64,000 nt of DNA, taken from contig MU004231.1 of assembly GCA_010405405.1 (NCBI GenBank), positions 2,285,249 through 2,349,248 of the forward strand, read 5' to 3'. The stretch is from Microthyrium microscopicum. Taxonomy: Eukaryota; Ascomycota; Dothideomycetes; Microthyriales; Microthyriaceae. Positions 1 through 64,000 of this stretch are shown in pieces. Position 1 is the first letter of the stretch. Every line of letters starts with the position of its first letter. A program made the position numbers and the translations under genes. Under the pieces are notes generated by a model, which was not told the origin of the DNA, searched no databases, and worked only from the letters and a program-made list of their open reading frames with translations.

Positions 1-761
1 CAATACGGCCGATGATTCTTATATGTGGTGTTGTTTGTTTTCGCTGGGGCGAGGATGTTGATGGATCATGGTTAGTAATACACTAAAGGTATTTCGTACC
101 TAGTGAGAGCGATTGTGAATTGCCTCGGGTGTGTTATACAACTCAGCGATTAGTAGCGCGAGGGCATTGATACGCATAGTCTATCGACTATCAAGCAAGC
201 TTATACTCCCGTTAGATCTGGTAGGTAGAGTGGCATGAACTTGAGCCTGTTAGCCTTAAGCTGCCAGATCGAAAGGCAGCCAGGCAGCATCAACATATGT
301 GCTCACGTGCTGGCTTTGCCAGAGATACCAGAAACAGTACGTCAGGCTGGGCGCTGAGCATTTCAGGTATGACCTTCAAGGCGTGAAGACAAAGAGTGCC
401 GGAAGAGAAGACGAGATGGGCATGGTGTTCAGAAGATGATGAACTCATTCACGCTAGTCCCAGAAAAGATAAGCGCTTCAAGCTTGCAGGGGAGCTAGCT
501 TCAGCCAATGAGATAGCAAAGTTCTCAACGTCACTCCCACCAAAAGTTCTGCTCTTGCATTTGTTCACATCGCACATACAAGCTTGGATCTTACAGTCTT
601 GAAACTAACACACATTACATGTCGGCGATCCTGGAGCGTTTATCAAGAACCTAGCGCTTGGCTTGTCAATTCCTTCCCGCACTCTCATATTCTGGTCTGC
701 TGCTCCCAGCCTTACTTTGGTCGCGTCGGGACCCCTCAACGCGTCGCGTGCTAATTGCGAA
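1..761. other. intergenic region upstream of the WD40 gene
   Basis: I see no supported gene here. A 68-codon plus-strand frame at 396-602 has no start context, homology cue or splice partner that I recognise. The last ~150 bases are presumably the 5' leader and promoter of the gene starting at 762. Confidence 0.5.
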
Positions 762-2206
762 ATGGCGGAAGTTGAAGGTATGTCATTATGTCCAACTCAG
801 CTGGTTTGTCGTAGCTAACTTTGCAAATAGATCAGCAAGATGCTGAATACAACCGCGAGCAGAAGATAATAAATGAAGAGTACAAGATATGGAAAAAGGC
901 GGCCCCCCTTCTCTACGATAGCATTCACACCAATGTCCTGGATTGGCCGTCACTTACATGCCAATGGTTTCCTGATGTCAAAAAGCGAGTCAATAAACTG
1001 CCGTTTCTGTAATCATGCGCTAACATACGCCATCAGGGATCCCGAGTCCGGTCAAGAGGAGCACCGTCTTCTGCTCGGTAGCATGACCTCCTCACAAGCG
1101 AGCGATTGCATCAAAATTGCGAGATGGGTGAAGCCAACATTCAAATTAGACCCTAAAGATTTCAATGCCGAAACTGGAGAGGCTGGCGGCCATGGCGCGG
1201 CCATGAGTCAATACAAATTCGAAGTCATACAAGAAATCAATCATACTGGCGACGTCAATAAAGCCCGATATATGCCTAGCAACCCAAACCTCATTGCCTC
1301 TATGGGAGGCACCGGTACCCTTCACATATTCGATCGATCCAAGCTCGACAGCAAACCAAAGAATGACGAGGTGACGCCTCATATCCAGCTGGTTGGTCAT
1401 GAGAAGGAGGGATTTGGACTCGCTTGGAACGATATCAAGGAAGGATTGTTGGCAAGTGGAAGCGAAGATGAGACGGTCCGTATCTGGGACGTCAAGAGCG
1501 AGTACACTTCTGGGTCAGCGCACGAGATGCAGGCGACTCATGTTCTCACCCACCACACATCCACCGTGAACGATGTCGATTGGCAGAAACACAGCGAGAA
1601 TATCCTCGCAACTGTTTCTGATGATCGCACACTAGCAATTGTAGATGTTCGTGAACCCAAGAACGCAGCCATCAAGACCACTGCACACAAGTCTGCTGCA
1701 AATTGCGTCGCATGGTCACCCGCACACGAGAATCTCCTACTAACTGGTGGATCGGATTGTACTGTGGCTATGTGGGACTGGCGACAAATCAAGGAGGGTC
1801 AGAAGATACATTCCTTCGAGAACCATGCCCAGAGTGTTATTGGTGTTCAGTGGTCCGTACATGATCCCACGTTCTTCGCCAGTGCCAGCGATGATCGACG
1901 CATCAACATCTGGAACTTCCTCAAGATGGGCGAGGAACAAACGCCTGACGAGGCAGAAGACGGTCCTCCAGAGCTGTAAGTCAAACTAATGGAACCGTAT
2001 TATTGTTACTAATCATCCGCAGAATCTTCAAGCATGGGGGATTCACACAACGTATCTGTGATCTCAGCTGGAACCCCAACCTTGAGTGGACAATTGCTGC
2101 GACAGCTGATGATAATCAACTCCAAATCTTTACGCCTCAACGCAAATTAGTCACCCCACAACCTTTCAAGGCTATCGCTCAGATGGGCGATGTTGAAGAC
2201 TCGTGA
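762..2206 (+). CDS. RBBP4/MSI1/HAT2-family WD40 histone-binding protein (divergent paralogue)
   Basis: Proteins of this family (yeast Msi1/Hat2, p55, RBBP4/7) bind histones H3-H4 in the CAF-1, HAT1 and Polycomb/Rpd3 complexes. The N-terminal helix (about residues 15-45, with the run LDWPSLTCQWFPD) and the HRLLLGS strand are the family signature. The WD repeats include NKARYMP, GHEKEGFGLAW, GSEDETVRIWD and SASDDRRINIW, and EEQTPDEAEDGPPEL is the conserved late loop. Exon 1 is only 16 nt (762-777), the intron is 778-830 and exon 2 starts at 831. A second intron lies between about 989 and 1046; its exact ends are unclear because the obvious GT-CAG pair (989-1036) breaks the frame. The last intron is 1976-2022, and the final exon ends at 2206. 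The protein is more diverged than a typical Hat2, for example 'GGTGTLHIFDRS' where Hat2 has a metal-like consensus, so it may be the Cac3/Msi1-type copy or a lineage-specific duplicate. Confidence 0.85.
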
Positions 2207-3246
2207 ATAACTTAGCCTCTTCTCCTTTTACTGTATACTAGCGCTACGGTTCCTTTACATTTGGGGCACAAAGTTCTTGGTGTGGTTCATTAATGAGCGG
2301 GCACGGTTGGTTGCCGTTCAATACCGAACAACTTTGTTCCAATTCCATGTTCTAGTCAACATAATCGAGATTTAAGCACTGCTCAAACTTCCGTTAACTA
2401 TGGGCCTAACTCCATGTCTTCTTGCCGTATTTCCTATTGATCCGGGACAAGCTAAAAGCATCATTACACGGTAAGCCAAAAGCTAGTAATGACTACTTGC
2501 ATGCTCTAGGCATATAGAATCGGGCATGCGTATGTGATAGGCAGCTTGATATTCGTTGACCAGAACCAGAGATCGCACGCCAGGACTGTGAGCCTCCAGG
2601 ACATACTCGCAAATGCTCAGCAAGAGCTCATGGGGAAGAGACGTTAGTGAGCGGATAGCCATATCATGATCTAGCAGTTATTGTGATAGGTGCAGACTCG
2701 AAAGATATCGAAATGAGGCGATAAGTTGATGAGTTTACAATTGAGAAAAGCTGCGGAGACGACTGGAGGATCTTTGATGGATGGTCGTGTGCAATTTTGA
2801 CCACGCTTCGTTCAAATCTGCTCTTCATAAGATTACCCGAAACAAGTCATCTTCAAAAGCTGCTGAATATATTTTTGAATATCGCCATGCTCTGTAATAC
2901 CTCCAAAGTTGTTGTATGGGAATTCAATTGCTAAGCTGCTTACTGAGAGTTCGTTAACAGAAAAAAAGTCCCCCACGGGTCAAGACAAAAATGGGCACTT
3001 ATCTAGCGACGTTTTCGAGTCTGTCAATTTTCAGGGCATGGAGTTCGCAAATCTATCATCTTGTCCATTTAGGACCAAACTCAACATAGCCCCTTGTTTA
3101 GGCTGTGGTCCATTTCCAGGACTGTGGTAGGAATTCGAGAGGAATGAGGATCGTCTGGGATCACATTCACATCTTGCTTTCGCATGGACTAGAGTTATTC
3201 CTACTTCACTTCTTTGAATGTTACCTGTAGTTCTATACGAGGTTAC
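2207..3246. other. intergenic region
   Basis: No reading frame here has recognisable content or splice structure. It holds the 3' flank of the WD40 gene and ordinary-composition DNA up to the MITE. Confidence 0.5.
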
Positions 3247-3725
3247 TACAGTGCTGTCGGGGTTCAGTTGTCCCCCCCCTAAAAACATGAAATGGCGCTT
3301 CAGGGCCTGATTGGAGGGCGAGGAGATCTAAAGAGTGCGTTAGTATGCAAATTTAGCGGCGTAGCCCCTTAGATCAATCTTACCAACTCCATCATCTTCC
3401 TAAATAACAATATTATCAGTTCTGAAGCCAAATCTTTAATAAATATCTTGAATTTTGGGGGTTCTAATATATCTTAAAGCTAGTAGCAAGTAGTTTTTAG
3501 TACTAGAATCTTACTCTCTAAGTCGCGAATATGGCTTTAAAAGCGATACAAGATGTGGTATTTAGGAAGGATGGTTCAAAGGGGCTGCTAATGGGCCGCG
3601 ACCGGGCGGCGCCCTACAAATTTGCACTGTAACGCCCATCCTGTCCCGTACATCCACCCAATTACGGCGTGTTCTGCAAACCATTCAAATCGACGGGGGG
3701 ACAACTGAACCCCGACAGCACTGTA
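3247..3725. mobile_element. Non-autonomous TIR element (MITE), mariner/pogo-like
   Basis: Bases 3247-3277 and 3695-3725 are perfect inverted copies over 31 bases. Both begin with TA followed by CAGTGCTGTCGGGGTTCAG and a C-run. TA next to the CAGTG ends fits the TA target duplication of Tc1/mariner-pogo transposons. The inside (about 417 bp) has no coding capacity and is partly AT-shifted. The superfamily call rests only on the ends and the TA. Confidence 0.8.
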
Positions 3726-4108
3726 TTGCAAAGAAAGGTTCCTACATTTCGTCGCAATTTGATCCATATAATGATTCCATTGGTCACTAGCCTTTTCTAT
3801 TTGTGGCTATGCAGCAACAAAATATACAAACAACTGTGTCCTACGGGTGTACTGGTTGTCAGCCAAATTTAAAAGTATGAGCCGACGTCACTCACTGGCT
3901 CAGACTCCAGAGACAAGGACGAGCTTCCCGCATTCCGAATTCCTGTTGACGACTATTGGCTTGTTTTGGGTCATCCCTTTGCATTCCGTGGTGTTCGTGC
4001 ACGTTTTAGTGTCAATTAGTGTTAAGCTTTTGGCCAATCCCATCCTCAATTTCCAGCCAAATCACAACCTTATTTTGTATGAGAGGGGGCAGTTTTTGGT
4101 GCAGGATT
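3726..4108. other. spacer between the MITE and the large TE island
   Basis: Normal-composition DNA without a supported gene. A short plus-strand frame at 3847-4110 runs into the inverted repeat and is not convincing. Confidence 0.5.
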
Positions 4109-4157
4109 AGTTTCCACTCCCCCCTTCCAGAGGCCCCCCCTATCTAGAGGCCCCCCT
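4109..4157 (+). repeat. left terminal inverted repeat of the outer transposon
   Basis: It matches the reverse complement of 14369-14417 at 48 of 49 positions. The single difference is a transition. It contains an internal short duplication of the motif AGAGGCCCCCC. Confidence 0.85.
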
Positions 4158-6350
4158 AGCTACGTTGGAGGGCTTTAAGCCTAAGCTTTTGGTAGCAACG
4201 CTACTAAAAGCTTAGAATTGAAGCCTTCTAGGTTAGTATGCTAATAGATTTGTGCTTACGCTTTGCGAATATAAGATTTAGTATCTAAAGCGCGTTTAGA
4301 ACGCGTTAGTAAAGTAAAGATAAAGAAGACTTATAGATTCTATAGTTTTATAGGTAATTATACTACTAGATTAGTTTTAGAGAGCTAAAGGTAATATAAA
4401 TAAGATATTAAGATTCTTATTAGTTTTATTAGTTTACTAAAGTATTAATTTTGCCTTAAATTCTTTAAAAATACTACCTTAAGATAGCTAAAATGTTAAT
4501 ATACTTAGTATTAAATTAGGTGTTTAGAACTAAGGATAAAATATATACTACTTTAAGGAAGTATGCTATTTTAAAGTACTTTTAGTTAGGTATAATTAAT
4601 ATTAATAAGAAGAAGTATAGAATATATTATAATTAGGTAAAAGGACGTAATGAAGAGTATCCTTAGCGTGCTAAAACTATCTTATAATTAAATAAGAATA
4701 GTAGAGTTACTTAGAGGGTTAGTATTCTTAATTCTAATAATATTTATACTTATTAAGGGCTTCCTTTACTATTACGAGTAATAGGATTGTAGGTAAAGAC
4801 TATTACTAAAGCGTTAATAGAAGTAGGGGGTGCTATCTTGCTAAGGACGCTTATTTAAGACGTATAGGATATATTGCTTTATTCTATTAGTTATAAACTA
4901 AGCGCGTATTAAATTAATAAGACTAAGAGGAAGATATTTAAGAGGTCTACTAATGACTTCTTAGATTCTTATTTCTAGTTCCTTAACTATATTTAATGCT
5001 TAAAATAGGCTAATTCTAACGTGTTTATAAGTATTAAATTAGTAGTAGAGGGGTAGTATAAACGTATATTTATCTACTTACGCGTTAGTAAAACTTTATA
5101 GGTAAATATATCTAGAATTATCTATTTAGATACGTACTATTATAAAGAAGACTATGATTTATATCTTACTATAGCCGTAAGTATTAATAGTAATAGGGAA
5201 TTATTAATTTATATATAGATAGTATTTAAAAGCAAGTTAAATAAGTCTTAGAGGTAGTTCTATAGGTGCTTAAATAAAGTAATGCTAGGAATTAAGATAA
5301 GTGAGTAAAAAGATAAGAAATATTTCTATTTACCTAAAGATCTTTCTATTAGCCTATTAGCTAGAATATTAAATATTCTAGCCCTTAGTAGCCTTAGTAT
5401 ACCCTATTAAACGTATTAAATATTATAATATTATAATTCTATAGTACTTCCTATATCTTTATATCTTTTTACTTTATCTAATTTATTTTGTTTTTAGTAC
5501 CTCGTTCTATAATTTTTTTAGATTATAATAAAAGTCTTTAAAATGCTATTCCTAAGGTATTTATAAATATAAATTCTAAGTAGTATACATAATACTTATT
5601 TAAGAACGTTACTAAAAAATACTATTTAATAGCTATAAGCAAATATATGCTTTAGTATGCTAGCTATACTTCCTAAAATTAGTTTAACTTCTTTCTTTAC
5701 TAAGATTATATTACCTTTAACGCTAAATATATTAAGATTATTTGTTCCTATCTTCCTAAATAGTAGGTTCTTAAAGATTTTAAGAGTCTAAGATATAGCG
5801 TAATAACTTTAAACTACGTTAAATCTACTAATACTGCTATACTTTTTATAAGAGAGAATTATCTTCTTTTTATACTTAATACTATTTAGAACTACGTTAT
5901 ATAAAAGTATATAGATTAATCCTACGCCATTACTATTACTCTTAAACGTTTACCTCTCTATTACTTAATTTTATATATATCTTTTACCTTATACGCGTAA
6001 AATCTACTTTAAGAATATCTTAAGTTAAATAGGGCTTAATTCTTATCATACATAGTTAATTCCTAGGGTAGTATTAATAATAATATCTCTAAAGCTTTAG
6101 TAGTTATTTAAATATATAATAAGAACTAGTAGGATATAAAGAACTATAGGTTAAGTCTTTATACTTAATTCTATAGCTATTTACGCTAGTAGAATAAGTT
6201 ATTCCTTTACTCATACGCTATTACTATAATCTAATATTTACGTAGAGATCCTATAGAGTTTATAGATTAAATCTACTTCCTTTAGACTATTAAGAAATAC
6301 TATCTTAACTTTAAAGAAGGTAAAAATAATATAATTAATTGTACTATGAG

Positions 6351-6512
6351 TATTATAAGTTAGATAACGAAGAGATAAGTTATATTATAAGCCTGCTAAA
6401 TAGGAAGGTAACTTAGAGAGAAAAAAGAGTTGAGAGACTCTTTAATTAAGGTATTTATATATAATAGGGGTAGCCTAAATAGGTATAGCTTTAGGAGGTT
6501 TAACCCTTAATA
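6351..6512 (-). repeat. LTR (3' LTR in the minus-sense element)
   Basis: A 162-bp direct repeat of 13758-13919. The LTR ends now read TA...TA, as expected for canonical TG...CA ends after C-to-T/G-to-A change. Confidence 0.85.
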
Positions 6513-9500
6513 TTATCCTTCCTATCTAAAAAAAATTCTAGCTAAAATACTAAGTTAATTATAAGATCCTAATTTTATTTAGCTATATCTAACGCTTATT
6601 ATTCTTATAGTTTGTAATAGAGCTTTTATTTGTAATATATAGATCTATATATTTATTTTTAGGTATAAAATATAAAGCTTAGGTTATTAACTATTAGTTC
6701 TATACTAGTATTTTGCCTATTTTAGACTAAATTCTAGGTATAAGGCTCCTTTTTTAGCGTATAATATTAGTTCTTTTTAGTTATAATCTTATAAAGGTTA
6801 CTTAATTAGCAAGTTGTCTTATTTATACTTAGTTAGAGCTCTATTATAATATTAAAGAATAAGATTAAAAGAACGTAATTATAGTTAAGTTACTATGCTT
6901 CTACCTATATATTTAGAGGATATAAAGTAATATTATTTTATAGAGTTAACTATTCTTCCTTTATTATACTTTAAATAAGCTTCTTCTCTTTTAATTAGTC
7001 CTTATTAAGTTTCTTCTTCCTTGCCTAATTAATTAATTAATTAATCTATTAATTAATTAATTAATTAGGTAAGTTATTTATTATAATAGCTATAGCCTTA
7101 TTAATTATATAAAGATAGCTACCCTAATTATTAACGCTTTTAATAATACTATTAGCTTTAACGATTATATTCTTATTACTATTACTTCTCCTTATATATA
7201 TATTATTAATTATAATGCTCCTTAACCTTATCTACCTACTATATATAAAGTAGCTATACGTAAGGCTTATTAGAATAACGTAAATAAGGGCTTTTATACT
7301 CTTGCTTAAGTTTTACTTTATTATTAGAATAATATTATTTATAACTTAAGTCCTTATTTACTAATTACTTTTATCTATAAGAAGATATATATAGTTATTA
7401 ACTACTATAATCTATAAAACTATGTTTTGTTTAAGGTACTTTATATTAACTAGACTATATATATTTTCTTTATTTTTCTTAGTTTATACTAATATATTTA
7501 TAGAGTAAAGCTATTTATATTATAGCTAACTATTTTCTTAATTTCTTTAATAACTATCTTAACTTATTAAACGCCTTCTCTAAGGGATTTATTAATAGTT
7601 TATAGTCTAACGTTCGTAGTATTATAATCTATTAGAATATCTTTACTATAATTTAGTTAACTAGTAGCTAGGCTAGTTATCTTAAGGCCTTAAGTATTTA
7701 TTATATAGGTGTTCTATAACTTAAGGAGACTAAGGTTTATAAGGAATAGCGTTATACTTACTATATTAGCTATTTTAATTCTAAGAATTAGCTATAGTAT
7801 ATTAATTATATTTAGCTTTTAGGATTTTATAATAATATATATTTAAATTACGTTTATAATAATAATATTAGCTTAAGTAAGAAGTATCTTTATAATAATA
7901 AGGAGGAGGTTACTAAAGAGAATAAGAATCCTTTATTATTAACTATTTACTTTAGTTTTCTTATACCTTAGGATACTACTTAAGTTTATTTTCTTTAGTA
8001 ATAAAGGTTTATTAAGCGTATCTTATTTCTTTAGTTTTCTTATATTTTTATAATTTTCTAGTTTTATTTAGTAAGAAAGAAGGTCTTAGTATAGATAAAA
8101 GAAAAGTATTTCTATATATAGATTATAAATAGTACTTTTAATTATATCTCTATAAAGTTAATTACTATAATAAGAAGGCTAGTTTTTAATCTTAGTTATA
8201 CTTAAAAAATAGACTAGTTTAGTATTAATCTTTTATAATTATTTTATATATGCTTTATCTTCTCTATTTACTTTATATAAGCTTCTAATTATTTAATAAA
8301 GTTAATTAGTTCTTTCGTTATGTTTAAATAATCTACTTATTTAATAATATAAACTATATAGAGTTTGCTCTTTATTATTTTCTTATATTTTTTAGCTATA
8401 ATCTTTTCTACTAGCTATTCCTTTTATTTCTCTCTATTTAAGTTCTTAACTAAGATTAATAGTAGATAAAAATTATTAGCGTCTTAACTTAAGAATAAGT
8501 TATTTATTACTAGTCTAAGTAAGTTAACATAGAATTTCTTAGTTTTCTATAGTATATTTAGTATAATTATATATAAGCTTACTACCTTTATAACTTAGAA
8601 CTTAGAATAATAATAATTAAACTTCTTCTTTACTTATTTAGTCTTAGTATTCTTTAGGTCTAGCTAGACTTAATTACTAACTTTATACTTAGGCGTTTAG
8701 ATCCTTATTTAGTTAGCTTATTCTTATATCCTTTCTTAAGTAAGAGTTATAGTATCTTAAGCCTATTTTATAGCTTTTAAAATTATATAAGTAGCTTCTT
8801 TTCCTTTCTTTTTTAGAGTATCTTTTTATTTAGATAAAAGAGCTTACTTAAGGAAGTTTAGAAAGGTAGAGTTTTTAAAGCTATAAGATAGAAAGAAGAA
8901 TAAAAGTTCTATTATAAATAAGTATTATAAGTTAAGTATAAGTTAAAATATTAGTATTAGTAAGAACTAGTTTAATTATATATAATTTATATATATTTAT
9001 ACTTTAGTTTTAATATCTAAGTTTTATTATTCTATAGAGCTATTTATTTAGAAGTAAAATATAGTTAATAATTATAGTTCTATTTATAGTAGTACGTAGA
9101 ACTTTGTCTAGAAGTCTCTTATAAATACTAAGTTATAATTATAGATAATTACGTTAGAAATACTATAAAGAAAATAGATACGTTATAAGAAAATAGCTAT
9201 AACGTTTTTAGCTTCTTTCTAAGTAAGAGGAATTAAGATTACTTCTTTATTTAGCTAATTAGTAATAACTATTAAGATTATATATTTATTTAATAAAGAA
9301 AGGTTTATTATAAAATTTATAGATAGTTCTTACTATTATTAGCTTAAAATAGATAAAGGCTTTAGAAAGCCTTTTTTTTACTTATAACTAACCTTTAATT
9401 AGCTATATATACTATAATTTTTTATAAAATATTTTATATTAGCTATAATTCTAGGCTAGAAGAAGTATAGCTATAGAGCTTAGTAAGTACTTTTATAACT

Positions 9501-12500
9501 AGGATAGCCTTAGGTTAAGAATATATAAGCTACTTATAGTATTACTATTTATAGAGGTTCTAGATTTAGGATCTATAATTATCTTCTCTAGTAAAGGTAA
9601 TCCTTACTATTAATTAAGTAGTTAAGAATAAAGATCTTAATACTTATAATTAATAAGGGAAACTTTTATCTACTAGCTTTAATTATTTAATAAGCTACTT
9701 AATAGGTATTATTAGCCTATACTACTTTATTTTATTAGGTTACTAATAGTTTAGAAATATTTAGTATTAATAGTAGTAAGCTAAGGATTAAAGCTTTATT
9801 AGCTAGTAGAGTCTTTACTAATTTATTTTTAACTACTATAAAAAGGGTAATAATATAAATAAGTAAGGCTTATAGTAGTTTAAGTAATTAATTTTTTTAG
9901 GTATAAAGTAGTTAGAAAGTTCTAATCTAGATCTTTTTATTAGCTATATCTTAGGATATATTTTATTTATAATAAGAGAGACTATCTACTACGCTATTCT
10001 ATAGGCTTAGTTAATACTTAATTATTATATTATATTTTATAAGTTTAATAGACTATTAGATATATCTTTCTATAAGCTTCTATAGTTTTATAAAATACTT
10101 TAGATTCTTATAATTAGATATTATTTTAAACTTTTTTACTACTTATAGCTTTAAGTTTTATTCTTTTAGAATAAATATAATTATAAGTATCTCTTTATTA
10201 TAAATTAAGTAGTTACTTTAAGTAGAGTTATACTTTTTAGAGAAATAGGCTACTAGTTAAAACTTACTTATCTTATTTTTTTATACTAGTATAGCTCTTA
10301 AAAAGTAACTAGAAGAGTTAATATAGATAAGAGTCTCTTTATTATAATTAAATAGAGCTAGTATTTAGTTAGTAGTAAAGAGCTATTTTAGCTCCTTAAA
10401 TATAGCTTTCTTTAGGTCTTTAAATAAAAAGAGAACGTTCTTCTAAGTAAGTTAAACTAGAGGTTTTATAATTATTTAAAAATTTAGTATAAACTTATAA
10501 TAAAAGTTAGTAAAGCTAAGGAAAGCTTAAATTCTATAAATATTCTTAGGAGCCTTTTATTCTTAAATTACTTTAACTTTAGCTAGGTTTATTAAGATTC
10601 TTTATCTAGCCTTAATAATATAGCCTAAGTATATTATTTAAGTAGTTATAAATTTATATTTCTAAATATTAAGGTAGAGTTCTACTTTTTATAGCTACTT
10701 AAGAACTTTATAGATATAGGCCTTATATTACTTCTTAATACTTAAGCTAAAGATTAAGATATTATTTAAGTATATAGAAATATAATTATTTAAGATATTT
10801 TAAAGAGTAGAGTTAATAAACCTTTAAAAGGTACTTAGAGTATTTAATAACCTAAATAGTATTACTATTTATTTAAATAAGCTATATTATATCTAAAAGG
10901 CTATCTTTTATTTATTACTCTTATATATCTAAATCTTATAGAATACTTAAGATACGTCTAGCTTAGTAAACTATTATACCTTTCTTAAGGTATTTAGTAT
11001 CTTATAGATAAGTAGTAAAAGGTAATAGTCTTTTATAATTAACTTATTTAATACGTAATAGTTATAATAAAACTAAATTAATCTATCTACTTTATAAATA
11101 AAGAGAACTAGTACTCTAATAGGTAAGTTACTTACTTAAATAAATCTATTTTCTAGTAGATTATTAAGAATTCTTTTAAGAGCTAGCAATTTATCTTAAT
11201 TTATAAGGTATAATACCTACTAAGGTAACTAAGATTCCTTTCTATTAGCGTTTAAGATTAGGTTAATCTTATAGTCTATAAAAGAGCTTTAAATAGGTAG
11301 CTATTTATTAGCTAGCTCTCTTTAAAAGAGGTTAAGATAATTTAAATACTATTTAGGAAGCTTCCTATAAAAGTTAATATACTTCTTTAGAGTAAAAGCT
11401 TTTTATAAGTTATAAAGACTTATAATAAAGACTTATATAATTAATATTAAGCTTTCTTAAGACTATCTTATTTACTTTCTAGCTTATTAAATAAGTATTT
11501 TAAATACTATAGCCCTAATTACTATATAGTTATACTTCTTTTAAGGAGTCTTTAGACTTATAACTATATAATTTATTTTATTAAAGACTAGCTTCTTAGG
11601 TTTTATATAGAGAATAATATTCTATTTCTTTATCTAAGATAAGCTAAGGATTATATTATAGCTTAGGGTCTCTTTTACTATAAAGGCTTAAATAGTTTCT
11701 TTATAGCTTTTAATATTAATCTTTATAATTACTATTTTATAGATTTTTTTAACCTTGCTATTTATCTCTTTAATAGGAATTACTTAAGGTAGTAATATAT
11801 ATTTAAGTTTACGTCTTTAGGTAAAGTAAAGACTTATAAAGGAATAGGTTAAATAGCTACTATTAATAAAGCCTATATATAAAGAAAGTTAATTTATTAT
11901 TAAAAGTATTAAAAAGGGTTTTATAACTATATTCTAAATAAAGAACTTCTAATACTATTTTAAAATAATATTTTTATAATTTTCTAGCTTAGTATTACAT
12001 CTTTAATCTAAGCTTACTAGTTTTCTAATTCTATATTAGTAACGTTATATAGATTATTATAAGGGTTATTATTTCTTAGCTAAGTAGTAGTAGCTCTTAC
12101 TAGCTAGCTACTTTAGAAAATATTTAGAGCATTAGTAGTACTAGCTTAGAATCTACTAGTATTATCTTATAAGTATTTGCCTTTAGTAGTACTTTCTCTA
12201 CTTTATTCTTATCTATAGCTAGCTTAGCTATAAAAGGAATTCTAACTTCTAAATAATACTTAGGGTACCTATTTATAATTCTAAATCTTATAATTAGTTA
12301 AGCTATAGTAAAAATAAAGGTTATTTTGCTTATAATAGTTATACTAGGCTTAGCTAGCTCTAACTTAGACGCCTTTTATTACGTCTAAGTCTTAATTCTT
12401 AGATAGTTAATTTTACTAAGTATTTATTTTAGCGCTTAGGCTTCTTAGGCTATAATAGTTTATATAGGCTTAAACTATTTAATTCTAAGTCTCTAAAGCT

Positions 12501-13757
12501 TCTTAGGTAAAAGTATTTAAGTTATTAAGCTAAGGGTAAGTAATTAGAGCTATTCTAAGACTAGAATTTATAGTATTTTTTAAGAACTATATCTAGACTA
12601 GGGTAGCCTAAAATTATACTCTAGTATAGATAAGATACTATTAAAACTTAGCCTAAAAAATTCTCTATTCTTTACCTCTTTATTAGATTCCTTAGAAGTT
12701 TACTAAAGCTCTTATTTCTTTATATAGGTTATAAAAAAGAAGGTCTATTTATTCTATAAACTTACTAAAACTTATAATACTATAGCTAGTAGGATTCTAA
12801 ATCTAGAGAAGGACTTATTAAGTAGTATCTTCTATAAGCTAGCTAAATATATAGTAGATTTAGGTATAGTTATCTACGTAAATCTATTTATTAATATATA
12901 ATTTTGCTTTAATTATTTAGTAAAAACTAGGATAAAGGGTTAAGTTCTTATATAAATATTATTCTAGGTTTAGGAGAGCTAGTTAGAGGTTTTATAGTAA
13001 TAATTAAAGTAGCTTATATTAAGTAGCTAAAGGATTTATTAAAGAAAGTAAAGAAAGGGCTACTAATTTAGCTATTATAATTAGAGTTTAAGGAAGATTA
13101 GCTTATAAAATTAAAAAAGGATAGTAGCTATAGTTAAAGGTTTCTTTAGTAAAGGGTATAGCTAGTATTAAAGAAAGAGTTATGCTAGGCATTATAGATT
13201 CTTTCTAGAGTTATTCTTATTTTTACTACTACTACTAAGTTAGTATCTTGTAGATAATATTATTTATTTATTATATAAAGATCTTACTATTAATATAAAT
13301 ATTAGTAAGCTATTTATTCTAGCTATTAACTTAGGCTTAGAGTTTAGTATAGGCTACTATAATTTATTACGTATTCTTATTTAATTATATATAAATTTTG
13401 CTAGTTAACCTATTTAGTTATTATAGGGCTTATCTATAATTAGTAGTAGTTATATGTAATTATAAGATAGATAAATTAAGTATATTATTAAGTAATAAAA
13501 TATTATTTATTACTTATTATAAGCTATTATTAATTATCTCCTAAGATACGTTTAAGTAGTTCTATAGCTTTATCTATTATTAGTTAATATACGTAAAGTG
13601 CGCTTTTACGTTCTTACGAGTAAAGCCTTTAAAGAACGTTTCTTTATCTTATCTAGTAGTTATTAAGTAAGAAGAATCTTAATTTACTATTCTAGCTATT
13701 TATTAACAAATAGAGAAGGAGTAGGTAAAAAGAAGGGTTAGTTTTAAAGTTACTTAA

Positions 13758-13919
13758 TATTATAGGTTAGATAATAAAGAGATAAGTTATATTATAAGCT
13801 TACTAAATAGGAAGATAACTTAAAGAGAAAGAAGAGTTAAGAGACTCTTTAATTAAGGTATTTATATATAATAGGGGTAGCCTAAATGAGCATAGCTTTA
13901 GGGGGTTTAACCCCTAATA
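13758..13919 (-). repeat. LTR (5' LTR in the minus-sense element)
   Basis: Direct repeat of 6351-6512 with equal length. The ATGAG target duplication follows immediately at 13920-13924. Confidence 0.85.
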
Positions 13920-14368
13920 ATGAGTCTTGTCTTTATTCTTAACTTTAAATTTAACCTTAATCCTTCTTTTCTACTACTAGAAATCCTTAAAATTAAGACT
14001 TAGGGCCTAAAATAGAAGAAGAGAAAGCTTATTAGAGATAAATATACTAACCTAAAGAATATAAACTAAAAGTATAGTTCTTATAGTAAATTAAGATATA
14101 ATTCTTACGTTTATAGGATTTAGTAATTACGCGCAATTTGGTAAGTAAAGTTAGCTATCTTTAATCTTCTTATTTATAAAAATTAATATATTTTAATACT
14201 AAATTTAAGGTCATAATATAATCCTAAAGGATCTATATTCCTTTTAAAGAGGCCCTCTAGATTAGTATCTAATTTGATACTAACTAATAGCGCTATTATT
14301 ATAGCTAGCTTTTGTATAGCGTCTCTATATAAAAGATGGCTATAGTAATAGCGCGTTGGGATCCCTAA

Positions 14369-14417
14369 AGGGGGGTCTCTAGATAGGGGGGGCCTCTGGA
14401 AGGGGGGAGTGGAAACT
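14369..14417 (-). repeat. right terminal inverted repeat of the outer transposon
   Basis: Partner of 4109-4157. The GC-rich terminal 49 bases stand out sharply from the AT-rich interior, and normal-composition host DNA resumes directly outside. Confidence 0.85.
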
Positions 14418-15005
14418 TCTCCTGGTTTTTGGTGAGAAATTGGGGCGAAGCTACCCCAAATAGGTTTGGTAAGGACGGGTGTGGCAGATGTCGACGATTT
14501 AGTATGGAATGCAAAGGGATGGTTCAAATCAAAGTCACGACTGTATCACAATTTGATCTAAGCATAATGAGGTCTACTTAACCAAAGAAAATAGAAGGTC
14601 AATATCTCCGATTAGGATGAAAATTTAAGATCTTGCCAAATGGCTCGCGTGCAGTTCTAGTTTCTGTTGAAATGGGGCCTTTATGTTTCTTGAGTGGATT
14701 GCAGACAAGGCCGATCAAAACGTAAAAGGGGCGCAGAAGATCGTCAGCCTTGAATCTTTTTTTAGGCCTCGTCGGGTACCTTATGCATCAAATGCGATCT
14801 TCAATTCCTCCTAGAAAATCCTCCATAGACACCCGCTCTAACGTTACTTTTGAATTAAGTAACGTCAAGAGAGTATAAAGCCCGAGGACGGACCTACTAT
14901 TTTCATCCAAACAATCAAATCATCACAACTCAATCATCACAACCAACCATTCACACCATTATCCAATAACCTCCAAATTAACCAAAACCACAAACAAGAA
15001 ACAAC
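14418..15005. other. promoter-side intergenic region of the small secreted protein gene
   Basis: Host DNA of normal composition between the transposon end and the start codon at 15006. The last ~100 bases are a CA-rich leader typical of strongly expressed fungal genes. Confidence 0.5.
14874..14879 (+). promoter_or_regulatory. TATA-like box
   Basis: TATAAA lies 127 bp upstream of the ATG at 15006 and is followed by a long CA-rich, ATG-free leader. It is the likely core promoter of the small secreted protein gene. Confidence 0.45.
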
Positions 15006-15359
15006 ATGAAGGCCTCAACCATCGTACTCGGCGCGCTCTCCGCCTTCACCGTATCAGCAGTCAATGTACAGATCAATGCAACCACCAAGGGCCTCAACAA
15101 CGAAGGTGGTACTTTCCAAATAATCAACGCTCCTCTTTACACCTTGAACCACTATGGTGGTCTTGAGGTCACTGCACTCGAACTTGTTCAAGGACAATCT
15201 ATATCACCAGCCAGCGTCGAATGCCGAATGTATAAAGATGCCGACGGACTGACTCCTGGAAGTCAGCCTTTCTCAGGAAGCACCAAAGCACTGATTGCTA
15301 CAAACACTGTCACCATTGGAAGCATCAACTGCATTGCCATTGAACCAATCACTGCCTAG
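15006..15359 (+). CDS. small secreted protein, 117 aa, unknown function
   Basis: The first ~18 residues (MKASTIVLGALSAFTVSA) form a clear signal peptide. The mature part is about 99 residues, beta-rich and Ser/Thr-rich, with two cysteines (in VECRMYK and INCIAIEP) that could form one disulphide. No family is recognised. The single exon has a good ATG context after a CA-rich leader and a TATA-like box. It sits about 590 bp from an RIP-decayed transposon end, a setting often seen for effector-like genes in plant-associated fungi; that role is only inferred. Confidence 0.75.
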   Translation: MKASTIVLGALSAFTVSAVNVQINATTKGLNNEGGTFQIINAPLYTLNHYGGLEVTALELVQGQSISPASVECRMYKDADGLTPGSQPFSGSTKALIATNTVTIGSINCIAIEPITA

Positions 15360-15969
15360 TTGGACTTGTATAGGTGTATTTCATAGCGACGTTGGTTTTG
15401 TTTACTGAAGGTGCTTAGTTTAATGTATGATAATATTTAGCTCTTAATACATTATTTGAGAAAATCTGGTTACATCAGCTCTTCTTGCCACTTTTGTCAA
15501 TTGCTTCACAGTCTTTTCATATAAACGGCTCCATCATTCGAGGAGCAATCAGGTTTTTCGTAGAATAACAAAGCCACGAGAAATGCAAGAGCTCTTAACT
15601 TGCATTGGAAATGATCTGGAACTTTTATCTGCAGTTGGCATTGTGTGTCGTCCCAGGGCTCGAATAACTGGTAGAATCAGCCATGATCTGCTCACTTGTA
15701 GCTAATATGATCAAAATTATAGCAGAGCCGCATTTTCAGAACTCGAGCCCCAATCTACATACATCTATTTCTCAGTGCCCGGTCCGTTAGTCTACGTGTG
15801 CTGGACGCCGGGAGAAATAAAGCCTCTAGGATTAGAGTTAATATACAATCTTAAGCACGTCGCTCCGTTTTCCTTTAGACTCAATGATCAGCTCTGCACG
15901 CTCTTTGTCTTGTAGTTTTGGTGTGGTATTAACTACCGTAATGGTCACTTTGAACATCATTTTGCCATA
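15360..15969. other. intergenic region
   Basis: Contains the 3' flank of the small secreted gene and the promoter of the beta-glucosidase gene. No gene seen. Confidence 0.5.
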
Positions 15970-17862
15970 ATGAAGTCCTCCATTGGTGTTGTGTTTTCGC
16001 TCGCCATATCGATACGAGCCGCCGCGATAGTTTCATTCCCTAATCCACCGGGTTACACCACGAGAACATACAATGCCCACGCTCCATCTTCCGCTGCGAA
16101 ATCAACCGATCAATACTCCAACGACGCTCTTGTCTCCCTCTGGTCTCGCGTCGGCCCCATCGCACCACCCAAAAACACAGCTGTTGCATCACCAACGCCT
16201 GAGCCTTCTTCTCTTTCCGCATTCCCACAACCGGATCCCGCTTTCCACCCGCTCGTTGCAAGTCACGAAACAGGTCTCAAAGATGTCAAGTTACCGCAGA
16301 ACTTTGCCTGGGGCGTAGCATCAAGTGCATATCAGATCGAAGGCGCTGCAAAAGAAGATGGAAAGGGTCCGAGCATTTGGGACATGCTAAGCCACCAAGT
16401 GCCTGGGTTCGTAGCAGATAACAGCACCGGAGATGTGCTGGCCGAACACTACTATCTTTTCAAGCAAGATATTGCCCGCCTCAAGGCGCTCGGCTTTAAA
16501 GCATTTAGTCCCAGTATCAGTTGGCCCCGAATCTTTCCCTTTGGCAATGGTCCTGTCAATGCTCCAGGCGTCGCACACTATGATGCGGTTATCACTGCGC
16601 TCGTCGACGTGGGGATTTCACCTGCCGTGACGCTCTTTCACTGGGATACACCACTTGCACTATTCCACGAGTATGGTGGTTGGAGCAATGAGAAGATTGT
16701 TGATGACTTCGTCCACTACGCCAAGTTCATCATCACTCGCTATGATAAATACGTACCAATCTGGTTCACCATCAACGAGCCGCAGTACTGTAACTGGCAG
16801 TATGCTGGCTACCCGGCTGAAATTTTAAACCCAAAGACTGGCAAGAAGGGCGAGAAGGGAGGAATCAAGGCAAGATTTGCCTGTGGCCATTATACACTTC
16901 TGGCACACGCTCGCGTTGCCAAGTGGTATCATGAGGAGTTCAAGGGCCAGGGTCGCATCACTTTCAAGAATAGCGGAAACTATTATGAGCCAGCGAGCAC
17001 TGCGGCAGCGGATCTCAGAAGTGCCCAGCGCAACTATGATTTTAGTATTGGTTGGTTTTCTGGGCCTTGGACTGATGGCGACTATCCGGAAAGTTTGAAG
17101 TCGACACTGGATGATGTGCTGCCAAAGTATACGGAGGAGGAGAAGAGAATAATCAAGGGCAGTTGCGACTTCTATGCCATTGATGCATACACCAGCTACA
17201 CGGCATTTGGCAGCAGTAACGACGAGGCATGCATGAAAGACCCGAAGAATGGAGCATTTCCGGAATGTGCAGGAAGCCGACAAGCAGGCAACGATGGCTT
17301 CCCCATGGGCCCAGCTGGTGATACTGGCGTTGATTGGATGAAGACCACTCCTGGTGGGATCAGGAGATACCTGAGAAAGCTCAAGGAGATGTGGCCATCG
17401 ATACCTGATATCGTAGTGACAGAGTTTGGATTTGCTGAACCATTTGAGAACTTGATGAAAACCAAAGGAGAAATTCTCTGGGATCTTCGAAGAGCTGTGA
17501 GTTCCGCTGACAGACTGATTCGAGGAGAATGCTAAGAGTGTAGGATTATTATCAAGGCTTTTTGGATAACATACTAGCAAGTATCCATTATGACAAGGTC
17601 AACGTTACTGGAGCCTGGGGATGGGTACACATTCTTTCTTCTCGAGGATTTTTGGCTAAGCTAATCAATGAAGGCAATATTCGATAACTTCGAATGGAAT
17701 GCTGGCCTTTCTACGAGATTTGGACTGCAGTAAGAGTTGCCTAGAAGCATAACATCAACATGGAAAGCTGTGTACTAAAAGCCTTGCAGATATGTCAACT
17801 ACACGGATCTTACCAGAACACCTAAAGCCAGCATGTTCCAGTTCCTGAATTGGTTCCAGTAA
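15970..17862 (+). CDS. secreted GH1 beta-glucosidase
   Basis: The predicted product hydrolyses beta-glucosides (cellobiose-type or plant aryl glucosides) outside the cell. Four exons are supported: 15970-17496, 17544-17624, 17674-17729 and 17790-17862, giving 578 aa. Residues 1-19 are a signal peptide, followed by a Pro/Ser-rich linker to about residue 110. The GH1 barrel starts at KLPQNFAWGVASSAYQIEGA. The acid/base glutamate is in FTINEPQY and the nucleophile glutamate in VVTEFGF (VTEFGF instead of the usual TENG). The last small exons restore GAWGW, FDNFEWNAGL and the C-terminal QYVNYTDLTRTPK, all GH1 hallmarks, so the early stop in the first frame is simply intron sequence. The long minus-strand frame opposite it is a shadow. 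Confidence 0.9.
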
Positions 17863-18464
17863 GTTATACCTAAACTTTTTGTTGATATGACCTAAACAGT
17901 AGTAGTGGGCATGGAGCGTGAACTTCTTTCGTTTGCGTTGCATAAAATCAGCAGTCCAGAATAATATAAGAAATCAGAATAGACCTCTTTCTGCACGTGA
18001 AGAAGACAAGGAAGACTGGTAATGACTCCTACCAGCTGCTGTTGGCCTACCAAAACTACTACTCCATCGCAATCGTGCTCATGATTGGACATTATACCAC
18101 TTTGGTTACCATAAAATCATGAAGCTGTGTTTCTAAGAGGGGGTTAGATTGAAGTATCCTATTTCTAGTCAGTACATTTCAATGGTACAACATGGGAGGA
18201 GCTTAAACAGAATTGTGCGAGTTCTGACAGGGAAGATGGCGAGGCACGTCGACCCTTAAGCAGACCACAAGATATGGGACCAAAATAGAAGTTAGCAATC
18301 TCTATTCCAATCTCAAGGACAACCACAATTGAACCTTAGTAATGACCGCACACGAACCTGCCACCTTGCACTGCAAATTTCCCTTTGAGTGACTTCATAA
18401 ACCATCATACCTTATTCATACACAACACCAAGCTACCACTTTCTCTCAAATCTCCTAGGAAAGT
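17863..18464. other. intergenic region
   Basis: No supported gene. It is the 3' flank of the beta-glucosidase gene and the 5' flank of the next secreted protein gene. Confidence 0.5.
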
Positions 18465-18938
18465 ATGTGGATCTTTTATTTCATCAGTCTCCTCGTTGCG
18501 CTGGCTACTGCCGACCCAATTGTCACCTGCGTGAAAGGCAGAAGATACTGCGGCCAAAGCCTGGCCAATCTTAGTCGTGGTAAGTCGTCATCTTTCAAAC
18601 ATTCCATCGCGAAGGTGTAAGAGACTGGCAAAAAGTGTCAGGCTACTTCATATAGAACAAAATGCTAACACACATGAACAGTCACCGGCGGCAAGTCACA
18701 GTGGGTCGAACCAGGCCAAGCATACTACGACCGAATGGCGGCCGCATACCAAATAGGTCTTCGAATGCGATGGCCCCCAAGCGATGAGAAGTTGCGCGAC
18801 TCGCTTTACCTCTGCGTTAAAGATGACAATACTACTGGCAACCTCGTGTACATCAAGACCTGCTCGACCTGTATGCAAAGTCAAGCCAAGTATCATGATT
18901 ACTGCACCTATGGAACGCATAGACCTCACAAGGCGTAG
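18465..18938 (+). CDS. small cysteine-rich secreted protein, 123 aa
   Basis: Two exons (18465-18579 and 18682-18938) are joined by a GTAAGT...CAG intron that keeps the frame. Residues 1-16 (MWIFYFISLLVALATA) are a signal peptide. The mature chain of about 107 aa has six cysteines (TCVKG, YCGQS, LCVKD, TCSTC, YCTYG), enough for three disulphides. No known family is recognised. It is third in a run of secreted-protein genes downstream of the large TE island, so it is a candidate effector-like or antimicrobial-type secreted protein, by inference only. Confidence 0.75.
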
Positions 18939-21310
18939 AGTCTGGTGGATTGTGTGAGGAGTTGGGAGATGGGATACTCGCAAGGGCGAAATTTTGGTGA
19001 TGTTTGTCTGAGAGGTTGTGTGCTGAGAAAAGTGGTCTCCTGGAGATAGTTCAAGGCCTTTTCGTTGTCGTATCTCGGTATAATAGTCCTTCAGGAGTCG
19101 AGAATCAATGTACGTTCATGTGAATCATATGATGTCGCTATTCTCGCTTGATCATTCTGCCTTCAACTCTTGGTAATCACGGCCATGTTGGAAATTGATC
19201 ATTCTGCTTTTCGAAGTCTGACCGCTCAGTAGTCCAATCGCACGCACCGTGTACTAGAGTATATCTCCAGTGGATCGATGGAAGTGATATCCGCCATAAT
19301 GTTAGTAATGGCACCCATGCCTTGAATTAGGTTGATGGCGAAGTCATCCTACAAGTTCTTATGTTGCTCGAAAAGTGGTGCAACGAAAGGCCAACGTCCA
19401 ATGTATTGCTCACTAACCCACAAAATTAAAAGCAGCGGAGAGGCTGAACCCAAGGCACTTTCAACACTCACTGTCTTGCAGATAGATACATAACGGTAGA
19501 TGAAACTGAGCGTTCACAGGGGCCGTCAACCCGCGAGTTGTTCAGAAAGCCGCTGGCCAGCACGTTAGAAGTGCATATGTAGCCCGAATTCAAGACAGGC
19601 ACAGCGATGGCGAAGAAGAATGATGATGTGACGTTAACAGCTGGCCAGCTACAAGGGGCTATAAATGGACAAGTCAGGGAAAAAGGGGCTGTGAGATGGA
19701 TCGCAGCGGGGAGAAGCGGAGAGCGGCAGCCACTTGTTCGATAAGACGACTGCCCACCTGACACTGGTGCGAGATCAGGGAAAACAAGCAAGGCAAGCCG
19801 TCAGTCAGTGGTGCTGGTGACAGGACAGAGTCAATCACTGGCTGCCAGGATCCAGAAAGTTGGCTGACGAAGTTGGCTGGATGAGCCCTGGGGTTCAACC
19901 TGCTCCGTGTTCAACCTTGACTCTTACTGACGATATGATGTGAACTATGACAAGTCATAACGATAGCTTGAAGATCAAGGAAGGCTGATAGCGAACGACT
20001 CCGAGTAAAGAAGAAATAGAAATCGTCAAATAGATCGTCTGTTGTCAACTGTACCTGCTGATATGATTAGACAGATGGGGCTTGCGTCAGAAAGAGTATC
20101 AGCTCGGCAGTCTAATGATAGGACAAAGGCATAGGTAATGATGGATGATGTCCAAGTCACCGCGGCACAAGTCTGAAGTGTCAGCGATATGTTGTTCCCT
20201 TTGGGCCGAGCGCAGCATAAAGAGCCAGTGATAGCAAGAGAAGGTATTCAGAAGGGATGAGACCAACCGGAAAGAGGGAATATAGCGTAGAATTTCTGAG
20301 TTGGTACAGATAGCATTACCATTTTAAATATTGATATTGGGTAAAGAAGGAGAGAAGAAAGATTAAATGCTTTGATGCTATGATGGAGGGAGGAAGGGGT
20401 CATACAGAGGGTTGAGATAGGGGGCTCCAGGCTAGAAACTAGGCACATGCACCCAACAGCCAGCGTTAAGCTTAACCTCTCTCTATCACCATCGCCATCT
20501 CCCATCACCACTCTTGACTTTGACATCTCTCTGCCTCGTACCTTCTAGCATACATAGCATATCTCTCTTTCTCCTGCCTCAAGCTGGAATGTACTCCTAC
20601 TCTTTCCTCTCACTGCAATCCTACTTACCAGTTAAACTCATGACAACTTGCTCTATTTAGTCTAACATACCCCTGCCTTGGAGTGCTTGGTTCCATCTGT
20701 CCTAGTTTCAACCTACCAACACCTACATTTCTAACCTTCAACCTCTGCTCAACACTCTATCCACAGCTTACGCAACTTCTCTTCTGTCTGATATCTCATC
20801 ATCGACAACACAACTGCGTGTATACTCCTGCTACCCTCCAAATCACCCTATTACAACTCAGCTTTGGCTTGAGTTGAAGCGAATGCTGGTACTTTGATTG
20901 ATCGGACTCCGGCTCTTCTTAGGCAGACGGATTTTCCCATCTTCAAGTTACCATCAACTCTCTTCGACCATCGCCAAATCAGCAATATAGTCGAGCTGGC
21001 AAATCCTCCCTCAGCCAACTCCTCCCGCACCCCATTCGCCTCCGACCACCCAACCATTTCCGCCACTCCCTCTTCCACCACTATCACAGCAACCTCAGCA
21101 CCTCCCCAACGATCCTCCGCTCCCGTATCCCTCCCCATACCCGCTACTATCGCGCAGTCGACTATTTCACGAGCAGATATAGTATATCCTAGCCCCGGCA
21201 AGCGTCGACGGAGCTCCGACTCCGACCCCTCTGTCCACTCCGACGACCCAGACGATCCTGCCCGATCGTCAGCTAGAAACACTAAGCGTAGGCGCCACGA
21301 CGACGAATCC
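18939..21310. other. long intergenic region and possible extra 5' coding part of the WD40 gene
   Basis: From about 20,894 a frame continuous with the WD40 gene encodes a Ser/Pro-rich disordered stretch with basic patches (GKRRRSSDSD, NTKRRRHDDE). This looks like real protein but has no in-frame ATG, so an upstream spliced exon is likely. The region 18,939 to about 20,600 shows no gene. The part around 20,540-20,880 is CT-rich, like a fungal promoter or leader. Confidence 0.45.
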
Positions 21311-23780
21311 ATGCGTCTGGACGGAACTCAAAAAGGCTCACAATCCCCTTCACACTCGTTACACAACGGCTCAAATACCTCCAATGGTCATAGTCCTACC
21401 ATTGGCAAGGTGACCAATGGCCACGGACCTTTGCGCTTGCCCTCGAATGGAACACACCGAATCATCAATGGATTGTCACCTGCCAAGAGCTATCCGCCCA
21501 TATGGCATGATCACAATCGGGAAGAGGTGTCAAGATTGCTGATACAGGCTCTAAATGAGCTGGGTTATACCAATTCTGCAAAATCGTTGAGCAGAGAGAG
21601 CGGTTACGAACTGGAAACACCCAATGTCTCGTCATTTCGAAATGCTGTTCTTGAGGGGCGGTGGGATGATGCAGAATTGTTGTTATTTGGGGAGAATGCC
21701 TATGCCGGAGAACCTTCCGAAGAGTGGCGATTAAAAACTGCTGGGCTTCGCACACGAGCTGCATCCTGGACAGGGAAAGGGTTGGCACTAGTAAACGAAG
21801 CCAACAGCTCCGAAATGCTTTTCTGGATAAGACAGCAGAAATATCTCGAATTGCTGGAAAAGCGAGATCTCACAAACGCCTTGGTGGTCTTACGCCAGCA
21901 GTTAACACCACATTCGCGAAATACACAGCGGTTACATGCTCTTGGAGGCCTTTTGATGTGTGCATCCGTCGATGATTTGAAAACACAAGCAGATTGGGAT
22001 GGGGCGAGAGGAGATTCACGACATCATTTGCTGTCTCAACTATCGCGTACGTATCCCCATCGACGGTGATGGCTGTCTTTGCCCCATTTGAGTACATTTT
22101 CGGTGGGCGCCATAACTAACTCTGTTTATAGGTCTGATTTCACCCAAGGTCATGATTCCCGAAAACCGGTTATCGGATCTACTCCATCAAGTAAAAAACT
22201 CTTGGATAGTGGACTGTTTATACCACAACACGAACGAATCGCCCTCCCTATACTCGAATCATACCTGCGATCGGAACGATTTTCCGTATCAAGTGGTCAA
22301 AGACATAGCTGAACACGCCGATGAGATTTGGTACATTGAATTTTCTCACAATGGAAAATTCATGGCGACGGGCGGAAAAGATAAGATGGTCATTATCTAT
22401 GACGTTCAGGACAACTTCAAAGTTCTGCATCGTTTTGACGAACATGGTGCAGGAGTTTGCTACTTGTCTTGGAGCCCTGACGACACGAAGCTTATCACCT
22501 GCGCGCGGCAACCTGACAACTCTCTCCGGGTGTACGAACTGAAAGATGGACACATTTCCACTCACATACATCATTTTGATGCCCCTCCGACGGTCGCGAT
22601 CTGGCTTCCCGATGGAGAGAACTTTCTTGTTGGTAAGATATGGCCGTGAAGACACATTTCTTCTCTGTATTCGAGATCATTCAGCGCACTTGATGGCTGC
22701 TATTGCACATCATCTTCCTCATAGCGTCTTCTCCTGAAAGATTGTTATGGGCGCCAATGAATGCTATGGCGCCAACGAATGCGACGGGAAGTCTGAAAAC
22801 ATGCTGACTTTGATAAACTAGGCTCTTTGGACTACCATCACGCGATCGAAATCTGTAATATTTATGAGGACGTCATGGACCAATTTGCCGGAACGGACAG
22901 TAAAGCTAGAATCTATGACCTTGCCCTTTCCCCGGATGGGAAAAAGGTGGTGGCAATGTCAAAGAACCGACTCTACGTGTTTGATTTTGCTTCGAAGAAA
23001 AAGTTGAGCGAATGGCAGATGGATGATGTGGAAATGACGAGCGTTCATATATCGCGCGATTCAAAGCACATGCTCGTGAGCATGAATCCAAACAAAATCC
23101 AACTCATAAATATCGAAAACGGCGACGTTGTCCGCACATACGAAGGACACAAACAGGAAGGGTTTTTGATAAGAAGCAATTTTGGCGGTGCGGCGGGAAC
23201 TTTTGTTATGAGTGGCAGTGAAGGCAAGTCGGAAATTGGTTGTTCATTGCTCAAATCTAATTCGTGATAGACTCGCAAATATATATCTGGCGTACCAGTG
23301 GACAACTTGTGGAGGTGTTACCAGGTCACGGTAAGCGTTCCCATGCGCGAAGATCTCCTTGTTGTCATCCAACGGCAATTAATGCATTCGGTGCTCCTCA
23401 TTGCAGTGCCTGGCTCGCTTCCTGATCGATCAAAAGTTTGGAGAAATTTTATTCTTGAAGATTTTCTGATTGTTTCGATTTGGCAAGTTGGTGCCATCGT
23501 GCTTGATGGCTGCCATAGCATCCGATGGTTCCCAAAGCTCATCATGGAGATTCATTGCAAGGCACAATTTGACTTTTTACTGACCAATATCAGGTGCCGA
23601 CTCTGGCTGCGTTAATGCTCTTGCATGGCATCCTACCATCCCGTCTTACTTTGCAAGTGCTGGAGATGATGGCAGAGTAAAGATGTGAGTTCCACGAGAC
23701 ATGAATCGTTGCATGAGCTAATATTATTCAGTTGGTCATCAGACCGGTATGCTTCAGAGTACAGTAGAGGCGTTGATTGA
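21311..23780 (+). CDS. GID7: Gid7/WDR26-like CTLH-WD40 protein of the GID ubiquitin ligase
   Basis: The family member is a subunit of the GID/CTLH E3 complex that targets gluconeogenic enzymes for degradation. Six exons keep frame: 21311-22046, 22132-22632, 22822-23223, 23271-23330, 23594-23684 and 23732-23780, giving 612 aa from the first in-frame ATG. A LisH/CTLH region (EVSRLLIQALNELGY) is followed by CTLH helices and the segment MIPENRLSDLLHQVK typical of WDR26. The WD repeats include EIWYIEFSHNGKFMATGGKD, YLSWSPDDTKL, DLALSPDGK and SYFASAGDDGRVKIWSS. The third intron (23224-23270) has a GC donor (GCAAGT), because only this joins the GSED-SQIYIW strand in frame. The true start may lie upstream (see 18939-21310). 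Confidence 0.85.
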
Positions 23781-24510
23781 AATCGATTGAACTCATCATC
23801 AATGAGAATGCCACAAGTTCGTGCCATTCCACGCCATCACCACATAACCTCATCATCGTACTTGGCTCCCATCACATCTTCTGGCTCCCATCAACTCACC
23901 TGGCCCCATCAACTCGCTTGGCGCGGAGCTTGACAGGGTTTTCGGTAGTCAAACAAGTACATGTCGGTATAGCACGATGCAGCGAGCACAATATTAGGTA
24001 ATCTAAATACCAGTTGGTGCGTGAAATGGAGCACATGGTGCAAGTCATAATCTCTTGATACGCCTTGGATTGAGTTTCTGTTGTTCATTCATTGTTTCGG
24101 CATTTTGGCATTGCATGATAGGAGATAACCCGGCGTGTGCATACCTAAGAGGTACCTAGCTAGAGCAGCAATATTACCATTGATTCATTCTATCATACTC
24201 TGCATTTGATTCTGGTGTGCATTCGGGTGTGGTGCCAAATTATTGAAGGGGTGAATTTGTCAGCGTAAATTGACGCCATTGCAACTTCCATTCTCGGACA
24301 ACTTCAATGTTTGATCTTTTTCACTCCACGCCCAGCATTATTGATATCAGCAACTCAACCCTTGAAACTATCAATTATCGGCCACAAGAGCTAGGAAACC
24401 TCTCAAACTCTAAAGCGACAAAGGAATATATCCACACGACAGCCCCGCTGCCCCTCCATCATCTACGCCAGAGGTGGCAATCATCCTCATCCGAGTCATC
24501 TCATTTCTCC
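23781..24510. other. intergenic region with a possible N-terminal extension of Cfd1
   Basis: A frame open from ATG 24307 runs into the Cfd1 gene, adding 68 residues that look non-conserved. Otherwise no gene is seen. Confidence 0.45.
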
Positions 24511-25449
24511 ATGGCGCCCAAAATCATCCTCATCCTCTCCGGCAAAGGCGGCGTCGGCAAATCTTCCATCACAACGCAACTCGCCCTCTCCTTCTGTCTT
24601 GCCGGCTCCAATGTCGGCGTTCTCGACTTGGATCTCACAGGGCCAAACATCCCTCGCTTTCTGGGCTGTGAACGCAGTACCGTCACACAAAGTGCCGCCG
24701 GCCTAGTACCAGTTATTGTCCATGGACGACATAATGCGAAAATAGAGTCCAGCACAACTACCTCAAATGAGTCGTCCCAGAATGGAGTGTCACAAGAAGA
24801 AGTATCAATTGGCGCCCTCCACGTAATGTCCCTCGCCTTCATGCTCCCTGCCCGCTCCTCCGCCGTCATCTGGCGCGGACCTAAAAAGACCGCTATGGTG
24901 CGCCAATTCCTTACGCAGACTGCCTGGCCATCTGATCTCGATTATCTGCTTGTCGACACGCCGCCTGGCACATCGGATGAGCATATCGCCGCGCTTGAGA
25001 CGCTGTTGTCTACTACGCAAGAGGGTTCTGCGCCCGGCGAGTTGGCGGGTGCTATACTAGTCACGACACCACAGGCTATTGCGACGGAAGATGTACGCAA
25101 GGAACGCTCATTTTGCGTGAAGACGGGGACGAGAGTGCTGGGGGTTGTGGAGAATATGGCGGGCTTTGTGTGTCCGCATTGTGCGGAGTGTACGAATGTG
25201 TTTAGTCGTGGAGGTGGAGAGGTTATGGCTGGTGAGTGGGGAGTCAAGTTCCTAGGGCGGTGTCCGATAGATCCTGCGTTTGGGGTGCTGGTGGAGGAGG
25301 GGACGAGGCCGGTGTATCCGGTTGGCACTGGGGAGGGAGGCAAGCGGGTGGTGGAAGGGGATGGGCTGGTGGAGAAGTATAGTAGCTGTGAGTTAGCGGT
25401 TGTATTAGATGGAGTGAGGAGGGGGCTGATGGAGGAGATTGGAAGTTGA
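24511..25449 (+). CDS. CFD1: Cfd1/NUBP2-type cytosolic Fe-S cluster scaffold P-loop ATPase
   Basis: With Nbp35, Cfd1 forms the scaffold that assembles [4Fe-4S] clusters for cytosolic and nuclear proteins. From ATG 24511 the protein is 312 aa and starts [19 protein letters not shown], matching the family start and the deviant Walker A (GKGGVGKS). Other motifs are [26 protein letters not shown] (Walker B region) and the cluster-binding CPHCAEC with its CxxC. An in-frame ATG at 24307 would add 68 aa; I prefer the inner start because family members begin just before the P-loop. It is a single exon, and its GC-rich 3' half is ordinary. Confidence 0.9.
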
Positions 25450-25534
25450 TGGAGAAACGAAGAGATGATGTGATGAGTTTTTTCCCCCTAACGTTCTACC
25501 ATTACATTGCCATATAAACGTCAACTCTGACCAT

Positions 25535-26248
25535 CTAATCCATACACATAGCATTCGAGCTCAACTCCTCTGCTCTTTCCAACTGCTTCACATAGATCCT
25601 ATCTTCAAGCTTGGAACAATCCTTCCATGCCTCCCACGAGCCCACTTCCGCGGCCAACTGAGAAATCTCGGTGGTCATCTTGGTGTCTGCTTTCACCCTC
25701 TTTGCCTTTATAGGCCGGACTCCGTATTCTCTGTCGCGCGCCAGTTCCTCCAATTGGGCTTTGAGCTCAGCGATATCGAGCATATCCTCGAGCACTTCCA
25801 TCTCACCAGGCTCCAGAGCGCTGGTTTCCAGCCACTTCTGGACGTTGCGCTTGCTTTCGTACATGAGATTCTTAGGTGACTCCAGCCGAGACACGGTCTC
25901 TTCGGTTAGATCGCAGTCGGTCTCCTCTTGGGTGCACTCTTCACCCTCTAGGGACCATCCACAGTTCCTGGCGCTTCTTTTGATCCAGAGTCGGAAGATG
26001 AACGCGGGGAGTAAATTTATTATGGCCATCATTGGTATGAGCTGTACAAGGTACGGCATGATGGAGTTTTGGCCTGTGTGAGGGTCTGTGAAGCCGCAGT
26101 AGAAGTACCAGTATGAGAGATGTGCAGACATAGTGAGGAGATAGAATTTGAAGAACCACACCCAGTATTGCCTGTCGTTGGCTAGCCATTTACGAAATTC
26201 GCAGTCGGCGCTGAAGAAGGTGTTTCGGATGGTGTTTGCTGTGATCAT
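25535..26248 (-). CDS. predicted two-helix membrane protein with coiled coil, 237 aa
   Basis: I do not recognise the family. Hydrophobic segments at about residues 28-50 (YWVWFFKFYLLTMSAHLSYW) and 66-88 (YLVQLIPMMAIINLLPAF) are likely membrane helices. The rest is a charged, Glu-rich cytosolic-type tail (about 100-237) with heptad-like leucines. It is a single exon converging on Cfd1, with 85 bp between stop codons. Codon use looks like that of neighbouring genes. Confidence 0.6.
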   Translation of the reverse strand: MITANTIRNTFFSADCEFRKWLANDRQYWVWFFKFYLLTMSAHLSYWYFYCGFTDPHTGQNSIMPYLVQLIPMMAIINLLPAFIFRLWIKRSARNCGWSLEGEECTQEETDCDLTEETVSRLESPKNLMYESKRNVQKWLETSALEPGEMEVLEDMLDIAELKAQLEELARDREYGVRPIKAKRVKADTKMTTEISQLAAEVGSWEAWKDCSKLEDRIYVKQLERAEELSSNAMCMD

Positions 26249-27244
26249 CTTGAAGATTTGGTAGTCGTTGAGTAATGATGGATGTCGTTATCGGTATCTG
26301 CAGCTGTTTGTTTAGTGCAGAGGAACAGACGAATGTTCTTGTGGTTTCAGGGAATGATGGGATTTAAGGATCATAGAGCAGCTTTTAACGGTTGTGATTA
26401 TGACTTTGGCATTGGAAACGCGGTTGTTATCTGTTAGTGCGTGTCGTGAACCACGGGTGAGTCTCACAACAACACTAATTTTGGTCAAACTATGGACGAA
26501 TGTCTTGGAACTTGTCAAATATCTGACTTTCGAAGTGCAACTAGTGGGCCAAGTTGAAGTTTTAAGCTGGTTCTTAAGCAGAAGTATTGGCAAGAAACGG
26601 TGTTGTACGATGCGAAATGTACGGATGACATCAAAACACCATGTATCTAATCTTTCTCGATCCTCTGGCTGTAATACGTTTTTCCACCCTCGTGGTGTTC
26701 CTGATGGTCGAAAGAAGCCGAACTGTAACTGAACTATATATAAGTATTCTTTACTATTACACATTAGATTACATTGGCATCATGTGAGGATCGTGTCGTG
26801 AGTCACTGCGTTGCCACATACCTATCATGGAGAAAAATCGTATTTTACTCCTATACTCGGCCGTATCTGCCACTTGAGACTTTAGGGTCATGGACCAAAA
26901 TGAAAAAATTGCTGGATGGTGAGCGTGGCGAATCGCTCAACTTGGTACGAAATACTAAGCAGTGACGATTAGCTCCCAGATCTATGAACTTTGGAGCCTG
27001 CCTTCTACCACAGTAGAGTATTCAAGGACGCTTCTGTCCAGTCTCCAGGTATTCTACCTTTCTCTATTACAGCTTTTCTCCCTTCCCAAATATCGTTCGT
27101 CGCAAACCCAAACCGTAACCTCCATAGACCATACAAGAAACACAAACCGATTAAGCAAAAAACTCGATCCACCACCATTTTTAGCCGACGAGAATTTCCA
27201 AACATAAAGAACAAGGTACAGAACTAGGACAGAACTAGGACAGA
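26249..27244. other. intergenic region
   Basis: No supported gene; a 150-codon minus frame (26312-26764) is Ser/Thr/His-biased and unlikely. A copy of the motif GTGAACCACGGGTGAGTCTC near 26,448 resembles the 25-bp repeats at 46,101. Confidence 0.45.
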
Positions 27245-27703
27245 ATGTCTCAGAATCTACAAGGCAGTCCAGCAAAGGAGTGCAACTGCTGTCGAAAGCA
27301 AAACACACGTTCTGTAGGAATGTCCAGCGGAGCTCGAATAGACGCGATTATTAAGGGCAGTCTGACCCACAATCGGTTTCCAGAGTTTTGGGTTCTCTGC
27401 ACACTATCTGTCGCTGCAATCACCTACCCATGGCTTCTGAAAATGGAGCTCTTTGGTGAAGAACCACTGAAAGGCATCTTCATCTTCCTGAGCTTCTTAT
27501 GGACTCTTTTCGTGACTGGGTTGGTCTGTCTTTTCCTTGGGTTCCTAGGCGTTGTTTTTGGTGTACCAATCTACTACGCCATGGCAATGCTTTACAACGG
27601 AATTCTCGACCTGAAGACATTCTTGGCTTCAACCAATTCTTGCAACTGCAGCTGCCAACCTCAACCAGATCACCCTGCTGGCTCTCCGACCTCTATTAGT
27701 TGA
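27245..27703 (+). CDS. small membrane protein, tandem family copy 1, 152 aa
   Basis: Unknown function. The N-terminal part has a Cys motif (CNCCRK), then the family signature HNRFPEFWVL, a hydrophobic segment at about 55-70 and a long hydrophobic double segment at about 83-125 (FIFLSFLWTLFVTGLVC onward). The tail is rich in cysteine (NSCNCSCQP). Two related units follow at 28023 and 29090 with the same RFP-xF...W...EM/AM-Y...C-x-C plan. The C-terminal C-x-C-x-C may be lipid-modified or bind metal, which is an inference. Confidence 0.65.
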   Translation: MSQNLQGSPAKECNCCRKQNTRSVGMSSGARIDAIIKGSLTHNRFPEFWVLCTLSVAAITYPWLLKMELFGEEPLKGIFIFLSFLWTLFVTGLVCLFLGFLGVVFGVPIYYAMAMLYNGILDLKTFLASTNSCNCSCQPQPDHPAGSPTSIS

Positions 27704-28022
27704 TGTTGTGTCATCTCTGGCACACCGGAATAGCAGATTTGTACTCGATAGAATGGATAAGAATATACAGGCTTAGTTGTAGAAAGCTGAAGACAATCTG
27801 GTGATTTTGACCCCAACTTTCGTTTTGAGGCGCAGATATTACCATTTTTTCCCGCAACGTCGTGATTTAGAGGTCCTGTTCTCTTCACCACCCGACAGCT
27901 TATCCAGCGAGCGTGTCATGACAATCAGCAGCAAGTCAACTGTAGAGGCTGTCTTTGCTGCACATCCATAAACTACATTATCCAGCCTCCAGCCATAGCT
28001 TATATCCAGTCGTCACCAGCAA

Positions 28023-28536
28023 ATGAAAGCCATCACAACGCCAGAAACACAACCAAAACCCAAGGCGTCTGTTGATGCTTTTCCATTATACACTTCAACA
28101 GGGGAGCACAATTGTTGTTCACAACTGGTGGCATCACGGCCAAGAACGTCCAGTATACCAGAATCAACGCAATCAAGGACTGGCATTTTAAGAACGAGCG
28201 ATTTCCTGTATTCTACTTACTATGGGCAATCTACACTGCTGCAATCTTCTATTAGTGGGCTTTTAGCACCGAATGTTTTACCAAGGACGAGGAATTTGAC
28301 CGGTGGTTTTCCTTTTACTTCTTCTTACTCTTCGTCTCTGGAGCAGTGGAGCCGGATTCTTAATCCTTGTGCCACCTATCATCGCCCTTGGTGTGACCTC
28401 TCTATATCTCTTGGAGATGATATACACTGGATTTTGTCTGCTCATGGACACTCTGTCTTCTTATCCCTTCTGCAATTGTACTTGCCATGAACTTCGACCA
28501 CGTCGCTCAGCCTGCGGTTGGAAAAAGTGGGTTTGA
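28023..28536 (+). pseudogene. small membrane protein, tandem family copy 2, inactivated
   Basis: Homology to copies 1 and 3 runs through three reading segments. The start at 28023 carries EHNCCSQ in one frame. A second frame from about 28,130 reads ERFPVFYLLWAIYTAAIFY, then a TAG where copy 3 has an Arg codon, and on to LLFVSGAV. A third frame from about 28,350 reads GAGFLILVPPIIALGV, LLEMIYTGF and FCNCTCHE. Two frame changes and one internal stop therefore separate it from an intact gene. Upstream DNA (CCTCCAGCCATAGCTTAT near 27,986) is also duplicated before copy 3 (near 28,926), so the duplicated unit includes the promoter. Confidence 0.75.
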
Positions 28537-29089
28537 TATTTTCAACTGATCATAAAAGCAATAAGGCTAGAGGCTATCTAGAACATAGACTCACTATTCG
28601 GTGTCACAATACACTCGTTTTCGAACAGTCGTGATTCAAGACTATTTAGACTAGAGACTAGGTCACTGCCTCATGACTTGCTTGGCACACGATGTGTGGG
28701 AGCATCCGTATGCGGTAGATAGTCATATAGGCTTCCAGTGAGAATAGACGGTGCGAATAGAGGTCGCAACCTGAACTTGGTGGTAATGGTACGAGGCTAC
28801 GAGCGTAATCCCGTTGTGGCGCAGCACAAGTGAGTGACCACTGGATGGACTCGAATTTGGCCCCCAAACATACCGTATGGGGCTTAGAAATTGTTATCTT
28901 GTGGTGCAGAACGAACATAAACCGGCCTCCAGCCATTGATTATCATCTGCTTTTCAGTGCTTCAACTCCCTGGAGTTAGGCATCCTTGTCCTGAACATCG
29001 AACGAAAGCTTCCCAAAGAGGTCAAAATCTGCTATTCGTGGAAAACGACCCAGCGACCAGGACATCAAAAATTGCGGCGGCACCGGAAG

Positions 29090-29611
29090 ATGGTACTCAG
29101 TGTACAAGAAATGCGACAGAGAGCTGAAAACCTCGACATAACTAATTCGAATTCACACCCGTCCCCAGAACTACCAGATATCAAGATGTCAAGTGCGAGC
29201 TCAAACACTCCCAGGATTTCCAGCGGCGAGAGAATAAGCACAATAGTCAGCTCCATTTTTGAACACAAACGACTTCCTGAATTCATCTTCCTATGGGTTG
29301 TCATTTCTGCTACACTCTTCTATCGCTGGCAGTTCGACCCTGACAATACTTTCACAAAGGATGACGATTTGTCAGATAAGATAGCATGGCTTGTCGTCTT
29401 CATTCTCCTGGTTTCTGGCTTCGGAATCTTCTGGATTATGCCAATCGTGGTATCTGGAGCTGTCGCTCTTCTCTACGTCTTGGAAATGTTGTATATCGGA
29501 TTCTTTGCCTTCCGAGAATTCCTAGTTTCGAAAAGAGCGTGCAGTTGTGCGTGCCATCGGCCTCAACAAGCGGATTGCTGTAATTGTGGAGTCAAACCAA
29601 AATCACAGTGA
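29090..29611 (+). CDS. small membrane protein, tandem family copy 3, 173 aa
   Basis: Starts at ATG 29090, with alternative internal Mets. The hydrophilic N-terminus is followed by the family signature HKRLPEFIFLWVVISATLFY. A second, long hydrophobic region (about residues 103-145, WLVVFILLVSGFGIFWIM onward) leads into a Cys-rich tail (CSCACH, CCNCG). It is intact, unlike copy 2, and more similar to copy 2 than to copy 1. Function unknown. Confidence 0.65.
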   Translation: MVLSVQEMRQRAENLDITNSNSHPSPELPDIKMSSASSNTPRISSGERISTIVSSIFEHKRLPEFIFLWVVISATLFYRWQFDPDNTFTKDDDLSDKIAWLVVFILLVSGFGIFWIMPIVVSGAVALLYVLEMLYIGFFAFREFLVSKRACSCACHRPQQADCCNCGVKPKSQ

Positions 29612-30256
29612 TAGATCTGTCATGAAACCTAGTGACAGCTAAATTAGGCAATCTCTCACGTATTTGAGCGCATGATCTGGGTGGATGGTATGTGATGGCA
29701 ACTGATATTGGTGGAGATAACTTTACTGCGTTATGATACCGGAATTATAGGCAAGAGCAGGGCCATGAACTTGAAGAGATAGAGTATTGTCATACTTGGT
29801 ATTGTTAGGTGCCAGACAACAGTACTTCCAATCATAAAGTGTTTTGTCTGATAATGAGCTGACCGGGAAATAAACAACGATGAACATTGCCGCGAAAATC
29901 AATCAAAGTCAGAAAAATTGCATCGACGGGTTGATGCGAACCCCGTCCACACTGGTGCTAGTTGAGGAAGGAGAGAGAAAGGAACCAGTGAAGAACGACT
30001 ACCAAGACTAAGATGTAACTTCTCAAGCATGTGGAAATCGCCCAATGCCAGTCGAATTAACTGGGATCAAGGTTTCCGACAGCGGATGGCGCGACTCGCG
30101 GTAATGGGACGACTGCGGGGGCACGGGGGGATAACAACCAAGATAGTTAGCTCAAAGTATAAAGATGTTGGCGCGGATACTTCCATCTTAGCTTTCGAAT
30201 TGTTTCCAATCCGTCTTCACAAGCCTCATACCCAGCAAGCCCACGAAATCTCCATC
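29612..30256. other. intergenic region
   Basis: No gene seen between the tandem family and the ABM-fold gene. Confidence 0.5.
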
Positions 30257-31020
30257 ATGGCGCCTCTGGTCTTTGTCGCTGATATCAAAACCGTGAGCCA
30301 GGAAGCTCGAGATCAGGTCAGTAGATCAGTGGACTACATTTGGCTGATACACCTATTGATAATCCTGTAGGCCATCCAGCATCTTTACAAGGTGACTGAT
30401 TATGCCTACGCGAACGAGTCTGGAACCTCGCGGTACTTGGTCTGCATTCCCATTGATGACAGTGACAACACATCTATCTACATGGTCGAAGGGTACGTTT
30501 TCTCCCTCAGCCTCGCCATTCCAACCATGGTCAGCTGTTGACACTATTTTCCAGGTACAAGGCCACGAAAGATCAAGAGGCCCATCGCGCAGCTCCACCA
30601 GTCGCCGAATTGTTCAAAGCGCTCGGCGGTGGTCTCGTATCTGCTCCTCCCGCCGCATATACGCTGTCGCCAGTCGCTGGCTTCCAACGTTCCGGCTTGA
30701 CTACTCCACCAGCAGGCGCTGTCATCATCTTGACGACCTTTGGATACCACGCAGGCTACACAGGTTTTGCTGTAGAGGGCTGGAAAGCGCTCGTAGCTCA
30801 TGCGCAGGCCAATGAACCTGGAGCGCTGGCAGTCAGTATCCTAGAGGATGCAGAGGGGAGCAAGATCCACAGCGTTCAAGTGTTTGACAGCGAGCAGAGC
30901 GCTGATGCACATGTCAATGGTGAAGCTATCAAGGCCAATAGGGACCATAATGGCAGTGCGCGAAATGGTGAAAGAAGTGTTGTGCGGGTGAAGGCTCTGT
31001 ATGGGTATTTGGCCAAATAA
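30257..31020 (+). CDS. ABM-superfamily (dimeric alpha-beta barrel) protein, 215 aa
   Basis: Three exons keep frame: 30257-30316, 30371-30492 and 30555-31020. The start ATG follows a CCATC context. The first half (NESGTSRYLVCIP ... IYMVEGYKATKDQEAH) matches the antibiotic biosynthesis monooxygenase fold, where 'PGTLRY' and 'EhW/Y' positions are conserved. The second half (GFAVEGWKALVAHAQANEPG ... IHSVQVFDSEQSADAH) looks like a second, degenerate copy, so the chain may be a fused tandem barrel. Such proteins in fungi are mostly uncharacterised cofactor-independent oxygenase-like proteins. There is no signal peptide. Confidence 0.7.
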
Positions 31021-31800
31021 GGGGCTTTCGAAAATGCCTTGAGTCTCGATTCTTCTACGGGGTAATCGACCCCTGATGCTTCTGTATACGGGTTCCAAAA
31101 GACAGCAATTCTGGTCAATGAGATCCATTAATCAAAGTTTTTAGGCCACTTCGAAATACTGCATGGTCTTCTTGTCTAGGTCTAATTTTCTACCATGGCG
31201 TCAGATGTTCAGCATGTCATCGAGAGATACATGAATACTCACACAGGACTATACCAACAATGATCATTTAACCTTTAGCCAGATTCTTTTGGCCAGATTC
31301 TTTTGGCCAGATTCTTTTGGCCAGATGTACTTCTCCTTTCCTCACGGCGAACACAACCAATGCAATCTTCAAGAATAGCGTGCCCAACAATGCACCAAAG
31401 ACCGAAATCGACTGTCTCACTGCGCTCGTACACCTGCCATTCGATAATGGCGTTCGCTGCTCGAGATTGCCAACTTTTGGGAATCGAATTCCAAGTTTGT
31501 GTCTGGGAACCGGCCTACCTCATGTCGGAAAGACACTGAGAATTGGACGAACCTGCACAGTGTGTACAGCAGTCACAGCCACACTACGAGGCAACCAAAA
31601 AAAGCCTTGCGAGAACAGATAACATTGAAAGCTGGCAGTGTCTCAATACATGTAGTCCGCGGTCCTGATTGGTGAGAGCGGGATATGTCGCCCAATTGAG
31701 AAAGTGCTCGCAAGATGCATAAGGTACACGAGCAACGTAGATCGGCTTACCGCATGCTTGGCTCCCCATACTGCGTCATGAGGCATAAAAGTAGTACTGC
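31021..31800. other. intergenic region with a short minisatellite
   Basis: No supported gene. It holds a 14-bp tandem repeat at 31278-31325 (listed separately). Confidence 0.45.
31278..31325 (+). repeat. 14-bp minisatellite, about 3.4 copies
   Basis: The unit GCCAGATTCTTTTG begins at 31278, 31292, 31306 and (partial) 31320 with no mismatch among full copies, which implies recent expansion. Confidence 0.85.
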
Positions 31801-32655
31801 ATGTTGTCTCTAATGATGGGCAATTCTGGTGGAATAGCTATAGACTTGTCAGCAAGTATAAATAAGGACTGTGTAATGAACCTGTTTCCAAATTACAATC
31901 TCAGTTTCCATCAGCCATCAACAGAAGACATACCAAACTATATTCTCGAGCCGGTCTTTTGTTGTCAGCTTACACGCTTGAAAAACATCTTCGGAGAACA
32001 TCTATCTAAAGATTTCAAAATGATTGCCTGCATGGTTCCTGAGAGCACACCCGATCCGCAACCTACGATTATGCTTGAAGGACCGTCAGGCAGTGACAAC
32101 ATCATCTACCTGACCAATGGCGGGCAACGACAACCACTATTCACTGTTCAATTTGACATTTCTCACAAGCCAAACGTTCGACTTTCGCGCTCCCTACCAG
32201 CGCCGCAGCCTGGCCAACAACTCACACAATTTGTAGGCACGGCTGAGATTGGGCAACTTTCCGAAGCTATAACTCTCAACATCCATGGCCGTGAAATCAA
32301 GAACAACGAAACTGGGAGCTTGAGTACAGGCTACAGGAAGGACTTCGTGTCGCCATTTCCAAGCGCCCTTGGGGCCGGTGTCAAGATGAGGTGGAAAGAT
32401 ACATCGTCCAGCCGAGGACTGGAACTTTGGAACGAGGACAAGAAGGTCAAGGTTGCAAGGTTTATGCCACATCTTCTGAGCAAAGGCGATCCGGAGCTCC
32501 TGATGTTTCTGCCAATTAGGAACGCGGATGAGGAACACTTTTTGGATCTGGTAGTATTGATGGCCATGGCTCAGCTCGCCAAAAGCAAGATCAATAATAA
32601 AGTGGGAGGCCAAATTTTCAAGACTATCATGGGGCTACCCGGTGTAGGTTCTTGA
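31801..32655 (+). CDS. unknown protein, possibly tubby-C/DUF6593-like
   Basis: An open frame of 284 codons. The part from about residue 74 (ATG 32020, KMIACMVPES) looks protein-like and could be the real start; the first 70 residues are less convincing. A core with alternating strands, VKMRWKDTSSSRGLELW followed by KKVKVARFMPH, recalls the LURP/tubby-C beta-barrel plan found in fungal DUF6593 proteins. The C-terminus has a helix (DLVVLMAMAQLAKSK). The similarity is weak, so function is unassigned. Confidence 0.5.
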   Translation: MLSLMMGNSGGIAIDLSASINKDCVMNLFPNYNLSFHQPSTEDIPNYILEPVFCCQLTRLKNIFGEHLSKDFKMIACMVPESTPDPQPTIMLEGPSGSDNIIYLTNGGQRQPLFTVQFDISHKPNVRLSRSLPAPQPGQQLTQFVGTAEIGQLSEAITLNIHGREIKNNETGSLSTGYRKDFVSPFPSALGAGVKMRWKDTSSSRGLELWNEDKKVKVARFMPHLLSKGDPELLMFLPIRNADEEHFLDLVVLMAMAQLAKSKINNKVGGQIFKTIMGLPGVGS

Positions 32656-33360
32656 AAACCGCAAAGGCTTGAAGAAGAGAGGCAATGAAAGAGTTGGACA
32701 TGTCGTAGCTGCTTTGTAGGTAGGTACATTCTTAGCATGTGTTGGACCGTCCTTGACTCCAGTTCAAGAGAAATCAAATGCCGCACAATTGTTCGACTTG
32801 TCAAGCCATCCCGAAGCAGAACAGTTGAAGAAGAGCTAGTGTTCGGTCTTATCTGTATGAAGTAATGAATAGCCTTTCTAGTTCAGGAGTCAGTATATAA
32901 CATGGCACATCAGTCAGTGACCTACGTGACACGTAATGCTTTAACGTATCCTCACGCCTTGGTCCAAAGTATCTCGGGGGGTACAACTCATAATAGGATG
33001 TCGCTAACAAGTCTTCTGGCCATGACTTGGGACACAAAAGAACACGAAGCGGCCAAATTGATATGCCGCTGCTGTTGCAATGTCGAAAGCAATCCGCGAT
33101 CAAGTTTCCATAAGAGTACATGGATCATAGGGGAGGACACCCGATACACGTTAGCCAACGAAAAGGTATTCTATTTCACACCAACACCACTGCAATGATG
33201 CCACTGAACCCAACTGAAACAATGCAGTCTACATACAATGGCAGTCCCAGTTCGATATAGCCACCACTGCACTAGCAAAAGGCACTCTTTAATATGTCCC
33301 TGACGCAAGAAATGATTACCAGTCCAATACGTTTCGATACGATACACTCCATCATGCCAT
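32656..33360. other. intergenic region
   Basis: No gene seen; it holds the 3' flanks of the two converging genes. Confidence 0.5.
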
Positions 33361-35833
33361 CTACTGTACTTGATTGACGATTTCGCTAGCCCGAGAGAGC
33401 GACTCGACCATCTGTTGACATTCCTTGCGGCGGCGCACGGTATACTCAGATTCTTTGAGTAGATCGTCGAGCTCGGTTTGCTTGTACATGTTCTCCAGAA
33501 GCTCTTTTTGCATCTCGTCTTTGGAAAACCTGCACATCGTTAGTGGAAAATCGAAATCAGTAGAGGTGGAGCGCTTACGCAACGAGGTTCAGCATGATTG
33601 CTTTCGGGACCATGTCAATCATGGTTCGCCGGACGATGTTGAAGTAAGAGGTGATGAGCAATTCTGACAGTGGTTAGTTGGGGATGGCGATGGCTAAGAG
33701 AGTGACTTACTGATCACTTCGACTTCCTGTGCTTCCTTGTCGGACAAAGCGGACGACGCTTTCAGAGTTGGAGGTGGGGCGTCCATGGCAGCCATCTTTT
33801 TCTTGTTTCGGTTTGGGAAGAAGCTACCAAAGAAGCCGCTGCCATTCTCCTCACCCATTACTGGGCTGGCGGCGCGTAAAGGTGCTGCGCCGGGGGGTAG
33901 AGGTTTGCCAGTCTTTGGGTCTACTTGGGTAGGACGATTAGCTGCAGGATTATGCTTCTCGTGCACAATTGCCATAGCCTGTATCATGTCAGTGAATTAT
34001 TTAAAAGATCCAGGGCGAATCTTACTCTGGAACCATTGATAAAATCTGGATGACCGGTGTTGATATAGCAAGCTTCCATGGCCACCAGATCTCGCACTAG
34101 TTTATTGGTAGGATCCATGAGTTTCTTCAAAAAGCTAACCACCACGAGATGGAACTTCTCCTTGAGGGCAGGGTATCGCCGGAATGCTGGCTTTGCCAGC
34201 AATTGAGTGAGAATTCGGACAAGCTCGTCGTATACCAATGATACACATTTCAAAGATGGCTCATTCAAACGGCGGATTTGGTCCTTGATAACGACCTCAA
34301 ACGCGGCAGTACCGACAAAGAGAGCGGGTGATGAACCAGAAGAGTTGACCAATATAGTTCGGATATCATTGTCTTTGACTACGTCGAATGGATCCACAGC
34401 TTTGATACCGTTGGAATAAAGTTCGTGAAACACAAAGCTGATACGAGCACCACCAGAAAGTTCAATACTGGACAGTTCTTGAGTAGCTTTGCCTTCCAGC
34501 ACAGTTTGATAGTCTCGAGAAAATTCTGTGATGAGATTGAGAATGACGTTTGATGGATTTCCAAGCAGAGAGTCGCCCAGTTGCGATAATTCTGCGGTAT
34601 ACTTTTGCAGTGAGGATTGTATCCGTTGCTTGATATCCGGCAGGGTTTGTTTGATATGCATCATGAGAAGCTGTAATGATTAGTGTCGATCAAAAGTATC
34701 AGTTGAGGATATCTTACCATATTCAGTTTCCTAGCTAGATATGGAGTTCCGCAGTACGCAGCTTTGCTTCGATAAGCCTTGTGGTTTTCGAAAAAGTTGC
34801 GCTCCGCTTCGAGGGCAACTTGAATTTGCTTTTTATTTTCAATATCTCGTTGACCACGGTTGACAACAGGAACATAGCCAAGGCGTAGAGGAATGATTCT
34901 TCCAGCAAGAATATCGATAACGTCCGTACCCTCGTCCATAATGTCGACCTTTGTGAGCACACCGATTGTTCTTTGTCCTTCTGGGTCGACCTCTCTCGCT
35001 AACTTGAGACCGTCCGAATTGGCCAAATCTGTGTTGGCAGCGGTAACAGCGAGAATGATCGCGTTGGCCTTGCTGATGTACTTCACCACCATATCCCGAA
35101 TCTGTCGTTCAATGTCTCGCGGTTGGTCACCAACAGGTACTCTTGTAAGGCCGGGCAAATCGACGAGAGTGAGAGTAAGGACGTTGGGCGAATATATGCG
35201 GAGGCCGATGGGTGCGGGCGAGATTCCGGCATTGCGACCAACCTTTGCCTCTGTTTCGCGGGAAATCTCATCGCGAATCTTGTTAAAATCGTAAAACTTC
35301 TGACCCGGAATGTGCAAAAACTCTCCCCATTCATCTTGATTGGCCTCTTTATCCGTCGTCTTTAGGTCAGCTTTCGTGCCATTTGTGTCAGCCTTCGGGC
35401 GATTGAGTAGTTGGAGAACGAGAGGCCTTCGAGTGACGATGCCAGATCCACGGGGCAAGCTATTTCATGTCAACAACCAATACTCCGTGAGGCTTACATC
35501 GGCAGGCGACGTACAAATCTCGGCCAACAATGTTTTCCAGTACAGAACTCTTGCCACTTGATTGTGATCCAACAACGACGATTTGCGGGAGATCTATGGG
35601 ATTTTGGACCTGTGATAAGATTGGGTTAACGACGGAGCTTTTGGGTTGTTTGCAGGAGGATTGAGGTAGGCGCAACTTACACCAACAGTAGCGAAGACAT
35701 CTTGAAGTTTGTTGACAAGCTGGATCAAGCTTGGATCATTGACGTTGTTTCTGGTATCAACTATTAGCTAGCTGCCCCTGTTGGTATGCAATGTTATGGT
35801 TGCCTACTGATTTGGGTTTATAGATTGCGCCAT
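33361..35833 (-). CDS. VPS1: Vps1 dynamin-like GTPase
   Basis: Vps1 severs or remodels membranes in Golgi-vacuole traffic, endocytosis and peroxisome fission. Eight exons keep frame on the minus strand: 35808-35833, 35681-35750, 35515-35609, 34718-35459, 34026-34670, 33711-33978, 33579-33663 and 33361-33529, giving 699 aa. The P-loop GSQSSGKS is at residues 46-53. GRDFLPRG spans an exon junction. [12 protein letters not shown] (G3) and LTKVD (G4) follow. [14 protein letters not shown]-type residues distinguish Vps1 from Dnm1. The stalk and a variable insert ([10 protein letters not shown] ... NRNKKKM) precede the GTPase effector domain ([20 protein letters not shown]). No PH or proline-rich domain is present, as expected for Vps1. 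Confidence 0.93.
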
Positions 35834-36125
35834 GGTGGGCGACGTTGATGGAGAGTGGTGCGCAAGGTGTCCGACAATAGATAATATAGAGGAATGAAGG
35901 AGAAGCAGACAGTTGGAGGTGGCAGCAGCCTGGAGAGAGATGGGAGGGAATGTTTTGGAGTTGTATGTCTGAGTTGCGCAGCTTGATGACCTCCCGGTTC
36001 CAGGTGAAGACAGCACTGGCAGGAGCCATCCGTGACAAGGCAGGGGTCATACTTGTGGCCGTGCAGATATAAAAGTCCGTGCGTGTAGCGGCCCAAAATC
36101 CACGTGGCTCAAGTACCTTTGAAAC
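35834..36125. other. Vps1 promoter region
   Basis: Short host segment between the Vps1 start and the inverted repeat of the piggyBac island. No gene. Confidence 0.5.
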
Positions 36126-36142
36126 ATCCCTTCGTATCTGAT
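36126..36142 (+). repeat. left terminal inverted repeat of the piggyBac island
   Basis: Perfect reverse complement of 39047-39063, at the boundary where AT content jumps. Confidence 0.8.
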
Positions 36143-39046
36143 TTTCTAAGTAGATAGTGTATTAGCATGCGGAACCCTTACCCCTTTAGGCCTAATACTA
36201 TGGGTTGTAAGAAAATTATAAACCTTAATATTTTGCTAATTAACTAAGCGTTCTTAATCCCTAAGGCGTTTCCTTTACTAAAAATAGAATTATTAGACGC
36301 GCGACTTTTAGTTTAGTTAGTATATAAATTATCTTAAGTTTTAGTATTAAATTAGCTATTTAGTACTTTAGTAACGAAACTTTAAGATTTTTTAGAGTCT
36401 ACTACCTATTTATAGCCCTCTCTTGTTCTATAATTAATTATTTTTTACCCTACTACTTCCTTACTACTATAAATAACCTATAATAAGATCTTAAGCTAGA
36501 TTTGCCTCTAGACCCTAAGGATAAGATTTAGAGAGTAGAATTAAATAGTCTTAATAAGTTAAATATAGAAAATATAGTTTTAGATAGTAAAGAAGAAGAT
36601 TTAGATATAGATACTAAGGAAGAAGATTTCTATATCTTGCTACTACTAGATAGTAGGTAAATACTTCTTAGAGGTAGAGAAGTAATTAACGTATAACTTA
36701 AAGGAACTAAAACAACTATCTAGGAATATAATAGATTTAAATTTAAGCTAATACTACTACTAGATTATACTTAATTAACTATTTAACTTCCTATTAACTT
36801 CTATGACCCTACTACCTCTTAATCTAAAGAACTTTGCGTTAAGATAGGTTCTAAAACTATTAATATTACGCTCTTAATTAAATATACTTCTCTTCTTAAC
36901 GTTAATAATTTAATAACGCGCTTTAATATACCTTTATAATTCTTTAGCCTATTTATTTAGTAAGAAGACTATAAAGAGATTATTTTTAATACTATAGAAT
37001 ATATGCGTTATTAGCTTAGTCTTTAGCTTAATAAAGCTATTCCTATACTAATTATATTAGGCAATATTAAGATATTCTTTAGAATCTATATTTATATAGG
37101 TGCCTACTTAATTGCTAGAGCTTTAGATTTATAGAACTCTAATAGCGTAAATCTATATTATACTATATAGTATTTTATGCTATAATATAAGTTCTAATAC
37201 GTTAAGAGGTATCTCTACCTAAGCTATATTTAAATATAAGATACTAGAAAACTAGGAGAATTAGATCTTACTACTACTACTAGAAATCTATAGCGTAAAT
37301 AGAAGTTAGTTTTTAATAAACTAGAACTACTAGCGTTGAATATCTCTTAGCGCTTTAAATTATATATTATCTCTTTAAGCTACCTTATAGTTAATAAGAT
37401 AATAGTAAAATTTATAGGTAGATTAGCTAATATACTCTACATTAAGGGTAAACTAATCCTAAAAGGGTATAAAATACTCGTATTATATAATTATAGGTAT
37501 ATTTATAACCTATTATATACTACGTATATAGGAAGGCCTTAATTAATAAGTAAAAATATTAATATTCCTACCTATAGGCTATAATAGACTCTACCTATTA
37601 AAGGACCTAGTTTCTTTACTAAATTAACTACTATAGCGTGGGCTATAATTTAAATATATCTAACGCTATTTAATAATAAGAAATTTATTATTTATTATAA
37701 TAACTTCTTTAGTTCTATATGCCTATTTAGCGCGCTTTATTTTTATAGAATTACTATAGTAGGTATAGCTTATTTAATATAATCTAAGTACCCTTAATAG
37801 TATAGATTACTTAATAAGAAGAAGAATTATTAGGAATAGGGTTATTAAGATAATTTAACTATTTAAGATATAGTTTCTACGGTATAGAGAAATTATATTC
37901 TTATAAGATTCCTAAGTACGTATTATAATATTTATAGTACTAAAACTGCTTAAAGAACTTGCCTTATTATTATAAAGAGTAGTATACGTTATAAGAGAGG
38001 TAAGATAGAAAGAATCTAGGGTAATGATCCTTAAAAAGAGCTTAAATAGCTTACTATTACTATAGATTATAACTCTTACATAAATAGTATTAATTTAGCT
38101 AACTAATAACGTTTTTATGTTATAGTATATTAAATAAGTAAGTTTTTATCTTTCTTTACCTAACTTTCTTATCTTAAGTCTATTTGTCCTAAAACTATAA
38201 TTATTAAAAAGCTCTTATTATTCTAAACTAATATATATTTATTAAGCTATAAGAAATTAGTTTTTACTACTTTATTTTAATATTAATAGAGTTAGTATAA
38301 ATACGTATACCTTAGCTCTAAAGATTAAGCTAATAATATAACCTAATTAGGTTATAAGATCTAGCTTCTACCTACTATAATATTTATTAAATTTAAGGTA
38401 ATTTTAAACTACTTTAGCTTAGAATTTAGTTATCTAAGGGTATTCTAATAATAATAGACCTCTACTAATAGCTAAATTTATTAATAATTATACCTAAAGT
38501 AAGGTAGATTAGATCTATAGTAATAAGATATATAAAAAGGTTACTATTTATACTCTGCTACCTATATCTTAACTCTTTATAAGTAAGCATAATTATATAA
38601 AGCTTCTTTATAACGATAGAGGAATATGCTTCTACTATTAATAGTAAAAGGTATAGGATTAGCCTAATAAGCACGTTACTAAAACTAGTTTCTACTATTT
38701 AAAATATCTTAACATTTATCCTCTTTATTTACTATATTAGAATATATTTCATAACTATAGTAAACATATATTTTATATATATTTTGAATAAGAACTAATA
38801 AAGATATCTTATAGTATTTAAAGGGGATTATATAGATATTAGTAGAGAGGTTAAATAAGACTATAATAATACTAAAATTCTTATTCTAAAAGCTCTTTAG
38901 ATGCTATAGTTAGCATAATTTGAGATAATTCCTAAGCCCCTATAGTAAATAGCCTCTTAGATATTCTCTACAAATATTATATACAAAGTAACCGCTTTAG
39001 TATTAGTCGCGCGGAATCCGTACGGTGGCGGCAAGCCCAAATGTCC

Positions 39047-39063
39047 ATCAGATACGAAGGGAT
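39047..39063 (-). repeat. right terminal inverted repeat of the piggyBac island
   Basis: Partner of 36126-36142; normal-composition DNA continues after it. A nearby direct similarity (GTATTAG...GCGGAA) sits just inside both ends, near 36,159 and 39,000. Confidence 0.8.
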
Positions 39064-39635
39064 TTTCCATCTCATCTCAACTTCATCTCCTCCATCTTTC
39101 TTGTTTGTTGCCATATTACATCGCACCCTTCAAGAGCTGGATCGCTTTGCGATATAAGCATCTCTTTGACGAGTCTCCTGAAATCAAATACTTGCTGCCA
39201 AACTCATCAATGGACAGGATTCATCATCACGAGTTGTGATCACAAGAGACAGTCACTGAGAGCAATCAATGCAGGTTTGCCTGGTTCAAACCTGATCGAT
39301 AACTCAACATGAGCTTCCAGCTAGTCCCTCTGCAATCCACTCCGCTCAAAAGTGATCCTATAACAAGTTGACAAAGCGATTCAATTGCTTTTCAGTAGTC
39401 ACGTTTGGTTGATTTGGACTAAGGTCAGACAAACAGTATCGCCATGATCCAAGCCAAAACTGCTGGTAATTGTGTTTCATTGTCATAGCGTGTTAGCTTG
39501 GAAGTATAATAATCGGCTTCTTCTACTCCGCAGTTGGTTCTGCGGAGGCTTTGAACTTTTACATTTACATACAGCAGCGAAATCGTGAGGTAATACCAAG
39601 CTATAGAGCCCGCAATTCTCAGCAGACAGAGAAAA
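39064..39635. other. intergenic region
   Basis: No gene seen; promoter side of the gene at 39636. Confidence 0.5.
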
Positions 39636-40190
39636 ATGTCGAAAACGACGCTTCCTCCATCAACTGAAGAGCATGTTGAGCCGGAAATCACCACCGCAAT
39701 GCGAGAACATCAAGCTGCCTGGGCCAAATCACAAGGAGATGACCATCTTGCCGTGGCTCTCTACGCCAATGTCATAAGAGAGTACGAAGCCAACGGCAAC
39801 ACTGAAGCCGTCCTCGAAAACTCACATCATCTGTGCCTCCTGCTTGCAAAGCTCAAGAAATGGGAAGATTTGCAACCGCATTTGGAGCGTCTTTCCGAGC
39901 TTCAAGCTGATCGCGCTCGCCCATTTGCAATGGCTGAAGATGAAAGATGGATCCGCCAGGAGATCAAAACGATGGTGGATTTGTTCTTTTGCTACAGGGA
40001 ACTGGGCAGGGTTCTTGAGTCTAATGTTTGGGCATCGAGAGCTGTCAGGCACGCAGATGGATTGCATGATTCGGCTCGGGAACATGTGCGAGATGGTCTA
40101 AAGACTTTCTCGTCTGTGTTTGTCAATCTTATCAAAAGGCACGAAGCCGAACTTGCAAAGGATCAAGATTCGTCGCCAAAGAAAGACTAA
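39636..40190 (+). CDS. predicted alpha-helical (TPR-like) protein, 184 aa
   Basis: Unknown function. The chain is almost entirely predicted helix, with paired amphipathic helices: HQAAWAKSQGDDHLAVALY, then NGNTEAVLENSHHLCLLL, then KKWEDLQPHLERLSEL, then YRELGRVLESNVWASRAV. The small-large-aromatic spacing suggests three to four degenerate TPR units. It has no signal peptide or membrane segment and is a single exon. Confidence 0.6.
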   Translation: MSKTTLPPSTEEHVEPEITTAMREHQAAWAKSQGDDHLAVALYANVIREYEANGNTEAVLENSHHLCLLLAKLKKWEDLQPHLERLSELQADRARPFAMAEDERWIRQEIKTMVDLFFCYRELGRVLESNVWASRAVRHADGLHDSAREHVRDGLKTFSSVFVNLIKRHEAELAKDQDSSPKKD

Positions 40191-40904
40191 ACTGTTGATC
40201 TGGGCATGAAATAGCGGATTGCTTGCTCAAACTTCGGACACCGCTTGACATGGGACAGCAGGTTAGGGAGCAGATGAGCTGGTGCGCTTTCTATGGACGC
40301 AACATCCAGGATGATCGTGAGTTGACTCCTTACGCATTTAAGTCCAGTTTCAGAGGACTACTCGAAATTTGCAGCACTCTTAAATCGGAAGTTTCGAGCA
40401 TAAAACCCAAATAGTGTCATAGTATGTCACGTCTTGACTTTCTCATCGTGTAGTAGTATTGGATTTCATTGCACAGAAGGTAGATCTTCCTTGCATCCGC
40501 GCACTATCACTTCTTGTGGAACTGTACCAAATGAGACTTTCCCATTATATGTACTTTCCAGGCTCGCACGTTCCAAGATATAACTGATCAGTGGACGCTC
40601 TTCGAAAGCTTCTATACACGACTTTCGCTGTCTGCAAAACACAATGATTCTTCATAACGACCGTGACAGAAAGGGAGTTACTCAAATAATTCAGTTGACC
40701 AAGCTGGGTCGACCCATGCATCTTGCCGATATTACCCTTGCATACATAGGATTTAGTGCTACCTTGCCGACTCCATGTCTTCTTTATACTAGCGTGCGGG
40801 TTAGTCCCTGAACATAGATAAAGTGCGTGTCATATTCCGAAAGCTCTACATCATGATCTTACAGTTCATACTTCCTTAAGTTCAATACACGGACAATCTT
40901 AATC
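40191..40904. other. intergenic region
   Basis: No supported gene. A 63-codon frame at 40223-40414 has no supporting features. Confidence 0.45.
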
Positions 40905-41327
40905 ATGCTCAGCCCTTTTGCACTCCTGTTAGCTATTATCTCAATAATTAATGTTGCTGCTCTTCCGTCCGAGCATTGTCCACCAGGCATCGAATTAGCA
41001 ACTGTCACTCTTAGCAATCTGACGTACAACTCCGAAGTCAACTACTCTACCCCAGCCCACTTGGCAGTCAAGGATGGAAACATTGTCTTCAACTTGTCAA
41101 ATAATGATGCGAACACCGCTTTTCAGTGCATGGGAACCAGTATGGACTATCCAGTGTTCTTTTCCTCGGATCAGATCTTCAATTGCACTGCTGTCACGCC
41201 AACACAACCTGGCTGGCTGAGTGATTTCGCATCGTTCGCCTTTTCCCTGGCGGACACAGCCATTGCAGTCAACATGACTTGGTGGAAAGACAAACAAGTA
41301 GAGTATGAGTATACATTTCACCTATAG
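40905..41327 (+). CDS. secreted protein, 140 aa, apparently truncated
   Basis: Residues 1-19 (MLSPFALLLAIISIINVAA) are a signal peptide. The mature chain has several N-glycosylation sequons (NLT, NYS, NLS, NCT, NMT) and Cys residues. The frame stops after EYEYTFHL. A different frame then continues to a stop at 41513 with believable secreted-protein content (YGSLTPNSCYKTSFDMED ... WSSTTVKCK). No GT-AG intron that I can place joins them in phase. Either a one-base frame change truncates the gene or an intron model was missed. Unknown family. Confidence 0.6.
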   Translation: MLSPFALLLAIISIINVAALPSEHCPPGIELATVTLSNLTYNSEVNYSTPAHLAVKDGNIVFNLSNNDANTAFQCMGTSMDYPVFFSSDQIFNCTAVTPTQPGWLSDFASFAFSLADTAIAVNMTWWKDKQVEYEYTFHL

Positions 41328-41513
41328 GATATGGTAGCCTAACTCCAAATAGCTGCTATAAGACTTCTTTTGATATGGAAGATCAGCTGAAACTAGATTG
41401 CGTTACGGAAAACTATCAGAACGCGAACTGGACTATAGGCCAAACATGGAGTAGCACCACTGTAAAATGCAAGCCTACGACAGTTGTCTTCGGTTGGCCG
41501 CCTGGAGCATAGG
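41328..41513 (+). pseudogene. possible displaced C-terminal part of the secreted protein
   Basis: The frame following the stop of the gene at 40905 encodes about 61 residues with three cysteines and ends TVVFGWPPGA. In the same sense the sequence just upstream reads 'ISPIGYGS' without a gap, so a single-base shift would make the protein continuous. It is listed separately because splicing cannot be excluded. Confidence 0.4.
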
Positions 41514-41780
41514 TTAATGAGATCATTGCGACCGCTCGGCTGGGTCAATGGAAGCCATCTCATGCTCGCGCGATTACACGGTCATATCATCTAGGTAATC
41601 TTTAATTGAAATCATTGACATCCTATTGATGACATCCTAAATGCTGACATGAACATTTGGCGTTATCCAATAGCCGAAAACCCTTATTCCCGGAATGGTA
41701 TATATGAAAGTTAGTGGCTAGATAGCCCGCTGATTGGCACTGCCTGATACTGCTTGACACTGCGGCTTAGCGCCATAGAT

Positions 41781-42209
41781 CTATATCAAAACCCATTCAT
41801 CCTCGTCCATGTTCTTGACCATGTCTTGTTCGCTATCATCGACGTCCATGTTTGCTTCGTCGGCAGAAACCTCGGTCCAAGAATTGTGCAATTCAATTTC
41901 ATGCACCAAATTTTGCTTCTGGGCTGCACTAGTGGAGCTTTTGCATCCAGCTAGAGGTGAGGCTGTTGGCGTAGGTGCCCATAGCTGAGCTGCCAGTATG
42001 ACTTTTCCTCCGTACAAACGCGCATCGGGACATTGCTTCGCATGTTGCATGCAAGCTTGACCCATCGGCTCGTAGGTTATTTTGGTTCGCCGGGAGGAAC
42101 ATCCGACTGATTGTTTGACGCCCACTGGTCTAACCTCTAGGCAATGTACAGTCGTGACTTCGCTAGTGCAACCGCAAGCCGTTAAGACCCGAATTGTGGT
42201 CAAACACAT
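41781..42209 (-). CDS. M-C-x9-C-x-C family protein, member A, 142 aa
   Basis: Starts MCLTTIRVLTACGCTS, with cysteines at positions 2, 12 and 14 like its relatives at 43298, 44251, 55237 and 57681. Further cysteines (VHCLE, VGCSS, QACMQ, KQCPD) follow within the first ~75 residues, then a Thr/Ser-rich spacer and a strongly acidic tail (MDVDDSEQDMVKNMDEDEW). I chose the inner ATG at 42209 because it places the conserved MC at the N-terminus; the frame itself opens further upstream at 42386. Function unknown; the cysteine layout suggests metal binding. Confidence 0.6.
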   Translation of the reverse strand: MCLTTIRVLTACGCTSEVTTVHCLEVRPVGVKQSVGCSSRRTKITYEPMGQACMQHAKQCPDARLYGGKVILAAQLWAPTPTASPLAGCKSSTSAAQKQNLVHEIELHNSWTEVSADEANMDVDDSEQDMVKNMDEDEWVLI

Positions 42210-43297
42210 AGTGGGCTTTCGTGTGTGGAGTTTAGAGCAGCAGTTGAGCTCAGATGTTTTGGAGGTCTGGAAGATGAGGGTTTGGGCGTTTGGAAAAAGG
42301 TTGACTGAACGAGCTGGGAGTGCCAAAGACATAGAAGCTTGAGAGATCCATATCGCGCCTAAGTGACTGTAGCAGAGTGAAAGCATAAGTATTGAAGCAG
42401 AAAAGGTCGACCTCCGCTTTTCAGGTGAAGTTTGAGCATTTGAGGTGAGCAGATGTTACTTGTTAGATGGACGCCTTACTATTCAATTTTTTGAACAGAC
42501 CGAATGATATGTGGAATTCATGACTGGCCATTTTATCCAGAACTGATATTGCGCTGCATAGTTCATATCGAGGAAAAATATATACTTCATTCCCAAAGCG
42601 TCAGGTCAGATAGGAATCTTGTGATGATAAGCACTCCCAAAGAAGGTTATTCGAATGTTATATATGTGAGCCTCTTATCGATGCGAAATGTCTAAGGATA
42701 CCTACGTGAAAAATGTGCAATCTAGATGTTCCTGAATCTTGTGGAGCCAGGACGTCTGGATCTGACCAGTTCACTTCAAGCATGTTTTATATTGAGACCT
42801 TAGCTGCATCATTGTCTTCGTAGATGTACCATATGCTTCTCATGACATCGGCAATTATCGCTTGATTGTTGCTAAGGTCTACTCTTGAAAGACATCGCGG
42901 CAAAGGGACGAGGAAATAACAATCATCGAGCAAAACCAATACGAGTGTTTCCGCTTTGTCTCTTTGTTCGTCACTTCGGAGCAAACTGATATGGCTGCAA
43001 TCTGCCTCATGGCTGGATACTCGACTAGGATTGAAATATGTTCGCCCAAGCCGATGACAGGACGTCTGATGAGCAATTAAATACAGATTATGAAAAAAGG
43101 TTGGGGTTTGAAATGTAATATTCAAACCAAGAAGGTGATTGAACATCTCCCTAAGTGCTGGTGCTAAGTGGATTCACTTTTAACAACAAGATATTCAAAT
43201 GAAGAGTGTGAAAAATTGATTGGAACTCTCGGGCAAGTCAGGAAGTTTGTATACGTCTACGTGTAATGAAGGCTCGAAAGACTTATTTCTTTGGGTG
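42210..43297. other. intergenic region between family members A and B
   Basis: No supported gene. A 119-codon minus frame (42787-43146) lacks the family start and other cues. Confidence 0.4.
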
Positions 43298-43714
43298 CTA
43301 AAGCTCCAGCTGTTGGATCTGATCGACCAGGTCTACTTCTTGGATGATTCCTTCGATACTGAAATGTTTTTCAGGTACATAATTCTCATAGAATTCATCG
43401 ACTTCCTTGTCTGTCAGACCTTGAATCCCTAAAGCACGCACCTGGTCAGCAAGTTCGGATCTGGGATCTTTTGCGAGGCCTGGATCTACCTTATCATTGA
43501 GACCAAGTCCAGACATCTGGTCGGCTAACTTGGAGCCAGACTCATGTTTCCAACAAATTGTACCATCTGGCTGCACTTGAGCATCAAATGCCTCATCAGG
43601 GCACTCTTCGCCCAATTCCAGTAGCATGGCTTTGCGGATATCGCTGCACCAAGTTATGTCTTGGAGAGTATAGCAGCCGCAAGTGTCGTTGTATGTGAAC
43701 CACTTGAGACACAT
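43298..43714 (-). CDS. M-C-x9-C-x-C family protein, member B, 138 aa
   Basis: Starts MCLKWFTYNDTCGCYT with Cys 2, 12 and 14. Further cysteines are in ITWCSD and EECPDE, and the CP dipeptide recurs in other members. The rest is acidic with repeated short segments (KLADQMSGLGLNDK, ELADQVRALGIQG), a small internal duplication. Single exon, ATG 43714, same strand and similar size as members A and C. Function unknown. Confidence 0.65.
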   Translation of the reverse strand: MCLKWFTYNDTCGCYTLQDITWCSDIRKAMLLELGEECPDEAFDAQVQPDGTICWKHESGSKLADQMSGLGLNDKVDPGLAKDPRSELADQVRALGIQGLTDKEVDEFYENYVPEKHFSIEGIIQEVDLVDQIQQLEL

Positions 43715-44250
43715 GGTTGATTTGGTGCGGTGTTGAGACTGTCGAAGCTACTGTAATATTCGAATGGAGATAGAGCCGGATCGTGCAGTAGCGAAGGGCC
43801 AGGAAAGGTAAAAAGAAAGATTTGAGTCTAATTTGCTTCTTAGCAGATGGGAAAACACCGTATAAATGATAGCCTGTTTTCGATGTAAGTTCTTGCTGTT
43901 GAAGCAACAATGAGATTGTAGATTAGAATTCTTTGTGCATGGCTGATCTTGTTCCATTATCAATAAAATCTTAGATTCGCATTGTATTTCTTTCAATAGG
44001 ACTGTGTCTAATATCAAGAACGCAGGAAACAACAACATAGACCATTAATGTTACAAGGAAAAAACAAGAAACGGGTATCAATTGTCAAAAAAGGTTTACT
44101 GGGAACGATTTTCATTCACGCATAGAATTAAATACGTCGATCCCCTATGGGGATTTTGATTATCCTCGCTTCCTCCTCACCGCAAGCTCAGGTTCACCCG
44201 AAATCCTATCTGGTTCCGGCTATTCGCTATGAGTGCTGGCTGGCAGCTTT
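43715..44250. other. intergenic region between family members B and C
   Basis: No supported gene. Minus-strand frames here are low-complexity and overlap the flank of member B. Confidence 0.45.
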
Positions 44251-44565
44251 TTAGATCGCATTGATATCGTCCTTTGGCATAGGGACAAGCTTGTCTTGAT
44301 CAACACCATCCAACCAACCCCAGACTCGAGCATTTCGATCATTCTTGGCCTCAGCTACCCGCAGTGTCTCCACGCGCTCTGCCTCCTTGAGGCACCCATC
44401 GCACAATTCGTCTGGGTCATCAGAGTAGTTGATCGGGACGTAGCGAAAGTGAGGACACTTGTTCGTCTGCTTGCGTTTGACGAATATGTCTGCGTAGCAA
44501 GGTGTCTTGCTTCGGCTGACCTCACATTCACATCCACCATACTGATAAATGTAGATGATGCACAT
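44251..44565 (-). CDS. M-C-x9-C-x-C family protein, member C, 104 aa
   Basis: Starts MCIIYIYQYGGCECEV with Cys 2, 12 and 14. Then come KTPCYAD, NKCPHFRY and a clear CDGC pair (C-x-x-C), the same order as in member D. The second half is a charged helix (LKEAERVETLRVAEAKN). With seven or more cysteines in about 60 residues it is likely a compact zinc-binding or disulphide domain. There is no signal peptide, so a cytosolic metal site is more likely. Single exon. Confidence 0.7.
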   Translation of the reverse strand: MCIIYIYQYGGCECEVSRSKTPCYADIFVKRKQTNKCPHFRYVPINYSDDPDELCDGCLKEAERVETLRVAEAKNDRNARVWGWLDGVDQDKLVPMPKDDINAI

Positions 44566-45130
44566 GATGGAGGTGCTTTTTGTGCGCGGTTGTTTTTGTT
44601 GACGTGTGGGGCTTTTTGTTTGCTTTTCGAGAGTGTGCCTCTGGTTTGGAAATTGAATGTACTGGGAACTGGGAGCTTATGTATAGTCGCTTCGGGTGGT
44701 GACATCGTTCGAAGACTTTGAGTTCGTAGTGAATAAAAACATTGTACAAGTATATCGCCGTTGATAATTGAACGTGTAGACCGGTCCCTACGCTGAGCAC
44801 TTTGATGGCTTTGGAATTGGTGACATAGAAGGGAAACAAATGCTTTGTCCTGTATTTCTGGTGGAAGTCGACAAAGGCATTTTGTTGAGACCGCGCAACT
44901 TGATTGAGACCACGAAACTTCATGTAACATGACAAGTGAATGGGCAATTAAATGTATTAGAATGGACTAAAAGGAGAAGCACTAGCCAAAGAGACAAAGA
45001 GAACGAATGAACGAGAATTAAATTGATTATGTGTATAATGTCATTCGACATCTTCCAACAGAATATGATGTCTTTGTGGTTGGAATGGGACTTTGAATCA
45101 GATCCCAGATCAAGTGCTTGCGAGTCGGGC
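44566..45130. other. intergenic region between family members C and D
   Basis: No supported gene; overlapping minus frames are shadows. Confidence 0.45.
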
Positions 45131-45673
45131 TCAAGCATCCCAAAACCCTTCATCTGAGTAAGGTTCGGCTGGATTTTCTTCGTCAGGACGCTCTCTCTGC
45201 CATGAGTATTCGCGACGTTCCAAGTCTCTTGTCGACGTGTCGATGTTTCTCCAGAAGTTTGGAAGCAGGGGTTCTGGATACGGAATACCTCCTGTGTCTT
45301 CGAAACTATATGACCTCCACTCCCATGGCACGTATCCCGGGATGGTGAAATTCAACGGCGTGTAAATAACAAGTCCGTCCTCCTCTGTTTCGAGACTTTC
45401 GGGAACGGGAGGTAGAGATAGAATCGCCACTAGGGCGCTCCAAGTGTGCTGCGCGACGGAAGCAGCTCTTGAGGTCAATCGTGGGTAGTGGCGGATGAAC
45501 TTTTTGCAGTCGTAGCACAGCTTGCTTTTGGGAAGTCTGACTCGTGAAGTGATTTCATTTGGACACTATTCCATGAAACCTCTCCTAATCAGAAGCATGA
45601 GAGGGCAGGACTGCGTCCCACGACTCTCTTCCTCTCCGCAGCCTCGGCAAAAATATACAACAGTATAGCACAT
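45131..45673 (-). pseudogene. M-C-x9-C family, member D, with an in-frame TAG
   Basis: From ATG 45673 the frame reads MCYTVVYFCRGCGEEES ... QSCPLMLLIRRGFME, then a TAG at about codon 36, then continues in the same frame as CPNEITSRVRLPKSK and LCYDCKKF to the stop at 45131 (180 codons plus stop). Cys positions 2 and 12, the downstream CP and the C-x-x-C match member C. Codon 14 encodes Glu instead of Cys. TGG to TAG is a plausible single transition. Alternatives are a missed intron or a real short protein with a separate downstream gene. Confidence 0.6.
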
Positions 45674-47104
45674 CTTGGCTGTTAATCCGAGAATGATTTG
45701 AAGCCTGGAGGGTTCTGAGATATGGTAGTTGTTGAAGTTGATTTGACTGGCTTGTGATTGCTAGTGAATTTTCGACTGGTTTGAAGCCTGGAGGCTGAAA
45801 GGCTGAAAGGCTGGAGGCTGAAAGGCTTGAAGTTTGAATGTTTGAAAGTTTGAAAAGTTGAAAGTTTGAAAAGTTGATGGGATGATAGTATTCGACGGGT
45901 ACTGGCTCACCTAAACCAGATCCCGTTGCTTTAGTATAAGACAGTTGGTCAAGCCGCCAACTGAATCTTGAGGTATTAAATCGGGGGTGAAGTAATACCT
46001 GTTGTCATCATACTGTGCCTTCCGGCTGGGAAGAAGAAGAAAGAGAAAGAGAAAAGTTGGGGGGAGGATTTGAACTTATACCCCAACGCCGATGTGCATC
46101 GTGAACCATGGTTGAGTCTCCCATTGTGAACCATGGTTGAGTCTGCCATTGTGAACCATGGTTGAGAACTTGAGTCTGTGCATGGATCGTGAACTACGGT
46201 TGAGTCTTCTGCAGAATTGGCGTCCAAAGCTTCATCTTCCAAACATGAGATTGGACGAATCTATAGACTATTAGCTTGCTCTCGCCCGCCGTCTAGTTCA
46301 CAGGCATCATCGTGATTTGATACTATATTTTAGAAAGTTTGGCGACCATGGTGCTCTTCTATAAAAATTGGCGCTTTATGGTGTCCAACATTCAATTTCA
46401 AAAACAACCATTTAAAACAAAGAACAAAGAAAACCATTTGATCCACTTATCCAAAACGAAATAAATGGTTAATCGGTCCATGATTTAGTGAGGCCAAATG
46501 ACAAAGAACTGTAGATGACTAGGCGATCAGCAGTTTTTCTGCTAGAGTAGCTTACCTGATCGACCACGAACTTGTAATTGCCGATGACTGACTTCAAAGA
46601 TACCTTCGGCAGCGGTCCTGCCTCTAAGATCGTCGTCATGCCTGTTTTAGGCTCAAATCGTGAGTACCGTGGTTGTCTTACAATTACCCAATTCATTATC
46701 CAACATCCAGCACTTCCTAGACCAAAGGAAGGTCTACGAAGAAAAAAAGCTCAGAAATCATCGTGTCAAAATTTGAAATGCCCAAAGACTTCCTGCTTCA
46801 ACGCTCTTATCACATTTCGAAATGGACCTTACCGAGGTGTCGTTGTATACAAACAATGCCCCTAGCCCCCTTTCAGAACACGAGGCACTAGACTCCAAAA
46901 CCAGTAGATTCGCTAATCATTGTGTATGCCATCGAGCGGGTAACTACTGTTTTAATACCAATCAACTAATGACTCACCGAAAGATTCACCCTTGTTAGAT
47001 CAACATATCAATCAAAGTGGAACACTTAGTCTCCTATAAAATAGAGGTTTCTTGGTTTCAAGGGACAGTTTTCAACTTACTACAGCTCGTTCGCCTCTCC
47101 TACC
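45674..47104. other. intergenic region with minisatellites
   Basis: No confident gene. A plus frame from ATG 46584 to 46865 (MTDFKDTFGSGPASK ...) contains a GTGAGT and could be a two-exon fragment, but I cannot complete it. Short GCTGAAAGG/GTTTGAAA repeats lie at about 45,785-45,875 and 25-bp repeats at 46,101. Confidence 0.4.
46101..46205 (+). repeat. 25-bp tandem repeat, three near-perfect copies plus a diverged fourth
   Basis: GTGAACCATGGTTGAGTC recurs at 46101, 46126 and 46151 with 25-base spacing. A changed copy (GTGAACTACGGTTGAGTC) is at 46188. The core contains the palindrome AACCATGGTT. Confidence 0.8.
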
Positions 47105-47875
47105 ATGCCATCTAACACTGTGTATGTTATCACTGGCGCCAACCGTGGTATTGGCCAAGGTTTGGTGGAAACCTATCTCAGGCGGCATGCTAGCACAGTC
47201 GTCGCTGTAGTTCGCAGTGATTCAGCATCAACCTCCCTGTGGGCCGCGGCAGAAAATTTCACTAGAGGTACGGACAGCATACTGCACATCATTGTCGCCA
47301 ATTTCTCTCAGCCATTATCGCCCCAGGCTGGGATTGATACCTTTAAAGCAGCCACCGCTGGGCTGGATCACATCGATATCCTGATCTGCTCTGCCGGCCA
47401 CAACCCGCGAATGTGTCCTACCATTGAAGTCACAGCCGAGGAATTACGCGAATCCTTCGAGATTAATACCATTCTGCCTCTCACCACTTTTCAAGCTCTA
47501 TGGCCTTTGATGAAGGGGAGTACTGCCACTGCTGGCCCCAAATTCATCGTGTTGTCCTCATCGATGGGGTCGATTGGAGAGATGGAGCAGTTCCCAGCAG
47601 GCGCATACGGCCCAAGTAAAACCGCCATCAACTACATCATCAAGTCCCTACATATGCAAATGGCTCAGAATGGTCTGATTGCGGTTGCCCTTCATCCCGG
47701 ATGGGTTCAAACAGATATGGGGCACTTCGCGGCACAAGAATGGGGACACGAGGCTGGTCCGCCTCTTACACCGAAGGAAAGTGTTGCCGGAATACTGCGG
47801 ATCATAGACGATGCAACTCGAGAAACATGTTCTGGCAAGTTCATCGGCCATAATGGCGAAGAGATTGGGTGGTGA
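47105..47875 (+). CDS. short-chain dehydrogenase/reductase, 256 aa (norsolorinic-acid-reductase-like subgroup)
   Basis: A classical Rossmann-fold NAD(P)H oxidoreductase. The cofactor motif TGANRGIG is at residues 10-17, and LICSAGHNP stands for the NNAG strand. The catalytic Ser lies in LSSSMGS, and Tyr/Lys are in AYGPSKTAIN (Y-x3-K). HPGWVQTDMG is typical of the subgroup that includes aflatoxin ketoreductase-like and C-factor-like enzymes. Single exon, no targeting signal. No other secondary-metabolism genes are nearby, so the substrate is unknown. Confidence 0.85.
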   Translation: MPSNTVYVITGANRGIGQGLVETYLRRHASTVVAVVRSDSASTSLWAAAENFTRGTDSILHIIVANFSQPLSPQAGIDTFKAATAGLDHIDILICSAGHNPRMCPTIEVTAEELRESFEINTILPLTTFQALWPLMKGSTATAGPKFIVLSSSMGSIGEMEQFPAGAYGPSKTAINYIIKSLHMQMAQNGLIAVALHPGWVQTDMGHFAAQEWGHEAGPPLTPKESVAGILRIIDDATRETCSGKFIGHNGEEIGW

Positions 47876-48480
47876 GAATATTTTCCGAACAGTCGATTCT
47901 CTAAGCGCGGTGCCACTGTCTTTCACAATTGATTTCATTTTTACTTTGTCAGACAACCTAGCCTGTATTGATTGCCGAATACCTCTCATTAGACACTGGA
48001 CTCGGAGTACAGCCCTCAGTATTTTGCTGTCCAATGTATTTATCAAATTTATATATCTTTCAAGTTCGATGGACATTCAGCAGAGGCAGTCGCGGCACAC
48101 AAGAGTGACAAGCTACCTTAGGGAAATGATACCTTCACTGTTCTCCAGGACCCAAGTGGATACTGTGTTAGTGACTGGAATATGAGGCGATATATTGGAA
48201 GGTAAACAGATTGCAGGTCGCTCCTCGATGCAAAGTGAAAGATCAGACAGTACCTTTGGCCGATTACAGTAGTGACGCGCACAAAACATCACCACCTAAA
48301 TTTCCCCACTTGCAGCATCGAATTAGTTTATTTCCTTGCCCAACTCTAACCCCAAAGTTTGTCTTCCCCCCATCCACCATCTTCCTCCACCTTCTACTCG
48401 AGACTTCATATTCTCCGCGCTTTGCACAACCTTTTGAACCGAGATCCCGAACAACTGAGAACATCTTGAACATCTCGACC
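47876..48480. other. intergenic region and Rio1 leader
   Basis: No gene seen. The frame open from 48211 into Rio1 is best read as 5' untranslated sequence. Confidence 0.5.
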
Positions 48481-48569
48481 TCGACCCTCGACCCTCGACC
48501 CTCGACCCTCGACCCTCGACCCTCGACCCTCGACCCTCGACCCTCGACCCTCGACCCTCGACCCTCGAC
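48481..48569 (+). repeat. 7-bp minisatellite, about 12.7 copies, in the Rio1 leader
   Basis: The unit TCGACCC is repeated without variation until the final TCGACA, ending about 20 bp before the Rio1 ATG at 48589. Such perfect short tandem DNA should be length-polymorphic. Confidence 0.9.
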
Positions 48570-48588
48570 ACAGCCCACAACCACAGCC

Positions 48589-50241
48589 ATGCCTACGGCC
48601 ATTGAGCCCAACGATAGCGCTCTGCTCCAAGCAGAAGAAGACTACAATTCTGACGACTACTATTCCGAATCAGAAGTTTCCGATCATATCCTTCACGAAG
48701 ACATCTCCTCATCAAATCCTGCCGACTACACGAAATCCTACAATCGCGCTCGAAAGCTGAACGATCCTTCCATACCCGCCCAATACAAGCCAAAAAAAAA
48801 TCTTGCGCATGGCGACCCCACCGCTCCCCAAAAATCTAGATTGAACACACAACTTCGCGTCGATGATCAGCTAGCGAGTTTGAGCAAGCATGCTGCCAAA
48901 TTACGGGTTGATGACCTAGAGATGCCTGACGCGCCTCATAGAAAAGGTCGTGATCGCGCGGAACGTGCGACTGTGGAGCAAGCACTTGACCCCAAGACTC
49001 GCATGCTCCTGCTCCAGATGATCAACCGCAACATTGTTTCTGAGATCAACGGATGTATAAGTACTGGGAAAGAGGCAAATGTCTACCACGCTGTCACCAT
49101 CTCGGACGACGAAGAACAGGCTACACTCCACCGAGCCATCAAAGTATACAAGACGGCCATTTTGGTTTTCAAGGATCGTAACAAGTATATTTCCGGCGAG
49201 CATCGTTTCCGGTCCGGATATCAGCGCGGCTCCAACCGAGCCATGGTGAAGTTATGGGCAGAAAAGGAAATGCGCAACCTCAATCGTCTCTATGCTGCTG
49301 GAATTCCTTGTCCTGAACCCATTTACCTGCGTCAACACGTCCTACTGATGCAATTTCTTGGTGACAAGAAAGGATACCCAGCTCCACGATTGAAGGACTT
49401 TGAATTTGAGGGCGACGAATCCGAGCAGCATGCTCAATGGCACGACTGCTATTTCACATGCCTCGGTCATATGCGGGCCATGTATCAAACATGCAAACTT
49501 GTCCACGGCGATTTGTCGGAGTACAACATGCTGTTCTACAAAGGCAAACTTTACATAATCGACGTAAGTCAAAGTGTAGAGCACGACCATCCTCGCTCTC
49601 TAGAGTTTCTTCGCATGGATATCAAGAACGTGCGGGACTTCTTCGCGAGAAAGGGTGTCAATGTACTGTCTGAACGCGAAGCCTTCGAGTTCATCACCAA
49701 TCACAAAGGCGCCGTTGAGACGGATGCGATGAAAAATCGTCTAGAAGAAATTGAAAAAGGGCGCGACGCGCGGAGTGACGAGGAGCGTGATCGTCTGGAG
49801 CTTGAAGACCAAGTGTTCCGCGAGCAATATATCCCGCAGACGCTTGATCAAGTCTATGATGTCGAGCGGGATACAGAACAGATACAGCGTGGTGAAGGCG
49901 ATTCGCTCATCTACCGCGAGCTTCTTGGTAACATGGGAGTCGCCACAGGCGCAGAGGTACCAGAAGATGAGGACCACGACGACTCTGAAGATGATGAAAA
50001 CGAAAGTGCGTCCAACGGCGACCATGAAGATTGGGACGACAAACAACCGCGTGGCCATCGTTTCGAAGACAAGGACGAGAAGAAGGTACGTGAGCCCAGA
50101 ACCTCACATTACAACGCTAACATTTAGTAGGCTCGTAAAGAGCAGGCCAAGGCCGAGAAACGAGAGGCGCGAAAAAAGAAGATGCCGAAGCATCTCAAGA
50201 AATCCATCGTTACTAAGACTGCTAAGCCAAAGCGTCATTAG
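48589..50241 (+). CDS. RIO1: Rio1 atypical protein kinase (40S ribosome maturation)
   Basis: Rio1 is an atypical kinase/ATPase that releases late 40S assembly factors. Two exons, 48589-50085 and 50131-50241, give 535 aa. The acidic N-terminus (NSDDYYSESEVSDH) precedes the RIO domain. The P-loop is STGKEANVYHA, the catalytic loop is HGDLSEYNMLFY, and the metal-binding Asp is in IIDVSQSVEHDHP; the flexible-loop segment FRSGYQRGSNRAMVKLWAEKE is also present. The C-terminus is acidic and then Lys-rich (RKKKMPKHLKK), typical of the family. I prefer ATG 48589 because it starts the conserved acidic region; an upstream ATG at 48211 would translate the 7-bp repeat. Confidence 0.92.
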
Positions 50242-50532
50242 ATAAATGTTGTAATGTGTAATTGCTTATGATGCTACCCGAACCCCCTATTTATGAACCT
50301 TCAAAACTGCTGCTGCTTGAATGATGAAGCTTTTAGGTCGAGCTGGCCGGGATGCCTTCTGGAACCCGCTAGTATCAGACAACCGATTCAATCAATGATG
50401 ATCAAAGAGAGCACTGACAAGCGACGATAGACTCATGTATTGCCCTTGCTTGTTTGTGAACCTTTCCAATAATATTTCCTACTATTTCACGTACACTTGT
50501 CTCACAGGTTTGCCTCAGACTGTGCCAGAGGT
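50242..50532. other. short convergent intergenic spacer
   Basis: Joint 3' flank of Rio1 and the AIF-like gene; nothing else seen. Confidence 0.5.
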
Positions 50533-52288
50533 TCAAACTTCGGAGCCGGCGGCGAAAGAGGCTGGATACCCAGTTTCGAGAGTGTCCCTAACCATTTTAT
50601 CAGTATTGCTAACGCAAAGAATGTAGCAACTTTCGATCTTACCGTCTAGACCCAAAGCCCTCCCAAAAGCGCCCTGCTTTACTCCTGGTCCCCATCGCAG
50701 AGACTCTCCTCCATTCGACATGGCCTGATTGCCTACTGCCAGAGACATAGACGCTCTTGTAACTGGCTGCAACTTTTCAAACTCTATCTCAGACGCAGCT
50801 CGGCCATCTTCAGCAGCAAGCATCTGCGCGAATATATTTTTGGCTGCGATCTTCCCCATATTCCCTGCCGGCCCGGAACGTTTAATACCTGACCAAGACA
50901 CTACATCACCAGCAGCGTAGATCACATCGGAATTCTCTAAATCTTCTGGAAATTGCAATCTAGCACTTATTAGTCGAGTTTGTGACGGCTGGCGGAGTTC
51001 TTACGTGTCGCGCGTTTTATAACAGTCATCCTTCATCCAATGCTGGCTCGGCAGAAATTTTGTGTTTGCGCCCTGTTGGACGGCCGTAAAAATTGCTTTA
51101 TTAGCGAACATCGTCTCGCCATTTGACAGAGTAAGTTCCACGCCGCCGTCCACGTTTTTGTTGCCAGTTACTCGCTGGCCTAAAATGACATTCACGCCGG
51201 ATTCGCGTACGAGATCTGCTGCTTTCGCTTTGAAATCATCGGGTAGGTCTTCAGCGCTCAGCAGCTGGGATCTCGAATGGATTAGAGACACGTCAGCATT
51301 AGGGAAATGGACCTTGGTTTCCGCGGCCATTTCGATTCCGACAGCACCTAGATCTGTGTCAGCCAAAATCCATTGCATAGATTGCGTGTATCGTACCTCC
51401 GCCAACTAGCACGATCTTTTGATGCTGACCCAGCTCGTTTTCTAGTTTCTTGACATCTTTCAGGTATTGATCACGAAACATCGCAGTAGGAACTACTGGC
51501 GCTGTTCGCGCCATGCCAGTCGCCACAATTAGGTAGTCGTAAGGTATCGATTTGAGTTCGCCAGCGGGGGTTTTGTAATCCATTTTCTTAGCCGCTTCGT
51601 TAAGCGAGGTGGCCTTTCCGTGTACGAATGAGACATCTGTATAGCCCTCTTTCGTCTTTATGATATGTTGGAACGGGACCCAGAACTCCCAGGCAATATT
51701 GCTGGAAATCATGCTTAGTGGTGCGCCAACCAAGTGGTAGAAACCGTCTCGCTCGTCTAGGATGGTGTAACGAGGCTTAACATTTAGAGGTCGAATGTGC
51801 TTCAGTGGTCCTGATGTTGGAGCTGGTGCTGGCTCAGCTGTTGCTCCATTCGTTGCTCCATTCGTTGCTCCATTCGTTGCTCCATTCGTTGCTCCATTCG
51901 TTGCTCCATTCGTTGCTCCATTCGTTGCTCCATTCGTTGCTCCATTCGGTCGGCCATTTGGTCGTCCTGGGCCACCATTTGGTGTAGCACCAACTTCGCG
52001 AAGAGGAGCATAGCCTCCACCACCTCTCCCGGGACCTCCACGTTTACCTCCCCTGCCACCCTCTTGTGGTGCTTTTCCTTGGCTCAGACTTATGAGCTGG
52101 TTTAGAGCATTCAGACCCGCATAGGAACCGCCTACAATGAGAACATGAGGCTGAGGAGACATGTTGCAAGTGGGAATACTAGACGAGAATTGACGAGCGA
52201 AGAACGAAGGAGTCCAATTATTGGTCACGAAGGAAGAGAAAAGAGTAGTGTTTCCTAGACGGCTAAGAGCGGTGCCGACTGAATTCAT
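50533..52288 (-). CDS. AIF/AMID-like FAD-dependent oxidoreductase, 553 aa
   Basis: Three exons keep frame: 51397-52288, 51005-51347 and 50533-50959. The first ~40 residues (Arg/Ser/Phe-rich, ARQFSSSIP) could target mitochondria; an inner Met (MSPQPH) would remove them. FAD-binding GGSYAGLNAL follows. A Gly-rich and then Asn-Gly-Ala-Thr repeat is inserted at about residues 80-145, where AIF relatives have only a short loop. The second Rossmann motif (IVLVGGGAVGIEMA) spans an intron, and the late FAD motif is YAAGDVVSW. The fold fits AIFM2/AMID-type NAD(P)H-quinone reductases linked to apoptosis or stress. Confidence 0.85.
51840..51947 (-). repeat. 12-bp coding minisatellite, nine perfect copies
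   Basis: GTTGCTCCATTC (plus sense) is repeated nine times without change inside the AIF-like gene. In the coding sense it adds Asn-Gly-Ala-Thr per unit, so changes in copy number keep the frame. Confidence 0.9.
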
Positions 52289-52622
52289 ATGGGGAAGATC
52301 TAGAGCTAAATGGTAGGGAGGGCTTATCAGATCTTTATATACTTTATCAATCTATACAGGGGTTTGCAGGCAAAGTAGCCGATAGAATTCTATTTAGATG
52401 CCGTTGCCCCATTTTTAATTGCTCAGAGACGGGAGGCGGCGTAAGGCAACTGTCGCCATTCGCTGTCCGAATTGGCCGAGTCCGAGACCGGCTGTATCTT
52501 CAATTTTTTGGAATATCCTTGGAGTCTGGACGCGTCAATTCAATGCTTTCCTCTTGTTGATTCTCGGTCTTGTAACTCTTGCTAGTCGGACACGGAACGT
52601 ATTCCTTGCTCTATCACGGCTA
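52289..52622. other. intergenic region
   Basis: Between the start of the AIF-like gene and the end of the cyclase gene; nothing else seen. Confidence 0.5.
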
Positions 52623-53765
52623 TCACGGCTCCTTTCCGAGTACCTGCTTCGCTATCCATTTTGCCGTCTGCGTGTGTAAACTCCCTTCAATCTGCTTCCC
52701 AGCCTCGTCGCGTCCAACATCGATTTCGCAAGGTCCATCAGCCAACGCTTCAAACACCACAAGTTGATCGCGCATATACTCATCCACACACCCACCATGT
52801 CCAATCTCCATCTCCAACTCCTCCGTAACCCGATCCACCAGTTTCCTTGGTATCGCGTCCAGATTCTTCAAGTTATTCTTCTGATCGTATAGCCAATCCC
52901 TCCCCAGCCGATGCCCATTCTCCGTCACAGCCACAAGCAGCAGATAAAACCTCTTCTCGTGCCCACTATCCTCCACTGTAACCTCTGTCTCCTCCGCGCC
53001 CAGTCTTGTCTTGAAATACCCCTTCTGTTGTGCAAGCTCATGCTCCATCTGCCGTCTACATTGCCTGGGCACCAGCGCGTATGCTTCTACCCGTTGCACG
53101 TCTCCGCGCTCAACCAGCGACCATGGTGACAACGGCTCGCCGAACGGCAGTGGTGTCACTTTAAATTCGACGGATCCCATCTGCGGTCTTCCGGTGCTCC
53201 AGCCGCGCTTCTGCAGGGTCGCGGTTATCGTCGGGAGGCCTATTTTGGCCAGCGTTGGTAGTAGGACGTGCTGGATATATTCAAATGATGGGCTCTTGGA
53301 GACGTTGGTGCCGCCAGATATCGTCACTTTGATTGCTGCCCGATTTGGCTGTTGCAGTGCGTGCAGGGCGCCGCCGAACAGGAGATATGGAAGGATTGCC
53401 TGAAATACCAGGGCGACGCTGCCGGGACTGCCAATGTCAATTTCGCTGCGTAGTTTGGTCCGATCAGCTGCGGCCTGAGTTGGAGGGATGGGTTGGGGAG
53501 TAAAGGTGAGTGTTTTGCTGCTGCGGCTCGCGCCTTCCAGGTCGGCGGAACAGGCTTCGGCGAGCCATTCGACGGCTCGGAGATGCTGGAGTTTCAGACC
53601 ACCGCCGCCGCCGCGATTACCTCTGATGGAGGTTATATGGAGTGGTGTATGGGTGAGAGCCCCAAGTCCCATGGCGAGGCGTAGAAGTTGCCCGCCACCT
53701 TCGAGGTGCGTTCCTGGGATATGGAGTGGCTTTATGCGCGGCATCATGATGTGATAGCGCTTCAA
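52623..53765 (-). CDS. RNA 3'-terminal phosphate cyclase (RtcA/Rcl1 superfamily), 380 aa
   Basis: Members convert RNA 3'-phosphate to 2',3'-cyclic phosphate with ATP, or (Rcl1) process pre-rRNA. The N-terminus has EGGGQLLRLAMGLGAL and the Gly-rich RGNRGGGGGLKLQH that matches the cyclase-class RPGLKPQH region. GSPGSVALVFQAILPYLLF and SGGTNVSKSPSFEYIQHVLLP are characteristic of RtcA-type cyclases, which suggests an enzyme and not Rcl1. A likely nucleophilic His position could not be fixed by eye. Single exon; several Mets near the start (MKRYHIMMPRI). Confidence 0.82.
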   Translation of the reverse strand: MKRYHIMMPRIKPLHIPGTHLEGGGQLLRLAMGLGALTHTPLHITSIRGNRGGGGGLKLQHLRAVEWLAEACSADLEGASRSSKTLTFTPQPIPPTQAAADRTKLRSEIDIGSPGSVALVFQAILPYLLFGGALHALQQPNRAAIKVTISGGTNVSKSPSFEYIQHVLLPTLAKIGLPTITATLQKRGWSTGRPQMGSVEFKVTPLPFGEPLSPWSLVERGDVQRVEAYALVPRQCRRQMEHELAQQKGYFKTRLGAEETEVTVEDSGHEKRFYLLLVAVTENGHRLGRDWLYDQKNNLKNLDAIPRKLVDRVTEELEMEIGHGGCVDEYMRDQLVVFEALADGPCEIDVGRDEAGKQIEGSLHTQTAKWIAKQVLGKEP

Positions 53766-54640
53766 AGGTTTGTTTGGTTTGTTTGGCTGATAAAGTAGAG
53801 TAGGTTGTGGTGCTAGTGGTTGGTGGTCTTTGTTTGATGCTCAACCAACTTTAGAGTTGATGTGACTGCTCGTTTTATTCTTCAAATCCAACACAATCTT
53901 GAAAGATGAACGCTTACTTATATTTGTTTTAGAGGTCAAAGTCAAGTGTTGACGCATCGCTTTTCGTACGAAATATCCATTGGTAAATCCTACAGTCTAC
54001 AGGTTGCGAGGCTATGCAGTCGGCGGTGACCCAAATTAGACTGCAGAGTCATCACTCAAATACTCTGCCACTATCAAAACCGAAAATAGTGAATCAAGAA
54101 GGGGCTTTCTGGAATCCAAACTTCATGACAATGCATTACGCCAGATTATATTCTGTCAAGTTGATATTGGGATGTAAGCCATTCTACTACATCTCCTACT
54201 ACACAAAACTCCCCCATGTCATGTATTCACGGCACCCATTGGACTACAGAAAGACAAAACTTTGCCTAAAACTATCACCGCTGTTTGCCGACCTACTCAG
54301 AGTGCTCTGAGATTGGCAATACCGTTGGAGTGTCTGGTACCAATGATGCGGCTGCCACTGGAACCAAAACATAACACGGACCGTAAGGCCCAAGCCGAAT
54401 GGAAACATTCATATCCTTCTCCTTTACAAAACAGGCCAGCCTGGTATTATTTGGGAGTAACTGCATTCCCGTTAGTCAAATTTCATTTAAGACATTTCAG
54501 CATCAATCATGACATTGTCCGACTCTGGCACAGAAGAAATAGGTAGGTACTTACTGGTAGCATGCCACGGATATCTGTAGTTTCCCTATCTCTTGGCCAT
54601 ATGATCAAAGATTGTGATTCATGATCTCGGTGGCCTGAAA
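53766..54640. other. intergenic region
   Basis: No supported gene. The 3' part may contain further decayed sequence of the family copy at 54641, whose third exon I could not find. Confidence 0.4.
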
Positions 54641-55237
54641 TTATTCGGTGGCCTGAGCGTATTGGTTTGTAACGACATATTTTGTTCGGTACTCTAATGG
54701 CGATACAGGGCGTGAATGGCCCGCGAGCCCGCTTTGTGAAAGAACTTGGAGTACTGTCCCAGATACGCAAACCATCCCATGCCGTTTGAGCTGGGCCATA
54801 GACGAGGAATTCTGAGCAAATTTCTGGTGTAGCAAAGAGGGTTGGTGGAACTGGTTCGAATCTATGCTCGTAATTGATAGGTATTGGAGGGTCTGGTAGT
54901 TCTTCAGCAGGGCCGGGTTAACAACTACTGCTATCTTCAGATTCTCTATGAACATACCAGAGTTTTCTACGGCTTCATAGAACTCTTGAAACACGTCTGG
55001 GCGCAGTTGCATAACTCCACCGGAAATCTGGTTCAGTTCAGTCTTGCACTGCGGCATATTACGATTGCGTGCGGTAGGTCTGGTGATCCTGTTCTCATGC
55101 AACTCAAGTACTAAGTAATACGTCGGATTGGCAGGGCAGTGTATTTCATCCGCAATGTTTTCTTGACATCAGGTCAGCCTGTACAAATACGTTGGGCAGG
55201 AGCATAAAGCGAGTATGTATACGGCTGTGATACACAT
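54641..55237 (-). pseudogene. M-C-x9-C-x-C family, member E, decayed
   Basis: From ATG 55237 the frame reads MCITAVYILALCSCPTY, then a TGA at codon 23, then CQENIADEIHCPANP and further to NQISGGVMQLRPDVFQ. This is clearly related to the NQIHGRLAMLRPDIIQ stretch of member F. A GTATGT donor at 54957 and a CAG acceptor at 54824 mirror intron 1 of member F and lead to an exon reading ICSEFLVYGPAQ ... TPSSFTKRARGPF. No third exon is evident. One internal stop plus the missing 3' exon indicate a pseudogene, or a TGA inside an unrecognised intron. Confidence 0.6.
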
Positions 55238-55721
55238 TTTGACACGAGATGCGCTGATTCGATACTTGAGATCTTGTGGAAAGATCAGAAACTGCAATAA
55301 TGATATGATATAACTATAAATACCCGTATTTCAAGGCCTGAGATCGGATGCTCAGTTGAAAGAGTTGTGGTCATAGTGTTGAGGTGCTCTGATCATTGTG
55401 TTCTGGTGTTCAAATCATAGGTTGTAGAGTTCTGGCCACGATACTCCAGCCATGGTGTTCATGCTAGCTTGTTCTTTGTGGAGAGGCAGGCTCTGCCCGT
55501 GTCACGGTACATTTCTTGGGGGCTTTCAGTGATATCAAACTCATCGTAGCTTCCATTGCCTTGAGTGGCTACCTATCTTACGAAGTATTTATGGTCCAGT
55601 GCTATGGCTCCCATCACATTTGATCGGAGAATCGTACACAGGTAGTAATAGAGTTCAGTGAGCTAGAGGATCAAATCCGCATATCTCTAACCAGATTTTG
55701 ATGTATATCAAATAGCTGGTT
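55238..55721. other. intergenic region
   Basis: AT-leaning host DNA between member E and the satellite; no gene seen. Confidence 0.45.
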
Positions 55722-56405
55722 TTGCCATAGTAATCGATAGGCACTATCGCACTTCATGAGAGAATTGTGCTAATAGCAATGACCAAGCCAGACGATCCAA
55801 ATTGCATCTTTCTGACCAAAATTTGTAGCACACTACTTATTCGCTTTTCCCATCGTATGCGGTGAGCGCCAGCGCACTCAATGGGTTGAATTGTAGTATC
55901 AGCAATGAGCAGGCCAGATAATCCATATTACATATTTCTGACTAGAATTCAAGGATAATAAATGTTCGTTTCTCCCATCTTATGCGGTGGGCCCATTGAA
56001 GTCGATGGGAGCATTGCATTGACTCCAGTGAGTAACCGGATGAATCCAAAAGTGCACATTTCCGACTAGAAAATAAAGCATAATTAAAGTTAGTTCTTCC
56101 CATCGTATACGGTGGGCGCCATCGCACTCGATGGGAACATCGTACTAATAACAGCGACTTCAGTGAGTAACCGGATGCATCCAAAATTGCACATTTTCGA
56201 CTAGAATTTAAAGCATAATAAAAGTTAGTTCTTCTCATCGTATGCGGTGGGCACCATCGCACTCGATGGGAGCATTCTACTAATAGCAGTGAGTAAGCCG
56301 GATGCATCCAGAATTGGATATTTCGAACTAGAATTCAAAGCGTGGTAAATATCCGTTTCTCCCATCGTACTCGATGGGCGCCATCACACTCGATGGCTCC
56401 CATGG
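55722..56405 (+). repeat. about 125-bp satellite, 5.5 diverged units
   Basis: Units start near 55722, 55848, 55972, 56094, 56229 and (partial) 56356, with periods of 122-135 bp. Each has a head TCCCATCGTATGCGGTGGGC, a CCATCGCACTCGATGG palindrome, GTGAGTAA(C/G)CCGGATGCATCC and GACTAGAATTCAAAGC. Units differ by point changes and small indels, so the array is not recent. Confidence 0.85.
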
Positions 56406-56627
56406 TAAAACCGGTTTGGAATCTTATACTAACAAATTGGAAAGAGGCTGATCAGGCTGTTCTGTCATCATAACTTATCTGAAATGCAAGAGCCATCATG
56501 AACCAATTCTATCTCATATAACTACAGAAAATTTACATATTGAGACAGGAAGTTGCTACTATAAAAGCGACTTTATGATCCATCCTACCACTCATGTCAA
56601 CTCTAGCTAATGACTTCTATCCCGCCG

Positions 56628-57681
56628 TTATATATTATTTTCAATCTCGTGGATTGCCACAAGTACATAATCGGCACCAGCAAGCCGTATAACTTCTTGT
56701 ACCCCGAAAGGAAGCACATTGAACAATACATGGTTTCTCGGAATGCATTCTTGTCCTGGCGGAAGCGATAGTTGTCGAGTCCAAACCGTACTGTAGTGTT
56801 CTACAGCTCCCGATTCGTGATGTCGCACAACCTGTGCTGGAATACTGATATAAACAGCCCTGACCGTTGGAAGGGCATGATCAACGTGGTGAAAAGGTGC
56901 ATGACCTAGTATCTGTTAGTACAAATGTACGAAAGAGTGTTGTTTCTCAAAGCTGACACGTGCTGAAAGTCTCGTTTGGACTTCTCAGGACGAGTCATCA
57001 AGGTCTATGGAGGAAGAAATCAAGGCTTTCGGAATTTCTCTCGACATTCGATCACATCGTTTGAAGGCCATCGCATTCGATGGGAGACATCGAATGCGAT
57101 GGGCGCCAGGACGTGTTTAGCTGCATTTGGGGCTATCAAGAAATGTGGGCTGGCATGTGGATTTCTTACCATTGCGCACTGGTATAATCTGCGGTATCGT
57201 CGCGTATTGGATGGTTGTTGCTTGTAGGCGATTCAGTACAGGCCAAGTCGCCATGATAATGGGCCGGGCAGAGTCGAATGTAAACGCATCCGGGGAAAAA
57301 CTGGTATAGACACCGACGGTATTGAGCTGCGGTAGTCCTCGCTCTATGGAAAGTTAGATCGCTGAAAGGGGCCTTTCTTGTTCAGGACGTACCATGCCCA
57401 TCCACGACCGTATGGTAAGACTGGATGATATCAGGGCGCAGCATAGCAAGTCTGCCGTGTATTTGGTTTCTCTCCATTTCACAAGGTGGCCTATACATGG
57501 GATCTGTCTGGCTTCTATCCCCATGCATTTCCCATATCAGTCGGTAGGTTTGTCTTGTTGGACAGCGAGTGGATGGATAATTCTGTGTGGCATCTCCACA
57601 AGTGTTGTGAAGTGTCTCTTGAAAGGCGATTCGGGTCTCGCAGCCGCAAAAGGGAAACATGTATACCTTTATGACGCACAT
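56628..57681 (-). CDS. M-C-x9-C-x-C family protein, member F, 246 aa, three exons
   Basis: Exons 57393-57681, 57170-57343 and 56628-56905 keep frame, with GTACGT/TAG and GTAAGA/CTAG splice sites and CTAAC branch points. The start is MCVIKVYMFPFCGCET with Cys 2, 12 and 14, followed by HNTCGD, TRCPTR and PPCEME. The middle exon reads GVYTSFSPDAFTFDSARP. The last exon (HAPFHHVDHALPTVRAVYIS ... PPGQECIPRNHVLF) is non-cysteine and beta-like, so this member is longer than A-C and may show the full ancestral protein. Intron 2 (264 nt) contains the perfect hairpin at 57068-57102. Function unknown. Confidence 0.65.
57068..57102. repeat. perfect 15-bp inverted repeat with 5-nt loop
   Basis: CCATCGCATTCGATG, loop GGAGA, then CATCGAATGCGATGG, inside intron 2 of member F. 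The arm matches the CCATCGCACTCGATGG palindrome of the nearby satellite, so it is probably a satellite-derived or related unit. Confidence 0.8.
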
Positions 57682-59328
57682 TTTGTCGGGAATGGTAAAC
57701 TTTCTGAGTCGTGGGTATGGTCTTGGAAGTTGGTGATGGCTGGGTGGATCTCGAGGTTGGTTTTGATTCAGCGTCAGTCGAAGCGTCTCGCTGTGATGAG
57801 ATCGTTTTGCAGAGAAATATTGGCTGATAATGGTTCAAATGAGTATGACCAACTTGGTTGGCAGACTTCGCGTTTTGTGAGGGACAGTCGGGTTGGCTGA
57901 AAACTGATTAGACAGCAACGGCTTTGAATTTGTCGAGGTATCAATTAGCATATGTGCCATTGTGTGGGAGATGGAGTATATATTAGCCGTAGAAACCCCG
58001 ATGAAGATAAGACATTATGTTGAAAAGAGTAGAAGCTATCAGATGAGACGATATAGCTCAGAGAAGAGTTGAAAGTACTGCTTCTAGCTGGGGTTGACTG
58101 GATGCACAACCCGTCATCTTAGGGAACATGCCGACCTTAGCATAGTATACTTAACCTTTTAGTCCAAATATGCATCATAACAACCATAGCTCGAGTGGAG
58201 GAGAGTTTTGGGGGCCTATTACTCTTGATTTGCGTGAACGAGAACTTGGAAACCACTATAGGAGGAATACGCAAAGCCCTGGAAAGCATTTGCAGTTCTC
58301 TCTTGTAGTGGATATAAGCTGGAAGCTTACCGTGGTCTGTTCTCGTATTTGATAGCCAGTTCAAGCGTGTTTGAGCTGTTTTGCTACCCGCCGCTCATGT
58401 CTGGTGTTGAAGAGCTCGAGGTTTTTGCTTGACGCCTGATTGGCAACAAAGAAATCGTGGAGACATGAGCTAGTCAGAGGTGTTTTCTAGCAATTGCTTG
58501 GAGGAGATTGCAGAACTTTCATCTTTACTAATAGCGCGTCAGTGGAATAGGTATTAGAAATTAGGAGATCATGTGTTATCTTTTTGAGAGAAGCTTGTCG
58601 CTCACCAGTGGATCAGCGGCTTAGGGATCAACCTTATACCGGGTGTACTGGCAAATATCGTGTTTGTGCTATTGGCATTAGCAGAATGGAAGATGTACTG
58701 GCCGCGTCTTACAGTGTAAGCGGCGGTTTTGTACTACTAACCTTGGAATAGTACTTTGAATTGTCTCAAATCGAGGCCTTACCAGCCTCCTATCTTTCTT
58801 ATACAGCAGACCAAATCATCAAATGGAGAGAAAACAGAGCACACACACACACACACACATCGGATAGAGACCTTCAAGGAACCGGCCGTTTTGATATCCC
58901 GGAGCTTCTCATCAAGATAGAAAAGTAAGGAACAAAAGTCTATGTCACCCATCTCTCATCGCCCAAGAAGAAGAAAAACGTACATACGCCAAAGCTAGCC
59001 ACTTCGCTGTCCCTACATCGAGTGCTCGAAGATAAAATGCAACTGAAGCTTTGGCTTGGATCATCCAGCTATACACGAGCCCTCCTTAATTCTTCGCTTT
59101 TCAATCGCGCCCGTTGATTTCACCCATGCCCTTGATTTCACAACGACAACATACAAGACCGGCCGCAAGGTTTACAAGATTCATAATGTTCCAAAACTCC
59201 TTCATTTATGCTAGCTTCTTTGGCGCCGAGCTTGCCTTTCCGTTGCTTTTGCGACGGCTAGACGGTCGTTGCCCATTACTCTGCCGCCTTCAGTCAGACA
59301 GACCCTATTACAGCCTATCGTTATTATG
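57682..59328. other. intergenic region with a CA microsatellite
   Basis: No supported gene. It holds the promoter of member F and the 3' flank of Rts1. A (CA)n run of about 20 bp lies near 58,839-58,859. Confidence 0.45.
58839..58859 (+). repeat. CA dinucleotide microsatellite
   Basis: An uninterrupted (CA)n tract of about ten units, likely length-variable. Confidence 0.85.
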
Positions 59329-61734
59329 TTACTCACTCACCGGGTTCGCTGACCGGTGAGGGTCATCTTGTAATCGCAGTGCTTCCATGCGCCGCTGATT
59401 CTCGAGAGGATCGCCTTCATCAACTCGGGGGGTCGTTGTCGAGGCTGCAGCTGCTGAATTTTGACCTTTCTTCGATTGTGCCAATTGCTCAAGTTTATCC
59501 CATCGAGCTTTGCGATCTGACTGTTTTTGGGCTTGAGCATTTTGCTGTGCGCCATACTCGTGCGTGCAATCGTCAAAGAGTTGGGGATTGACCTCTGTGT
59601 GATTTCAAATTAGCATTGTTATTTCCACTATTCGAAGGATCATCACGTACCCATAAATAGTTTGAGTGCGTTATACACCATGCTATGAATGGTCCTAGAC
59701 CTTGTTAGCTGATGATCAACAAAAAGAACATCAAAGCATTTACCTATTCCAATGACCTTTGGAATTCTCGTATAGCGGCGCGAACATGATTGGCAGGATC
59801 ACATCGACGTTGTCACTGACGAGGTTGCAAAAGTACTCGTTGTTCCAGAAGTAAAGCGCGCGCTCTGCAACCTACACATCAAGTTAGCAAAACTGCGAAT
59901 ACAACATGCTGCCTCATTCCTACCTGGAAGTGTGGACTTGCAACGGACTTGGCAAGTTGGTTGAATAATGGCTCTTGTACTTTTGCAAACTCTGCAGGGT
60001 CCATGACCTCGAAAATATCTTCCACTTCATTAAGGAACATGACTTCCTTGGTACTGTTGACTTTGGGCCAGTATCTCAGGAGACCAAGTACGACCTATAA
60101 TAACTGTTAGAAAATTGTTTGACGTCATTGAGGAAAATCACAAACCTCTTCAGTCAAAGCGGCATCCTTTTCGAGGAACTGAACAATGCAGTATGCGAGT
60201 TGAGGATGATACAAGCTTAGGCTCTTCGGTTTGTGCATAGGGATCAGCACTCGAGTGAGAAAAAGCTTGTGTTCCTCTTTAAGTGGCAAGGCAAAACCAT
60301 TGATGATGGATCCAAGTATTTCTAGAAGCTCTGCAACGCCATTGAATCGCTCAGTCTCATACACAAACTGGAAAAAGACATTGTTGATGGATCGTCGAAT
60401 GAAAGATCTCAAATTGAGAAATTTCCCGTAAATTCGATGAAGTGTTGTTTTCAAAAAGTCTCGTTCACGAGGATCTTCAGAATCGAAAAGTTCAAGTAGC
60501 TAACAATAATCAGCTGAGATTAAGTGATGACTGTACAATTACTTACCTGGAGGACAAAGCTGTGGTCTATGTACTGTTTGGCAATGTTGGTGTTGAAGTC
60601 CTGGCTCTCAATAAATCGCAGGAAGAACTCATAAACCACCTGGATATGGGGCCATGCCACTTCAAGGACAGGCTCGTCTTCTTCGGGGTCAAAGGCATCT
60701 CCCTGAGGGTTCATTGGCGGAGGTATTGGTCGAAACAAGTTCTTGGCAAACATTTCCACAACTCGGGGGTACATTGGTTCCTGAATGACATTTCGATTGT
60801 TTGCAACATAGTCGAGAAGCTCATGGAGAGCAAGTCTTTTGATTTCCTTGGATTTCATATCACCACTGGCATCATTGAAGTCGAATATGATGTTGCATTG
60901 ATCAATTTTTTGCATGAACAATTCTGTCCGTCTGTTAGGCGGCACTTCATGAAAGCCTGGTAGCTTTTCCAGATCACGTTGTCGCTGATCTGAAATGTCG
61001 AATCGCGAAGAATGTTGCCGTTTCGGGGTTCTTATTCCCTCTGGCAAATCTCGACCTGTGCCACCTAGTCTATCTAGGAGGAGACTCTTCGTGCCGGCTT
61101 TAGGTGGTGCCAAGTCGCCCGGCATAGTCTCTGGAGCACCAGGAGGAGGAATATGCTGCCATCACCAAGTCAGATTCAGTTCAAAGAGTCATGCCAGAAA
61201 TTCTTGCAACAAACTAAAGGGCGGGAGACTTACCGGACCACTAGGACTCACAATAACACTTGGCGGGAGATGATGCGGTTGTCTATGCGTTGTAGAGCCC
61301 GAAGCACCGGGTGCAGGTGGTAGAGGCTGTTGGCCCGACATGAACTGCGATCCTGCATTGAGTGACGACGGGAGCACTTGTTGAGATGGAACCATTGTGG
61401 GATGATGACCGCTAGTCGGGGGAATATTATCGTTACTCGGAAGAGGTTTGTTGCGAGGGTCATTGATGGCGTTTGGAGCGGCACCGATGAGGGTGGTTTG
61501 AGAGGAAGTTGGGGTGCCTTGGGTCGAATTGGCAGGGGAATGGTTGGCAGAGCTACCATGAGGCGATGCAGTGCCCGAGTTCGAGGATTCGCCCTTCTTT
61601 TTTGAGGATTTGCTTGATTCTTTGGCCCTTGAGAGCTGTTACGAGTAGAATGATTAGCATAATTTGATCCAACAAGTGTGGAGAGGAAATCGTAGAGGAC
61701 GGGGACTAACAACCCTTTGTCTGAAGCCTTTCAT
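59329..61734 (-). CDS. RTS1: PP2A B56-type regulatory subunit (Rts1)
   Basis: This subunit directs protein phosphatase 2A to its targets in cell-cycle and stress control. Eight exons keep frame on the minus strand: 61714-61734, 61234-61635, 60547-61155, 60146-60499, 59924-60094, 59744-59871, 59650-59693 and 59329-59594, giving 664 aa. It starts MKGFRQR, followed by [18 protein letters not shown] and a long disordered Ser/Pro region to about residue 140. The B56 HEAT-repeat core then follows: [82 protein letters not shown]. The tail is charged. Splice sites are mostly GTAAGT-like. Confidence 0.92.
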
Positions 61735-63261
61735 ACTTGCGACCGGCGCGAAAACAGGCCTTGCGTAATGCTTCAGATATGATCTCTTGACGTTCAATTG
61801 GTGCTGGTATTGCTGTGTTGAAGGAACTCGTCCGAATTAGGTTCGAGGAAGTGCGGATAGGGGCGCAGTCAAGGATTGTTGGCAGGCATTGGCAAGATAG
61901 GACTGAAGGTTTGAAAAATGCCACGAGCCGGGTGGGACGATGGGATGTTCAAGGGAAATGAGAGCGCTGTAGAGGAAGATGGCAGATGGTAGAGGCGGAG
62001 TGGTGATGCGGAAAGCAGCTAGCCAAGACGGTGGGGAAGCGCTTGGAGACCAGTGAAGGAAGCAATGCCAGGCGGCGCGCAGAGACTGACCACAAGCAGT
62101 GAATACGGATAGATTATGAAGAGCACGAGAAGAGTCGAAAATCAAGGTATAAGCGGGGTGAGTAGAGTAGTAGTTGAGTAACCAGGATGAAGGTGGTGGT
62201 AGTAGTTTGTTGAGGTTGAAGAGTTGACGATGCGCTGGGAGTTCAGGCCCGTAGTTGAGCCAGACACTGCCCACTGCCCACTGGTGGACTGGTGTTTGAA
62301 CCTTGCGCAGGTCTTGGGGCACGGCTTTTGGCGGGCTTTCCCTCTCCACTCTTCTCTAAACTGGATTGGCCAAGGCGGCGGAAGATGGAGGTGTGAGCAA
62401 CAACGAGCGAATGCACGTGCAGGTTAATCTGACACTCTGATCTTTGTACTTGTACAATGGAGCAACAATGAAAAGATAAAAAAAAACAATTAATTGGTGC
62501 AACTGATGATGTGGCTCTACATGGCTGCGGGTGGGCAGACTGGAGTGTGTCAACTCAGCATTGCCACTCATACGGAGTAGCAACCGCCAATTCAACTGCA
62601 TCAGCATCAAATGTGGATAAGTTGTCTCCTGGAGATGGCAATAACAATAATGCCATTGATCGCTACTACCGGATAAATACCTAAGTAAGTTTCAAATGAC
62701 ACGCAGCCGGGCAAATTATATTGAAACTGCTCCAGTCTTTGGGTTCAACTGAGCAAATGCCAAAGCGGTTGATGGGCTCTCCTGCCAAAGAAAAATTGCC
62801 TTTCGAGTTACCAGTTCAAACATCAGGTAATCGGCGTCATAAACAACAAATAAACTACATCAACTCTTTAACCTTCCAAGGAACCAAAGGCATGTTATTG
62901 AGTTTCCGCTGCTGTGATCATCTCCGTCTCGCTAAGTAAGTTGAGGGTGGAGTGGAGGTACTGTGCCAAGGCTGGGATACGGACGACCCCTGTCCTTTTG
63001 GTGCACCTTCTTCTTTTGGACCAAACTTCATTGTTCTATTGAAGACTCATGGTGACTCTGAAGTCAAAACTCAAATATGTCTAAAATAACGAACAATACA
63101 TCTGAGACTTCGCTGGCATGGTCGCCTGTCTGACTCCCATAATTTTACGATAAAACTGCCATTTCCACCACGCCTACAAGCCTGTGATTAGTTCTCTAAC
63201 TCTAATAACCACCCTCCACGCTTACCACTTCGCGTTTGTAACAGCAAGTTCAAAATTCAGA
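61735..63261. other. divergent promoter region between Rts1 and the TFIIIC gene
   Basis: About 1.5 kb between divergent start codons. CT-rich/GA-rich leaders are visible on the Rts1 side. Frames here (for example 61837-62349 minus) have leader-like composition; I see no gene. Confidence 0.5.
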
Positions 63262-64000
63262 ATGCAGAACTTCCAGCAGATGGAGCAACCGGCCTTTGAA
63301 GATTCACAGCTTGTTGATCTCGTTCCAGTAGGTGATGCCCAGATCATCTCTCTGGAGCATCCATGTCGTATTCATAATGTTGATCGGGGCGTCAAGTCTC
63401 TTGGTGGACATACCATACTCAACAAAGTTTGTTTCCGTTTCCCGGCTGAGATGTATTGCATCTAATCTCTTGTATAGTTTCTTGATTCTTCCAAGGACTG
63501 GAAAAGTAGGAAGCCTCATATCTCTCTCCGTCCTGAGGATGCTTTCGCAACCAAACTGCCATCATTTTACAACGTCACCAACAATGTTGTGCTTAAAATC
63601 ACTGTGCCAAAGCGCACTGGTCGTAAGAGAAAGCGAGGCTCAGACCATCCTTTTGAAATGGACGCGGATTGGCCTCCACCGAAATCTGGACTGGCAGACG
63701 CTGCAGCAGTTCATCGCTCAATTCGCGACAATGAGAAGAAGTACTCATACTCCCCTGTGGGAGAAATTAGACATACCTACAGGTTCCGCAGTAAGCTCAA
63801 TTCAAGTTTGACAGCAATATTACCGTTGACCAATTTTGCAGCCATCACATCTTTCCAGCATGCCACAGTTGGAAACCCTGTTGTAAAGAGAATGAAGAAG
63901 ACGCTGCTCTCGTCTGATTGTAAGCTACGGTTTAACGTGACCCCTTTTACATACTAAGAAGCCTCAGACGAAACCGTGAAGCAGTTTGGGGTTGACCCTT
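63262..64000 (+). CDS. TFC1: TFIIIC tau95 subunit (Tfc1/Sfc1, GTF3C5), 5' part
   Basis: TFIIIC binds A/B boxes of tRNA genes and recruits TFIIIB for RNA polymerase III; tau95 contacts the A box. Exons 63262-63426, 63478-63790 and 63842-63919 keep frame, and a fourth starts at 63968 and runs off the window. LEHPCRIHNVDRGVKSLGG is the conserved N-terminal dimerisation segment. KPHISLRPEDAF and NNVVLKITVPKRTGRKRKRG form the barrel and basic region characteristic of tau95. The gene is cut by the window end, so only about 200 residues are seen. Confidence 0.9.

Follow-up and report, generated by a model that had tools for sequence, protein, structure and literature searches.

The window, the whole 64 kb stretch of Microthyrium microscopicum DNA analysed here (the species is a leaf-litter fungus), carries six genes, all on the minus strand, for small proteins that open with Met-Cys. 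Five of them, starting at 42209, 43714, 44565, 55237 and 57681, share the signature M-C-x9-C-x-C, and the sixth, starting at 45673, has Cys at positions 2 and 12 without Cys14. Starts and residues of all six genes are exactly as written in the initial annotation, verifying that Cys occupies positions 2, 12 and 14 in five minus-strand genes, and that a sixth keeps C2 and C12 only. Copy 1 (41781..42209, 142 aa) has C2, C12, C14, C23, C37 and C53-x2-H56 followed by a long tail; copy 2 (43298..43714, 138 aa) has C2, C12, C14, C23, C38 and C54-x2-H57; copy 3 (44251..44565, 104 aa) has C2, C12, C14, C23, C37 and C55-x2-C58; and copy 6 (57382..57681, 99 aa) has C2, C12, C14, C28, C40 and C67. Copy 4 (45566..45673) extends for 35 codons, with C2, C12 and C23, to an in-frame TAG, and the open minus-strand frame beyond this stop (45131..45565, 144 aa) adds C37 and C53-x2-C56. 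Copy 5 (55169..55237) extends for 22 codons, with C2, C12 and C14, to an in-frame TGA, beyond which the frame is again open (54641..55168, minus strand, 175 aa). Four copies lie within 3.9 kb and the starts of the other two are 2.4 kb apart, with ~9 kb of other genes between the groups, including (47099..53840) a short-chain dehydrogenase, a RIO1 kinase, a pyridine nucleotide-disulphide oxidoreductase and an RNA 3'-terminal phosphate cyclase (Pfam PF00106, PF01163, PF07992 and PF01137). The copies had been described as dispersed rather than in strict tandem; the ~9 kb of unrelated genes does split them, but they form two groups and are more tandem than was claimed.

Two of the six copies (45673 and 55237) look broken by their in-frame stops, and inspection by eye found no GT-AG intron in either that would excise the stop while leaving the frame intact. 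The sole deposited gene model found, that of copy 1 (BT63DRAFT_410335, 209 aa), does not start at MC; it has an added upstream part, which makes the MC start internal, at residue 68. An A at -3 of the ATG is present in 6/6 window copies and in 18 of 20 other genes, relative to a background of 954/3,172.

A looser scan of the whole 64 kb (x8-10, C-x-[C/H]) returned the same five genes only, as did an x7-11 scan of 264 kb around the array (a region that includes 70 bases of N). The chance expectation was estimated from the 3,172 Met-opened frames of at least 22 aa in the 264 kb, with Cys at position 2 in 75, at position 12 in 103 and at position 14 in 110; Cys at all three positions is expected in 0.084 frames and was found in five, all of them the reported genes. 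As a control, the C-x-C was slid to every other start from 3 to 19, which gave one match in total (at 3), indicating that the excess of frames is confined to the 12/14 spacing. A longer skeleton, the expression for which was drawn from the very copies that match it, was present in four of 2,025 frames, namely 42209, 43714, 44565 and 45673, the last without C14 and only with the frame read past its TAG. With shuffled tails, a mean of 0.0025 of the six genes matched this skeleton (maximum of 1; 2,000 rounds). The order C...CP...C-x-x-C, which the initial annotation considered shared, stood in part: a Pro follows the fifth Cys in five of the six copies, but C-x-x-C is restricted to 44565 and 45673, the final pair being C-x-x-H in 42209 and 43714, with neither form in 55237 and 57681.

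Metallothioneins have a very high Cys content and repeated C-x-C. The window copies are likewise small, Cys-rich and in tandem, as metallothionein-like metal buffers could be, but this hallmark was not found in them: no more than 6-7 Cys fall within their first 75 residues, C-x-C occurs at most once, and the cysteines keep a fixed order. Taken with the strand-helix fold predicted for the conserved form described below, this makes a metal-buffering family extremely unlikely.

Kinship among the copies was scored as pairwise z relative to shuffles in which M1, C2, C12 and C14 were held fixed, giving 8.0 for 55237/57681, 4.7 for 44565/45673, 4.1 for 45673/55237 and 3.9 for 42209/43714; of the other five, copy 2 is the closest to copy 1. 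Residues 1-97 of copy 6 align with copy 5 at 38% identity (E 4.3e-10), across the copy 5 stop, and, judged by sequence, copy 5 is a paralogue of copy 6. Genes from outside the window rival the neighbours, with z of up to 4.3 (45673 with a gene on contig C3) and 3.8 (43714 with a gene on contig C9), so that 55237/57681 is the one pair for which stepwise local duplication is clear.

Elsewhere in the genome, contig C9 carries same-strand arrays of nine genes in ~5.4 kb and six genes in 2.7 kb, a tally of C9-type genes from searches with single proteins and not a genome total. Most of these genes have C-x-H in place of C-x-C. The MC-x9-C-x-H genes of C9 (L029, L033, L034, L038) resemble the window copies in their start, in the same or similar spacing, in ligand order and in their same-strand arrays, and one (L038:1501) has C-x-C as the window copies do; unlike the window copies, nearly all have His at position 14, the proteins are shorter, and the final C-x2-C is nearer. 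The Met-Cys, Cys12 and [Cys/His]14 of this C9/C3/C1 family are present in full in five of the six window copies (45673 is without position 14). An order of later Cys and a final C-x2-[CH] can be traced in four of the six, but a profile of the tail alone (below) does not set the window genes apart. One C9 frame (L033:149) stops early, and two weaker C9 matches (C9:304677 and C9:651951) were reported with an internal stop, no clear copy start being seen in either. These stops, with those in two of the six window copies, would suit chance matches or decaying relics without present function; however, the intact copies keep both the fixed Cys skeleton and a good start context, and we regard such an origin as very unlikely.

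A profile was built from 17 of the outside genes on C1, C3 and C9, excluding L033:149, which stops early, and L026 and L027, which are of the VERYSVCRC type described below. With one stop read through, the window genes rank 1-6 of 51 Met-anchored matches to this profile (3,403 frames), a ranking that is partly built in because the profile genes were chosen by the MC...C-x-[CH] expression; copy 3 (44565) is its top match in the 264 kb. Window genes hold ranks 1-4 and 7 of 49 without read-through, 45673 not being anchored, and the six are found at ranks 1, 2, 17, 24, 29 and 43 without the Met anchor. A profile restricted to the sequence after residue 14 did not pick them out (they fell between ranks 86 and 980 of 1,998), and profile-profile comparison of the window, C9 and conserved sets gave probabilities of ~1%, with P of 0.02 to 0.04 per single comparison.

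The same start is found in conserved fungal hypothetical proteins of the type 'MCYQVVERYSVCRC...' (e.g. Penicillium alfredii NUU61_005685 and Aspergillus pseudoustus BJY01DRAFT_240125), for which no Pfam domain is listed. Among the 120 matches listed of 159, M-C-x9-C-x-C is kept in 119; with the relative that has no M-C (P0088) excluded, 92 of these 119 listed proteins begin directly with M-C, and eight Cys/His positions are invariant in 119/119. Eight is the number for two zinc sites. The conserved form opens with M-C-x9-C-x-C and goes on to Cys24, His32 and a closing C-x2-H, an order of ligands that copies 1-3 share; it differs from the window copies in its strong conservation, in an extra invariant His19 and in a DSGYxS-like tail (94/120 among the matches listed). 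The M-C-x9-C-x-C start of this family is present in five of the six window copies. Its invariant H19, C24, H32 and C45-x2-H48 were not found in them; the window copies have either C23, C37 or C38 with a C-x2-[CH] that is spaced differently, or C24/C28 and no final pair. Alignment of the window and conserved profiles with hhalign gave a probability of 0.7%, and a profile of the conserved relatives ranked 55237 first or second and the other five window genes 23 to 452. The window genes and the conserved fungal protein may share common descent; we record their likeness as one of layout only.

Searches found no family over cut-off in Pfam for five of the six copies, in NCBIfam for four copies, or for ten outside genes. 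Protein-database searches with window alignments returned the window's own copy 1 only, or nothing, and searching the PDB by sequence gave one match each for copy 3 (E 0.92) and the conserved family (E 1.3). In a Pfam search of 76 conserved relatives, Cys_rich_VLP matched 40/76 (best E 0.015, under cut-off in the table shown) and seven other families matched one relative each (best ZF-HD_dimer, 0.0034), all of which were rejected as weak. No description of the family was recognised in the portions of the literature retrieved, and the string VERYSVCRC has no occurrence in the literature searched. The lack of any over-cut-off family in these searches, the further copies in the genome and the recurrence of the spacing in a conserved fungal protein all support the proposal that the genes form an undescribed family whose Cys skeleton is under selection.

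Structure prediction gave the conserved form as strand-strand-helix-strand-helix, with C45-x2-H48 opening the last helix (pLDDT 76.5). A poor model of the window protein (pLDDT 58) has the same order of elements, an agreement that is not independent because its alignment contained conserved relatives. Fold comparison gave no credible match among the families listed there. As in treble-clef and other small zinc fingers, a C-x-C in the predicted conserved form makes the turn from one strand to the next, and a C-x2-H pair opens its last helix. The UBR-box is the subject of a published paper (PMC4506424).

We consider it reasonably probable that the six genes are local duplicates belonging to a wider family of fungal proteins that are small, zinc-held and probably intracellular, and whose genes undergo tandem birth and death. 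Metal binding is a good inference from sequence, drawn from the eight Cys/His invariant in 119/119 relatives listed and from the Cys/His swaps at the same places, and the proteins, as judged by eye, would be intracellular. Each would open with a domain of ~55-60 residues held by zinc, with ligands in the order Cys2, Cys12-x-[Cys/His]14, Cys at ~23, Cys/His at ~30-38 and a final Cys-x2-[Cys/His]; the sequence between ligands would be nearly free, the tails would vary, and genes would be gained and lost by tandem duplication. Secreted, disulphide-held cysteine-rich proteins (effector- or defensin-like) would also be small, in tandem and fast-changing, and copy 5 has a hydrophobic start. However, the conserved Cys 2, 12 and 14 fall where a signal peptide would be removed, Cys numbers vary, and Cys/His exchange suits a metal and not disulphides, leaving this alternative with a very low probability.

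In the favoured zinc-held domain, Cys2 would most probably be one of the zinc ligands, which would account for the fixed nine-residue step to Cys12. In another, unlikely version, Met would be removed and the free N-terminal Cys2 would bind metal through both thiol and amine, in a large undescribed family whose arrays form a rapidly diversifying intracellular recognition set; the amine would then supply the eighth ligand for the fuller window and C9 forms, which have seven Cys/His, taking the part of His19 in the conserved form. On this version the Cys would have to be the second residue of the gene product, and the metal site would include the N-terminus itself. Quite unlikely, in our view, are Cys-type N-degron reporters, in which Met is cleaved, Cys2 is oxidised and arginylated, and lifetime is set by oxygen or nitric oxide. 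Consistent with these are the Cys at residue 2 itself, the M-C in 119/120 conserved relatives among the matches listed, and, in the genome, a partial match to the arginyltransferase domain ATE_N that scores 31.9 bits against a cut-off of 27 (profile positions 36-64, one TAA inside), but such reporters require a free N-terminus and leave the x9 spacing and the later cysteines unexplained. The search for a PCO/ADO-type thiol dioxygenase gave no match, but says little as it was also silent in every control genome.

For the zinc-held proteins that we favour, a guess at the cellular role is that of a binding adaptor exposed to diversifying pressure, as might arise in recognition or conflict. Such small genes may be missed or mis-started by gene finders, as the deposited start of copy 1 illustrates. 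If zinc binding is true, the array would represent a new small zinc domain multiplying in tandem in a fungus, and the conserved look-alike, present in many species (120 of 159 matches listed), would be the first object of study.

All six minus-strand gene starts put forward in the initial annotation (42209, 43714, 44565, 45673, 55237 and 57681; copies 1 to 6) matched on re-reading of the sequence; the genes share the signature M-C-x9-C-x-C, 45673 without the Cys at position 14. The genome of this Dothideomycete comprises 36.9 Mb in 20 contigs, the window being positions 2285249-2349248 of contig C2 (4,495,203 bases), and part of the deposited M. microscopicum protein BT63DRAFT_410335 is identical to copy 1. 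Four copies lie within 3.9 kb, and two, with starts 2.4 kb apart, lie ~9 kb beyond, separated from the first group by genes for a short-chain dehydrogenase, RIO1 kinase, pyridine nucleotide-disulphide oxidoreductase and RNA 3'-phosphate cyclase. A 7-base repeat (13.9 copies, 48474-48569) precedes the RIO1 domain within the open frame, and the oxidoreductase frame contains a perfect 12-base repeat (9.1 copies, 51840-51948), read as NGAT repeats. A 135-base tandem repeat (3.6 copies, 55930-56396) lies between 55237 and 57681. Adjoining the array on the other strand, 40905-41327 encodes a small protein that matches AltA1 weakly (PF16541, E 3.8e-6; 28.1 bits, cut-off 27.5). AT-rich blocks (4001-14000 and 36001-40000; 20-34% GC) stand next to stretches of 40-52% GC, an arrangement typical of repeat-rich, point-mutated DNA in fungi.

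Among 3,172 Met codons opening frames of at least 22 residues in the window and 200 kb of flank, Cys at 2, 12 and 14 was seen five times against 0.084 expected, each time in a reported gene; sliding the C-x-C to other starts, from 3 to 19, gave one occurrence in total. C-x9-C-x-C at any place occurred 20 times in window and flank, five of them directly behind Met. Chance is ruled out as the source of the signature. The later skeleton (C at 22-24, C 11-15 residues on, C-x2-[CH]) was found in 4 of 2,025 frames, copies 1-4, copy 4 not fitting unless its stop was read as X. This count gauges specificity rather than discovery, the expression having been derived from these copies. All six ATGs have A at -3 (background 30%).

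Two copies look like recently broken genes: 45673 has a TAG after 35 codons and 55237 a TGA after 22, each frame staying open far past the stop with further family cysteines. Copy 5 (55237) is clearly a paralogue of copy 6 (57681), with 38% identity over 97 residues (E 4.3e-10). With signature residues held constant in shuffles, 44565/45673 (z 4.7), 45673/55237 (z 4.1) and 42209/43714 (z 3.9) were also elevated; the remaining window pairs were lower, several near zero. Since the nearest kin among the six are neighbours, local duplication fits, and is secure for the 55237/57681 pair only. In the tail of copy 2 (43298-43714) an internal repeat, KLADQMSGLGL / ELADQVRALGI, was found by eye.

Four window proteins searched against the whole genome gave self matches only, except that 57681 also matched 55237. 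Two further queries, representing a conserved fungal protein and a looser C-G-H form, each matched two places, and neighbourhood reading with follow-up yielded 20 distinct M-C-x7-12-C-x-[CH] frames outside the window. Two, on C7 and C10, are of conserved type; of the others, C3 carries two, C1 one and C9 15. Those on C9 form two single-strand arrays, of nine frames over ~5.4 kb (271.0-276.5 kb; one stops early) and six over 2.7 kb (305.1-307.7 kb). In the 18 frames not of conserved type, the pair's second place is Cys in a single C9 frame (L038:1501), which as a genome query found no additional place, and His in the other 17. A profile of 17 of these 18, scanned over 3,403 frames with one stop read through, placed the six window genes at ranks 1-6 of 51 Met-anchored matches, a ranking not independent of the signature by which the outside genes were chosen. 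Without read-through they ranked 1-4 and 7 of 49, 45673 not being anchored, and unanchored at 1, 2, 17, 24, 29 and 43; a profile of the part behind residue 14 did not single them out. The N-terminal signature and the order of later ligands thus suggest family membership.

A protein search with an artificial joined sequence passed 159 proteins, of which 120 were listed, all hypothetical, uncharacterized, unnamed or nameless and without a Pfam domain (Penicillium, Aspergillus, Talaromyces, Coccidioides, Alternaria, Bipolaris, Parastagonospora, Dothistroma, Stipitochalara and others). M-C-x9-C-x-C is present in 119 of the 120, beginning at residue 1 in 92, and C2, C12, C14, H19, C24, H32, C45 and H48 are kept in all 119, a count omitting P0088, the match without M-C. 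The tails of 94 of the 120, beyond the part used as query, carry D-S-G-[hydrophobic]-x-S, a motif with the form of the beta-TrCP phosphodegron. AlphaFold2 predicts strands 2-9, 15-21 and 34-41 and helices 23-26 and 46-53 for this conserved form (pLDDT 76.5), with no good match among known folds; the model of 44565 has the same element order (pLDDT 58, relatives included in the alignment). Profile comparison of window and conserved forms did not demonstrate common descent, and the conserved-form profile over the region placed 55237 at rank 1 or 2, the remaining window copies ranking from 23 to 452; the common layout suggests that the two may be related.

The six genes are fairly likely to be local duplicates within a larger fungal family of small, probably intracellular, putative zinc-domain proteins, a confidence lowered slightly because some outside genes score with window copies as high as neighbours do (single genes from C3 and C9, z up to 4.3 and 4.0). 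Zinc binding, the place in the cell and the role of the family are what we infer. Cys and His exchange at position 14, the middle ligand and the last ligand; this, together with fixed ligands in free sequence and the eight ligands that never vary among the conserved relatives, suggests that the Cys/His ligands would bind one or two zinc ions. Cys2 may itself be a ligand, which would explain the x9 step to Cys12.
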